Assembly (NCBI GenBank): GCA_009829735.1
Contig: CM020620.1
Span: 744,001 to 808,000 of the forward strand
Length of the DNA stretch: 64,000 nucleotides
Direction: 5' to 3'
Source of the DNA: Pyropia yezoensis
Taxonomy: Eukaryota > Rhodophyta > Bangiophyceae > Bangiales > Bangiaceae
The position numbers and the translations under genes were made by a program. The notes beneath the pieces were generated by a model, which was given only the letters and a program-made list of their open reading frames with translations, was not told the DNA's origin and did not search any database. Position 1 is the stretch's first letter. Each line of letters starts with the position of its first letter. Below are positions 1 to 64,000 of this stretch, in pieces.

Positions 1-69
1 CATGTCACACCCTACTTAGTAGGTAGAAGCCTCACCCCCCAACAGCCGAAGTCGGTGTCGGTTGGGTTG

Positions 70-2489
70 TTACAGTAGGCGGCGTCGCCTCATGTAAGGC
101 ATGAGGAGCTGGCGGGCTATATTCGCCGCCTGTTCCCAGGTTGGTGAGTCGTATCCGACCCACATTACCTTGACGTACCAGGCTCTTGGTATGTCCGGGT
201 CGGTGTGTCCGACCACGCTCTCAGCATGGCATGGAATCCCATCTGGCCCCACAGGGTCATCTGACCGGTGGGTAGTAAGAGCTTCATGTAGCAACGCAGC
301 CGGTACCGGCTGAGGCTGTTCCGGCTCCGGAGCAGGTGTCACATCATTGAGATTGATGCGTTGTATCTCCGTATCGGAGTGGAGGATGACAGAGTGATCA
401 TCTCTGTGTAGTATCTGGTACGGTCCCTTGACCGGTTGCGTAAGCTTGTTTCGTCGGAACTTCTGGTGTCTGATATAGACCCAGTCACCTGTCACCAGGG
501 TCGCGTTGCACACCCGTAGTCTGGTGTCGAAGTTGTTCTTGTATCGAAGTTGTGTTCGGTCAAGGGCACCCTTGAGCTTATGTATTATCCACGATAGCTT
601 GGCCGACCAAGCTAAGTGGATTCGCTCGGCCGGTTGGGCCCTTCGGTATGTCATACCAAGTGCATCTGCCTGGAGGCAGCGTCAGGTTACGGACGCCCAT
701 CGGCATGGCCCACTCCAGTGGAGCAAAGTCCGTGCTCCGGTGGGGCCTGGCATTGTATGCCAGGGTCAATACGGACAGAAGCCTGTTCCACGTGTTCGTG
801 TGTTCCGCCACGTAGCATTGGAGCATCTTGACGATGGTGCGGTTGAACCGCTCCACCTGCCCGTTGGTTTGCGGGTGGTAGTCCGATGCCCGACGTGGTT
901 CGATACTGAACATACCCATGACCTTAGTGCAGAATGCTGAAGTCAGGATTGCTCCGTTGTCGGAGAGGAGTTGCTTCATTACTCCGTAGGCACTGATACA
1001 GTGGTCAACCACTGCGTTCATGATCGTGTATGTCGTGTCATTCGGGATGGCTGCCGCTCATGACAGCTTGGTGAAGCGGTCCGACATGACCAGGATGTAC
1101 CTGTTCCCTTCTTCCTTTACCGGAAGTGGCCCGAGTGTGTCGATAGCGACTTGCTTGTTGGGCCCATCGGGTGGGAATAGTTTCATAGCGGATGCCCGCT
1201 TATGAAGACTCATACGATTGCGTGCACACGGGTGGTATCCCTGCACGTGGTCGACTTCGTCGACGGCCATTGCTGGCCAGTAGAAGAACCTTCGCATTGC
1301 TGCGAACATACGTGAACCCCCCGGGTGTCCGGCTGTAGGGTTCTCGTGCTCTCGTTCCATGACGGCTTGGCGTAAGGACTCGGGAACTACGACTTGATGT
1401 CGTCCATCGGCGGGTGCCCGCCGGTATATGAGTCCGTCCTCATTCTCGGAGAAGATGCCGGCCGTGCCGGCATGGAGGTTAGCGCGATGGCGTTTACAGT
1501 CATCGTCATTGGCCTGTGCCGCGCGGAAGTCCGCGTGAGTCAATGGGCACGCGCGGTGTGCCATGGTATGGTAAACCATCCCTTGGGTGGCGCTACCCAC
1601 CATGAAAACTGGTACCACCGGGATGTCCTCGTCCACCTGTCGGGTATCCCCGCTCGGTGTATCGAGTCGAGACAGCGCGTCTCCCAGATGATGGGTAGCG
1701 CCGGCCTTATACATGGTCCGGTAGTCGTGCTCGGCCATCTTTCGCCTACACTGGGCTAGCCGTCCATGGCTGTCGGATTCCTTGTCACCAAGGTTGAGGA
1801 GCCATCGTCACGGTTCGTGGTCGGACCTCACGATGAACCTGGAGCCTTCCAGGTATGGCCGGAGCAGTTGTCCTGCCCATATGACTCCGAGGCACTCGCG
1901 CTCCGTGGCACTATAGTTATGCACATCCGGGTTAAATGTCCGGGTGAAGTACCCTACCGGATGTAGGTCCGGGATAGCTTTATCGGTACCGAGCAGTGTT
2001 CTCTGTAGCAGGGTGCATCCCACTTGGGTATCGCAGGCATCGACATCGATGACGAAGGTCCCGCGTCTATGCGGCAACGCAAGCACGGGTGGGGCAAGCA
2101 GGGCTTGCTTGAGCAGCTCGAGTGCCTCTCCCTTGCTTGGCGAGGGACGTTGGAGTACCTTTGGCAAGGTGCTGTTCGTCAAAACCGTTAACAGTTTGGC
2201 TACACGAGCGAAGTCCTTGACGAACCGTCTGTATACGTTACACATCCCTAGAAAGCTCTTCAGCTGTGTCTGGGTGGTCGGGTATCGCGCATCCCGGAGT
2301 GCCCGGGTATTAGCCTCGAGTACTCCCAGTTTACCTGGTGTGGTCTGGTGACCCAGGTACTCGACGGTCTGTTGAAAGAAGAAACACTTCTTGAGACGCA
2401 GGCTTACCCCGGCGTTCCGCAAGAGGGTGATTACCTCGTCGACATGCTGCACATGGTCATCCATGTTACGCGACAAGACGATGACATCG
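70..2489 (-). pseudogene. pol: Element A pol, C-terminal half (RT thumb, RNase H, integrase, chromodomain-like), frameshifted
   Basis: Reading leftwards, the fragments encode the end of RT after the YLDD box (to about 2300), RNase H with the YSATEREC motif and a stop after RSDHEP near 1808, then an integrase zinc-binding HHCC region with EHENPTAGHPGG (about 1300-1350). The integrase core follows with LLSDNGA and NGQVERFNRT (about 840-970), and the C-terminal tail has YVKVMWVGYDSPTWEQ (about 110-180). Relative to the intact pol of B, the frame changes at about 1808, 1050 and 620, so no functional protein can be made. Integrase D1 to D2 spacing is disturbed by a frameshift. Family assignment is secure because B carries the same protein intact. 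Confidence 0.9.
2485..2489. repeat. Left target-site duplication of element B (CATCG)
   Basis: The five bases CATCG lie immediately before the 5' LTR. They are repeated at 13313-13317, immediately after the 3' LTR. Five base pairs is the usual size for Ty3/gypsy integrases. Confidence 0.9.
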
Positions 2490-2852
2490 TGTAGCAATAT
2501 GGTTGTCCGTATTGTGACCCTAATATTAGGGGGGCTACTTCTAATCCTTAACTTCCAATTTGAGAGTCCGAGCTGGTCACGGTATCTATAAGTTACGTAT
2601 GACCAGAGGGACTTGCATCTTGGGGTGGAGGGTAGTTAGTAGTGTCTCCGAGGGTTTATAACGAGGGGGCCGGTGGCGAATCCACCGCCGGCCAAGGTAG
2701 AACAACAAACCCCTCCCATTTGGGCTCCCATCTTGGTCCCGTGGCTTGCGCTCCAAGGACAGCAACCTTGGCCTCCCGGTGACGTTGGTGCCGATCCCCC
2801 TTGGTGAGTGTTCCCTGAGAGTGGACGTGCGACGGATTCCTATTGTGCTACA
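2490..2852 (+). repeat. Element B 5' LTR (363 bp)
   Basis: It begins TGTAGCA and ends TGCTACA, giving 7-bp inverted ends with the usual TG..CA. It reads as identical to 12950-13312. A TTATAA box in the stretch around 2654-2661 is nearly symmetric, so it could serve either strand. Confidence 0.95.
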
Positions 2853-2853
2853 T

Positions 2854-2871
2854 TGGTGGAGCAGCAGGGGA
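2854..2871 (+). promoter_or_regulatory. Primer binding site of element B
   Basis: One base after the LTR the sequence is TGGTGGAGCAGCAGGGGA. The leading TGG pairs with the CCA end of a tRNA. The same 18 bases occur next to the 5' LTRs of elements D and E, and with two substitutions in A. I could not identify the tRNA; its 3' strand would read CUGCUCC-A-CCA. Confidence 0.85.
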
Positions 2872-3077
2872 CGGGTTTCCGTCACCCTTGTGGTGACGCC
2901 GTCTTCGGCCCTGGCACACGGATAGGGATCCGGTCCTTTTCTTGTACTCGTGGTGTTGCGACCTGATCGATTGTGTTGAGCTTTTACCTGTGACTGTGAC
3001 CTACTGTTACTCTCCCCAATCTACCCCCTCGCTCTCTTATTCGTGGTGGTCGTTGCGTCGGTTGACTGATTGTGACT

Positions 3078-5261
3078 ATGTCTACCCAAGAGACGGGGAA
3101 CGTTCAAGATGACGGATCGGCGTCGACGCCGACTCCGGAGGTGACTACGGGAACCGGGATCGGGAACCCGATCGATAACATTGAGACGCCAATGCTTTCC
3201 GGTGCCGGATCGACGTTTGGCACGGCTCGGACGGCAGGAGGCGGGGGCCCGCCTCAACTGTCGTCGACCGACCTCACTCCGCCGCCTCCTTCACCAGGGG
3301 ATTCCCTGATGGCATCATTGGCCCGCATCGAGGCCCGGTTTTCCGGGCTCGACGCCCGTCAAGATCGGACGGAGGACGCAATGGCAGTGTTGATGTCAAC
3401 ACGGCACACGACGGGACCCCGTCGTGTTCCTCCCACACCGGTACGGTTCGAACCGGCCGGACTACTTTCGGAGTCCACCAGGGTCAATCCCGGGGTTGCT
3501 ACTCCTGGACAACCCCCGGACACAAGGGGGTATGGGTCCGACTCGTCGGCAGAGTTGGAACGGAGTCACACGGAGCGATACGCTCGGAGCACCCGAAGCG
3601 GACTCCGCGGACACGACCCGGCAGATACGTACGCCGGGGGAGAGTCGATTATTGGGGGAGGGGGTACCCTCTCGCAGTACCCCCACGACGAAGGAGGCCC
3701 GGCAACTCGGGTTCCCGAGGTGCCGACGCCTGAAGTACCATCTTCAGTGGTGGAAGCTATGACCGCGCAGGTAACTGCGAGCCTACTGAAGCGGATGGAG
3801 TCCGATGAGTTCGCTCATCAACTGGCTAAGCGACTGGATATCCAGGACGCTGACACGGAGATCGTCAACGAGGTCTTCCGGTCGGTTCTTACTCCGGAAC
3901 GTTATCGTTTGGAGGACCGCTCTACCACCGTATCGGAATCGATGCGTAATACGTCGCATCGGGCGATCCGCTCTATGCAGACCCTTATGAAGGGAGTCCC
4001 TATGTTCGGGGGGCCGAACGGACGCCCGTTGGCAGTCATCGGCTTCTTGACTAGCTTCAAGGCAGCCGCAGACAAGGCGCTCGTTAACGAGGGGCTGGCC
4101 CTGGAGATCCTCCCGTTCTTTGTTGATGAACGGGTGCGAGGCATTCTTCGCCAGGCATCCCCGATGCCGGGAATGAGGGTCGCGGCCACCCCCATGGATT
4201 ACCGTGGGATATTGAAGGAGCTGCTGAGCAGCTACCTCAGTGAGGACAAGTGCGAGGACCACTATCGGGCCCTTCGCACTGCCACCGCCCAGTCCTGGGA
4301 GGATGAGGAGATGTTTGGACGCCGGATCCAAGAGCTCGACTACGAGCTGGGGAAGCTCCTCGGAGAAGGGGAGCTACGGGCCATCCTGTTCGCAGGAGTA
4401 CCCAACTACGTGCGGATATCCGCACGGGGCGCCAACACGGCACGGACGAACTTCAGTCGACTGATGCATATGTGCAAGTCCCTAGGGGACGCCTACCGGG
4501 TTCTACACCCGGAGTGTGCCTTGGCCCCGAAGCCCAAGGGTGAGGGAGGCAAGCCCAGTCTTACCCCGGTACCGAGGCAAGAGAAGGTGGAACGTAAGGC
4601 CGCACCAGTACTGGTGGCGACCGAACATACCCCTATTGGTGAGGGTGACCCTCAAGTCGACCAACAGGGCCACCTGTTGCTACCGGCGACGCCGGTGATT
4701 GATGAACATGGTACGGTAGCGTACATCGCCCCGGCTGGAACCCAGTTCCAGGTCAACGAAGGAACGGGACGGCGCGTCCCGTATGTGCGGACTACGGGGT
4801 ACTCCCCGGTGACGGGTAACCCTCACCAACCCTTGCCAACATGGGCGGTGCGCACGGAGGCACCCCCGCAGATTGCGGGCCGACCCAACCGGTTGGGGGA
4901 GTCCATGTTCCGGTTGACCCAAGGACCCAAGGCCTACCAGGGAGCAGGCACTCGGGCGCCCGAGGGAGGCAACCGTAGCTACGGGGCTACCCCGATGCGA
5001 CCTCAAGGGGGTACCGGCACGTCCGGATGTATGTTGTGTGGGGATCCCCAGCACTGGGTGTCTTCCTGCCCACTCATCCCCGAGGAGTCTCGGCGGGCAG
5101 CGGCGCAACGCAAGGCATCCACCGGGGGGTATCCCCCCCGAGCACCCGGACCCGCACCGGGTAGGCAGCCAGCTCCAGGTGGAGTACTGGCCGTCGAGGG
5201 GGCACCTCCTCAGCCGGATGTCCCGGCGGACAGCACCCTACCAAGGGCGGGAAACGAGTAA
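3078..5261 (+). CDS. gag: Gag polyprotein of element B
   Basis: This encodes a 727-residue Gag, the structural protein of the virus-like particle. The ATG at 3078 is chosen; the frame is open slightly further upstream but with no earlier ATG. The N-terminal third is low-complexity and rich in Ser, Thr, Pro and Gly. A Ty3-type capsid region lies at about residues 310-480 (FLTSFKAAADKAL, EDHYRALRTATAQSWEDEE, FSRLMHMCKSLGDAYR). A CCHC zinc knuckle is at about residues 650-664 (CMLCGDPQHWVSSC; C-x2-C-x4-H-x4-C). The protein ends in AGNE-stop, and the codons GGA AAC form a -1 slippery site just before the stop. The gag of A is about 90% alike but broken, which supports selection on this copy's ancestors. 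Confidence 0.93.
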   Translation: MSTQETGNVQDDGSASTPTPEVTTGTGIGNPIDNIETPMLSGAGSTFGTARTAGGGGPPQLSSTDLTPPPPSPGDSLMASLARIEARFSGLDARQDRTEDAMAVLMSTRHTTGPRRVPPTPVRFEPAGLLSESTRVNPGVATPGQPPDTRGYGSDSSAELERSHTERYARSTRSGLRGHDPADTYAGGESIIGGGGTLSQYPHDEGGPATRVPEVPTPEVPSSVVEAMTAQVTASLLKRMESDEFAHQLAKRLDIQDADTEIVNEVFRSVLTPERYRLEDRSTTVSESMRNTSHRAIRSMQTLMKGVPMFGGPNGRPLAVIGFLTSFKAAADKALVNEGLALEILPFFVDERVRGILRQASPMPGMRVAATPMDYRGILKELLSSYLSEDKCEDHYRALRTATAQSWEDEEMFGRRIQELDYELGKLLGEGELRAILFAGVPNYVRISARGANTARTNFSRLMHMCKSLGDAYRVLHPECALAPKPKGEGGKPSLTPVPRQEKVERKAAPVLVATEHTPIGEGDPQVDQQGHLLLPATPVIDEHGTVAYIAPAGTQFQVNEGTGRRVPYVRTTGYSPVTGNPHQPLPTWAVRTEAPPQIAGRPNRLGESMFRLTQGPKAYQGAGTRAPEGGNRSYGATPMRPQGGTGTSGCMLCGDPQHWVSSCPLIPEESRRAAAQRKASTGGYPPRAPGPAPGRQPAPGGVLAVEGAPPQPDVPADSTLPRAGNE
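5249..5255 (+). promoter_or_regulatory. Putative -1 ribosomal frameshift heptamer GGGAAAC (gag/pol, element B)
   Basis: In the gag frame the codons are GCG GGA AAC GAG TAA, so the heptamer fits X XXY YYZ exactly. After a -1 slip the next codons are CGA GTA AGA GGA AGG ATG, and the frame stays open to the pol stop at 9436. The same heptamer at the same distance from the gag stop occurs in A, D and E. A stimulatory downstream hairpin was not worked out. Confidence 0.75.
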
Positions 5262-5269
5262 GAGGAAGG

Positions 5270-8200
5270 ATGACCGGGGGGCGCTGGGGTCACCCAAGCA
5301 AGCCACCCCGGAGTACCGCGGGGAAAGCCCCACGGAGAGCGCGGTTGAGCCGACGCCGCATCAACCCCCGGGTACACCTTCCGGCCCCGACGACACGGCG
5401 TCAGGGGATTGATGACCAACCTCCGAGGTTGGGAGGAGAGGACGGGAAGCCCCTTCACGTTGAACCAGACAAGGGCCCTTTTCAGGATGCCCGAGCTACA
5501 CCGGATATCGGTGTAGGACATGTGTTGTTTACCTTGGAGAACTTCAAGGTATCAGCCACACTGGGGGTTGACCCCCAGTCGACACGATCGTACTACCCTG
5601 TACTGGACACAGGGGCTGGACCCAACCTTATCCGGAAGGATACCCTCCCGGACAAGTGGCTTCCACGAGTCAGAGTGACTCGGGGACCCACCATCAAGGA
5701 CGCGAATGGTCGACTCATTCGTACGACCGCAGCGATGTCGCTGCAGGTTACCATCGGGGATCTCACCACGGAAGTTGACTTCCTGGTATGTGAAACGCTA
5801 TCGGTGCCCTGCATACTGGGGTGCACCTTCATCAACGTTCACATTGATGCAATCCGGCCAGGCCGGAGGACCGTCGAGCTTCAAGAAGCCGACGGGACGA
5901 AGCGAGGACACACGGCTATCGTCAGGGACCTGACGCTACAAGGAAGCCACGTTAACGTGGCTGAGGTGTACGCAAGCGTCGAGCCGAAGACACTTCGGTT
6001 GGCCAAGCGAACTCGCTTTGAGCCGTTGTCAGAGACAGTCCTCCCGGTTAACTGCGACCTCGCAGGCATCTGCAGAGTCCAGTCCAACCTACGGACGTAC
6101 AAGCGCCATGGGTTGACCATGGCCAACGGTCTCATAGACCTCCCAGCAGGAGGGTCGTCCCTCCTAGTGATGGCGAACTACCGCCGTAAGGCAGTCACCC
6201 TCCCGAAGGGAACTATCCTCGGGATTGCCGAACTCTACGAAGGAGATATCCTTACCCCTGATAAGGAAGGTCAAGTGGAACCACTTGAAGTACTGGCGGT
6301 CGCCGAGACCACCGAGCGACAGCAACCCGATGACGGGAAGCCTAACCCATCGGCGGCTCCGGCGGACCTGCCGCCAAAGGACCAAGAGGCCTTGAAGGCA
6401 CTGGCCGAGGCTGACCTCGACCACCTTCCCCCTTCGGTAGCCGAAGGGGTACGACGGATGCTAAGAAAGCATGACGTTATGTGGACAGGCGGGGCCTTGG
6501 GGACCATTGGGGCAACCCAACATCGTATAGACCTGGTACCAGGCGCACGACCCGCCCGCTCACAACCGCACCGAGCGGGACCTATGCAACGAGAGATCGT
6601 TGATGGAGAAGTGAAGAGGATGAGTGAAGCTAAGGTGATCCGACCTTCGATGTCGGAATGGGGTGCCCCAGTCGTTATTGTGCCGAAGAAGGATCAAACC
6701 CCTCGGTTTTGCATCGATTATCGACGCCTCAACTTGGTTACCAAGAAGGACTCATACCCTTTACCAAGGATGGATGAATGCATCGACTCCCTGGGGGAGG
6801 CTACGGTGTTTACCACCATCGACTGCAATGCCGGATACTGGCAGATCCCGGTGGCGGACGAGGATATCCCCAAGACGGCATTCGTCTGTCACAGTGGAGT
6901 GTACGAGTTCCTAAGGATGCCCTTCGGATTGTCCAACGCCCCCGCTACATTCCAGCGGGCTATCGACATCATACTGTCTGGGGTGAAGTGGCGTAACTGC
7001 CTAGTGTACCTCGATGACGTCATCGTCTTCTCGCGTAACATGGATGACCATGTACAACATGTTGACGAGGTACTCACCCTCTTGAGGAACGCCGGGGTAA
7101 CCCTGCGTCTGAAGAAGTGCGCCTTCTTCCAACAGACGGTCGAATATCTGGGCCACCAGATAACCCCTGGTAAACTAGGGGTACTCGAAGCCAATACCCG
7201 GGCACTCCGGGATGCCCGGTTCCCTAACACCCAGACGCAGCTCAAGAGCTTCCTGGGAATGTGCAATGTATACCGACGGTTCGTCAAGGACTTCGCTCGG
7301 ATAGCTAAACCGTTAACGGTTCTTACGAGCAGTACCTTACCCAAGGTACTCCAACCCCCTTCGCCTAGCGAAGAGGAGGCATTCGAGTCGCTGAAGCGAG
7401 CCCTACTAGCCCCACCCGTCCTTGCGTTACCGCATAGACGGGGTACCTTCGTCATCGATGTCGATGCGTGTGATACACAAGTGGGATGCACCCTGTTACA
7501 GGGAGAGACGTTGATCGGTACCGATAACGTTATCCCGGACCTACGTCCGGTAGGGTACTTCAGCCGGACACTCAACCCGGCTGAGCGGAACTATAGTGCC
7601 ACCGAGCGTGAATGCCTCGGAGTTATATGGGCAGTGCAACTGCTCCGTCCATACCTGGAGGGCTCCAGGTTCATCGTGAGGTCCGACCACGAACCCCTAC
7701 GATGGCTCCTCAACCTTGGTGACAAGGATTCCGATAGCCATGGGAGGCTAGCCCGATGGAGGCTGAAGATGGCCGAGCACGACTACCGCACGGTGTATAA
7801 GGCTGGGTCAACCCACCACCTCGGAGACGCGTTGTCTCGACTCGACACCCCGAGCGGGGATACCCGCCCGGTGGACGAGGACATCCCGGTAGTACCGGTG
7901 TGCATGGTAGGTAATGCTACCCAGGGTATGGTTGACCATACCATGGCACACCTTGCGTGCCCATTGACCCTCGCGGACTTCCGCGAGGCACAGGCCAACG
8001 ACGATGACTGTAGACGTCATCGTGCTAACCTCCTGGCCGGTACGGCCGGCATCTTCTCCGAGAACGAAGACGGACTCATATACCGGCGGGCACCCGCCGA
8101 TGGACGACATCAAGTCGTGGTTCCCGTGTCCTTACGGCAAGCCGTCATGGAACGAGAACATGAGAACCCTACAGCCGGACACCCGGGGGGTTCACGTATG

Positions 8201-9436
8201 TTCGCAGCAATGCGAAGGTTCTTCTACTGGCCAGCAATGGCCGTCGACGTGGTCGACCACGTAAGGGGATGCCACCCCTGTGCGCGTAACCGCATGAGTC
8301 TACATAGGCAGGCGTCTGCCATGAAGCTATTCCCACCCGATGGGCCCAACGAGCAAGTCGCTATCGACATACTCGGGCCACTTCCGGTAACGGAAGAAGG
8401 GAACAGGTACATCCTGGTCATGTCTGACCGATTCACCAAGCTGTCACGAGCGGCAGCCATCCCGAATGAAACGGCATACACGATTATGAACGCAGTGGTT
8501 GACCACTGGATCAGTGCATACGGAGTCATGAAGCAACTCCTCTCCGATAACGGAGCAAACCTTACGTCGGCATTCTGCACTAAGGTCCTGGGCATGTTCG
8601 GTATCGAACCACGTCGGGCATCCGACTACCACCCGCAGTCCAACGGGCAGGTGGAGCGGTTCAACCGCACCATCGTAAAGATGCTACAGTGCTACGTGGC
8701 CGAGCACACGAACACGTGGGACAGGCTTCTGTCCGTACTCACCCTGGCATACAATGCCAGGCCACATCGGAGCACAAACATTGCTCCGCTGGAGTGGGTC
8801 ATGCCACTAGGCGTCGGTAACCTGACGCTGCCACCCGGCAGGTGCACTCGGTATGATACACCGAAGGGCCGACCCGCCGAACGCATCCACCTAGCTTGGT
8901 TGGCCAAGCTATCGTGGATGATTCCTAAGCTCAAGGGTGCCCTTGACAGAACACAACTTCGGTATAAGAAGAACTTCGACGCCCGACTACGGGTGCGCAA
9001 CGCAACCCTGGTAACAGGTGACTGGGTCTATATCAGACACCAGAAGTTCCGAGGGAACAAGCTTATGCAACCGGTCAAGGGACCGTACCAGATCCTCCAC
9101 AGAGATGACCACTCTGTTATCTTACACTCCGATACGGAGATCCAACGCATCAGTATGAATGATGTCACACCTGCTCCGAAGCCGGAACAGCCTCAGTTGG
9201 TACGGGCTGGGTTGCTACATGAAGCTCTTACAACCCACCGGTCGGATGACCCGGTGGGACCGGATGGGATTCCATACCAAGTAGAGAGCGTGGTCGGACA
9301 CACCGACCCGGACATACCAGGACCCTGGTACGTCAAGGTTATGTGGGTCGGATACGACTCACCCACCTGGGAACAGGCGGCGAATATACCCCGCCAACTC
9401 CTCATGCCGTACATGAGGCAACGACGCCTACTGTAA
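5270..9436 (+). CDS. pol: Pol polyprotein of element B (protease, RT, RNase H, integrase, chromodomain-like)
   Basis: The 1388-residue frame from the ATG at 5270 is open back to the slippery site at 5255. Aspartic protease: VLDTGAGPN near residue 111. Reverse transcriptase: RFCIDYRRLN, FGLSNAPATFQ and catalytic YLDD near residue 580. RNase H: FVIDVDACDTQVG and YSATERECLGV. Integrase: HHCC zinc region at about 963-1004 (EHENPTAGHP, CHPCARNR), with D near 1033, D near 1093 (LLSDNGAN) and E near 1128 (NGQVERFNRT). The C-terminus (about 1337-1380) has WYVKVMWVGYDSPTWEQ, a chromodomain-like signature, placing the element among chromoviruses. It overlaps no other gene and faces the antisense ORF tail to tail. 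All catalytic residues I could check are present, so this copy could be active. Confidence 0.95.
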   Translation: MTGGRWGHPSKPPRSTAGKAPRRARLSRRRINPRVHLPAPTTRRQGIDDQPPRLGGEDGKPLHVEPDKGPFQDARATPDIGVGHVLFTLENFKVSATLGVDPQSTRSYYPVLDTGAGPNLIRKDTLPDKWLPRVRVTRGPTIKDANGRLIRTTAAMSLQVTIGDLTTEVDFLVCETLSVPCILGCTFINVHIDAIRPGRRTVELQEADGTKRGHTAIVRDLTLQGSHVNVAEVYASVEPKTLRLAKRTRFEPLSETVLPVNCDLAGICRVQSNLRTYKRHGLTMANGLIDLPAGGSSLLVMANYRRKAVTLPKGTILGIAELYEGDILTPDKEGQVEPLEVLAVAETTERQQPDDGKPNPSAAPADLPPKDQEALKALAEADLDHLPPSVAEGVRRMLRKHDVMWTGGALGTIGATQHRIDLVPGARPARSQPHRAGPMQREIVDGEVKRMSEAKVIRPSMSEWGAPVVIVPKKDQTPRFCIDYRRLNLVTKKDSYPLPRMDECIDSLGEATVFTTIDCNAGYWQIPVADEDIPKTAFVCHSGVYEFLRMPFGLSNAPATFQRAIDIILSGVKWRNCLVYLDDVIVFSRNMDDHVQHVDEVLTLLRNAGVTLRLKKCAFFQQTVEYLGHQITPGKLGVLEANTRALRDARFPNTQTQLKSFLGMCNVYRRFVKDFARIAKPLTVLTSSTLPKVLQPPSPSEEEAFESLKRALLAPPVLALPHRRGTFVIDVDACDTQVGCTLLQGETLIGTDNVIPDLRPVGYFSRTLNPAERNYSATERECLGVIWAVQLLRPYLEGSRFIVRSDHEPLRWLLNLGDKDSDSHGRLARWRLKMAEHDYRTVYKAGSTHHLGDALSRLDTPSGDTRPVDEDIPVVPVCMVGNATQGMVDHTMAHLACPLTLADFREAQANDDDCRRHRANLLAGTAGIFSENEDGLIYRRAPADGRHQVVVPVSLRQAVMEREHENPTAGHPGGSRMFAAMRRFFYWPAMAVDVVDHVRGCHPCARNRMSLHRQASAMKLFPPDGPNEQVAIDILGPLPVTEEGNRYILVMSDRFTKLSRAAAIPNETAYTIMNAVVDHWISAYGVMKQLLSDNGANLTSAFCTKVLGMFGIEPRRASDYHPQSNGQVERFNRTIVKMLQCYVAEHTNTWDRLLSVLTLAYNARPHRSTNIAPLEWVMPLGVGNLTLPPGRCTRYDTPKGRPAERIHLAWLAKLSWMIPKLKGALDRTQLRYKKNFDARLRVRNATLVTGDWVYIRHQKFRGNKLMQPVKGPYQILHRDDHSVILHSDTEIQRISMNDVTPAPKPEQPQLVRAGLLHEALTTHRSDDPVGPDGIPYQVESVVGHTDPDIPGPWYVKVMWVGYDSPTWEQAANIPRQLLMPYMRQRRLL

Positions 9437-9514
9437 CAACCCAACCGACACCGACTTCGGCTGTTGGGGGGTGAGGCTTATACCTACTAAGTAGGGTGTG
9501 ACATGGTTACGGCA

Positions 9515-9610
9515 GACTTAGGTTTCTAAGTCAAATCAGACTTAGGTTTCTAAGTCGAACCAAGCTTAGGTAACTAAGTAGAGCTAAGCTTAGGTAACTA
9601 AGTAAAAACC
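9515..9610. repeat. Four tandem 24-bp units, each containing a short hairpin
   Basis: Units start at 9515, 9539, 9563 and 9587. Units 1 and 2 contain GACTTAG-GTTT-CTAAGTC (7-bp stem, 4-base loop); units 3 and 4 contain CTTAG-GTAA-CTAAG (5-bp stem). The spacers are 6 bases, giving an exact 24-base period. The array lies between the ends of pol and of the antisense ORF, which converge here, so a role in ending transcription from both sides is possible. The following AT-rich stretch up to 9660 holds a further small palindrome, AAGTTAACTT. I see nothing else between 9611 and 9916. Confidence 0.85.
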
Positions 9611-9916
9611 TGAACCTTAATAAGTTAACTTAAAGGTAAAGGCTAACTCCGATAATATCGAAGTAACTAGGGAGCTTACACGGGAGGATGACCTCCCCAA
9701 GCCAAGACACAAAGTGAGGGAGGATAACCTCCCCAAGCATGAACCAACCGGAAGAAGTTGGGCGGGAGGCAAGGCACCACTGAGCCAGAAGGGGTACTCC
9801 CCAGGGCAGCAAACAGAGGCAAGCAATGCCCCCAGCGGGGGATGAGTTTATACTCACTACTACCCGGCTACCATAAGGGTTGCCGGGGCCCTCTCCCGCA
9901 CAAACAATAGCACTCC

Positions 9917-12364
9917 TCAGTGGGTAGACCCACTGCCCGAGGGAGGCCACTCACGCGTAAGCGCGTAGACCTCCGTGCTCCACCGGTCGGCAACGTCACG
10001 ACGGTCGACCACCCGAGTTACCTCGGTGCATAGCTGGACGAGGGTGCTGCAGCCAGCCTCCACGTCCTCCAGAGCTTTCTGGAGGCGGTCCAGCACGCCA
10101 CCGAAGCAACGCGCGGACCCAACCAGCGCAGCACCTGGGGGGATATCCCCCCAGCTAACAGAGAGATCCCCACGCATTGCGCGGGTAACAAGGGCGTCAA
10201 CGCCCTCATACCAGAGACGGGGACCCCCGTCATGTAGGACAGGGGCGGGAGGTGACACTGGCGCAGCCAGAGGAGCCACAGGAGCCGACACGGCTACCAC
10301 CGGAGCCGGTGGCACTTGATACGAGGCCCGGTAGGACCCTACCGAAGGGGCTCCACCGTAACCACGGCGGTACTCCGCCCGACGACGGGACACCTCACGC
10401 TCCCCACCCACAGAGCCCCACTCTCGGGGACGACGGCCAACCGCCGCCGGCATCGGGTTACCGAACCACGGAGCAAGGACCTGAAGAGGGTCATGGATAA
10501 CCATGGGAATACCCAGGTCAGCAACAGCCTCGGTGGACGCCCACCCATGGCAACTAGGCTCACCCGGCTGAGTACGCCGGACACGCAACGAGTGACGAGG
10601 CAAGGGGGAAGCCCCAGCCTGCGGGTCCCGGTACGGGGGAAGGGCCAACACCCCAGCCCAGTTCACGGCATCGTGAACAGCCAGCAGGGCTTCGAACTCC
10701 CGGGCCAACCCGGTCTTGGCAGCTATCAGATCCACGCCCAACTGCGCGATGTGCCGACGGACACCCGTCGGAAGATGAAACAGACGACCCTGCCGGCGGA
10801 CGGACAGCAAGAAGGATGAAGCCTGCCCGAGGGTAACCTCAAGGGTGAAGGTACCCTGCAACGGGTGGACCGGTCGCGAGGCCAACACACTCCCGAAGTA
10901 GCGAAGACAGGAGCCGGTGTCTAACCGGAAAGCAGGGGCGGGTTCCCACCCCTCCTGCCATAGCGGCGGGCGCACGGGAGTGTATACCGGAGCACGACCG
11001 TCGCCGGTCTGCAACGCACACGTTATATCCGTGCGGAACACATCCGCCATGACACCATGGTTACGTCGCCAACTCGACGCCGACTTCAACCCCGCCATGG
11101 GCGGGTAGGGAGCCGTCAACGACAGATACGGGGGTACCCCCGGGTAGTAGTCAAAGTCGGGATACCGACCGGTACGGCTCACCGTCTCCCCAAACGCAAC
11201 CGGCTCCGCCGCCGCCGCAATCCCCCGAGCACTAGCCGGGTAGTCAATCTCCCGCGGCAACGCGGGGGCAATCAAGTCGCAGACCCCGAAGTTGGGGTCG
11301 AGGTAGACCTCACCCCGTCCCACCCGGGTGCGCCAGAGCTGCGCATGCCGGTCGTCCGGCTGACTCAGGATCCAATGGTGTTCCACCCGGACCGCGTTCG
11401 GCTGGTTGACCAGCCGCACCAACTCCCGCTCCCAGCACGGGTCCACCTTGACGCGCCGGGAGGATTCTCCACGGGGATGCACCAGGTGGAAGTCCACCCG
11501 CATACGCCCATCGGACTCCATCGACTCTTGCACCGTGAGGCCTCGAACCCGAGCCACCAAGTCGGACACCGACATGGCGGGTTGACCCGCCGCCACGGCG
11601 ACGCCGCCACCCAACGGGGCAACCCGGGCAGGACCAGGAAGAATCGGGGGCGCCGGGGGACGCACCACCGGCAGAGGGGCCGACGTCGGAGATGGACGAG
11701 GCCGAGGAGGAAGAAGAAGGGCGGGCGCCCGCCCGGAGTAACTCCCGGTGTCAACCGCCATGGGAGAAGGAGCGTCTTGACCGCTCGACGCCCGCGGCAC
11801 CGCAGGTACGGCACCGGCGCCGGCGCCACCCGTCGGCGTAGCCCCCGCCTCGGAAGGGGAAGGCACTTGGACAGCCTCCGGAGCCGGAGCCCCGGCCGTG
11901 CGGACACCCGCACCGTCTTGACCCGCCGCACCGGGTGTCGCACCGCCACCACCACCCGCGTCAACGTCGGGACCGCCTCGAGGAGTCACCGCCCGGACAC
12001 CCGGACCACCTTGACCAGCCGGAGTCGGCTGCGGGTCGCGACCTCCGCCGCAGGGCGGACCATCTTGAGGTACCTGCGGTGAGCCGGCACCGGCACCAGG
12101 CCCCATCCGGGCAGCCGGCAGAGAGGGGGTAGAAGCCGCCACGCGCGGTTGACCGCCGGGTTGACCTCCGGCCGACGGCACCGTCGTGCCGCTGCACACG
12201 GACGACAGTCCTCCGGCCGACAGACGGACGGACACCGCAGGCCCGTCGTCGTCAGACGAGCTCACCCCGTAACGCGCGGCGTCGGGACCGACAGGCGCGT
12301 CGTCCTCCATCTCCTCCCCGATCAGGAGGTCTTCCTCCTCTTCAAGCACCTGGGGATAGGACAT
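9917..12364 (-). CDS. Antisense accessory ORF of element B, unknown function
   Basis: I do not recognise this protein. It is encoded opposite to gag-pol, between pol and the 3' LTR. From the ATG at 12364 (MSYPQVLEEEEDLL) it is 815 residues; an ATG at 12646 would add 94 residues of Arg/Trp/Gly-rich sequence that looks like leader. Residues 1-60 are acidic, about 60-260 are Pro/Gly/Ala-rich and probably disordered, and a well-mixed, probably folded part runs from about 270 to 630. A Pro/Ala linker and a helical C-terminal block (VDALVTRAMRG to WSTEVYALTREW) follow. The frame is open over 2.4 kb. Elements D and E carry related antisense frames: compare HIAQLGVDLIAA here with VDKLTVDFLC in E and LEQLTPQLVAE in D. 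The 3' LTR at 12950 is the likely place for its promoter. Confidence 0.75.
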   Translation of the reverse strand: MSYPQVLEEEEDLLIGEEMEDDAPVGPDAARYGVSSSDDDGPAVSVRLSAGGLSSVCSGTTVPSAGGQPGGQPRVAASTPSLPAARMGPGAGAGSPQVPQDGPPCGGGRDPQPTPAGQGGPGVRAVTPRGGPDVDAGGGGGATPGAAGQDGAGVRTAGAPAPEAVQVPSPSEAGATPTGGAGAGAVPAVPRASSGQDAPSPMAVDTGSYSGRAPALLLPPRPRPSPTSAPLPVVRPPAPPILPGPARVAPLGGGVAVAAGQPAMSVSDLVARVRGLTVQESMESDGRMRVDFHLVHPRGESSRRVKVDPCWERELVRLVNQPNAVRVEHHWILSQPDDRHAQLWRTRVGRGEVYLDPNFGVCDLIAPALPREIDYPASARGIAAAAEPVAFGETVSRTGRYPDFDYYPGVPPYLSLTAPYPPMAGLKSASSWRRNHGVMADVFRTDITCALQTGDGRAPVYTPVRPPLWQEGWEPAPAFRLDTGSCLRYFGSVLASRPVHPLQGTFTLEVTLGQASSFLLSVRRQGRLFHLPTGVRRHIAQLGVDLIAAKTGLAREFEALLAVHDAVNWAGVLALPPYRDPQAGASPLPRHSLRVRRTQPGEPSCHGWASTEAVADLGIPMVIHDPLQVLAPWFGNPMPAAVGRRPREWGSVGGEREVSRRRAEYRRGYGGAPSVGSYRASYQVPPAPVVAVSAPVAPLAAPVSPPAPVLHDGGPRLWYEGVDALVTRAMRGDLSVSWGDIPPGAALVGSARCFGGVLDRLQKALEDVEAGCSTLVQLCTEVTRVVDRRDVADRWSTEVYALTREWPPSGSGSTH

Positions 12365-12937
12365 GATAACGGGTGCGGAGTCCCCCGCGCCCACAAGCCG
12401 TCGACGGCTACAACCCGGTACGGTGGGATAACCGGGACGAGCCAGGGAAGCGCGGACACCCGCGCTTATGACCACAAACGGCCACGAGAAGCGCCGCAGG
12501 CACGCGGGTCGACCCGCGCCCCACGGGGCTACGACCGCGCTCCACCCAGGCACCTGGGCGGGACGGGGCCACACCCACACACGGGGTAAGTAAGGGGGGT
12601 CACCCCCAACCGCCCCCGCGCAACGCGGGCAGCCCCCGCCCCCCACTCAATCGTCCACACGAGAGGGGCCCCCCTACCACCAGGCACCTGGTGGCGGATC
12701 CGCTTGCACCACCCCTCGGAAAGGGGGGGCGCGAACAGCAACCCGCATCGGGAAATTAACGGTCCGGAAAACGGATCGTGTGTGTACCACACAAAGGGGG
12801 GCACCCCCCTCGGACAACCTCGAAAAGGGGTGTCTGTCGCGACGGGGCGCAAAGCCCCACCCGACGGGTAAACAGTCACGCGACCCACTTACATTCGGTA
12901 ACCCGAATGCAACTCGACCCGAGGACGGGCCGAATCT
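12365..12937. other. Leader of the antisense ORF / 3' untranslated region of element B
   Basis: This stretch lies between the conservative antisense start and the polypurine tract. The antisense frame is open from 12364 back to 12646. Several short inverted repeats are visible, for example around 12684-12694 (CAGGCACCTGG). No sense coding frame is supported. Confidence 0.5.
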
Positions 12938-12947
12938 AAGGGGAAGA
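12938..12947 (+). promoter_or_regulatory. Polypurine tract of element B
   Basis: AAGGGGAAGA lies two bases before the 3' LTR, the expected place for the plus-strand primer of reverse transcription. Confidence 0.8.
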
Positions 12948-12949
12948 TA

Positions 12950-13312
12950 TGTAGCAATATGGTTGTCCGTATTGTGACCCTAATATTAGGGGGGCTACTT
13001 CTAATCCTTAACTTCCAATTTGAGAGTCCGAGCTGGTCACGGTATCTATAAGTTACGTATGACCAGAGGGACTTGCATCTTGGGGTGGAGGGTAGTTAGT
13101 AGTGTCTCCGAGGGTTTATAACGAGGGGGCCGGTGGCGAATCCACCGCCGGCCAAGGTAGAACAACAAACCCCTCCCATTTGGGCTCCCATCTTGGTCCC
13201 GTGGCTTGCGCTCCAAGGACAGCAACCTTGGCCTCCCGGTGACGTTGGTGCCGATCCCCCTTGGTGAGTGTTCCCTGAGAGTGGACGTGCGACGGATTCC
13301 TATTGTGCTACA
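12950..13312 (+). repeat. Element B 3' LTR (363 bp)
   Basis: It reads as identical to 2490-2852 and is followed by the target duplication CATCG. On the minus strand it contains TATAAAC (complement of 13114-13120), which would drive transcription towards the antisense ORF. A second copy at 19053-19415 is an assembly duplicate. Confidence 0.95.
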
Positions 13313-13317
13313 CATCG
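13313..13317. repeat. Right target-site duplication of element B (CATCG)
   Basis: It matches 2485-2489. The next bases continue element A pol in the direction opposite to B. Confidence 0.9.
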
Positions 13318-15083
13318 TCCAGGTACACCAGGCAGTTACGCCACTTCACTCCTGACAGCATCATATCAATGGCCTGCTGGAATGTTGCGGGGGCGTTGGA
13401 CAATCCGAAGGACATCCTTGAGAACTCGCGCACTCCACTGTGACAGACGAGCGCTGTCTTGGGTATATCCTCCTCTGCTACTGGGATCTGCCAGTACCCG
13501 GCATTGCAGTCGATAGTGGTGAACACTGTGGCTTCCCCCAGGGAGTCGATATACTCATCCATCCTTGGGAAAGGGTGTGAGTCTTTCCTGGTTACCAAGT
13601 TGAGGCGTCGATAATCGATGCAGAACCGAGGGGTTTGATCCTTCTTCGGTACGATGACGACTGGGGCGCCCCACTCCGACATCGAAGGTCGGATCACCTT
13701 AGCTTCACTCATCCTCTTCAATTCTCAGTCAACTATTTCTCGTTGCATAGGTCGCGCTCGGTGCGGCTGCGACCGGGCGGATCGTGCGCCGGGTACCAGG
13801 TCTATACGATGGTGGGTTGCCCTAATGGTACCCAGGGCCCCGCCGGTCCACATGACGTCATGCTCTCTTGGCATCCATCCTACCCCTTCAGCTACCGAAG
13901 GGGGAAAGTGGTCGAGGTCAGCCTCGGTCAGGGCCTTCAAGGCTTCTTGGCCCGTCGGCGGATTGTCCGCCGGAGCTGGTGGTCGACTAGTCTTCCAGAT
14001 GTCGGGTTCCTCCAGCTCCGTGGTCGCGGCGACTGCCAGTACTTCAAGTGGTTCCACTTGAACTTCCTCGTCAGGGGCAAGGATGTCTTCTTCGTGGAGC
14101 TCGGCGATCCCGAGGATAGTCCCTTTCGGAAGGGTGACTGCCTTACGGCGATAGCTCGCCATCACGAGCAGTGACGACCCTCCCGCTGTGACGTCTACGA
14201 TACCGTTGGCCATAGTCAACTCTTGGCGCTTGTAGGTTCGTAGGTTGGACTGGACGTTGCAGATGCCTGCGAGGTCACAGTTAACCGGGAGGACTGTCTC
14301 CGATAACGGCTCAAAGCGAGCTCGCTTGGCCAGCCGGAGTGTCTTCGGCTCTACGATTGCGTATACTTCAGCCACGTTAACGTGGCTCCCTTGTAGCGTC
14401 AGGTCCCTGACGATAGCTGTCTGTCCTCGCTTCGTCCTGTCGGCCTCTCGTAGCTCAACGGTCCTCCGGCCCGGCCGAAGTGCATCCACGTGAACGTTGA
14501 TGGAGGTGCACCCCAGTATGCAGGGCACAGATAGGGTCTCACATACCAGGAAGTCGACTTCCGTGGTGAGTTCCCCGATGGTGACCCGTAGCGACATCGC
14601 TGCGTTCGTACGAATGAGACGACCATTCGAGTTCTTGATCGAGGGTCCCCGGGTCACTGTGACTCGCGGAAGACACTTGTCCGGGAGGGTATCCTTCCGG
14701 ATAAGGTTTGGCCGAGCCCCTGTGTCCAGTACAGGGTAACTCGACTGGATCGACCGGGGGTCAACCCCCAGTGTGGCTGATACCTTGAAGTTCTCCAAGG
14801 TGAGCAGTACGTGGCCTACACCGATATCCGGTGTAGCTCGGGCATCCTGGACAGGGCCCTTGGCTAGTTCTACGTGACGGGGCTTCCCGTTCTCGCCTCC
14901 CTTTCTTGGAGGTTGGTCATCATTCCCCTTACGCCGTGTCGCCGGGGCCGGAAGTTGTATCCAGGGATTGATGCGGCGCCGGCTCAACCGCGCTCTCCGT
15001 GGGGCTTTCCCCACGGCAGTCCGGGGTGGCTTGCTAGGGTTGCCCCAGCGACCCCGTGCCGTCCTTCCTCTTACTCGTTTCCC
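13313..15083 (-). pseudogene. pol: Element A pol, N-terminal half (contig-1 copy)
   Basis: Reading leftwards from the slippery site at 15077-15083, this encodes the linker, a protease with DTGAR where B has DTGAG, and a stop codon at 13725-13727 (VD-stop-ELKRM where B has VDGEVKRM). The RT fingers and palm follow, ending in YLDDV at the B insertion. The protease active-site change and the nonsense codon both inactivate it. The same DNA is present again at 19416-21186, and this copy is one side of an unmerged contig overlap. Confidence 0.9.
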
Positions 15084-16630
15084 GCGCTTGGCCGGGTGCT
15101 GTCTTGCGGGATATCCGGAAGAGGAGGTACCTCCTCGACTGCCAGTACTCCCCCTGGAGCTTGCTGCCTACCCGGTGCCGGTGCTCTGGCGGGATACCCC
15201 CAGTGGATGCCTTTGGTTGCGCCGCTACCCGTCGAGACTCCTCCGGGATGAGCGGGCATGAGGACACCCAGTGTTGGGGGTCTCCGCACAATATAAATCC
15301 GGAAGTGCGGCCGTCCCGGGCGTCCGCGTCGGGGTGGCTCCATAGGTCCGGTTGCCTGCCTCGGGCGCTCGAGTGCCCGTCCCTTGGTAGGCCTTGGGTC
15401 CTTGTGTCAAGCGGAACAGTGGCTCCCCCAACCTGTTGGTCCTGCCCGCGATCTTCGGAGGTGCCTCCGTACGCACCGCCCATGTTGGCAAGGGTTGATG
15501 AGGGTTACCCGTAACCGGGGAATAACCCGTGGTCCGTACGTACGGGACGCGACGTCCCGCGCCCTCGCTGACCTGGAAATGGGTCTCAGCCGGGCGATGT
15601 ACGCTACCGTGCTTTGCTCATCAATCACCGGCGTAGCCGGTAGCAACAGGTGGCCCCTCTTGGTCGACAAGGGGTTCATTCTCACCCGTGGGGGCGTACT
15701 CGGTCGCCACCAGTACTGGTGCGGCCTTACAATCCACCTTCTCGTGCCTCGGTACCGCGGTAAGATTTAGCTTGCTCCCCTCACCCTTGGGCTTCGGGGC
15801 TAAGGCACACTCCGGGTAAAGCACCCGGTAGGCGTCCCCCAGGGACTCGCACATGTGCATCAGCCGACTGAAGGTCGTCCGAGCCGTACTGGCTCCTCGT
15901 GCGGATATACGCACGTAGTTGGTTACTCCTTCGAACAGGAGGCCCGTAACTCCTCTTCTCCGAGGAGCTTCCCCAGCTCGTAGTCGAGCTCTTGGATCCG
16001 GCGTCCGAACATCTCCTCGTCCTCCCAGGACTGTGCGGTGGCGGTGCGAAGGGCCCGATAGTGGTCTTCGCACTTGTCCTCCCTGAGGTAGCTGCTCAGC
16101 AGCTCCTTCAGTATACCACGGTAATCCATGGGGGTGGCTGCGACCCTGATTCCCGGCATCGGAGATGCCTGGCATAGGGATGCCTCCTACCCGTTCATCA
16201 ACAAAGAACCGGAGGATCTCCAAAGCTAGCCCCTCGTTAACTAGTGCCTTGTCTGCGGCTGCCTTGAAGCTTGTCAGGAAGCCAATGACTGCCAACGGGC
16301 GTCCGTTCGGGCCCCCGAACATAGGGAATCCCTTCATAAGGGTCTGCATAGTTCGGATCGCTTGATGCGAATTCGTACGCATCGATTCCGATACGGTAGG
16401 GGATCGGTTCTCCAAACGGTACCGTTCCGGAGTCAGTACCGACCGGAAGACTTCGTTGACAATCTCCGTGTCAGCGTCCTGGAGATCCAGTCGCTTGGCC
16501 AGTTGGTGAGTAAAACTCATCGGACTCCATCCGCTTTAGTAAGCTCGCAGTAACCTGCGCTGTCATAGCTTTGCACCAGTGACCCTAGAGCTTCCGGCGT
16601 CGGCACCTCGGGTTCTCGAGTTGCATGGCT
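15071..16630 (-). pseudogene. gag: Element A gag, C-terminal part (contig-1 copy, cut by gap)
   Basis: It encodes the Gag capsid and zinc-knuckle region, ending in GNE-stop (15071-15073) just after the GGGAAAC heptamer. The knuckle reads LCGDPQHWVSSC with its first Cys preserved. Frameshifts are present, some of them single-base homopolymer differences from the second copy (for example near 15600, 16170 and 16515). These look like consensus errors at a contig end. The fuller copy is 21174-23349. Confidence 0.88.
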
Positions 16631-17130
16631 NNNNNNNNNNNNNNNNNNNNNNNNNNNNNNNNNNNNNNNNNNNNNNNNNNNNNNNNNNNNNNNNNNNNNN
16701 NNNNNNNNNNNNNNNNNNNNNNNNNNNNNNNNNNNNNNNNNNNNNNNNNNNNNNNNNNNNNNNNNNNNNNNNNNNNNNNNNNNNNNNNNNNNNNNNNNNN
16801 NNNNNNNNNNNNNNNNNNNNNNNNNNNNNNNNNNNNNNNNNNNNNNNNNNNNNNNNNNNNNNNNNNNNNNNNNNNNNNNNNNNNNNNNNNNNNNNNNNNN
16901 NNNNNNNNNNNNNNNNNNNNNNNNNNNNNNNNNNNNNNNNNNNNNNNNNNNNNNNNNNNNNNNNNNNNNNNNNNNNNNNNNNNNNNNNNNNNNNNNNNNN
17001 NNNNNNNNNNNNNNNNNNNNNNNNNNNNNNNNNNNNNNNNNNNNNNNNNNNNNNNNNNNNNNNNNNNNNNNNNNNNNNNNNNNNNNNNNNNNNNNNNNNN
17101 NNNNNNNNNNNNNNNNNNNNNNNNNNNNNN
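16631..17130. other. Assembly gap of 500 N, probably a false gap
   Basis: Exactly 500 N, the usual arbitrary scaffold gap length. The sequence to its left (11028-16630) recurs to its right (17131-22731) at an offset of 6103 falling to 6101. The two contigs therefore overlap by about 5.6 kb, and no DNA is likely to be missing. Confidence 0.85.
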
Positions 17131-18467
17131 TCCGTGCGGAACACATCCGCCATGACACCATGGTTACGTCGCCAACTCGACGCCGACTTCAACCCCGCCA
17201 TGGGCGGGTAGGGAGCCGTCAACGACAGATACGGGGTACCCCCCGGGTAGTAGTCAAAGTCGGGATACCGACCGGTACGGCTCACCGTCTCCCCAAACGC
17301 AACCGGCTCCGCCGCCGCCGCAATCCCCCGAGCACTAGCCGGGTAGTCAATCTCCCGCGGCAACGCGGGGGCAATCAAGTCGCAGACCCCGAAGTTGGGG
17401 TCGAGGTAGACCTCACCCCGTCCCACCCGGGTGCGCCAGAGCTGCGCATGCCGGTCGTCCGGCTGACTCAGGATCCAATGGTGTTCCACCCGGACCGCGT
17501 TCGGCTGGTTGACCAGCCGCACCAACTCCCGCTCCCAGCACGGGTCCACCTTGACGCGCCGGGAGGATTCTCCACGGGGATGCACCAGGTGGAAGTCCAC
17601 CCGCATACGCCCATCGGACTCCATCGACTCTTGCACCGTGAGGCCTCGAACCCGAGCCACCAAGTCGGACACCGACATGGCGGGTTGACCCGCCGCCACG
17701 GCGACGCCGCCACCCAACGGGGCAACCCGGGCAGGACCAGGAAGAATCGGGGGCGCCGGGGGACGCACCACCGGCAGAGGGGCCGACGTCGGAGATGGAC
17801 GAGGCCGAGGAGGAAGAAGAAGGGCGGGCGCCCGCCCGGAGTAACTCCCGGTGTCAACCGCCATGGGAGAAGGAGCGTCTTGACCGCTCGACGCCCGCGG
17901 CACCGCAGGTACGGCACCGGCGCCGGCGCCACCCGTCGGCGTAGCCCCCGCCTCGGAAGGGGAAGGCACTTGGACAGCCTCCGGAGCCGGAGCCCCGGCC
18001 GTGCGGACACCCGCACCGTCTTGACCCGCCGCACCGGGTGTCGCACCGCCACCACCACCCGCGTCAACGTCGGGACCGCCTCGAGGAGTCACCGCCCGGA
18101 CACCCGGACCACCTTGACCAGCCGGAGTCGGCTGCGGGTCGCGACCTCCGCCGCAGGGCGGACCATCTTGAGGTACCTGCGGTGAGCCGGCACCGGCACC
18201 AGGCCCCATCCGGGCAGCCGGCAGAGAGGGGGTAGAAGCCGCCACGCGCGGTTGACCGCCGGGTTGACCTCCGGCCGACGGCACCGTCGTGCCGCTGCAC
18301 ACGGACGACAGTCCTCCGGCCGACAGACGGACGGACACCGCAGGCCCGTCGTCGTCAGACGAGCTCACCCCGTAACGCGCGGCGTCGGGACCGACAGGCG
18401 CGTCGTCCTCCATCTCCTCCCCGATCAGGAGGTCTTCCTCCTCTTCAAGCACCTGGGGATAGGACAT
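17131..18467 (-). CDS. Duplicate, partial copy of the element B antisense ORF
   Basis: It is the same reading frame as 9917-12364, shifted by 6103 bases and cut by the gap at 17130. One small difference (PGGTPYL against PGVPPYL near 17235) comes from a shifted base in a G/C run. It should not be counted as a second gene. Confidence 0.8.
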
Positions 18468-19052
18468 GATAACGGGTGCGGAGTCCCCCGCGCCCACAAG
18501 CCGTCGACGGCTACAACCCGGTACGGTGGGATAACCGGGACGAGCCAGGGAAGCGCGGACACCCGCGCTTATGACCACAAACGGCCACGAGAAGCGCCGC
18601 AGGCACGCGGGTCGACCCGCGCCCCACGGGGCTACGACCGCGCTCCACCCAGGCACCTGGGCGGGACGGGGCCACACCCACACACGGGGTAAGTAAGGGG
18701 GGTCACCCCCAACCGCCCCCGCGCAACGCGGGCAGCCCCCGCCCCCCACTCAATCGTCCACACGAGAGGGGCCCCCCTACCACCAGGCACCTGGTGGCGG
18801 ATCCGCTTGCACCACCCCTCGGAAAGGGGGGGCGCGAACAGCAACCCGCATCGGGAAATTAACGGTCCGGAAAACGGATCGTGTGTGTACCACACAAAGG
18901 GGGGCACCCCCCTCGGACAACCTCGAAAAGGGGTGTCTGTCGCGACGGGGCGCAAAGCCCCACCCGACGGGTAAACAGTCACGCGACCCACTTACATTCG
19001 GTAACCCGAATGCAACTCGACCCGAGGACGGGCCGAATCTAAGGGGAAGATA

Positions 19053-19415
19053 TGTAGCAATATGGTTGTCCGTATTGTGACCCTAATATTAGGGGGGCTA
19101 CTTCTAATCCTTAACTTCCAATTTGAGAGTCCGAGCTGGTCACGGTATCTATAAGTTACGTATGACCAGAGGGACTTGCATCTTGGGGTGGAGGGTAGTT
19201 AGTAGTGTCTCCGAGGGTTTATAACGAGGGGGCCGGTGGCGAATCCACCGCCGGCCAAGGTAGAACAACAAACCCCTCCCATTTGGGCTCCCATCTTGGT
19301 CCCGTGGCTTGCGCTCCAAGGACAGCAACCTTGGCCTCCCGGTGACGTTGGTGCCGATCCCCCTTGGTGAGTGTTCCCTGAGAGTGGACGTGCGACGGAT
19401 TCCTATTGTGCTACA
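19053..19415 (+). repeat. Duplicate of the element B 3' LTR
   Basis: It reads as identical to 12950-13312, again followed by CATCG and element A pol. It is part of the contig overlap, not a third LTR. Confidence 0.88.
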
Positions 19416-21186
19416 CATCGTCCAGGTACACCAGGCAGTTACGCCACTTCACTCCTGACAGCATCATATCAATGGCCTGCTGGAATGTTGCGGGGGCGTT
19501 GGACAATCCGAAGGACATCCTTGAGAACTCGCGCACTCCACTGTGACAGACGAGCGCTGTCTTGGGTATATCCTCCTCTGCTACTGGGATCTGCCAGTAC
19601 CCGGCATTGCAGTCGATAGTGGTGAACACTGTGGCTTCCCCCAGGGAGTCGATATACTCATCCATCCTTGGGAAAGGGTGTGAGTCTTTCCTGGTTACCA
19701 AGTTGAGGCGTCGATAATCGATGCAGAACCGAGGGGTTTGATCCTTCTTCGGTACGATGACGACTGGGGCGCCCCACTCCGACATCGAAGGTCGGATCAC
19801 CTTAGCTTCACTCATCCTCTTCAATTCTCAGTCAACTATTTCTCGTTGCATAGGTCGCGCTCGGTGCGGCTGCGACCGGGCGGATCGTGCGCCGGGTACC
19901 AGGTCTATACGATGGTGGGTTGCCCTAATGGTACCCAGGGCCCCGCCGGTCCACATGACGTCATGCTCTCTTGGCATCCATCCTACCCCTTCAGCTACCG
20001 AAGGGGGAAAGTGGTCGAGGTCAGCCTCGGTCAGGGCCTTCAAGGCTTCTTGGCCCGTCGGCGGATTGTCCGCCGGAGCTGGTGGTCGACTAGTCTTCCA
20101 GATGTCGGGTTCCTCCAGCTCCGTGGTCGCGGCGACTGCCAGTACTTCAAGTGGTTCCACTTGAACTTCCTCGTCAGGGGCAAGGATGTCTTCTTCGTGG
20201 AGCTCGGCGATCCCGAGGATAGTCCCTTTCGGAAGGGTGACTGCCTTACGGCGATAGCTCGCCATCACGAGCAGTGACGACCCTCCCGCTGTGACGTCTA
20301 CGATACCGTTGGCCATAGTCAACTCTTGGCGCTTGTAGGTTCGTAGGTTGGACTGGACGTTGCAGATGCCTGCGAGGTCACAGTTAACCGGGAGGACTGT
20401 CTCCGATAACGGCTCAAAGCGAGCTCGCTTGGCCAGCCGGAGTGTCTTCGGCTCTACGATTGCGTATACTTCAGCCACGTTAACGTGGCTCCCTTGTAGC
20501 GTCAGGTCCCTGACGATAGCTGTCTGTCCTCGCTTCGTCCTGTCGGCCTCTCGTAGCTCAACGGTCCTCCGGCCCGGCCGAAGTGCATCCACGTGAACGT
20601 TGATGGAGGTGCACCCCAGTATGCAGGGCACAGATAGGGTCTCACATACCAGGAAGTCGACTTCCGTGGTGAGTTCCCCGATGGTGACCCGTAGCGACAT
20701 CGCTGCGTTCGTACGAATGAGACGACCATTCGAGTTCTTGATCGAGGGTCCCCGGGTCACTGTGACTCGCGGAAGACACTTGTCCGGGAGGGTATCCTTC
20801 CGGATAAGGTTTGGCCGAGCCCCTGTGTCCAGTACAGGGTAACTCGACTGGATCGACCGGGGGTCAACCCCCAGTGTGGCTGATACCTTGAAGTTCTCCA
20901 AGGTGAGCAGTACGTGGCCTACACCGATATCCGGTGTAGCTCGGGCATCCTGGACAGGGCCCTTGGCTAGTTCTACGTGACGGGGCTTCCCGTTCTCGCC
21001 TCCCTTTCTTGGAGGTTGGTCATCATTCCCCTTACGCCGTGTCGCCGGGGCCGGAAGTTGTATCCAGGGATTGATGCGGCGCCGGCTCAACCGCGCTCTC
21101 CGTGGGGCTTTCCCCACGGCAGTCCGGGGTGGCTTGCTAGGGTTGCCCCAGCGACCCCGTGCCGTCCTTCCTCTTACTCGTTTCCC
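19416..21186 (-). pseudogene. pol: Element A pol, N-terminal half (contig-2 copy)
   Basis: The content matches 13313-15083: linker, protease with DTGAR, a nonsense codon at 19828-19830, and RT to YLDDV at the B insertion. The 429-residue segment 19828-21117 is continuous. The slippery heptamer is at 21180-21186. This copy joins without a gap to the gag and LTR of A, so it is the one to use for reconstructing the layout. Confidence 0.9.
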
Positions 21187-23349
21187 GCGCTTGGCCGGGT
21201 GCTGTCTTGCGGGATATCCGGAAGAGGAGGTACCTCCTCGACTGCCAGTACTCCCCCTGGAGCTTGCTGCCTACCCGGTGCCGGTGCTCTGGCGGGATAC
21301 CCCCCAGTGGATGCCTTTGGTTGCGCCGCTACCCGTCGAGACTCCTCCGGGATGAGCGGGCATGAGGACACCCAGTGTTGGGGGTCTCCGCACAATATAA
21401 ATCCGGAAGTGCGGCCGTCCCGGGCGTCCGCGTCGGGGTGGCTCCATAGGTCCGGTTGCCTGCCTCGGGCGCTCGAGTGCCCGTCCCTTGGTAGGCCTTG
21501 GGTCCTTGTGTCAAGCGGAACAGTGGCTCCCCCAACCTGTTGGTCCTGCCCGCGATCTTCGGAGGTGCCTCCGTACGCACCGCCCATGTTGGCAAGGGTT
21601 GATGAGGGTTACCCGTAACCGGGGAATAACCCGTGGTCCGTACGTACGGGACGCGACGTCCCGCGCCCTCGCTGACCTGGAAATGGGTCTCAGCCGGGGC
21701 GATGTACGCTACCGTGCTTTGCTCATCAATCACCGGCGTAGCCGGTAGCAACAGGTGGCCCTCTTGGTCGACAAGGGGTTCATTCTCACCCGTGGGGGCG
21801 TACTCGGTCGCCACCAGTACTGGTGCGGCCTTACAATCCACCTTCTCGTGCCTCGGTACCGCGGTAAGATTTAGCTTGCTCCCCTCACCCTTGGGCTTCG
21901 GGGCTAAGGCACACTCCGGGTAAAGCACCCGGTAGGCGTCCCCCAGGGACTCGCACATGTGCATCAGCCGACTGAAGGTCGTCCGAGCCGTACTGGCTCC
22001 TCGTGCGGATATACGCACGTAGTTGGTTACTCCTTCGAACAGGAGGCCCGTAACTCCTCTTCTCCGAGGAGCTTCCCCAGCTCGTAGTCGAGCTCTTGGA
22101 TCCGGCGTCCGAACATCTCCTCGTCCTCCCAGGACTGTGCGGTGGCGGTGCGAAGGGCCCGATAGTGGTCTTCGCACTTGTCCTCCCTGAGGTAGCTGCT
22201 CAGCAGCTCCTTCAGTATACCACGGTAATCCATGGGGGTGGCTGCGACCCTGATTCCCGGCATCGGAGATGCCTGGCATAGGATGCCTCCTACCCGTTCA
22301 TCAACAAAGAACCGGAGGATCTCCAAAGCTAGCCCCTCGTTAACTAGTGCCTTGTCTGCGGCTGCCTTGAAGCTTGTCAGGAAGCCAATGACTGCCAACG
22401 GGCGTCCGTTCGGGCCCCCGAACATAGGGAATCCCTTCATAAGGGTCTGCATAGTTCGGATCGCTTGATGCGAATTCGTACGCATCGATTCCGATACGGT
22501 AGGGGATCGGTTCTCCAAACGGTACCGTTCCGGAGTCAGTACCGACCGGAAGACTTCGTTGACAATCTCCGTGTCAGCGTCCTGGAGATCCAGTCGCTTG
22601 GCCAGTTGGTGAGTAAACTCATCGGACTCCATCCGCTTTAGTAAGCTCGCAGTAACCTGCGCTGTCATAGCTTGCACCAGTGACCCTAGAGCTTCCGGCG
22701 TCGGCACCTCGGGTTCTCGAGTTGCATGGCTTCCTGCGTCGTGGGGATACTGCGATAGGGTACCGCCCCCCACCATAATCGACTCTGTTCCGGTGCAAGT
22801 ATCCGCCTGACCGTGTCCGCAGAGACCGCTCCGGGTACTCCGAGCGTAGCGCTCCGTGTGAATACGTTCCAACTCGGCTGACGAGTCGGATCCATAACCC
22901 GCCGTATCCGGGGGTTTTCCGGGTGTAGTTGCACCGGGGTCGACCCCGGTAGACTCCGAAAGTAGTCCGGCCGGTTCGAACCGTATCGGTGTGGGGGGAA
23001 CACCACGGGGTACCGTCGTGTGGCGTGTTGACATCAGCACTGCCATTGCGTACTCCGTACGCTCTTGGCTTGCGTCGAGTCCGGTGAACCGGGCCTCGAT
23101 GCGAGCCAATGATGCCATCAGGGAATCCCCTGGTGAAGGTCGTGGCGAAGTGAGGTCGGCCGAAGACGGTTGAGGCGGGCCGCCGCCACCTGCCGTCCGA
23201 GCCATACCAAACGTCGATCTGGCACCGGAGAGCATCGGCGTCTCAATGTTGTCCATCGGGTTACCGGTCCCGGTTCCCGTGCTCACCTCCGGGGTCGGCG
23301 TCGAAGCCGATCCGTCATCTTGAACGTTTTCCGTCTCTTGGGTAGACTC
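21174..23349 (-). pseudogene. gag: Element A gag, full length but broken
   Basis: It is collinear with the gag of B along its whole length. The initiator position reads GAG (GTGACTGAGTCTACC) where B has an ATG (GTGACTATGTCTACC), so the start codon is lost. A one-base deletion near 22055 shifts the frame after GEEELRA. The remainder, with the capsid region, the zinc-knuckle region and the GNE-stop end (21174-21176), continues in another frame. It is a decayed sister of an active family. Confidence 0.9.
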
Positions 23350-23555
23350 AGTCACAATCAGTCAACCGACGTACCGGTCACCACAAATAAGACAGCGAGG
23401 GGGTAAGTTGGGGAGAGTAATAGTAGATCGCAGTCAAACGTAACCACTCAACACAATCAACCAGATCGCACCACCACGAGTACAAGAAAAGGACAGGCTC
23501 CCTATCCGTGTGCCAGGGCCGAAGACGGCGTCACCAGAAGGGTGACGGAAACCCG

Positions 23556-23573
23556 TCCCCTGCTGCTTCACTA
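23556..23573 (-). promoter_or_regulatory. Degenerate primer binding site of element A
   Basis: On the minus strand it reads TAGTGAAGCAGCAGGGGA, two substitutions from the PBS shared by B, D and E. It lies one base inside the 5' LTR. Confidence 0.75.
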
Positions 23574-23574
23574 A

Positions 23575-23936
23575 TGTAGCACAATAGGGAACCGTCGCAC
23601 GTCCACTCTTAGGAAACTCTCACCAAGGGGGATCGGCACCAACGTCACCGGGAGTCCAAGGTTGCTGTCCTTGGAGCGCAAGCCACGGGACCGAGATGAG
23701 AGCCCAAAAGGGAGGGGTTTGTTGTTCTACCGTGGCCGGCGGTGGGTTCGCTGCAGGACCCCTCGTTATATACCCTCGGAGATACCACTAACTACCCTTC
23801 ACCCCAAGAAGCAAGTCGCTCTGGTCATGCGTAGCTCGCAGATCCCGTGACCAATACGGACTCCCAAGTTGAATGTTAATGGATAGAAGTAGTCCCCCCA
23901 AATTAGGGTCACAATGCGGTCATCCATATTGCTACA
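23575..23936 (-). repeat. Element A 5' LTR (362 bp)
   Basis: On the plus strand it starts TGTAGCACAATAGG and ends ATTGCTACA, the reverse orientation of the B LTR, with scattered substitutions throughout. It marks the right end of A. The next base belongs to element C. Confidence 0.9.
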
Positions 23937-24487
23937 CTCATCCCACCCGTGGTCGACGAACTTGTCGAACACGTACTCCTGCGGACCATGGTCGGTCGCA
24001 GGCAGATACGGCAGACGCCACGCCTTGAGCGCACGCGCCCAAGTCGGGTCGCCTGGAGGAGGTGGTGCAACTTTCACCACGTCCTGTCCGTTTACGGAGC
24101 GGATCCCATCGTCACTTTCAACGGTGAACCGTCGCCCATCCGTACGAAGGACTTGGTAAGGTCCCTTCGTTTGGAACACCAGCTTACCCCCAGTTGGGGT
24201 ACGCGAATGTTCTAGCACCTAGTCACCCTGCTTGGGGACGTGCTTGGCGTTACGTACCTTCTTGTCGAAAGGACGCTTGTAGCGCTTCTGCGCTTTGTCC
24301 ATCTCAGCCTTGACTTTCGGGATGACCTGCTCAAGCCTAGCAGTGACCTCCACCTTACTTTCAGTAGGAGAAGATGTCCCGCCACCAGCCTCCCTACTGG
24401 GGAGCGGCCGCTGCACCGCAATAGACCGCACACGGCGCGGAGTCACAAAAGCGAGGGGTACTTCCCCCGTAGAAGAGAGAACCTGCG
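23937..24487 (-). pseudogene. pol: Element C: pol C-terminal fragment (integrase tail and chromodomain start)
   Basis: Reading leftwards it encodes SSTGEVPLAFVTPRRVRSI, a basic helical region, KLVFQTKGPYQVLRTDGRR and GPQEYVFDKFVDHGWDE, then stops at the LTR of A. The protein is closely related to that of element D (compare 38930-39600) but is a separate copy. It is cut on the left by A and on the right by the D-type LTR at 24488. The remaining upstream pol of C is not found to the right of D. Confidence 0.85.
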
Positions 24488-24957
24488 TGTGGCAAAAATC
24501 ACTCGCACACGCGACACTCAAGTTGGGGCGGTGCGCAAGGGCTGCCTCCCGTGTCGGGGGAACCGGAAGAAGTGCAAGTCGCAAACACTCTGTCCCTGTT
24601 GTGGGGCAATCCCCCCACTGACAAACAAGAAGATGGTGTGTGGGCCAGCAGTTTCTTGGTCGGGACGGGGAAGCGAGGCCAAGCGCCGCTGTCCCTCCCC
24701 TTACCCCCCCAGGGTCCCCTCAGAATCTCGCCACTCAGAGTCTCCTACCCCAGCACCTGCCCACCGGGCCACACGAAAATTCAAGACGATACATGCAGAA
24801 AACCTTCAAATCCACGCTGGATTTACTACTAAGATAACTATCCCCTAACTTAGGGAGTATGGACCCAAATGCAGGGGGAGGAACGGGTTAGGCTAGTGGC
24901 CTGCCGCCCCTTGCATGGCACGTGTTGCCCCGCTACCTGGGGGTCAGTACTGCCTCA
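24488..24957 (-). repeat. Element D 3' LTR (about 470 bp)
   Basis: It begins TGTGGCAAAA and ends TGCCTCA on the plus strand. It aligns with 45135-45601: the first 300 bases are close, but the last 130 (the U3 start in element orientation) are strongly diverged. A purine-rich tract (complement of 24958-24975) flanks it on the inside, as expected for a 3' LTR. No target duplication is seen with the right end of D. Confidence 0.78.
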
Positions 24958-25298
24958 CTCCCTTCTCCTCAGTTCCGACCGACCCGGTCGGCCCTGCGAG
25001 GGGGCGTAGAAACGCACATCGCGGCGTTGGGGGCGCGACTTGCTGTACCCCCCGGTACGTCACGTGGACGTGGAGGCGGTCACGTTGACCGCCCCTCTCC
25101 TCAAGCTTGCCAACTTGGCAGCTTGCTCTTATCGTTACTCACCTCACCACCACCAACACATCCTCTTCACCTTACCCTAGGCCGCCCCACGCTGGCGAGG
25201 CCACCCATCTACCCGCGATCCGAGCCCCCCTCAACTCGAGGTGGGTCTCGTGCAACTGCAACCAGGTCGTCTCTCCCTAACTTGGGGAGAGCCATGGT
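24958..25298 (-). mobile_element. Element D, 3' untranslated part left of the E insertion
   Basis: This 341-bp stretch between the D 3' LTR and the E insertion carries no supported sense gene. It would be the leader of the D antisense ORF, whose ATG is the ATG of the target site ATGGT at 25294-25298, repeated at 36853-36857. A short inverted repeat CTAACTTGGGGAGAG-like segment occurs near 25278. Confidence 0.7.
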
Positions 25299-25872
25299 TG
25301 TGGTATAAAACTCGATCCTCTCAGACACGTGTCAATATCCCTCGGGGGAAAGGGACAGGTAACGCAGAAAGGGGAACTACGAGAATGGTATGCCTGTTGC
25401 CTCACGTGCCTGCTCGCAGGGCAAACAGATACGCACGGTAGTGCACACGGGGAAGAGGAAAGCAAACGCGCAGTTGTCTTTTTCCCTGAGGGCGCGGGCC
25501 GAGGGCGCCTCGCTGTCCCTCTTAACGTGCATCTGGGGGAACCCCGGCACGTTGGCCCGGTAGCCCCCCCCCATAACCCCGAGTGGCCCCGACCCGAGTC
25601 TAACCTCGTCAGGTCGGGGGCCACTATCACTACTAATTCTATTCCCACTCACTAATCTCACACTCAAATTCTCTCAAATCAAGTCCCTCACAAATATGCA
25701 AAAACACATCAGAAATCCCTCTCTCGCGTGTGGATAGCGTAGTCCACCGCATCCCAGTGCCGGGCACGGGCCACGGCCGCCAACCATCGCCACACGGCGG
25801 GCGTGTTCTGGCACCTGGTGCCCTCTGGTTGCAGTCCCGGGTCGGCGCCAAGTCGGGGCCAGGGATGCTACA
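25299..25872 (-). repeat. Element E 3' LTR (574 bp)
   Basis: On the plus strand it runs from TGTGGTATAAAAC to GGGATGCTACA and reads as identical to 36279-36852. A TATAAAA box at 25304-25310 lies on the plus strand, that is in the antisense direction, pointing at the antisense ORF 670 bp away. Confidence 0.95.
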
Positions 25873-25886
25873 TAGCTCCCTCCCTA
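25873..25886 (-). promoter_or_regulatory. Polypurine tract of element E
   Basis: The complement of 25873-25886 reads AGGGAGGGAGCTA next to the 3' LTR. Confidence 0.65.
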
Positions 25887-25974
25887 GTCCGGCACGTCCT
25901 CGGGCCGAACCAGGTGCCACCGTGCACAGCCTCGAGCACGTCCACACCGGTTTTGGTTTCTCCCTGACCTCCTG

Positions 25975-27108
25975 ATGGTCTGGATTGTCGACAAGTTGAC
26001 CGTCGACTTCCTGTGCAGCCAGGACGAGGAGTACAAGGAGCTCTTCCAGGCGATGATCGACTTCCGGCGTCTGGTGCCGGTGCATGACCGGAACTTCTTG
26101 AACGCGATTGCCGACCAGAACCGCCCGCGTCGGGATGGCTTCGGTTGGGCGCAGGTGGTCTACCAGTCTTCTCCGGCCAAGGTGCAGCTGGCGACGCCGC
26201 TTCCGGCGTGGCCGCAGCTAGGTAGCTTTCCTGCTCCGGCCGCCCTTGATCTTCTGCCAGTTGGACCGCCGGTGCAGGAGTCGGGATGGGCCGCGGCGGT
26301 CGGTCGGGCGTCTGCGGCGGCTCCGCTTCCTCCGGTTGCCCCTGTCGCCCCGGTCGCCTCGCCTGAACCGTCACCGGCACGTCCGCGCCCTGTTCCGGCT
26401 GTGCCAGTACTTCAAGCTCCTCCGGCACCGCGCTTGTCTGCGGCGAGTCTGGGAGTGGCCGTGCGGTCGCCGATTACTCCGGCCGCTCTACCCCGGACGC
26501 CTTCTTCCAACGCCGGCGGCGCTGTGCCTCCGCTGGAGTTGGGTACTCCGGTCTCGGGGGCCGTTGTGGACCGTCCAGTAGTGTCATCCTCGGGCCGGTT
26601 CGAGATTCCGGCGCCGACTCTGCGCCTCACCCGCTTCCGGGTGCCTGACTGGTACCTGAACCAAGGTGGTCCAACATGCGACCAGTACGACGTCGGCATG
26701 ATTGAAGACCAGCTGGGTCGTCTTCCGGTGCAGGTTGAAGGCGTCGGGTCCTCTCTGGTGCTGGGTACTTACGCCAGCGTCTTGAACGACGTGGTCGACC
26801 GGGTGTTTGCTTGCGCGGACAGCGGCCAGATGTCGAACAACCCGGTGGTTGGCGAACTTCTGGCGACTTTGACGCGGCATGGCCTGGCCCAGCAGTGGTC
26901 AGAGACCTTCACGGGCTTCCAGCGGCGCCGACGGACATATCTGGATGAGCGGGAGCCACCGGCAACTACTGGTACTACTCCGATGGCGTCATACCGGGAT
27001 GCGCCGCGTCCACCGCACTACGTCATCCCGTCTTCCTCCGGTTCCCGTCGTACCGCGGAGGCAACGCCGGAGGACACTCCCGCGGCTCAGCGTCCGCGCC
27101 GGGAGTAG
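25975..27108 (+). CDS. Antisense accessory ORF of element E, unknown function
   Basis: This 377-residue frame runs opposite to gag-pol between the 3' LTR and the end of pol. I do not recognise the protein. Residues 1-65 are well mixed and helical-looking (VDKLTVDFLCSQDEEYKELF). About 75-210 is Pro/Ala/Val-rich linker, about 210-325 a second folded block (DWYLNQGGPTCDQYDVGMIEDQ without any long gap, then a leucine-rich segment ending in GLAQQWSETFTGFQ), and the tail is Arg-rich. By eye the first block matches residues near 600 of the B antisense protein, and the second matches the B C-terminus (A-x-x-W-S-x-E/T). It lacks the long N-terminal part present in B and D. Its stop is 145 bp from the pol stop, tail to tail. 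Confidence 0.72.
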   Translation: MVWIVDKLTVDFLCSQDEEYKELFQAMIDFRRLVPVHDRNFLNAIADQNRPRRDGFGWAQVVYQSSPAKVQLATPLPAWPQLGSFPAPAALDLLPVGPPVQESGWAAAVGRASAAAPLPPVAPVAPVASPEPSPARPRPVPAVPVLQAPPAPRLSAASLGVAVRSPITPAALPRTPSSNAGGAVPPLELGTPVSGAVVDRPVVSSSGRFEIPAPTLRLTRFRVPDWYLNQGGPTCDQYDVGMIEDQLGRLPVQVEGVGSSLVLGTYASVLNDVVDRVFACADSGQMSNNPVVGELLATLTRHGLAQQWSETFTGFQRRRRTYLDEREPPATTGTTPMASYRDAPRPPHYVIPSSSGSRRTAEATPEDTPAAQRPRRE

Positions 27109-27253
27109 TAGTTGGATGCAAGGAGGGTGAGGGTCTTGGGAGAAGCGAGGAGGGAAGAGGCGGAGAGAAGGGTTGCTCGAGCGGGTGCTTGTTTTCCTTG
27201 ATTGTTCCATGCTTGCGTTGCGTGTTATCCTTGATATACCCGTTCCCTTCTTC

Positions 27254-29858
27254 TCAATCCTCTTGTTCCGCATCCGTTGCGGGCGAGCTCGTCTCGTCCC
27301 GAGGGTCTTGGTTGGCCCCGTCCTCTTGGTCCTCCTCCGTGTCCGACTCCAGAATCTTGCCGGCTCTGGCCACTGGAGTGCCCTCGATCCCGTTCCGTCG
27401 CGTGTAGGCACAGACGTCCGCGATGGGTAGCCGGTTTGAGGGTTCCCATGTATCATCTGCTGGGTTAAAGCCGAACCAGCGTACTCGCAGGTACAGGCGT
27501 CCATCTCTCCAGGCATGGTCGACAAACTTGACGTAGACAAATTCCCGACCTTCTTCTTGGGATAGCCAGGGTATCGCAGTCCGCTTACGCCGGGTCAAGT
27601 CCCGTTGGCTTGGCGGTGGAGCTCGGGTGACATGGTCGCTGCTCACCCGGTACGGAGAGCCATCCACGTCTAGAAGGAAGGTCCAGCCATCCGTATTGAG
27701 AATCTCATAAGGTCCATCCGTCTTAGAGTCCAGCTTCCCCCGGGTCTTGCTATGGTTGTCCACAAAAACCCAGTCGCCACCACCCAGTTCCTTGTTCTTT
27801 TCCCGGACACCCTTGTCATAGTCCCGCTTGTATCGCTCCTGGGTCTTTGAAATTGACTCCTTGACTCTTGGGAGCAGGAGCTTTAGTTGTTCCAGGAACT
27901 CATCCTTTGCCTTGGGACCTGACTTCAGTGCAGGCTGGAGACCATCCGGTATTCTTTCCAGGGAGAAGTTGGTCAGCCGCCTCGGGGTGACAAAGTCGAG
28001 TGGAGCGACTCCCGTTGTCCGGTGAACTCGGGAGTTGTAGGCTAGAGTGAGGACAGCCAGGAGCTCGTCCCAGTCTTCTTGGTGCTCCTCCACGTAGTGC
28101 CGTAGCATGTCCACTAGGGTCCGATTGAATCGTTCCACCTGACCGTTCGTTTGAGGGTGGTACGTCGTGGTGTACAAGTTCTTGATGCCCATCAGGTCAC
28201 AGACTCCTTGGAAGAACAGGGATGCAAACTGGGGACCGTTGTCGGTTAAGACGGAGTCTGGAGGGCCGTAGGCAGCTATCCAGTACTCGCAGAAGGCCGA
28301 CGTGACATCCAGAGCCGTGATGGTTCTCAACGGGATTGCTCGAGTGAACTTGGAGAACCGGTCACAAATGATGAGCAGGTATATGTTGCCACTGGAGGTC
28401 TCAGGTAGGGGCCCCAGGATGTCCATGCTTAAGCTTGCAAAGGGCTCCGCCGCAGGGAATAGGCGTAGCTTAGAAGTCTTCTTCCTCTGGGACAACCGGT
28501 TCCTTGCACAAGAAATACAAGCCTCCAGGCACTTATGGACGTCACTGGCCATGGTTTCCCAGTAATAATGTCGTCTCATGGAAGCATACATCCGATTGAT
28601 ACCAGGATGCCCGGCCTGGGGAGACGAGTGCTCTAGGCGTAGGATGTCAGTCCGTAGGCTCCGGGGTACGTAGACTTGAGTTGCCCCATCGAAGGGTGAC
28701 ACCCGTACCAGGAGTCCGTCTGTAGACTCGGAGAAGCGACTGTTCCGGTTCAGGTCCATTTGGTGGCGAAGCTCCAAGCATTGAGGGTCCGTCAATTGTG
28801 CCTCCAGCATCCGGTGAATGGTTACCGGTTGATGAGCGTCAGGTGTCTCGTACAGGGGAGCGTGCCAGCCACGTCCGACATTCGGGAGGATGAAGCAAGG
28901 TATTTCCTCCGGGATAGGACCGGTATCGGCTGCAGGAGTCTCCAGCCTGGACATGGTGTCGGCGCAGTGGTGCTCCCTCCCTGCTCTGGTGCACACCTTG
29001 TACTTGAACTCCGAAAGGCGTAGGCGCCACCGGGCGACCCTTCCTTGACTGCTGTCCATGCATAGCAGCCACCTTAGACTGGCGTGGTCCGTCCGGATGA
29101 GGAACTCTTGTCCTTCAAGATATGGACGTAACAGGAAGCAAGCCCAGACGACCGCCAAGCACTCGCGCTCGGTCGTGGAATAGTTCTTCTCGGCTGGAGT
29201 CAAGACGCGACTGTAGTAGCCTATCGGGAGGAAGTGCCCATCAGGTTGCTGCTGGAGTAGTGAGCACCCCACCTGGACGCCACAGGCGTCAGTCTCCAGA
29301 ACAAACTGACCCTCCCGCTTGGGTAACGCCAGTACTGGAGTGGTGGTCAGGCGCTTCTTGAGCTCTTCGAAGGCTGCTGTCTGCTTCTCGTCGAACACCG
29401 GGAGTTGTGCTGGAAGCTTCTTGCTAGTAAGCTTGGTCAAGGGCCGGGCAATCAGAGCGTAGTCTCGTACGAACCGGCGGTAGACGTTGCACATACCCAG
29501 GAAGCTCTTGAGTTCCGTCTGGGTTTTAGGTTGCCGTGCATGCCGGAGGGCCTTGATGTTCTTCTCATTGACTCGGAGCTCCCCCGGACTCAGCACGTGC
29601 CCCAGATACTCCACCTCAGTCTCAAACAGGTGGCACTTCTCGGCCTTGAGGGTAACTCCAGCCTTGGACAGGAGGGCCAGGACCTCTCGAAGGTGCTCTA
29701 GGTGTTCCGCTGGGGTCTTGGAGAAAACAATGATGTCGTCCAGGTAGACCAAACATGTTCTCCACCTTAGCCCCGACAGGATGATGTCGATGGCTCTCTG
29801 GAAGGTTGCCGGAGCATTAGTGAGACCAAAAGGGAGACGCTTGCACCGGAACAGTCCC
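27254..29858 (-). CDS. pol: Element E pol, RT to chromodomain (contig-2 part)
   Basis: This is the reliable copy of the downstream two thirds of pol. It starts inside RT (LFRCKRLPFGLTNAPATFQ), with catalytic YLDDIIVFS near 29735. RNase H follows (FVLETDACGVQVG, YSTTERECLAVV), then the integrase HHCC region (LEHSSPQAGHPG, CISCARNR) and the DDE core (SMDILGPLP, LTDNGPQFAS, NGQVERFNRT). The C-terminal chromodomain reads VKFVDHAW, LRVRWFGFNPADDTWEP. The protein ends in an acidic Glu/Asp-rich tail with a stop at 27254. When joined at 29858/32822 to the upstream part, the length from the slippery site is 4095 bases, a multiple of three, so the frame is intact. Confidence 0.93.
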
Positions 29859-30358
29859 NNNNNNNNNNNNNNNNNNNNNNNNNNNNNNNNNNNNNNNNNN
29901 NNNNNNNNNNNNNNNNNNNNNNNNNNNNNNNNNNNNNNNNNNNNNNNNNNNNNNNNNNNNNNNNNNNNNNNNNNNNNNNNNNNNNNNNNNNNNNNNNNNN
30001 NNNNNNNNNNNNNNNNNNNNNNNNNNNNNNNNNNNNNNNNNNNNNNNNNNNNNNNNNNNNNNNNNNNNNNNNNNNNNNNNNNNNNNNNNNNNNNNNNNNN
30101 NNNNNNNNNNNNNNNNNNNNNNNNNNNNNNNNNNNNNNNNNNNNNNNNNNNNNNNNNNNNNNNNNNNNNNNNNNNNNNNNNNNNNNNNNNNNNNNNNNNN
30201 NNNNNNNNNNNNNNNNNNNNNNNNNNNNNNNNNNNNNNNNNNNNNNNNNNNNNNNNNNNNNNNNNNNNNNNNNNNNNNNNNNNNNNNNNNNNNNNNNNNN
30301 NNNNNNNNNNNNNNNNNNNNNNNNNNNNNNNNNNNNNNNNNNNNNNNNNNNNNNNNNN
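29859..30358. other. Second 500-N assembly gap, probably a false gap
   Basis: The left flank 27393-29858 and the right flank 30359-32822 are the same sequence (offset 2966 falling to 2964). The contigs overlap; nothing needs to be missing. Confidence 0.85.
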
Positions 30359-32822
30359 TTCCGTCGCGTGTAGGCACAGACGTCCGCGATGGGTAGCCGG
30401 TTTGAGGGTTCCCATGTATCATCTGCTGGGTTAAAGCCGAACCAGCGTACTCGCAGGTACAGGCGTCCATCTCTCCAGGCATGGTCGACAAACTTGACGT
30501 AGACAAATTTCCCGACCTTCTTCTTGGGATAGCCAGGGTATCGCAGTCCGCTTACGCCGGGTCAAGTCCCGTTGGCTTGGCGGTGGAGCTCGGGTGACAT
30601 GGTCGCTGCTCACCCGGTACGGAGAGCCATCCACGTCTAGAAGGAAGGTCCAGCCATCCGTATTGAGAATCTCATAAGGTCCATCCGTCTTAGAGTCCAG
30701 CTTCCCCCGGGTCTTGCTATGGTTGTCCACAAAAACCCAGTCGCCACCACCCAGTTCCTTGTTCTTTTCCCGGACACCCTTGTCATAGTCCGCTTGTATC
30801 GCTCCTGGGTCTTTGAAATTGACTCCTTGACTCTTGGGAGCAGGAGCTTTAGTTGTTCCAGGAACTCATCCTTTGCCTTGGACCTGACTTCAGTGCAGGC
30901 TGGAGACCATCCGGTATTCTTTCCAGGGAGAAGTTGGTCAGCCGCCTCGGGTGACAAAGTCGAGTGGAGCGACTCCCGTTGTCCGGTGAACTCGGGAGTT
31001 GTAGGCTAGAGTGAGGACAGCCAGGAGCTCGTCCCAGTCTTCTTGGTGCTCCTCCACGTAGTGCCGTAGCATGTCCACTAGGGTCCGATTGAATCGTTCC
31101 ACCTGACCGTTCGTTTGAGGTGGTACGTCGTGGTGTACAAGTTCTTGATGCCCATCAGGTCACAGACTCCTTGGAAGAACAGGGATGCAAACTGGGGACC
31201 GTTGTCGGTTAAGACGGAGTCTGGAGGGCCGTAGGCAGCTATCCAGTACTCGCAGAAGGCCGACGTGACATCCAGAGCCGTGATGGTTCTCAACGGGATT
31301 GCTCGAGTGAACTTGGAGAACCGGTCACAAATGATGAGCAGGTATATGTTGCCACTGGAGGTCTCAGGTAGGGGCCCCAGGATGTCCATGCTTAAGCTTG
31401 CAAAGGGCTCCGCCGCAGGGAATAGGCGTAGCTTAGAAGTCTTCTTCCTCTGGGACAACCGGTTCCTTGCACAAGAAATACAAGCCTCCAGGCACTTATG
31501 GACGTCACTGGCCATGGTTTCCCAGTAATAATGTCGTCTCATGGAAGCATACATCCGATTGATACCAGGATGCCCGGCCTGGGGAGACGAGTGCTCTAGG
31601 CGTAGGATGTCAGTCCGTAGGCTCCGGGGTACGTAGACTTGAGTTGCCCCATCGAAGGGTGACACCCGTACCAGGAGTCCGTCTGTAGACTCGGAGAAGC
31701 GACTGTTCCGGTTCAGGTCCATTTGGTGGCGAAGCTCCAAGCATTGAGGGTCCGTCAATTGTGCCTCCAGCATCCGGTGAATGGTTACCGGTTGATGAGC
31801 GTCAGGTGTCTCGTACAGGGGAGGCGTGCCAGCCACGTCCGACATTCGGGAGGATGAAGCAAGGTATTTCCTCCGGGATAGGACCGGTATCGGCTGCAGG
31901 AGTCTCCAGCCTGGACATGGTGTCGGCGCAGTGGTGCTCCCTCCCTGCTCTGGTGCACACCTTGTACTTGAACTCCGAAAGGCGTAGGCGCCACCGGGCG
32001 ACCCTTCCTTGACTGCTGTCCATGCATAGCAGCCACCTTAGACTGGCGTGGTCCGTCCGGATGAGGAACTCTTGTCCTTCAAGATATGGACGTAACAGGA
32101 AGCAAGCCCAGACGACCGCCAAGCACTCGCGCTCGGTCGTGGAATAGTTCTTCTCGGCTGGAGTCAAGACGCGACTGTAGTAGCCTATCGGGAGGAAGTG
32201 CCCATCAGGTTGCTGCTGGAGTAGTGAGCACCCCACCTGGACGCCACAGGCGTCAGTCTCCAGAACAAACTGACCCTCCCGCTTGGGTAACGCCAGTACT
32301 GGAGTGGTGGTCAGGCGCTTCTTGAGCTCTTCGAAGGCTGCTGTCTGCTTCTCGTCGAACACCGGGAGTTGTGCTGGAAGCTTCTTGCTAGTAAGCTTGG
32401 TCAAGGGCCGGGCAATCAGAGCGTAGTCTCGTACGAACCGGCGGTAGACGTTGCACATACCCAGGAAGCTCTTGAGTTCCGTCTGGGTTTTAGGTTGCCG
32501 TGCATGCCGGAGGGCCTTGATGTTCTTCTCATTGACTCGGAGCTCCCCCGGACTCAGCACGTGCCCCAGATACTCCACCTCAGTCTCAAACAGGTGGCAC
32601 TTCTCGGCCTTGAGGGTAACTCCAGCCTTGGACAGGAGGGCCAGGACCTCTCGAAGGTGCTCTAGGTGTTCCGCTGGGGTCTTGGAGAAAACAATGATGT
32701 CGTCCAGGTAGACCAAACATGTTCTCCACCTTAGCCCCGACAGGATGATGTCGATGGCTCTCTGGAAGGTTGCCGGAGCATTAGTGAGACCAAAAGGGAG
32801 ACGCTTGCACCGGAACAGTCCC
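30359..32822 (-). repeat. Duplicate of 27393-29858 (element E pol), error-rich contig end
   Basis: It is the same pol segment, but with single-base deletions or insertions in short runs near 30510, 30790, 30880, 30950, 31120 and 31823. These break the frame into pieces ending at 30431, 30637, 31078 and 31802. The intact version at 27254-29858 shows that these breaks are sequencing errors and not decay. Confidence 0.85.
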
Positions 32823-34318
32823 ATGTGGCACGTGAAGGTAGTCTTGTCCTTGTCCTCGTCAGCCAGAGGGATCTGCCAGTAACCGGCATTACAATCCAGC
32901 GTCGAGAAGAGAGTGGCATCACCAAGAAAGTCGAGGCAATCATCCATCCGGGGTATCGGGTATACATCCTTGACTGTCATCTCGTTCAGGCGTCTGTAGT
33001 CAACGCAGAAACGGAAGTGACCGCCAGGTTTCGGGACGACTACCACCGGGAAAGCCCACTCGCCATCAGACGGCTCGATAACATCCATCTTGAGCATCTT
33101 GTTAACCTGCTTCTCAATCTCATCCCGGCGATGAGGTCCAGCCCGGTATGGGTGCATGTGCACTGGTTTGGCATCTGGCTTGAGTTGAATCCGGTGTAGG
33201 GTGGCGTCCATCTTGCCCAGCTCTCCGGACCACAGATGCCGATGTTCCTGGAGAAGCTTCTCCAGTGCCTCCTTCAAGTCGAGAGGGACGTTTTCTTGGT
33301 TGACCTTCGGCATCCCGGGCGGTGCTTGTTCGGGCTTCGGAGTAGTACGGCCAGCCTGCTCTTGTTCCGGAGATACGTCTAAGGCCGTCAAGTTGGATGC
33401 CAGCTCTTGTTGCAGGTTGAAGAGGTCTTCCTTGCTCATAGCGCGGGCGGACCCCCGGTAAGGCTCTGCTGTACCAACTCGAGTGCCCTTGGCGAGGGTT
33501 ATTGGCTTCCGGCTCACGTTGACGATCAGCACCGAGAACGGGGTGTGCCTCTCCACCTTCTTGTGGTGTCCGTGGGCTAGGTATAATCGGTGTTTCGCCA
33601 GAAATTCCTTGCGTCCGTAGATCAGGCATTGACCTGCAGTCCGGGTCGTGACTTGAACCTTGGTCTCCGAGCGAGGAGGTAGGAGCACCGGTTTGATGAG
33701 GGTCAAGGTAGAGGGTGGGATGCGCTCCTTCTGGTTCTTGGCCACACGAACCTTGGTGTCCAGGTGCTCCAGCACTGGTGACACAAACCCATGGTTGAAC
33801 TGCACCTTTCCTTCTCCGGGTAGGATGCTCTTGACATGCTGCTTCTGGAAGTCCCAGCCTAGGATGAGGGGGACTGATAAGGTCTTGACTACTAGAAAGG
33901 GAAAAAGCATTGGTTCATTGTTGACATAGATGGCGACGGGAAGACGGCCAAGCGGTCGTAGGGTTTGACCTGATGCGTCTACAATCCGGGTCTTGGTAGG
34001 CGCTCTCCAGGCATGTCGACGCCAGCCCGGAGGTAACAGGTTCTCAGTGATGACGCTTGGTCCGGCTCCCGTGTCGACCACCGGCGTAACAGCTTGGGGG
34101 AGGCTATCCCCCACACGCATACGAGCATTAATCTTGAGGTTTTCCTTACGCAGGACGAGCAAGGTCCCCTTGAACAAACAGGGTGTCCAGGCGGCTACCG
34201 GTTGAGCAGGTAACTGCCGTCCTTTCTCCCGGCACGCAAGGGGAGAACAGGTAGAAGTACCCTGCCGTTGGAGATTCGGGAAGACACTTGGGGAGAGCGC
34301 CTGCCCTACTCGTTTCCC
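32823..34318 (-). CDS. pol: Element E pol, protease to RT fingers (contig-3 part)
   Basis: This is the upstream third of pol. From the slippery site (34312-34318) the -1 frame is open with no ATG until well inside, so expression by frameshifting is the simple reading. The aspartic protease has VVDTGAGPSVITE near 34070. The RT begins with a linker rich in Glu and Pro, then HMHPYRAGPHRRDEIEKQ, FRFCVDYRRLNE and STLDCNAGYWQIP. It joins the contig-2 part in RT without loss of frame once the overlap at the gap is collapsed. The combined product is about 1364 residues. Confidence 0.92.
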
Positions 34319-36066
34319 GGCTCCGAGGAGTCCTTAGAGGTTTCGGTCTCCAGGTCAAAGTCCGTAGGAGCTTCCCTTGCCAGAGCCTCCGTGATGCTCT
34401 GTAAGGTTGCCACTCGGATGGCATGTACCTGTGCCTTGTCCATCTTGGAGGGTGCCCGCCGGTCAGCCCAGTTGACCGCCTTTGCAAACACCAGTCCTTG
34501 ACGCTTGAGTTTCTCCTGGAGATCCTCGGGAATGGTCGGGCACTGGTAGGACATATGATCCTCCTTCTGGCACAGCCAGCAAGACCGGAACCGCTGGTTC
34601 CTGATCTGCTTGGGGGCGACCAGGGAAGGTTGCTCCTTAGAAACGAAGCCGCCCCACTTGTCCCTTGACTCCATGGGTGAGGCCTCGCCAACTGCGAGTA
34701 CCGGTACAGGGTTATCACCTCCCTTATACTTGTCGGGTCCGGGACGAACTCGCGACAACGGCTTGGGAGTTGATACCATAGGAGCCTGGAGGGCCTTGGC
34801 TTGCCGGTGCTTGCCCTGGGTGTAGGCCATCAACTGCTGGAAGGTATGTTCTTGATGTTCCTGGTTGTAGTTCTCCGCATCCACTTGAAGATATTCAGGA
34901 AGCCCCTCCGAGAAGATCATCTTGAGCCTGTCCTCAGGGTAAACGTTGCCACAAGCATCGCTCATCTCCCGGACACGACGGGCGAACGCCTCTGGAGTCT
35001 CTTGTCTCTCCATGGTTGCCCGGTTCAGCCTACCGACTGCCTTACGCAGGGAGTCCGCGTCTGCGTAGTTGGACAGGAGCCAGTTGACCGCCTCCGGATA
35101 ACTCGCGACGGTACGTCCAACAATGTGCCCGGCAGAGTCTGGTAGAACCTGTGCAAACCGCTGTTCCGCTTCTCCGGTCATGAAGTTAACCAGGAGATAG
35201 AGAGCCTTGCCCTCGGACACATCGTTGTCATTGCATGCCTTGACAAACCGGCGCAGGAAGGCAAAGATAAGCGCCGGTCTCTTCCCGGAAAACTTAGGAT
35301 GCCCCCCAAAGCTCGGCTGCATTCGCCGGTTCAGGGATGCCATCTTCTTGGCCATCTTCCGGGTGTAACCTTGGTCTTGGTTCTCCAGCCGGTAGTTACC
35401 CCAATACGTGACCTTGTTCAGGGTGGCATCTCCCACTTGGTGGGCAGGGAAGTCGAACTCGACTAGCCTGCGCCGGGTAGGACCGGGAGATGCATCCCAG
35501 TCATATCCCTCCTCAGAGCTGGAGGAACTGGTCTCGCTGGTGCTAGAGCGGCGGCGACGACGCCGACGCCTACGGCTGCTCCGGTCACCGGTCTTGGAGC
35601 TCCCCGCCCCATAGGACGCAAGGGGAGGAAAAGCTTGGCCGGTCCCAGGAGTCGAAGTCTCAGGAAGACCCGTAGAACCAGTCATAGCGGTGCCTCTGGC
35701 ACTGCTAGTGCCCACAGGAAGAGGTGTATACACCCAGCTGCCATGTGTGGGTCCAGGAGTAAACACACCAGGGGCTATCCCTGGAGGTTGAAGAGTAGAA
35801 CCGACAGGAGGGAGACGTCTGCTGCGAGCGGACTCAAACGCCGTTGACCCCGGGGTGGCTCCCACAGGAGGAACAGCCGGAGGAACGGGAGCAGGCGGTA
35901 CTTGGCCGCCTGTAGACTCCAGTCCACTACCGGATGTCACGCCCAGGTCTGCTTCACCCGTAGGGAGAACGCCGGGTTGGGCACCGTCCCCCGCGGTGAC
36001 CAGGGATGCGTCAAGGGACGCGGGGTCTACCCCTTCGGGCACCGTCGTGCCAGGGAGGGTAGCCAT
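34306..36066 (-). CDS. gag: Gag polyprotein of element E
   Basis: This Gag has 586 residues, with an ATG at 36066. The N-terminal 150 residues are Pro/Gly/Ser-rich. An Arg-rich plus Ser-rich block at about 150-185 (RSSRRRRRRRRRSSTSE, then SSSSSEE) could act as a nuclear localisation signal. The capsid region is at about 255-440 (LIFAFLRRFVKACNDNDVSE, EAFARRVREMSDACGNVYPE). A CCHC zinc knuckle is near 495-510 (CWLCQKEDHMSYQC). It ends in PGNE-stop with the slippery site before the stop. The sequence is clearly diverged from the gag of B, so this is a different family of the same lineage. Confidence 0.93.
   Translation of the reverse strand: MATLPGTTVPEGVDPASLDASLVTAGDGAQPGVLPTGEADLGVTSGSGLESTGGQVPPAPVPPAVPPVGATPGSTAFESARSRRLPPVGSTLQPPGIAPGVFTPGPTHGSWVYTPLPVGTSSARGTAMTGSTGLPETSTPGTGQAFPPLASYGAGSSKTGDRSSRRRRRRRRRSSTSETSSSSSEEGYDWDASPGPTRRRLVEFDFPAHQVGDATLNKVTYWGNYRLENQDQGYTRKMAKKMASLNRRMQPSFGGHPKFSGKRPALIFAFLRRFVKACNDNDVSEGKALYLLVNFMTGEAEQRFAQVLPDSAGHIVGRTVASYPEAVNWLLSNYADADSLRKAVGRLNRATMERQETPEAFARRVREMSDACGNVYPEDRLKMIFSEGLPEYLQVDAENYNQEHQEHTFQQLMAYTQGKHRQAKALQAPMVSTPKPLSRVRPGPDKYKGGDNPVPVLAVGEASPMESRDKWGGFVSKEQPSLVAPKQIRNQRFRSCWLCQKEDHMSYQCPTIPEDLQEKLKRQGLVFAKAVNWADRRAPSKMDKAQVHAIRVATLQSITEALAREAPTDFDLETETSKDSSEPGNE
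34312..34318 (-). promoter_or_regulatory. Putative -1 frameshift heptamer GGGAAAC (element E)
   Basis: In the gag frame the codons are CCG GGA AAC GAG TAG. The -1 frame continues CGA GTA GGG CAG GCG and is open through to protease. This is the same arrangement as in B. Confidence 0.75.
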
Positions 36067-36256
36067 GTTGGTCTCTTGACAGCCACAGTCCAGTTACCTG
36101 CGTGTCCAAAGATCGCAAGACCACAAGAGAGGGGTTGGAGAGCCAGGAATGGGGTTCCCGTGAACGGGTGCAAATAATTCCCAAACCACAGAAAAAGACA
36201 GAATAGGAACAACGCAACCGCTGCTCCCAAATGTCTCTTCTCAAACACTCCAATCA

Positions 36257-36274
36257 TCCCCTGCTGCTCCACCA
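36257..36274 (-). promoter_or_regulatory. Primer binding site of element E
   Basis: On the minus strand it reads TGGTGGAGCAGCAGGGGA, identical to B and D, four bases inside the 5' LTR. Confidence 0.85.
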
Positions 36275-36278
36275 AATA

Positions 36279-36852
36279 TGTGGTATAAAACTCGATCCTC
36301 TCAGACACGTGTCAATATCCCTCGGGGGAAAGGGACAGGTAACGCAGAAAGGGGAACTACGAGAATGGTATGCCTGTTGCCTCACGTGCCTGCTCGCAGG
36401 GCAAACAGATACGCACGGTAGTGCACACGGGGAAGAGGAAAGCAAACGCGCAGTTGTCTTTTTCCCTGAGGGCGCGGGCCGAGGGCGCCTCGCTGTCCCT
36501 CTTAACGTGCATCTGGGGGAACCCCGGCACGTTGGCCCGGTAGCCCCCCCCCATAACCCCGAGTGGCCCCGACCCGAGTCTAACCTCGTCAGGTCGGGGG
36601 CCACTATCACTACTAATTCTATTCCCACTCACTAATCTCACACTCAAATTCTCTCAAATCAAGTCCCTCACAAATATGCAAAAACACATCAGAAATCCCT
36701 CTCTCGCGTGTGGATAGCGTAGTCCACCGCATCCCAGTGCCGGGCACGGGCCACGGCCGCCAACCATCGCCACACGGCGGGCGTGTTCTGGCACCTGGTG
36801 CCCTCTGGTTGCAGTCCCGGGTCGGCGCCAAGTCGGGGCCAGGGATGCTACA
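36279..36852 (-). repeat. Element E 5' LTR (574 bp)
   Basis: It reads as identical to 25299-25872 and is followed on the right by the target duplication ATGGT (36853-36857). The 5' leader between this LTR and the gag ATG (36067-36256) holds the PBS and nothing else I can name. Confidence 0.95.
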
Positions 36853-38796
36853 ATGGTGACCCCGGGGGTGGAGACTGACTCCTTGGACGAACGTATGGAG
36901 GACACATCCTACGATGCAGCGCCCGCCGGGACTTCCGGCAGGGGCTTCGCGGTCGCTCCGGGGGATGGGATGCCCGCGTCACCCGGCTTTGGGTTCGCGG
37001 CGGGATCTCCCCCGGAGGCGGGCCGCGTTGTTCCACGGGAGGCCTTGAGGCGGATGTTTTACCCCGCTTGGCATCTGTATGAGGAGGGGTTGACAGTTCT
37101 CCGGTGTGGCCGACTTGGCACAGCGATGAGTCGCGTATGGGACCGCCTACGTGAGAAGTTTCCCTGTAGGGTCGGGTTTCCTCCCGACTTCAGGACGGAC
37201 CAGTTTGCCTTCCTGGACGAGGACGAGGTCGAAGACGTGCAGCGGGCCAAGACCATGGTAGACCGCGGGAGTACTTTCCCGGGCACCGGCGATGTGCCGA
37301 CCTTCACTTGAGACGCGGTGGCAACTCGCCTCCCGTACCTTCGCGAAGTCGATCCGCACACTCATCACTTTGATGTGCGGATGGAGAAGGACTTCCGGCA
37401 AGGTCCCTACTTCGTGACCTCGGCTCAACTCGAGTTTCCGCAGCAGTCCCCAGCTAGCAAGGAGCAGTACTATCCTAAAAAGCCCGGGCGGTGGCCTCAA
37501 GCTGAGGTCCCCTACGGGTTTTCGGCGTTACTACCCCGGTTGCTCGACCACTTCGGCTCCGTCATGTTGACGGCTAGCCCGGACCACCTGGTGTTCGCCA
37601 TGTTGGCAACCCAGTGGCTCCTCGAGGTCATGTCGACCTGGGTCTCTTGTGTCTAGCGGCGGGGGATGCTCTGGAATCTATCCCCCCGGCTTATCTAAGG
37701 CTTGGAGCAGCTCACCCCTCAGCTAGTTGCCGAGGGGTGCTCATCAGGAAAGCGCACTCTACTTGAGGAGATGCTGCGCCTTCACAAACTCATCTAGTAA
37801 GAGAGCATCGATCACAAGTTGCGCCGATCCTCCCGCGGGCCCAAGGACGATGGCGCACTTCTTCAGTTCGTCTGGGTCGGTCGTGAACTTCACGACGGCC
37901 GCGTGGTACTCAAGGAGGGGCTGGGCATCGGGGACTACCCGTATGCCCCGGGGGTGGAACGCCACACTGCGCCCCCCCCGGACAAGGCAATCGTGGTGGC
38001 CGTGCCCTCCCGCAATGACTACGTGACTCAACCCACTGCGGGGGCCCCGTGTAGGGATCGCAGCTACTGTCGGGCTCCGCCTACTCGGCGAGCCCCTCCG
38101 CTTCCTCCTGTCCCCTTCCAGCCGTACGGGGACATCCCGATAGGAGTTGCCGTTGAGTCGTCCACTCCGGTGTCCCCCAACTTGGGGGCCACCCTCCTCA
38201 TGGTCTATCCCAAGTTGGTACTGCCGGCCATGCCCTAGACCTCCGAGATGATGATCACCACGTTGGTGCGCACCACTTCTTGGTTGGCCGCGTCGGCTGC
38301 AACCCTTCAAGTTTCCGAGACTCCTCAACTTGAGGAGCGCGTTCGTCCTGTTGTGGCGACCGCGAGTTGCGAGTCGGTAGCGGGGTTCATGACGACGGAG
38401 TTGGCTCGTATTGGGTCGATTGTGGCCCAGCCGGCCCCACTCGGGCGAGGCTAGCGTCGGGCAAGCCGGGCATACTCGCCTCCTCGCCGTCGTCGCCGTC
38501 ACTCGCGGCGATCTCCCTCCGTGTCGGAAGACAAGTTGTCTTATTCCGTCTCGGAGTCCTCTACCCCATCGGAGACGGAGTCGGTCCGGCGTCTGCGTCG
38601 CCAACTTGCGCGCAAGACCAAGCAGAAGAGTAGCCGCGGTCGTCGCTACTTGCGCGACCGTGAGCGGCGCGACGATTCCGACTTGGAGCCGCCGCCCCCG
38701 CCGACGGGTGGGGAACGTTATCGGCGTGGGTCTCGCCGCTCGCCTCCACGTGAGGGCGAGGGCCGTGGTGTTGGGGAGTCTAGCATGCGTGCCTAG
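36853..38796 (+). pseudogene. Antisense accessory ORF of element D, decayed by nonsense codons
   Basis: One reading frame runs the whole 1944 bases (648 codons) without any net frameshift. It is interrupted only by stops at 37309, 37654, about 37696, 37792, 37795, 38236 and 38452, with a terminal stop at 38794. The product starts acidic (MVTPGVETDSLDERMED) and has a folded-looking middle (EALRRMFYPAWHLYEEGL, LLDHFGSVMLTASPDHLVF). A block LEQLTPQLVAE...RTLLEEMLRLH is alignable by eye with the antisense proteins of B and E. The tail is Arg-rich and includes RRYLRDRERR, similar to RRTYLDERE in E. The start ATG is the one in the E target site. Preservation of frame despite point stops suggests it was a real gene when D was active. 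Confidence 0.65.
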
Positions 38797-38900
38797 TTGG
38801 CAGCTGCTTTTGTTGTGAGAGTGTATGGGTAAGGGCTGTAGTTAAAAGCCACTCTGCGTACCACTTCGACTTGAAGCACTCTCTTGGCACTGTAACTTGG

Positions 38901-38923
38901 CCTTCCCTCACGTTGAGGGAGGG
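38901..38923. repeat. Hairpin at the junction of pol and antisense ORF in element D
   Basis: A 10-bp stem with a 3-base loop: CCTTCCCTCA, CGT, TGAGGGAGGG (one G-U pair). It overlaps the pol stop at 38908 and sits where the two opposing reading frames of D converge, the same place as the hairpin array in B. Confidence 0.6.
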
Positions 38924-41900
38924 CAGTTAGGGTCGATATCGCTCCGGGCGCAGTATGCCCGGACCTTCTCAGCAGGAAGATTCTTCACGTATTCCCACGT
39001 ATCATCCTTAGCCTTATAGCCGAACCAACGCACCCGCAACATGAGGCAGTTAGTGTCATCCCACCCGTGGTCGATGAACTTATCGAACACGTACTCCTGC
39101 GGGCCCTGTTTGGCCCCAGGTAGCGAAGGCAGGCGTCCCGCTTTCAGCGCACGCGCCCAAGCCGGGTCGCCTGCAGGAGGTGGGGCAACTTTTACCACGT
39201 CCTGTCCGTTTACTGTGCGGACCCCATCGTCTTTTTCGATGGAAGCCGTCTCCCATCGGTACGAAAGACCTGGTATGAGCCCTTCGTGTGGAACACCAAC
39301 TTTCCCCCAGTTGGGGTATGTGAGTGAGCCAGCACCCAGTCACCCTGCTCGGGGACGTGCTTGACGTTACGCACCTTTTTGTCAAAAGTACGCTGGTAGC
39401 GCTTTTGCGCTTTGTCCATCTCAGCCCTGGATGAGTTTTTCGAGCCTAGCAGCGAACTCCACCTTACTCTCAGCAGGAGTAGGGGTACTGCCATTGGCCT
39501 CCCTAGTTGGGAACGGCCGCCGTACGGCAATAGACCGCACGCGACGGGGGGCCACAAAAGCGAGGGGTACTTCCCCGGTAGATGAGTGAGCCTGCCAATT
39601 GTAGGCGGTCGTAAGGATAGAAATGTATTGGTCGCACGTTTTCACGTGCTCACTCACATAGTGGCGCAGCTGTCAAACAATAGTTTTGCTGAAGCGCTCC
39701 ACCTGGATATTAGTTTGTGGGTGGTAGGGGGTCGCATAGTTTGCCTAAACCCCCAACATATCCAGCACTCCCTGAAACAGTACGGACGCAAATTGCGGTC
39801 CATTGTCCGAAAGTGCACTGTCCGGGATGCCAAACGCGGCAACCCAGTGATCTAGGAAGGCTGACACGACCGACATGGCCGTGATCTCTGCCAGAGGGAT
39901 CGCTCGCGTAAGCTTCGTGAAGCGATCATAGATGACCAGGAGGTACTAGTCGCCATCCTCGGTCACTGGCAGGGGCCCAAGGATGTCCATTGCCAACGCG
40001 GCAAAGGGCTCCTTAGTTCGATACAGCAGCATAGCCGTAGTAGGTTGCCGTTCCATCAGACGGTTCTGCGCACAACTTGTGCAGGCAGCCACCCAACTGT
40101 AGATGTCCACCACCATGGACGGCCAGTAGTACATGGTCCTCAGGGTCTGGTACAGTTTACTAGACCCCAGGTGTCCACCTGTGGGAGCGTTATGCTCCCT
40201 CTCAAGGATACTGTCCTTGAGGGATGTGGGGACGACAAGTTGTTCAGGCCCCTGAATAACCCCCCTGCTCAAGAGGAGGCCATCGTCTCCGATGAAGAAT
40301 CGCGTCTCCGCCACCGTATCTAGCGTATCCCTCTGCGACGTGCAGAAGGAATCTTCGGCTTGGGCCTTCACCACCTCGTCCAGGGCCAGGGGCAAGTACT
40401 TCTTGTTCCCTGGCGCCTCGGGGTTCAACACCTGACCCGAGCGCGTGACTACCTTCACGATGGGGATGTCCTCATCGACTGGGGTAGTGTCCAGCCCCTC
40501 GGTAGGTACCCGAGAGAGGCCGTCGGCAAGGGCATGTTGCCTGCCAGGTCGGTACTCAATATCAAAGTTGAAGGGTGCCAGTCGCACCCTCCACCGGTTG
40601 AGACGAGTGTTCGTACAATCCGTCTTGAAGATGAACTGCAACGCGCGGTGGTCACAGCGGATGAGGACCTTCTCACCCTCTAGGTAGTGACGAAGTGACG
40701 TCACCGCCCACACCACGGTGAGTCCTTCCAACTCGGTGACTCCATAGTTCTTCTCAGCCGAGTTCAGCCCCTTGCTGTAGTATCCTTCCGGCAAGTACTC
40801 CTTGTCCGGCTGCTGCTCAAGCAGCGCACAACCAAGTTGGTCGTAGCTAGGATCCACTTCTAAGATGTAGTGGCCTCCCAACCTGGGAATAGCCAAGATA
40901 GGGGGCTTCAGCAGTAGATCCCGACGAGTCTCAAAGGATTCCTGCTCCACCCGACTTGGGGGAGGCAGGTTCTTCGGTAGCGTCGAGCTAACTAGCTCAT
41001 TCAGCGGCTTCTCCACCTTGGCGAAGCCCTTGGTGAAGCGTCGATGTACGTTACACATCCCGAGGAAGCTCCTCATCTGGTTCTGGGTCCGGGGGTACTG
41101 AGCCTTACGGATGGCTTTCAAGTTCTTCTCATTGACACGAAGGCGCCCCGGACGGACAACATGTCCCAAGTATTCCACCTCCGGAGTGAAGAGGTGGCAC
41201 TTGCTCGCCTTCAGTGACACACCGGCGTCAGCAAGTAGCTTGAACACCTGACCAAGGTGGCCAATGTGCTCTTCCAGACTTCGGGAGAACACAATGATAT
41301 TGTCTAGGTACACAAAACAGATCTGCCACCGCACTCCGGCCAGAATCATGTCCATGGCGCGCTGGAACGTTGCCGGCGCGTTGCACAGTCCAAACGGTAG
41401 TCGTTTGCACTGGTAGGTACCACAGTGACAGGTAAAGGTAGTTTTATGCCTGTCTTCCGGGGCAATGGGAGTTTGCCAATACCCCGCGTTACAATCTAGG
41501 GTAGAGAACACGTTTGCCTCCCCCAGTGAGTCCAGACTGTCGTCCATCCTAGGGAGGGGATGACTATCCTTCACCGTGCTCTCGTTGAGCTTACGGTATT
41601 CGATAAAGAGCCGTGGGGTCCCATCAACTTTGGGGACAATGACCACCGGACTCGCCCACTCGGCGTTGCTTGGCCCACTCACATCGAGGGCCTACATGCG
41701 AGCGACTTGCTCCTTGACGAGGGCCCTTGGAACGGGGCCCTTTCCTGTACGGTTGTTGACGGATAGGGGGTGCACCGGGCTTCAACGCGATCCGGTGTTC
41801 GGTGGCTCTCATGAGTCCCAATTGACCATCCCACAACTTGTGATATTGGTCCAAGAGGCGTTCAACTTGAACCCTCAACCTGGGTGGAACATTCTCCAAA

Positions 41901-42889
41901 TTCACATGGGGTCGAGGAGAGGCGGCCGGCTTGGCTTGGTGCTTCTCCTTTACAGACTTCGGGTCGCTACTCGCGCCCGCGTTGAGGGTGACCGCTACTA
42001 CTGGTCCCTCATGTTGGTCGATACGGCCGAACTTGGCTCCCGACTTGAAGTACTCTGGGCGAAGAGCTCAGGCTCATCACCTGAACCTTCCACGGGACTC
42101 CGGCTTTGGAGTCCATCGTGCGAAGGGCAACATGCACTTGGTGCTTACGAGAAAGACGGGGGTTAGGGTGCACCAACCCGTTCCCCGTATAATCAGTTAC
42201 AACGTCAACGTGCGCCACTGAGTTGGGGGGCAATGTGACCTTACGGGCCAGCCGCAAGGTAGCAGTAAACCCTTCTCTCACAGAACAAACAGGCTTAGAC
42301 TGTGAAACTGTCACAGGAGCCACAGACTTTCCCTTTCCAAGGATGGGGTGGTCTCCCCATTCATCAACTTGACCCAATACTCCGGGCCACAAATCAGAGG
42401 CACTTGTGTTACAACATAAGGGGTACCCAGAAGCAGGGGTACCGATATATTCTCGACCACTCCATAGGTCACGTCGACCTCATGGGTTCCCAACCTAGTG
42501 GGCAGGGTTACGGCACCAACAATGGGAAGTACCCCACCATTGATGTCGATCATATGGTCGGCCTTGGACCTCCAGCCTTGGAGCTTCATCTCCTTGGGTA
42601 ATAGCGACTTGCGTATCAAAGAGGCTCCTGAACCGGTATCAAGTACGATACGGGCACAACAGGCACGGCCGGGGGCTAGTTGGACCCGGCCAGCCACCTG
42701 GAAGTTGTCACCCGTCAGCACCGCGATGACCCGACGTGGGTTTACGTTCTTGGGAAGTCCTACCCGAGGTGGGAGGACTCCCGTAGGTCGGCGCAGTATC
42801 CGGCAGGGTTGGTTCGTCCTCTTGACCCACTTGGCCGAGGCTGCCGTTGTGAGCTTAGGACGGCCAGGTCCAACGGTCATTCGTTTCCC
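38908..42889 (-). pseudogene. pol: Element D pol, multiply broken, RT active site mutated
   Basis: From the slippery site leftwards: protease with VLDTGSGASLIRKS near 42630; a linker; RT and RNase H in one open stretch 41682-39946, including STLDCNAGYWQ, FGLCNAPATFQ and YLDN in place of YLDD (Asn codon at 41298-41300); integrase HHCC (REHNAPTGGHLG, CTSCAQNR); and then broken integrase core pieces. The chromodomain near 38990-39100 has VFDKFIDHGWDD and LRVRWFGYKAKDDTWE. Loss of one catalytic Asp plus the frameshifts mean it cannot support its own transposition. The C-terminus closely matches element C. Confidence 0.9.
42883..42889 (-). promoter_or_regulatory. Putative -1 frameshift heptamer GGGAAAC (element D)
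   Basis: The minus strand reads G GGA AAC GAA TGA in the gag frame, and the -1 frame gives CGA ATG ACC GTT, entering pol. This is the third family with the same arrangement. Confidence 0.7.
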
Positions 42890-43489
42890 GCCGACTTGGC
42901 GTCGAAATCCGAGGGCGAAGGGGAAGACGACGAGTCCGAGGACGACGTGTGCGCCCCCTCCGCCGAGGGTGTGGCGACCGCCACTACCGGTCGAGGTCCA
43001 CCCTCGCGACGTGAACGTACTTCATTCGTAGCCGTCTTTCCTACTCGCATTCTTGAAGAGTTGTTGAATGCGTCTACTCAACATAGGGCAATCATATGCC
43101 CAGTGTCCATCGGAGTTGCAGTTCCAACACCGATGGTCAGTTCCCGGAGGAGTCTTCCCGACTTGGGAAGTAGATGAGGTACCCTGGGAAGTTCCCACGG
43201 CAGCTACTACCTTATCATTGCGGATTCGGCGTGCCTCTCGTAGCTCTCTGGCCTGGCGCGCCTCTTCTCGTTCTTTGGCCAACTCAGCCTGACGCTCCTG
43301 GCGTTGTTCCTCCCGCAACTTGCGGTAGGCAAACCTGGCCAACTCAGTCGGCTAGTGTCGCCCGGGCAGTATTATGCTCGCGGTGTAGCATAATACATAA
43401 TCACCGATCGGCTTACCTAAAAAGGTAGGTACTCGTAATGAGATGGGGCCAAAACCCCAAATCTGGCTCGAGATGTCAGGGATTTCACC

Positions 43490-43575
43490 CGGTTGCCAAG
43501 TGGTTTGAGCGCGCCATTCCGCTTACTTCTCAAGGGCCCGGGTTCGATTCCGACTCTCCGATATCTACTTTTTCG
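43490..43575 (+). tRNA. tRNA-like sequence or tRNA pseudogene inside element D gag
   Basis: It has an A-box-like TTGCCAAGTGG at about 43494, a B-box GGTTCGATTCC at about 43540 and a TTTTT run at about 43568, spaced as in a tRNA gene. The T-stem and acceptor stem do not pair properly and no convincing anticodon arm forms, so it is either decayed, derived from a SINE, or a chance resemblance. Confidence 0.3.
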
Positions 43576-45114
43576 TTATTCCACACCCGGGTCTCCATAC
43601 GGACTGACCAATGGAGTCCCTCGACAAACCGACTCTTCACCACAGCTTGTGGATGGAGAAAGCCACAAAGGTTATTGAGCTTACGGACCCGCTCCGCAAA
43701 GGACAACTCGTCCTCAGTCTCTTCTTGATGAGCTTGCACAAACTCCCCGACTTGAGAAGCCAACGCTGCTTCATCCACCATAGCTCTCAACAACCAGTTG
43801 ACGAGCTCCAAGTAGGACGTCACCTCACCAGCGCCTCCACTTGGGGAACTGGGCATGACGGACATGAGTTCTGTGCGTAGGTCGCCCTTGGTAAACTCCT
43901 GTAGCATGTAGAAAGCCATGCCCTCACTTATGGCATTGTCGTCACAAGCTTTTGTGAAAAGACGTAGAAACTCAAAGACACGGAGGGGAGGAGTTCCATC
44001 CCACTCCGCTTTGTGCCCAAAACAGTGAAGTGCATTCTTCTTGGCACGGCCCATAGCTCGGGCCTGAATAGGACCGTACGCCACGGACCTGTTGTGGAGG
44101 GCGTAGGTCTCACAGTCAAAGATCCTCTGATAGACCGGGTTGGCTGCCTGGATCTTGGGCGGCACCTCACGTTGAGGGAAAAGCCGCTGAGGCAATGGGG
44201 TGAGTTGACCCGCAGTGCCTGTCGTCTGCCGCGGCGAGCTTGGTGTAGCCACCGGCGTTTCCGAGGGGAACTCCCCCGTAAAGGGCGTGCGCCCCACCGA
44301 GAATGGTGTGGCTCCCTCTTTGGGAGTCACAGGGTCGCCCCCGGTTCGGGGCGACCCGAGAAAGGCGTAGGGAGGGATTCCCCCTGCGTCTGCGGGCTCG
44401 AAAGCCCCAATCCGGTCTGGACATTGAGACCATCTGGCAATCTCGCCACAATCTGATTCAGAATAGTATTTGTCATCGTGACCACCAGGTCCGGCAAAGT
44501 CTGCCGCAACACATTGGTCGCTTCCCGACGGACAGTTTCCGCGAGGAGTGGATTATCGACTCCAGTTGAGTCTCGGTCCGTCTCCGAGAGTCCACCTGAG
44601 GGGTAACCACGATCCTCAGGGGTCTCAACCGGGGGCATGGGCGCGAGCCCATCGCCGACCAACGGAGGTCCGCCGTCCTCCGAAAGCCTAGTTGGCGACG
44701 GCTCCAAGCCAAAGTTGGCTCCAACCCGAGTGGATCCCGCGGGGACAGTCCTCTCACCTTGGGACGTTCCCGTTGAGTGTACCACACGGTGGCCGGACTT
44801 CGGCCCACCAACATCAGAAGTGTCACCCGAATGAAGTCCCGACTGAGTCGGGGTGGCCTGTTGCCCGCCCGTACTCCCAGTCCTGCTGGCTTGAGGGACC
44901 TCCAGTCCCTTTGTGACCCGAGTACACCTACCTGTGTCTTACCAGTATTCAAAGGCACTGGAGTACATGCGTCACCCGTGTACTCCCCAGACGACGGGGG
45001 GTCCGATCCAGCCATGTTCGCTAACGATCCGCATGACACGGTCCAAGTTCACCGTTCCTCTGAGACAGAGGGCCCCCTACACCCGGGTGCACCCGGAGGT
45101 AAAGTTTACCTCTG

Positions 45115-45132
45115 TCCCCTGCTGCTCCACCA
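45115..45132 (-). promoter_or_regulatory. Primer binding site of element D
   Basis: On the minus strand it reads TGGTGGAGCAGCAGGGGA, identical to the PBS of B and E, two bases inside the 5' LTR. Confidence 0.85.
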
Positions 45133-45134
45133 AA

Positions 45135-45601
45135 TGTGGCAAAAACCACTGGCACACGCGACACCCAAGTTGAGGCGGTGCGCAAGGGCTGCCTCCCGTG
45201 TCGGGGGAACCGGAAGAAGTGCAAGTCGCACACACACTGTCCCTGTTGTGGGGCAATCCCCCCACTGACAAACAAGAAGATGGTGTGTGGGCCAGCAGTT
45301 TCTTGGTCGGGACGGGGAAGCGAGGCCAAGCCCCGCTGTCCCTCCCCTTACCCCCCCAGAGTCCCCTCAGAATCTCGCCACTCAGAATCTCCTACCCCAG
45401 CACCTGCCCACCGGGCCACACGAAAATTCAAGACGATACATGCAGAAAATCATCAAATCCATGTTGGATTTACGATTAAGCAATGTATCCCTGACTTAGG
45501 GAAATTCGGGATCAAATGCAAAGGGAGGATGGGTCAGACCAGTTGTCCCCCGTCCCAGTATGGCGCGCTCTGCTCCCCTGCTTGGGGCCAGTTCTGCCAC
45601 A
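45135..45601 (-). repeat. Element D 5' LTR (467 bp)
   Basis: On the plus strand it runs from TGTGGCAAAA to TTCTGCCACA, with 6-bp inverted ends. It aligns with 24488-24957. The bases following it (TCTAC) do not match those preceding the other LTR (CTGCG), so no target duplication remains. Confidence 0.88.
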
Positions 45602-45986
45602 TCTACCCAAGCGCGAAAGACGACGGGCGTGCCGACCAAGGCGGGGGAGATGGAGAGAGGGGCGGCGGGTCGTCTTATGGCGGCGCGCGCTGCGCCGGCC
45701 CGACCCGTGCGGCTGCCCACAGCCACGCCGAGGCCCACAGGCCGTCTTTGGAACAAGTGTTGATCAATAATGAGGAAATGGGACGGACCGGCCGCAAGAG
45801 CGGAAAGCGACAGCTATTACCGTTAAGGCAAAAAAGACAGTCCTTTATCGCCCGGACGTTCGATGGGGAGCAAGCCAGCCCGACGGAGGCGGCGTGCCCC
45901 CACGTCGAAGATAAGGGCGAAACATCATTCCGTTCGAGCGAACGAGCGGAGGCTGAAAGGCCGATCGCTACGAGCATGGCAAACAA
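45602..45986. other. Unassigned spacer right of the retrotransposon nest
   Basis: This is 385 bp of mixed composition. Short open frames exist on both strands but none has a recognisable domain or a credible start. It is probably host DNA. Confidence 0.4.
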
Positions 45987-47058
45987 TAGAGGGTTTTTGT
46001 CGATCCGTTTGGTGCATATCTCATGGATATCTCGTGGACATTTTGCTCTCCAGCGACGCTGGCAGCGGATCAGAAAACTCCTGCGCTCAGAGGGTCTTTG
46101 TCGATCCGTTTTTTGATGGAGTTCGCGGTTGTGGGATTTGATTCCAACACAGTACTCGTCGGGTTGCCCCATATGTCACCGCCCTGTCTTCGTCCTCGCC
46201 CTCGTCCCCGCCCTCGCCCTTGTCCCCGCCCTCGCCCCCTCCCTCGTTCTCGCCCCAGTCTCCGTTTCGGTCCTCGTCTCGCTTGAGCGGCCCGTTCTTG
46301 TCCTCAAAAGCAAACCGGTTCTTCTGTTGGTAACAGCGATCCCGCAGCTTCTTGCCGTCCGTGCGCAGCGTCGCCTGAGGGTGCTCAATGAAGCTGTACA
46401 CGGAAGCACCAAAGCGCTTTGCGGCCTCGGGATACGGAGTGACGTGGGCACCTGCGCCAACAACAACTTTCACAGCCAGGAGGTCGTCGTGCTCTGTCCA
46501 CCGCGGGCGGGCGTGCTTTACTCGGCTAGGTAGGAACTCGCCCACGCTCTCACTCTCAAGCCTGCCCTCCTTTCGGTTAGGGCGCACATCTCCAGTATCC
46601 TCAGTGCTTTGCACAGTCTCTGGCAGCACGGACACTGGACCACAGAACGCCGAGCCAACCGGCGAGGAGCCCCCGGCACTGCCCCCGGCCCAAGGCGCTG
46701 CGTCTGTGCCCATGACGACCGAGAGAGCAACGCTCTGCTGCGGCACGCGCAGCGACGCGGGCACCAACGGAGGACGGCGAAGCCAGCAGCACGGGAACAT
46801 AGAACCCCTGCACAGGCGCTGTGCTTCGTACACGAAATTGTCACACCTCCCTTAAGTCCCTTTCTGACACTGGCCTGACCGCCCCAGCAGGGGGGGTGCG
46901 CATATCGACGGGTTGTGGATAGAAGCCCCCTCTTTATCACAAGTGGAAAGAGAATTTCCGATCCATGCTGCCGTCTCATATGCGTGGAAGTATCTTGCGC
47001 TCTTTATCCCGTCGAGATATCCACGAGATAGTCACAACTTATCGACAAAAACCCTTTA
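45987..47058. mobile_element. Small DNA transposon with about 45-bp terminal inverted repeats
   Basis: The left end reads TAGAGGGTTTTTGTCGAT and the complement of the right end reads TAAAGGGTTTTTGTCGAT. Similarity continues inward (ATCTCRTGGATATCTCG) for about 45 bases. The three flanking bases are CAA on both sides, a possible target duplication. A second copy of the left-end motif (AGGGTCTTTGTCGATCCG) occurs at about 46088. The only ORF is a Myb/SANT-like protein; no transposase is seen. A PIF/Harbinger-like or other Myb-carrying superfamily is possible. Confidence 0.65.
46087..46833 (-). CDS. Myb/SANT-like protein inside the TIR transposon
   Basis: This is a frame of 248 residues; the true start could be the ATG at 46833 or a later one (MGTDAAPWAGG at 46713). 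A Myb/SANT-like helix bundle is suggested at about residues 108-175 (RWTEHDDLLAVKVVVG, then RTDGKKLRDRCYQQKNRF), a DNA-binding type often encoded by Harbinger-like transposons and by trihelix proteins. It is followed by an acidic Asp/Glu/Gly repeat region (GGGEGGDKGEGGDEGEDED) encoded by an imperfect CCCTCGTCCCCG-type tandem repeat at 46186-46260. The stop lies in the inner copy of the TIR motif. Domain assignment is by eye only. Confidence 0.45.
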   Translation of the reverse strand: MYEAQRLCRGSMFPCCWLRRPPLVPASLRVPQQSVALSVVMGTDAAPWAGGSAGGSSPVGSAFCGPVSVLPETVQSTEDTGDVRPNRKEGRLESESVGEFLPSRVKHARPRWTEHDDLLAVKVVVGAGAHVTPYPEAAKRFGASVYSFIEHPQATLRTDGKKLRDRCYQQKNRFAFEDKNGPLKRDEDRNGDWGENEGGGEGGDKGEGGDEGEDEDRAVTYGATRRVLCWNQIPQPRTPSKNGSTKTL

Positions 47059-47843
47059 CAAAAGAAACGTAGTCCCCCAAAGGGCTCGCGACAAGTGGTC
47101 CCGAACCAACCAGGTTGGGGCCACCATTCAGGGGGGCTACAAGTACGTAAATATCAAATTTCGGTATGAACGGCGGGTAAGCCACATCCCGTCCCGGCGT
47201 TGTACAATTGTACAACGTCGCGCTCCGCCGACGACGAGAATCCTGGAAAGTTACACGGAGAAAGCGGCAAATAACAAAGCAAAAAAAAAAGGAAAACAAG
47301 GTCAAGGCGACTTTGGCCTGGACGTCGGTTGTTGACGGCCAGCACACGCGAGTGCAGCGGCGCGCCGGCCTGCCGCGCTTGGCCACTGCGTCCAGCGGTT
47401 CCCGTGCGGGGACCGCCCGGCGGCCCGTCTGGTCACCGTCACCGCCACGGTCACAAAGGGGTGGACGCCCCCACGGCGGCCTCACCACATCTCCGGGCGG
47501 GCCCAAACGGGGCACCCACCCCGCGCAGGGACAATGGGCTGTGCGGCTGCCCCGTACGTGCAGTACAGTACCGTACCGTACGCGGGCGAGCCGCGCGAGT
47601 GCCTGCTGGTAGGTGGTATGTATCCCAGGCCGTCGGCGGCAAGTCACGCGCGTGCCGTACGCGCCCACACACACGGCCCCACAGAGGCAAAGATGGAGTA
47701 CAGGCCTTCCCATACCCCCGCGCCACGGCGCCAGCGCAGCGCACACGCGTGGATGGATGGCACTGAGCACCACGCGCGTCTCCCCCCCCCCCCCCCCCCC
47801 CCACACGTCACCCCCCTTCCCCTCCGGCCCAACCGGTCGCACC
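47059..47843. other. Intergenic region between the TIR transposon and the HAT-repeat gene
   Basis: It contains a perfect 20-bp palindrome at 47198-47217 (half site CGTTGTACAA), a nine-A run near 47281 and a run of about 22 C at 47780-47803. It would include the 3' untranslated region of the gene to the right. No gene is supported. Confidence 0.5.
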
Positions 47844-50800
47844 CTACGGGTACCTGCCCTCGCCCTCCCACCCGAGCAGCGCCGCCACCTCCCCCCCGTC
47901 GGCCACCCCATCGGCCGCCGCGGCGAGCGCGTCCGCCTCGGCCACCTCCCCCGCCCGGCGGGCCACCCCCGCCAGCGCCTTCCACGCCGGCCCGTGGGAG
48001 GGGTCCGCCGCGAGCGCCCGCCGCAGCAGCGGCGCCACCACCGCGTCGCCACCCCCCCCACCGGCCGCCCCACCCCCCCCCCCCCCCCGCCGCCGCCGCC
48101 GCCGCCGCCACCGCCACGATCGTCACGGTCGCCGTCCCGCCCGCCGGCAGCGGCAGCGGCAGCACCCGCCGCCGCCGCGCCCACCTCCAGCCCCGCCCAC
48201 GCAGTGAGGATGGGCGCCGCCGCCGGCGACGCGCCCGCCGCCGCCGCCGCCGCCGCGTAGTGCCGCCGCGCGGCGGCGATGTTGCCCGCCGCGGCGGCGG
48301 CGGCGGCGGCCGCCGCGGCCAGCGACGGCGAGCCGGGCGTCGCCGCGGCGGCGGCGGTGAGCAGCGCCGCCGCCGCGTCGGGGCGGCCCGCCGCCGCCTC
48401 CACCCCCGCCGCCGCCACTGCAATCGCGTCGGCGGGGGTGGCGGCCGCCGCAGAGGCGGCGGCCAGCAGCGCCCGCGCGGCGGCCACCGCTTCCGCAGAC
48501 GGGGGGGACGCGGGGGTCTCCGCCGCCGCCGCCGCCGCCGCCGCCGCGGCGGCGGCAGCTCCGTACACCCCCCCTCCCCCCAGCGGCCCGCCCCCACCGT
48601 CGACACCCCCCCCCCCGCCGTCGGTGCCGCCGTCCCCCCCCGCCGGCGGCCGCACCAGCAGCAGCGCGGCGGCGGTATAGCCGAGCGCGTCGGCCGGGTC
48701 TGCCTCCCGGGCGGCGGCGTACCACCGCAGCGCGGCGGCGGGATCGCCCGCCGCCGCCTCGAGCGCCCCTCGCGCGTGCGCGACCGCCGCCGACCGGGGC
48801 GCCGCCACGGCGGCCGCCGCGTACGCCGCCCGCGCCGCGTCCACATTGCCCGACCCCCGCTCGAGGCGGCCCGCCACCAGCAGCGCCGCGGGGGAGGCCG
48901 GGTCGAGCGCCGCGGCCCGGCGGAGGAGCGCCCGCCCCACCGCCGCCGCGCCGCGGCCGCCCCACTCCACCCCCGCCCAGGCGGTGAGGAGGCGGGCGGC
49001 CGCCGCCGCGGGGGCGGCGGCCAGGCCGGCGCTGCCCGTGGCGGCCAGCGCCGCCGCCGCCGCGTCGGCGGCGGCGCCGCCGGGGGGCAGCGCCCGCGGC
49101 GGGGGGGCCACCCCGCCGCCGCCGCCCCCGTCCCCGCCGCCGTCGGGCCGTCCCGCGGCGGCGGCGGCGGCAGTGGAAAGGCCGCCGCTCCCAGTGAGGG
49201 CGGCGAGCCCCCGGGACAGCACCGCCACCGCCTCGCCGTACCGGCGGCGGCGGGCCTCGAGGCGGGCCCACGCCTCCCACGCGCCCCCCCGGGGGTCCGC
49301 CGCGGCGGCCGCCGCGTACAGTTCTCGCGCCCGCTCCACCGCGCCGGCGCGCTCCTCCAGGCGCGCCCACCCCAGCCACAGCGGCGCCGCCACGTCGACG
49401 GGTCCGCCGCCGCCACCGCCACCACCGCCGCCGCCGCCACCACCGCCAGTGGCGTGCCCATCCCCAACGCGGCCCGCGGCGGCCGCGGCGGCGGCCGACG
49501 CTGCCGCCGCGGGGGTGGCACCCACCACCGCCGCCGCATCGGCGGCGGCGGCGGTGCGGCCGCCCGCGGCGGCGGCCGCCGCGGCGGCTGCCGCGGATAG
49601 CACCACCACGGGCGGCGACGGGGGCCGCCAGCCCCCCCCCCCCCCCCCCCCCCCGACGCCCCTCGCGGCGGCGACGCCGCCGCCCCCCCACGCCGCCGCC
49701 GCCGCCGCCGCCACCGCCGCGGTGCCCGCCGCGTAGACGGCACGCGCGGCGGCCACGCCGCCACGGCCCTCCTCTAGCCGCGCCCACGCCGCGTAGACGG
49801 TGGCCACCCCGTCGGCGGCGCCGCCACCCCCCCCCCCACCACCACCACCACCGCCAACGCCACCGCCCGCTGCGGCGGCGGCCGCCGCCGCCGCCGCCGC
49901 CGCCCGCAGCGCGTCGACGGCCGCGTCGGCCCTGCCCGCCTCCTTTTCCATATGCGCCAGCGACAGCCACGCGGGCGTATACGCGGGCTCCCCCGCCACT
50001 GCCTCGCGCAGCAGCGCCGTCGCGCGGCGCCGGTCGCCCGCGGCGCGTTCCGCCAGCGCCCACGCGTGGCGGATGCGGGTGGCGGTGGTGGGCGGCGCGG
50101 CCGCCGCGGCGGCCGCCGCCACGCCGGCGGCATAGACGGCGCGCGCGGCGGCGGGGCCGGCCAGGCGGCCGGCCAGCTCCCCGCGGCACCGCCACGCCGA
50201 CGGGGCGGTGGGGTCAACGGCGGTGGCGGCTTCCGCCAGGCGCAGCGCGGCGGGCAGGGCGCCGGCCAGGACGGCCAGGTCCGAGCGGGAGCGGAGGCTC
50301 GCCGCGAGCGTCGCCACCAGCCCGCGGGTGTGGCGGGGGGAGAGGGCCCGGTGCGCCACGCCGCCGCCGGCGCCGTCACCAACGCCAAAGCCGACGGCGC
50401 CGCCACTGACGGCGGCGTCGACGGGGGGGGCGGCGGCGGCGGCCGACGCGGCGGCGCCTGTCCCGGGCGCCACCGCCGCCGTCGACCGGAGGGCGGCGGT
50501 GGCCAGCGCCGCCGCCGCCACATCCGCCGGGTCGTTGCCGCCGTCACCGAGGTCCACCCCCCCCAGCCCCCCCCACAGCTCCCCCCCACCCTCTGCCTCG
50601 TCCCCCTCCTCTGTGGCGACAACAAACAGCACCGGGGCAGCCCAGCCGGCTGCGCCCAGCTCGTCGGGCGGGCGCACCCCCCCCCGCGCCAGCGCGGCGG
50701 CCGACAGGCGCCCTGCGGTGGCGAGCAGCGCCGCCGCCCGGCGCGCCGCGCCGCCCCGCGCGGCGGCGGCGCGGCCCCAGGCGAGCCACAGCCGCCCGTC

Positions 50801-50985
50801 GCCGGGCCGCGCCGCCACCGCCCGGCGGTACGCCCGGTCGGCCCGGTCGTACTGCCGGGCGGCGGCGTCGAGGTCGGCGAGCGCCAGCCACACCGACGCC
50901 GCAATGGTGCTCCGCGCCGCCGACGCGGGGGTGCCGGCGGCCACCCCACCGGGGGCAAGGCGCTGCCCCCGGCTGCTGCTGCTGC

Positions 50986-51023
<38 letters not shown>

Positions 51024-52096
51024 TCGTCTGCGTCGGCATCGGCGACAGCGATGGCCGCGCCCGTAACCCCCCCCGGGGCACCCGCGGCGACGACCACCTC
51101 TGCGGCCTCCTCAAGCAGCCGCCGCGCGGCCGCCACCCCGCCCCCCTCCCCCGCCGACGCCACCCCCGCGGGCGACCGCTCCAGCGCAGCCCACTCGAGC
51201 AGCACCCCCGCCACCCCGTCCACCGCCGCCGCCGCCGCCGCGCTCGCCGCCGTCACACCGCCCCCGCCACCACCACCACCGCCGCCGCCGCCGCCGCCGC
51301 CACCCGCGCCCGCCGCGAACGCAAAATCGGCGGCAGCGGCAACCGCCGCTGCCGTTTCCGCCGCCGACCGCCGCGCCGTTACCGCGGCCGCCGCGTAGTG
51401 CGCGCGTGCGCGGCCAACGTTGCCATCCCGCGCCTCGACGCGCGCGGTGGCGGCGGCGAGCGCCACCGCCGACGCGGCGTCGGCGGCAGCGTCGGCGGCG
51501 GCGGCGGCCGCCCCATGGCGGCGGCGGCCTCGCCCGCCCGCCCCCCCCGCGGCGCCCCCCCCGCCCCGCGGGGCGGCGGCCAGCACCGCCCGCGCGGCGG
51601 CGGGCCCCGACACCGCCTCGGCCGCCTCGGCGGCGGCCGCCCGCAAGAGCCCATCCGTCGGGTTGGCCGCCACCCCCGCGCGAAGCACCGCCGCCGCCTC
51701 GACCGCCCGGTACGAAGCGCCGCCGCCGCCGCCACCACCCCCAGCACACGCGGGCGGCACGGCGGGCTCGGCCACCTCTGCCGCCGCGGCCGCGGGGGTG
51801 ACCGTCGCCCAGTCGGGGGCGAGGCCCTCGCCGACCAGCTGCGCCAGCTGCCCCCACGCGCGCCCGTTGGCCGCGTCCGCCCCCACCGACGCCGCCCACT
51901 TGCGCGCCGCCGACGCGTAGCGGCCGCGGCCCATCTCTGACCACGCCCACCCCCGCCAGAGGGCGCCCCAGTGCGGCGCCGCGGCCGCCCCCGCCACCCA
52001 CACCGCCCGCTCCGCGTCGTCGGCTGCCGCGTCGGCCGCCGCCGTGATGGCGGCGGGCGTCGTTGCCACCACGTCCCCCCCTGCTGCATCTGCGGT

Positions 52097-52140
<44 letters not shown>

Positions 52141-52921
52141 GGCCGGCCAGGTCGGCGGCGAGCGGGTAGAGCGCCCCGTGGGTGGGCTCGTCGGCCACTC
52201 CCGCCGCGAGCGCGGCGGCCGCCCCCGCCGCGTCGCCCGCCGCGAGGCGCGCGCGCGCCTGCAGCTGGTGCAGCGCCCCGCGGGTGCCCGCCGTCACGGC
52301 CGGGATGCGGGCGTCGAGGAGCGCCGCCGCCGCCGCGGGCCGCGGCGGGGAGGCGCCCAGCTCCAACGCCGCCGCCCGGGACAGCAGGTGCGCATTGTCG
52401 GGGCAGGCGGCGAGGCCCCGCGCGAGCACCGCCCGCCGGGCTGCGGGGGCGGGCGTCAGCCGCGCCAGCACCGACCATGACCGCCCGTCGGTGGGGTGGG
52501 CGGCGAGGTGCGCCTCTAGGGCGGCGGGCGTCTGGGGGGGGGGGGGGGGGCGCCGCCGCCGCCGTCGACCACCGCCACCGCCGCCGCTGCCACCGACGCC
52601 GCTGCCGCCGCCGCCACCGCTGCCACTGCTGCCGCTGCCGCCGCTGCCGCTGCCGCTGCCGCTGGCGGCGCTGTTGGCGTTGCCACGCCAGGGCTGGGGG
52701 GCAGGGGGGGAACGCGACGGCTGCGCCGCCGACGCGGCGGCGTTGGCCCAGACGGCGGGCGGCGGCAGCGGGAGGGCGGGCGCCCCTGCCGCCCGCGATG
52801 GCCGCCTCGTCTCTGCGGCAGCCGCCGCCGCTGCCACTATTGACGCCGGGGGGGGCACCCAGGAGGACGCCCGCAAGCCCGGTATGCCAGCCGAGACGAG
52901 GAAGGCCGGCTGCTGCTGCAT
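47844..52921 (-). CDS. HAT/TPR-repeat RNA-maturation-type protein (Mbb1/HCF107-like), one homopolymer frameshift
   Basis: A very Ala/Gly-rich protein of about 1690 residues built from half-a-TPR helical repeats. Examples are AWLSLAHMEKEAGRADAAV, VYAAWARLEEGRGGVAAA, WLGWARLEERAGAVERAREL, WEAWARLEARRRRYGEAV and LLVAGRLERGSGNVDAAR. HAT proteins act in RNA processing; this spacing recalls Mbb1/HCF107, which stabilise plastid psbB/psbH transcripts, but Prp6- or Clf1-type splicing factors are alternatives. The ATG at 52921 (MQQQPAFLVSAGIPG) is preferred over 53161, because the upstream part looks like a pyrimidine-rich leader and the N-terminus could be a plastid transit peptide. In the 16-18 base C/G run near 48072-48090 the frame shifts: the continuing HAT motif (PLLRRALAADPSHGPAWKAL) is in another frame and stops at 47844. 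Runs of Gly codons up to 14 long separate the repeats. Confidence 0.6.
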
Positions 52922-54403
52922 GGTGGCTGCCCACGCGTGCAAGACAGATACGGGGGGGGGAAAGGAGGGAGGGAGGGGAGAGCCGAGTAGAGGAGCGAAG
53001 GACGCTAGACTGGCCACCGCGGCGGAGCTACGGGGGAGGGCGGGTTGGGGCAGGAACGGCGGGCGGGTGAGGGGGGGGGACGACGCGGGACCAGCTGGAG
53101 AGCAGGCAAGAGGAGATCCACCACCGCGAAGGAGACGGCACGTGGCCAAGGCATCCAACAAAGTACTTACATCTATCTAATCGCAAGGGGCCCTCTTAGT
53201 GTGGCCAAACACAACATTGGCTGTCAAGCCGGCCGAAGCGAGCGACCGGCCCGGCCGAGTTGTCCAAAACAAAAAAAGATCGGGGGGGGGGGGGCGCGGG
53301 GCCAATGGAAAACCGGCGTGCAGCCAAAGTCCAAGAGAACCCAAACCGCTGGCGAGGCGGCGCGCCCGACGGCGGCGTGCCAATTCGGCCCGTCGCACGG
53401 CGTGCGCCGACCGCCGGGCGCACCGCCACCGCCAGCAGCACGTGGGGGGGCACCCCCAGATCTCCCCACCCAGGGCGGGCACGCGCGGGGGTGCGCGCGT
53501 GGAGGGCGGGCGGGGGGGGGGGGGCGGCTCCCCTGTCCCCCACCACACGGTTGGACGGGCAGTCACCCGCACGATCCCCAAACACGCGTATCGGCGGCGT
53601 GCGCCGCCCACGGCCGCCCACGGCCGCCGCTGCCCGCAGGCGGCGCGCCACCCGGCCGCCGGCCGCCGGCCACCGTGGCGGGCGCCGCCCGCCCACCCGC
53701 CAGGCGCCCTCCCTCCCCGTGTCCGCGGGCCGGCGGTGCCGCAAGTGAGCCGGCGGCGGACCCTCGCACAGGCGGGCCCTCGGGGTGATGGCCATCGGTT
53801 CTCGCTCAGGAGGGCGTAAGGCGCGCCGGTGAGAGCAGTGGGGGGAGGGGAGGGGATGGGGTAGGGGGGGGGGGGGGGGGGCACCACCCCGCGCCGCCGC
53901 CCGCCGCCGTGCCCCGTAGTCCTTTTGGTGGCCGCCGCGGCCGTTTGGGTACCGGAGGGGCAACTGGGGAAAGCAAGGGGGAAGGGGGCGCGAATTGGGA
54001 GTGGGGGAAATAGCAGGGGATGGGGGATTGGGGGTGGCGACGCAGACCAGGGGCGGAGGAGAGGGAGGGGACGGTGGGAGGCGGGGGGGCACCCCCCGCC
54101 GTGCGGGATACAGCTCCCTTCCGCCATGGCAGCCGTGGCGGCAGCGTCGGCGGCGGCGGCGACAGCGTCAGCAGGGGCGGAGGTCGCGACCGCAACGGCG
54201 GCGTCGGCAGCCGTCAGAGCAGCGGTAGCTCTGCGGCGGCAGCGCGCGCCCACACCCCCCAGGATGGGGGCACCGTGCCGGTTAGCCGGGCGCCCCGAAA
54301 CAGCAGCGCTGCCAGCACACCCCCAGCTGGAGGTGCCGGACGGGTTGGGAAGACGATGGGGGGGGTGCGCGCCCCTCCCCGCCCCCGGCCGAGGTTCGAT
54401 CCA
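52922..54403. other. Intergenic region, leader of the HAT gene and downstream of the TFIIS-like gene
   Basis: This is very GC-rich with long open frames on both strands that reflect base composition and not coding. It contains G runs at 53281-53293 and 53513-53523 and a C/G run at 53866-53881. The stretch 52930-53160 is purine-rich on the plus strand, fitting a pyrimidine-rich 5' leader for the minus-strand gene. No domain was recognised. Confidence 0.45.
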
Positions 54404-55698
54404 TCAGGAGTCGTCGCGGATGGAGCCGGCATAGACAACCAGGTCGTCGGCAGGCGCAGCCGCGCCATCCGCGTCGGGCGATGGCGGCGGCGGCTGCGGC
54501 TGCGGCTGCCCCCCTGGGGCGACCGCCGCCGCGGCGGGGGCAGCGCCCCTCCCAACCGCCGCCACGGCCGCGGCGGTCGCCATGGCCGCCGCGGCCGACG
54601 CGGCGGCGGATGTGGCGGCCGCCACCGCCGCCGCCGCCGCGTCGGCGGGGGAGCCGCCCGCCGCAAAGGCCGCCGCCGACGCGGCCGCCGCCGCCTCCTC
54701 TGCCGCCGCCCGCACTGACGGCAGCGGCGCCGCCTCCGCCGCCGCCGCCGCCGCCGGCAGCGGCGGTGCCGGCGACGGATGTGGCGCCGCGGCCGGGCCG
54801 CCGCCGTCGGGGGCGAGCGCAGCGGCGGTGGGCACGGCGGCGGCGGCTGGTGCGGCCACACCCCCACCCGCAGCGGGGGGCGCGGCGGGCATCGCCGCCA
54901 AGGGGGCGGCGGCGGCAGCGGTTGCGGGCTCGTCGACGGGGCCGGCTGTGACCACCTCCTCAGCGGGGGGCAGCGGCAGCAGGGCAGAGGGGGACGCCCA
55001 GTGGCCGCCCGCCGCCGCCCCTTTTACCCCCCCCGCCGCCGTCGTGGCTGCCGCCGCCGCGGCCCGCGCCGCCGTCGCCGCCGGGCGCCCGGCCGCGGCG
55101 GCCGCGGCAGTGCGGGCGGCGGCGGCGGCCACAAAGGACGCGGCGCCTGACGCGGCCACGGGTGCCGCCGCGCGAGCGGGGATGACGGCGCCGCCGCCCG
55201 CGGGCGGCGGGCGCTTCGGTGCCGCCGCTGACCCGGCGGCGGTAGCGGCGGCGGCGGCGGGGGCACTCCCTCCCCCCTCCCTTCTTCCCCCGGCAGAGGC
55301 TCCCTCGCCCTCGGCGCGGCCGCCACCACCACCACCGCCACCGCCACCCCCCCCCGCCCCCCCCCTTTCCTTCCCCTTTTTCTTGATCGCCTTGATCTCC
55401 TGCAGCGCGAACGACCGGTAGTCGCCCTTGGTGGTGCTCCCGGCGAGCATCCGCGCCTCGACGGCGAGCGCGTGCGCGGCCGCCGCGGCGGCGGCCATGC
55501 CCCCGTGCTCCCGGCACAGGTCGTAGAGCTTGTCCGCCATCGCCTGGCGGATCTTGTGGGGGACAATGGGGGGGAGCGCGCCCCCGCGGGCCTGGGAGCT
55601 CTGGGGGAAGGGCACCAGCGGCCGGTGGGGGCGATCTGGCGTGGCGGCGGCGCCGGCGCTGCTGCCCGCGCCTGCCACGTCACGCCGGCGGGGGGGGC

Positions 55699-55736
<38 letters not shown>

Positions 55737-57955
55737 TTGGACGACGCCGACGACGACGATTTGGCAGACCCCCCGGCGGCGCGGGAGGAGGCGGGGCCCC
55801 TGGCGGCCCCGCCGGCCAGCCGCGACGACGGCCCCGACCCCCCCGCCGACGGGCCCGCGCGGGCGCGGGCGCCCGCGGCAGCGGGCGCCCCCGCTACGCC
55901 CCGTGCGCCGGTGCGGTTGGCGCGGCCGGCGACCGCCGCGGCCGCGCGCGCGCGCGCCGCCTCGACAAACTGCACCGACGAGGTGGGGGCGCCGCCGCTC
56001 CCCGAAGACCCCTTTCGGGGGTCCCCCGCGGAGCCGCTGTCGCCGCCGCCGCCGCCGCCGCCACCGCCCGCCGTGCCGCCTGGCCCGTTGCTGCCGCTGC
56101 CGCCGCTGCCGCCGCCGGCCCCTCCCCCAGGCCGCGGGGGCCCCAGCTTGGCCGCCAGCGCCGCCGCTACGCGGGCGGCGGCGGCGAGGGACGGCGCCAC
56201 CTGGCGGCTCGCCGCCGCAGCGGCGGCCGTGCCAGACGAGGACGACCCCTTGGCCGCCCCGCTGCCGCTGCCGCTGCCGCCGCCGCCGCTGCCCGGCCGC
56301 GCGCGCTTGGACGACAGCAGGGTCCGCTGGGGCGCCCCGGCCGCCAACGCTGCGTCTGGCCGTCCGGCCGCGACGCGGCGGCCGCGGTCCCCCGCCGGCG
56401 CGTCGGCCGACAGCCAGGGGGTGGTGGCGGTCCACGACGAGGCCGCCCCCGCCCCCTTGCGGCCAGGGGGTTTCGCCACCCCCGCCGGCACTGACGTCGC
56501 CGCCGCCCGCTCCTCCCCCTCCTCCACCCTCTCATCGCCGTCGTCGTCGTCGTCGTACGGGGAGGCCGCGGCACGCGCGCCGCGGGCGGGACCGCGGGGG
56601 GGCCCCGCCGCCGCCAGCCGCGGCCGCTTGGCGGGCGGCGCGGCGGTGCCGCCAGGCGCTGCCGCCAATGCCGCTGGTGGCGTCGGCGGCGGCGGCGGCG
56701 GTGGCCGCGCCGCCGCGGCAGGCGGCGCGGCAGAGGCCGGCGGGGGCGCCGGCCACAGCGACGGCGCGGCCGTCGCGGCGGGCCGCGGGACGGCAAGGAC
56801 GGTCGCTGCAAGCGACGGCGGCGCCGTTGCGCCCCGGGCGGCGAGGCGGCGGAGCCGCGGATCCCGCGACACGGCCATCCAGCCGCTGCCGCCACCCCCA
56901 CAGCCGCCGCCGCCGCCAGTCGCCCACAGGGGGGCCCCCGTCGCGGTGGCGGCGGCGGCAGGGGTGGCGGCGGCGGCGGCAAGAGGGTGGGGCGGGGACG
57001 CCCACAGGCCACCGCCACGACCCCCCGCCGCCGCGTGCCCTCCCACCCCCACCAGCAGCTGCGGCGGTGGCCCCATGGTCGGCGCCGGCGCCGGCGGCGG
57101 GAGCCACGCACTCGTCGCTGGCGGCAGTGCCGGCGCAGGCGCCGACGGCGCTGGCGCCGGCGGCGGCGATGCCCGCGGTGCGGCGGCGAACGGGGTACCC
57201 ACCCCCCCCCCGCCCCCTCCCCCGGGCGGGGATCGCACCCCCCCGACGCCCCCCCCCCCCAGCAGGCCGCCCACGCCACTGGCAGTCATGGCACGGAGGA
57301 GCTCGACGAGCTTGGTGCCCCCTGCCGCGTCGAGCCCCCCCCCCCCCCCGCCCCCCCCCGACAGCAGCGGCGGCGGCGGCTGCTGCGGCTGCTGCTGCTG
57401 CTGATGCTGCGTGGACAGAGGCGGCGGCTGCGGGGTGTGCGGAGGGGGGGAGGGCACCACCGCCCGGAGCGGCAGTCCGCGCAGGTCCAGGGAGGGGGCG
57501 ACGGCGGCGGCGGCGGCGGGGGCGGCCCCCCCGCCCTCCCCCAGAGCCCACGAGGGGGCCGAGGAGGGGGGGGGGGGCGCGACGGCGCCGGGGGTGGGGG
57601 GGGGTGGGGGGGCGCCGCCCCCCGCAAAGGACGCTGCCGGCAGCTGCGTACCCGCCGGCCGGGGCGACGCAAAGACGCTCCCCGGGTGAAGGGGGGGCGC
57701 CCCCGCCGGGGGCGCCGGCCCGCCGCCGCCGCCGCTGCCGCCGCCGCCGCCCCAGCCGCCGCCGCCGCCGCCGCCGCCGCCACCGCCCCAGCCGCCGCCG
57801 CCCCAGCAGCCGCCACCGTCGCCACCGCCGCCGCCGCCGTTGCCCCCACCGCCGCCGCCACCGTCGCCGCCACCGTCGCCACCGCCGCGGTCGTCTGGGT
57901 GGGGCGGCGGGGCGCCGCCGCCGCCGCTGCTGTTGGGCGCGTCGACACCAGGCAT
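54404..57955 (-). CDS. Low-complexity protein with a possible TFIIS-central-like domain
   Basis: A frame of 1183 residues from ATG 57955 (MPGVDAPNSSGGGG). Most is Gly, Pro and Ala homopolymer. Ser/Gly and Lys/Arg-rich patches (PPAKRPRLAAAG, SSKRARPGSGG) look like nuclear localisation signals. The one well-mixed region, about residues 790-860 (nt 55375-55580), reads IVPHKIRQAMADKLYDLC and then EARMLAGSTTKGDYRSFALQ, EIKAIKKKGK. Its pattern of two helices, K-x-D-Y-R-S and an Lys-rich end resembles the central domain of TFIIS found in transcription elongation factors and PHF3/DIDO/Bye1-type proteins. The last residues are DDLVVYAGSIRDDS; a SPOC domain often begins with a similar W/Y-x-G-x-I strand, so the C-terminus may be cut by a frameshift. 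Function is uncertain, and other short helical domains are possible. Confidence 0.45.
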
Positions 57956-59274
57956 GCTGTGGGTCTGAGGGTAGGGGGGGTGGGTGGGAGGTGCGACACA
58001 GCGAGCGGTCCAGCAGAGGGGGGGGGGTGGTGTGGTGGTGGGGGCTCCACGAGATGGGGGTTGCGGAAGAGGGCGGGGTGAGGGGGGGTGCGGGGATCAC
58101 GACAGAGGGGCAAGGAAGGTCAGTGGGCGCGCGGAATGCAGCGGGGGGGGCAGCGGCAACTCCGGGGGGGGTGGCTCCGCGCGACGGGGGGGCCAACGGA
58201 CTGGGCGGCGCGCGCCGGCCGGGGCGCGCGCCGGCCGGCGCCCGCGGCGACGCGACCGGGACGGCCGGGCCGCGGCGCCAAAGGTCAAGGGAGGCGGGGG
58301 GGACTGCCGAAGAATATAGCGCGGCGCCGCCGGTGCCGGATGAAGCGGTAGGTGGCTGCGGGTTTGAAAGCGGGGCGCGTCGCGCCGCTGCTGCCGCTGC
58401 CTTCAGTCTCGGTCCCTGCCCAAAATATTGGCGGGGCGCGCGGGAACGGGACAGCCGCATCCGCTGCTGGCGCGCCGGAGGGGGGGTGCACGACCTGCCC
58501 CGCAGCGGCGGCCTTTTGGAAATTTTGCATTACCGAAATACGCCCTGGTCGTGGAGGCGTACGACCGGCTCGACCATAACGACGATTGTTGGGTACACAA
58601 AGAACCAAAAGAAAAAGCAATGAGCGATCGATACTCCGTACATACTGTACACCCGATAGAATCAAAACGATGGAGCTGGCAGGGAGGAGCCCCGCCGAAT
58701 CAATTACAGCAGGCCGCCTGCTGGAATTCGATGGCCAGCGGTGGCAGGTGAGGAGCCGCCAACTGGGCCTGCAGCTGCAGGGCCGGGGTGTCAGCGCGTC
58801 TACATACCTGGCAGTGGCGGGTGGGGTTTCTCCAGCAAAAGCCTCAGCCCTGCCCTTGGACATGACACTGAGGTGGGGGGCGACGCGCAGGTGCTACGGG
58901 CTGGTTTGGTGAGGCGCGCACGTGGTGGGCGGCCATCCGCTCCGGCAGCACCACGCACCTCCGCGCCTCGACGGCGGGCCCGAGTCGTGACGGGTGGGGT
59001 TGCTGTGGGGCTTTGCCACTGGGCCCTCTGCGCGGACCCGCCGCGCGCTCGGTCGCAACCGGTCGGCCACCCATTTGGTTGCATCGTCCGCGGCTGCCCA
59101 CGCTCACCCCCCATTGACATCCAGCATCCTCGCTGCTCTGTCACTGCTCTTGCCGCCTGCCTCTCCGCACACTTCTTCCCTCCCCATCGCGCTCTGTCTC
59201 CACCTCTGTCGCACCGCCGTGCACCCGCCCCCCCCGCCCCCCTACCCGGCCTTGCCAACCACACCTCCCTCACC
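57956..59274. other. Divergent promoter region between the TFIIS-like gene and UXS
   Basis: It holds a near-perfect tandem of GCGCGCCGGCCGG at about 58207-58240, which is also self-complementary, and a pyrimidine-rich stretch before the UXS start (59140-59270) typical of a 5' leader. A short plus-strand frame at 58672-58740 ([16 protein letters not shown]) followed by GTGAGG is discussed as a finding. No other gene is supported. Confidence 0.45.
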
Positions 59275-60381
59275 ATGACGACCACCGCCGACGGCGCCAG
59301 CGCCGCGGCCTCGGCCGCCCCTGTGGACGTGCAGCGGCAGGGTGCCGAGGCGCTGGACCGCCTCGCCTCGTGGCGTGGGGACAATGCGCCCAACCGGCCG
59401 GCGTCGCACATGCGCATCCTGGTGACGGGAGGCGCCGGCTTTATCGGCTCCCACCTCGTGGACCGGCTGATGGAGGAGGGCAACGAAGTGATTGTGGTGG
59501 ACTCGCTGTTTACGGGCAAGAAGTCCAACATTGAGCGCTGGCGGACGCACCCCAACTTTGAGTTCTTCCGACACGACGTCATTGAGCCCTTCACGGCCGA
59601 GGTGGACCAGATCTACCACCTCGCCTGCCCGGCGTCGCCCGTCCACTACAAGTACAATGCGATTCGGACGCTCAAGACGGGCGTCCTCGGGACGCTCAAC
59701 ATGCTGGGCCTGGCCAAGCGCGTGGGCGCCACCTTCCTTCTCGCCTCCACGTCCGAGGTGTATGGCGACCCGCTGGTTCACCCCCAGACGGAGGAGTACT
59801 GGGGTAATGTCAACCCCATTGGCGTTCGCTCCTGCTATGACGAGTCCAAGCGCGTCGCCGAGACGATGGCGTTTGACTACCACCGGCAGCACGGGGTGGC
59901 CATCCGCGTCGTGCGCATCTTCAACACATACGGCCCCCGGATGGTGGAGAATGACGGGCGGGTAGTGTCCAACTTTGTATCCCAGGCGCTCCGCGGCCAG
60001 CCGCTGACCGTCTATGGCGATGGCTCCCAGACGCGCTCTTTTTGCTACGTCGCCGACCTTGTCGACGGCCTCATCCGCATGATGAACAGCACCCACGCGG
60101 GGCCTTTCAACCTGGGCAACCCGGGCGAGTTTTCCATGCTGGAGCTGGCGCAGCTGATCAAGGACCAGGTGGACCCGACGAGTGACATCAAGTACTTGCC
60201 CGCCACGCCCGACGACCCGGCCAAGCGCAAGCCCGACATTACGAAGGCCAGCACCCACCTCGGTTGGTCGCCGGCGGTGCCCCTCAAGACGGGGCTCACC
60301 GAGATGATTGCCGACTTCCGGGAGCGGATTGGGGACGGGGTGAAGGCGCCACCGCCACCGGCGAAGGAGGCATCGTCCTAG
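59275..60381 (+). CDS. UXS: UDP-glucuronate decarboxylase (UDP-xylose synthase)
   Basis: 368 residues, intronless. The enzyme converts UDP-glucuronate to UDP-xylose with bound NAD, supplying xylose for cell-wall polysaccharides and glycans. It is an extended short-chain dehydrogenase. The NAD-binding glycine motif is at about residues 45-55 ([16 protein letters not shown]), the conserved [16 protein letters not shown] at about 158-175, the catalytic Tyr-x-x-x-Lys in [11 protein letters not shown] near 193, then [19 protein letters not shown] and a C-terminal KRKPDITKA. These match the UXS family along its length. The ATG at 59275 (CACCATGAC context) is chosen because the frame is open upstream only into pyrimidine-rich leader. 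There is no membrane anchor or signal peptide, so a cytosolic form is likely, unlike Golgi UXS types with an N-terminal anchor. Confidence 0.95.
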
Positions 60382-61759
60382 CTAGGCCCACCTTTCTTTA
60401 CTTAGGGGGGGGTGGCGTTGGGGGGGTCAATTGTGCCGTCCTTAAGAGCGCGATGAAAGGGGACGGCCTGGGGGGTTGGGCGCTACGGCGGGATGATGGC
60501 AGGGCAGCAGCGGGCCCGCCGGCGCATGTCCCAGCTGTAAAGAGAAAGCATGTATGAACAGCCGCTGTCGCTGGCGATGGGAGTCGCCACAACAAGCATT
60601 GCGGCCCCGTGACGGTCGTTGGATTGTCCCTTCCTCATGATCCCCGCGTCCTCGCGCTCTCTGGCGTTGGCTGTCGCCCTCAGAGCACGTCTGTCAGTGT
60701 ACCTCTCTGCCTCCGCCGGTCACCCGTAGCAAGCATCTCCCTCTCCGCTTCCCCCCGTCACCCGCATGTAGTAGCATGTGTTCGGCTCTTGTTCTCTTTC
60801 TTTTGCTGGTCCCTGTGCTACGCTCAGTGCCAGCGGTCGACCGCCTCTGCAAGCGATTCTACGGACTTAGGACCGATGCCTCTCGTATTGGGCGCAGCCG
60901 CCGGTGCCCACGACGGCGGCGGCAGCAGCGAAGGGCCGCGGGTGACATCGGTCGGTGGCCGTGGTTTCAGGCAGCGGGCCACCGTCGCTGCTGCCGCCGC
61001 TGCTGTCGCCGCTGCTGTCGCCACTGCTGCCGCCATGCCGCCGCCGCCACCGCCGCCACCACCGCCACCGCCGCCGGCAGCCGCCGTCCGCCGCCATCGC
61101 GTCGGTGCGCCCTCCCCAGCCTGGGACCGCCGCGCGCCGGTAGACGTCCAAGGGGCGCCAGGTTCGGACTGGAGTCCATGAGGTACTGTTGACATTTAGA
61201 GACGCGGCTTGCTTGGCTTTTCCAAAATGTCTCGAGGGCACCGCCAAGCGGGCACGAAAAAAAAAAGTAAAGAACAACGCAGACATAGACATATCAAGTC
61301 ATGGTCTAGCCATGACATGCAAACGCAGCGTGACACTCCTCCTCTTCCCCCGGTGTGAGGCCCGGCGTAGCGTGGTCATGGCAGCCACGAGCCACTCGGA
61401 GCGGAATGCTTCCCCACCACGAGCTTGCCCCCGCCGCCCGCACCCCCTCCCCTGGCGGCTCTTGAGCCTGCGACGGCCGACGAGGCTCCAGGCACTCCCG
61501 TCGCCCCGCAACGACAGTGGCTACTACGAACCAAGGGCACGGAACTCGTCGCGTGCGCGTCTCGCCTTGCGCACCACCCACGACCAGCCCCGATGGGCTT
61601 TCTCGTCGGCCCTGACAATGACGGGGTTGATGCGCGCGACGCGGTTGGCCTGTGTGGAAAAGGATTCGTTTGAGATGGCCCAACGAGCGACTGCGAGCGG
61701 TGGCGGTGAGGGTGGCAGCCACGGGGATGGGGGGGAGGGCGGCCCGCGCGCGTTCCAAG
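60382..61759. other. Intergenic region downstream of UXS
   Basis: It contains the UXS 3' untranslated region (TGTAA-type element at about 60536). A GCC/GCT repeat stretch at 60975-61090 gives long composition-driven frames on both strands. Nothing with a domain was recognised. A ten-A run lies at 61257-61266. Confidence 0.45.
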
Positions 61760-62585
61760 TTAGCTGTGTGCATTCATTGGAAAAAGAACCCAGTGGCCAC
61801 TGGGTTCGGGGCCGGCCATGGCCGGCCCCCAGGACAGGTACAGTGTTGGGGCAGGTCGCGTAGCGTCACCGCTCCGCCCCCCCCCCCCCCCACCCGTCTG
61901 CCTATCCGTGACAAGAAACGTACAGTGCTCACAGTTATTCGTCAGAGCCCAGTACTTGCTCTTTCCCAGCCTGCTGAGGGCGCGGTCCACGACCTCCCTC
62001 GGCGAATATATCCCCGGGTCTGACCAGGCAATCACATCGGCCAGCGACCTTTCCCCAAGGAACGCCGACAGTCGAGACACTTGCACGCGGCCTCGGACGC
62101 CGGTTCGAGAGCCTTGAGACGCTGCGTTCAGGCCGCTTAGCCAAACAGGAGCGGGCGGGCAAATAATATGCATGTATGGACCAGTCAAGACGGCTCACCA
62201 CCTGAGAAAGCCGTTGGTCAGTGTCTGGGGAGCAACCCGGCGTGTCTAAGCCGCCAGCGATCCTCTGCGCGCACCCGCCCCAGAGTGAATGATCAGGTTC
62301 GTACGTGGCGGGTGGCCCCCCGTCGACGCTGACGCCCGCCCCTTCGAGAAACGTACAATAGTGCACAACAGCTGGCCCCCCGTTGATGCCGTGCTCCGTC
62401 CAGTCGTTGCCGAGAAAGATGGCGTAGTGGGTGAAGAGGGGCGAGTTGGCGACCCCACTGACAGAACTGCAGTGCTTGAGGGAGATCATCTGTCCCATAC
62501 GCAGGTCACTTGCTTGACGCACGCGAGTCGACCGCTCCGGCGTGGCGTGCGCCGCCGGCGCCGCCGTCGGCGGCGTGTTTCCCAT
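61760..62585 (-). CDS. LRAT/NC-domain protein, two frames (intron or frameshift), putative N-myristoylation
   Basis: The first part starts at ATG 62585 (MGNTPPTAAPAAH), a typical N-myristoylation context. It has LRMGQMISLKHCSSV, then THYAIFLGNDW and AVVHYCTFLEGAG, the histidine-containing strands of LRAT/NC-type thiol acyltransferases, and YEPDHSLWGG. The rest lies in another frame: SREVVDRALSRLGKSKYWAL and NNCEHCTFLV, where the Cys of NCEH is the catalytic residue in this superfamily. The frame change between about 62150 and 62270 could be a short intron (a candidate donor is GTGGTGAGC near 62205) or a base error. LRAT relatives transfer acyl groups on phospholipids; substrate here is unknown. 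A C run at 61876-61892 may also disturb the C-terminus, so the true stop is uncertain. Confidence 0.6.
61786..61829. repeat. Two adjacent perfect 22-bp palindromes
   Basis: 61786-61807 has half site GAACCCAGTGG and 61808-61829 has half site GGGGCCGGCCA; each is followed directly by its exact complement. They abut with no spacer, near the 3' end of the LRAT-like gene, and could form two strong hairpins in RNA. Confidence 0.9.
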
Positions 62586-64000
62586 GCTGACGGCTTTGGT
62601 GGGAGGAGGGATTGGGCAGGAGCGGTGCGGAGGAGGGGAACAAGCACGCAGCCGCTTTTGAACGGGGAGCGAGCGAGGGCGCAGACAGCAAAATAAGGAG
62701 CCCCAGGCGTCAGTGATCACGCAGGCGGGATGGAGGCAGAGGAGCGCAGAGCTGCGGGCGCCACCGGTAGCCGTCTCATACGCCCTCTTGAGGGCTGACA
62801 TGGGCCTGCTTGCGGGACGCGGTCAATGACAAGGTCTGGGAGGGGAGAAAGGAGGGGGCGGAGAAACTGCCTCCTACCAGGCCCCGCGCCCCATGCGACG
62901 GGCTGAGGCGTCCAAATCCACAGCCTGGTCACGGCCCAAGGCGGGCTGGCGAGGTTTCAGAGTCTCCCACCGCGACGAGAACTGGACACGCACCCCCTCC
63001 CCCACTGGAGATGGTCGACAGCCGCTAGGGAGCGAAGCCCGGCGGGCTGCATCTTACCCGTCGTAGCGGGAGCAGTCGCTCCACTCACTGAGCATTGCCA
63101 TGACCACGGAGCCCATGGATCCCCGTCGCCGCCGAGGGGCCTCGCCGCCGCTTTAGACTGACACCGGCGGGCTGCGTGGTGCGTTTGTCACCGTTGCCCT
63201 CGGCCGGGTGTTGGGCTCCCTCTTGGCGTGCGCCAACTGGGGAGCGGCACTCCATAAAGAGCCGCCAGTCGGTGCAGGGCGCGACTGCTTTTCGGATGGA
63301 TGTGGCAGCCAGCTCACCTTGTGTGGGCGCGCGTGCCCGCCGGCGCGGGGGGAGCCCACGCTGCTTGACACTACACGGAGGGGCGGGGCGGTGGATACGC
63401 GGCAGCCTGGTCAACAATTTGAAGACCTGGTCATGGAAAGAGCCAGCTTTTGGGATCTTCGTTCTTTCTGTCCCGGTGGTGTTGTAATAGGTATGCATGT
63501 GAGAGCATACGCCTCATGGCCCTGCGATCCTGAAGACATCGGGGTGGGCTTGGGTGCACATACGAGGTTTGTGTTTTGATTTGGGACGCTTTTGAATTTT
63601 GATTAGAGCTTTCCGTGACATCTGAAAAGTTTAAATGTTTGAATGTTTTCTGCTCGGCATGTATCTACCTGGCATGCGGTGCAGAGAGCGGCGCGTAGGA
63701 ATGACGTTTTGGACCTCCAGGAGGAGCACTTTAGCGGACAGATGCAATGATGGAGAGGGAGTGCTATGGGGGTGAGGAGGGGGGGCCATCTTATGAACGG
63801 TGTGTGATGGCGGCGTCGGCGTGCGGCTTCCTCGGGCAGCTCTCGCAGATGACTCAAGGAGAACGACGCGAGAAGAGTGGAGGCAAAAAGAGGGGTTGGG
63901 GGTGCTTTTCAATGTAGAAAAAGTTGAGGCTCTGTGGGGAGTGGGGGCGTGGGGTGTGCTTGCGTGGGTCGCGGCCGTCCCGCCGCCTGGCACACGCTGA
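62586..64000. other. Region upstream of the LRAT-like gene, no gene recognised
   Basis: The first 200 bases would hold the promoter of the LRAT-like gene; the frame is open upstream to 62801 but contains no domain. From 62800 onwards there are short frames on both strands without recognisable motifs. The stretch 63480-63720 is less GC-rich than the surroundings. Confidence 0.4.

Follow-up and report, generated by a model that had tools for sequence, protein, structure and literature searches.

The window, by which we mean the whole 64,000-nucleotide stretch of Pyropia yezoensis DNA that was analysed, contains three LTR retrotransposons, here called B, E and D. As the first-pass annotation had proposed, the positions and strands of their frames place in each of them a long reading frame opposite to gag-pol, between pol and the 3′ LTR. 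Element B is bounded by two 363-bp LTRs of the form TGT...ACA (5′ LTR 2490–2852, 3′ LTR 12950–13312, both forward strand), and since these are 100% identical and flanked outside by the 5-bp target duplication CATCG, B is a recent insertion. A gag-like open frame (3072–5261, forward), in which a weak zinc knuckle (zf-CCHC_2) scores 13.4 bits, below the cut-off, is followed by pol (5270–9436, forward), for which Pfam gives protease, reverse transcriptase (RT), RNase H, integrase and a weak chromodomain. The order protease, RT, RNase H, integrase is that of Ty3/Gypsy elements, and the protease match reaches 25.2 bits against a cut-off of 28.2. The antisense gene (9917–12364, reverse strand) encodes 815 aa from an ATG at 12364 to a stop at 9917–9919; it is convergent with pol, and 480 bp separate the two frames.

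Element E lies on the reverse strand and is nested in the older element D, at the start codon of the antisense gene of D. The 574-bp LTRs of E (3′ LTR 25299–25872, 5′ LTR 36279–36852, both reverse) are 100% identical and accompanied by the target duplication ATGGT, and by these identical LTRs the E copy of the window is judged recent. Between them lie an antisense gene remnant corresponding to the C-terminal half (25975–27108, forward, 377 aa), pol (27254–34177, reverse), which an assembly gap with duplicated flanks breaks into pieces, and a gag-like open frame with a weak zinc knuckle (34306–36066, reverse). The chromodomain PF00385 is weak in both elements (20.8 bits in E and 13.2 bits in B, cut-off 25.1); a 2012 survey reported no retrotransposon chromodomains in the Porphyra yezoensis data of that day (PMC3350952). 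In D, the LTRs of which are 88% alike, part of pol from RT to the integrase zinc-binding domain is recognised by Pfam (39946–41682, reverse), and an open frame lies at the place of gag (43530–44330, reverse). The D antisense gene (36853–38796, forward) carries seven internal stops, in line with its earlier description as decayed, and has open relatives elsewhere. Two gaps of 500 N (16631–17130 and 29859–30358) are abutted on both sides by near-identical blocks, so that a second B-type antisense frame (16563–18749) and the doubled pieces of E pol are probably assembly duplicates.

For B, the open frame can be extended to a GTG start (9917–12646, reverse, 909 codons), but the start is better placed at ATG 12364, because an ATG occupies the aligned position in 10 of the 12 B copies compared and stops lie in frame just upstream of it in copies L049, L052 and L053. 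In copy L047, an ATG in the same frame precedes the aligned start position by nine codons, and the start region of L051 is not aligned. Pol was opposite to the antisense frame in all 14 B loci. A search of the genome (107.5 Mb, 11 contigs) revealed further copies of B, D and E with antisense frames of about 650–900 aa, and the intact frames that were to be expected in other copies of a functional gene were indeed found in many of them. No stop within the match was present in 53 of 55 B copies, in 107 of 109 E copies (over the 377-aa part) and in 148 of 150 D copies (over a 114-aa piece only); as these lists hold the best-scoring copies and are no random sample, the copy numbers are to be read as "at least" and are biased towards intact copies. 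Among the 109 best-scoring E copies listed, open frames of 760–910 aa from stop to stop are frequent, and the commonest open frame among the 150 best-scoring D copies listed has 724 aa. The E frame of copy L012 has 705 aa from its ATG, and by comparison with L012 the 377-aa frame of the window is a remnant of a longer frame from which an internal deletion removed the 5′ half. That a recent E copy lacks this half indicates either that the deletion occurred late or that the protein is not needed in cis.

The first-pass annotation had regarded the three proteins as related by eye. The block HIAQLGVDLIAA in B, LEQLTPQLVAE in D and VDKLTVDFLC in E indeed falls into the same alignment columns, and significant similarity is seen directly in two of the three pairs. 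With shuffles that preserve local composition, Smith-Waterman scores were 124 for B-D (shuffle mean 64, maximum 101) and 128 for D-E (mean 64, maximum 100), and none of 300 shuffles scored as high in either case, whereas the B-E score of 94 (mean 85) was reached by 54 of 300 shuffles and is not significant. Profile comparison agreed, with probabilities of 82% (E 1e-5) for B-D and 93% (E 4e-7) for D-E, and 2% (E 0.02) for B-E over the same motif. Kinship between B and E is thus indicated only through D. A proposed A-x-x-W-S block is aligned between B and E but is not significant by itself. By its sequence, the antisense protein consists of a variable N-terminal part rich in Pro, Gly, Ala and Arg, a conserved core around L(F/W)xLP, and family-specific C-terminal parts. 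The shared block around the LP motif falls within residues 421–540 of the B protein.

Relatives were sought with profiles among 5.8 billion proteins, with scoring confined to the 7995 candidates that had most words in common with the query. Ten matches were obtained, namely five hypothetical proteins of Pyropia vietnamensis, four Logan proteins and one from ENA. The P. vietnamensis proteins are 42–58% identical to B over 46–100% of the query, and the E query retrieved an ENA protein that is 99% identical and a Logan relative that is 42% identical. Since the best scored match of this Logan protein in the present genome is only 44% identical, it probably stems from another species. Logan match P0009, at 99% identity, represents a divergent B subfamily of this genome.

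The antisense protein had no match above cut-off in Pfam, NCBIfam or the PDB sequences. It might share ancestry with the TRP28 protein of plant Retand elements, or with another known antisense gene, and have diverged beyond recognition. Place and orientation of the gene are the same in both, and the plant protein, likewise of unknown function, is encoded there in 97% of Retand clusters according to PMC11963269. The same paper describes TRP28 as limited to flowering plants. Moreover, the TRP28 model PF04195 gave no match at E <= 1 in the B and E proteins of the window and none at E <= 5 in D, E, two distant B copies, the ENA relative of B, a P. vietnamensis protein and the Logan relative of E, scans in which most matches with an E above roughly 0.1 are lost to the HMMER filters. 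A genome search with PF04195 was equally without a match, with control genomes that are uninformative for this plant family. We therefore regard common ancestry with TRP28 or another known antisense gene as unlikely.

Regarding the function of the protein, an envelope-like or structural particle protein has to be considered, because the sense-strand genes reported at this position in plants include env-like ones (PMC7264820). The B, D and E proteins contain no membrane-like stretch, the highest 19-residue hydropathy being 1.23–1.54, and two metal-binding cysteine patterns had zero matches in them. BLASTP of the antisense protein against B gag, B pol and E gag returned no match at E <= 1, which argues against a particle protein. 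On these grounds, an envelope or particle function is quite unlikely. A nuclear accessory factor that acts on the RNA or DNA of its own element is a guess that we put forward tentatively and to which we give somewhat less than even weight. It is suggested by the layout, by the absence of anything like a membrane segment, by the strongly basic C-terminal tail of the D protein and by the analogy with plant antisense products, which have been reported in the nucleus (PMC7264820). Such a factor might influence transcription, RNA export or the evasion of host silencing. Nuclear targeting would not be uniform, since 12-residue stretches with six or more basic residues number none in E and one in B. 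Two structure models of low confidence (mean pLDDT 39 and 45.5) both place helices around the LP motif, and with models of this quality a fold-based function cannot be claimed.

We compared 30 copies from the three families in 27 comparisons, each to the reference of its family; the copies were 57–99.8% identical in DNA and were chosen from the best-scoring matches, by which intact ones are over-represented. In 26 of the 27 comparisons, dN/dS of the antisense frame was between 0.11 and 0.67. The values were 0.11–0.26 for E (8 of 8 comparisons), 0.15–0.26 for D (5 of 5) and 0.28–0.67 for B (13 of 14), the remaining B comparison (L002) giving 1.90 from six differences in all. For the most distant copy dS was 1.59 and thus near saturation, which makes that ratio a rough one. 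As a neutral null, the observed substitutions were put at random sites in 17 of the 27 pairs with 300 replicates each; mean omega was 0.78–0.99, and in none of the 17 pairs did any of the 300 replicates fall as low as observed. The distant B pairs with L050, L051 and L047 had no stops, against 7.6–10.3 expected under the null, and L052, an equally distant B copy outside the null sample, had two. The five other reading frames contained 7–37 stop-bearing codons per comparison. Altogether, stops occurred in 6 of the 30 copies (1 of 15 in B, 2 of 9 in E and 3 of 6 in D), and two D copies, L022 and L013, carried them near the null rate (2 against 3.0 and 7 against 6.1), as is expected of decaying copies. 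In closer pairs, avoidance of stops would by itself not be decisive. Purifying selection on the antisense frame, which had been named beforehand as a property to be measured, is thus seen in all of B, D and E, both in dN/dS and against the neutral null.

For the end of pol on the sense strand, these B copies gave an omega of 0.09–0.25 in 13 of 13 comparisons, indicating that the antisense protein is constrained, but less tightly than integrase. The constraint is unevenly distributed along the B protein. In both windowed comparisons it was strongest at residues 421–540 (10745–11104, reverse strand), where pN was 0.15–0.16 against a pS of 0.59–0.66 to L047 and 0.07–0.12 against 0.42–0.47 to L050; this stretch also contains the columns shared between the families. 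For residues 361–600 as a whole, conservation exceeded that of the remaining protein solely in the comparison with the most distant copy. Towards the N-terminus the constraint is weak, with a pN of 0.38–0.46 against a pS of 0.68–0.85 for residues 1–240 in the comparison to L047.

These data also bear on the possibility that the antisense strand acts only as RNA, forming a duplex with the genomic RNA that tunes or silences the element, with the open frame being incidental. The convergent layout would allow duplex RNA, and effects of antisense RNA are discussed for plant elements (PMC7264820). However, a pure RNA role leaves unexplained why B, D and E all show far less nonsynonymous change in this frame than the neutral null, and we consider it highly unlikely. 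An RNA role and a protein role could coexist. That the frame is open by chance, be it in a GC-rich region (67% GC in 10001–12000) or through constraint from a sense-strand gene such as the 341-aa frame that overlaps it at 11057–12082, is hardly credible given the stops missing from the three distant B pairs and the 7–36 stop-bearing codons per comparison in each sense-strand frame, and it is disfavoured for the 17 pairs run through the null.

A selected antisense protein gene raises the question of its origin. RT regions of the families are 46–56% identical to each other, and an RT tree of nine rows, all elements of this genome and without outside reference, placed B, D and E on one side of a branch with a support of 100/100. 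The other side is made up of further chromodomain elements, represented by six loci that fall into two deep groups. Within the B, D and E side, D and E group with 88/92, a grouping that agrees with the stronger similarity of the D and E proteins. In five 3′ regions of the other chromodomain elements (about 2.1 kb each, from a small sample chosen by chromodomain score), no relative of the antisense protein was detected, the best match having an E of 0.29. Two of the five contain long open stretches on the antisense strand (305 and 406 codons), unrelated to the gene, that overlap a D-type LTR region or outrun the sequence shared with the sister copy. In L067-L068 and in L069-L070, the two copies of each pair cease to match 1.0–1.2 kb beyond the chromodomain, a distance too small to accommodate such a gene. 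Because the RT tree and the protein similarity agree, we infer, with support from both, that an ancestor shared by B, D and E gained the antisense gene once and that it was later passed on together with pol.

Taken together, we consider it highly probable that all three families are ambisense LTR retrotransposons, each with a selected antisense protein gene of about 650–840 codons, which is the best explanation overall. All three things on which the first-pass annotation had let its proposal depend, namely similarity among the proteins, selection on the frame and such frames in other copies, were found. Because the sense strand offers no open frame across the gene, its expression would require an antisense transcript that starts inside the element or in its 3′ LTR. 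A wider reading seems to us slightly favoured, in which a single ancient gain provided one clade of red-algal retrotransposons with a new minus-strand protein family that is unrelated to plant antisense proteins. This family would have diverged in step with pol and be required for the success of the elements, and ambisense LTR elements would have arisen independently in at least plants, fungi and red algae. That LTR elements can carry antisense genes is an old observation, and the origin and use of these genes are described as unclear (PMC7264820, PMC11963269). With many copies, three divergent element types and relatives in a second species, the antisense frame here allowed a direct measurement of selection. 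The result points to a protein that does something for the element, with a defined core available for its study.

The first-pass annotation had also suggested that such a protein would be new, which, within the reach of the profile libraries and the literature matches listed, applies to the protein family but not to the arrangement, which is already known from plants and a fungus. Among these literature matches, which cover few subscription papers, none describes an antisense gene in elements of red algae. HBZ of HTLV-1 is an antisense retroviral protein with a bZIP domain. It shares with the gene described here the position on the minus strand of a retroelement near the 3′ LTR; in contrast, no bZIP model is among the Pfam matches of the antisense proteins and no other Pfam domain exceeds the cut-off, and the gene lies between pol and the LTR, where it overlaps no recognised sense gene. 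HTLV antisense genes are also mentioned in PMC11963269. The extra ORFs of Tekay chromoviruses resemble the antisense gene, by their description, in being kept accessory genes for largely disordered proteins with predicted nuclear localisation (PMC11728184), but lie 5′ of gag-pol.

Antisense genes at the very place observed here have been reported for the plant elements Grande, RIRE2, Retand and PvRetro13 and for the fungal element Boty (PMC7264820). In Botrytis, Boty-like LTR elements carry brtn as an extra antisense gene (PMC7264820, PMC8365987), a likeness of layout. A close parallel in layout is the plant Tat/Retand group (Retand, RIRE2 and Grande gene23, with TRP28 corresponding to PF04195), in which a long antisense gene likewise lies between pol and the 3′ LTR in most copies. 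As in the plant elements, the extra ORF of B, D and E is antisense to gag-pol and is kept with protein-like conservation in most of the best-scoring copies listed. The hosts differ, being plants there and a red alga here; PF04195 is not matched here, Retand is reported to be a non-chromovirus whereas B and E have a weak chromodomain, and, unlike in Tat/Retand, a single unnamed protein core is common to the three families described here. It is suggested that two-strand coding evolved more than once in LTR retrotransposons. Compared with the known systems, the layout is a familiar one, while the protein is apparently unrelated, the host group appears to be new, and selection has been measured on the frame.

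Two stretches of the window are interrupted by gaps of 500 N, one at 16631-17130 (within 11028-22731) and one at 29859-30358 (within 27393-32822), and the flank blocks abutting them are 99.84% identical over 5.6 kb and 99.76% identical over 2.5 kb, respectively. Judging from this near-identity, both gaps probably separate unmerged contig ends, and one flank of each pair would be a false second copy, at the first gap of an antisense gene of the retrotransposon family B and at the second of part of the pol gene of family E. Elsewhere in the window, 10 kb at 48001-58000 have a GC content of 78-86% and numerous imperfect repeats; both strands carry very long open frames here, and the larger part of a 2040-aa open frame lies inside this stretch.

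The insertion point of element E (36853-36857) is at the start codon of D's antisense gene, and the target duplication of E reads ATGGT. Directly inside their 5' LTRs, B (2853-2885) and E (inside 36246-36278) carry nearly the same sequence, TTGGTGGAGCAGCAGGGGA, which is likely a primer-binding site common to both elements. In three E copies, L078, L083 and the one in the window (here at 25299-26200), the antisense gene has lost internal sequence from its 5' half, through a different deletion in each. Breakpoint overlaps of about 6 to 12 bases in these deletions are what template switching would be expected to leave.
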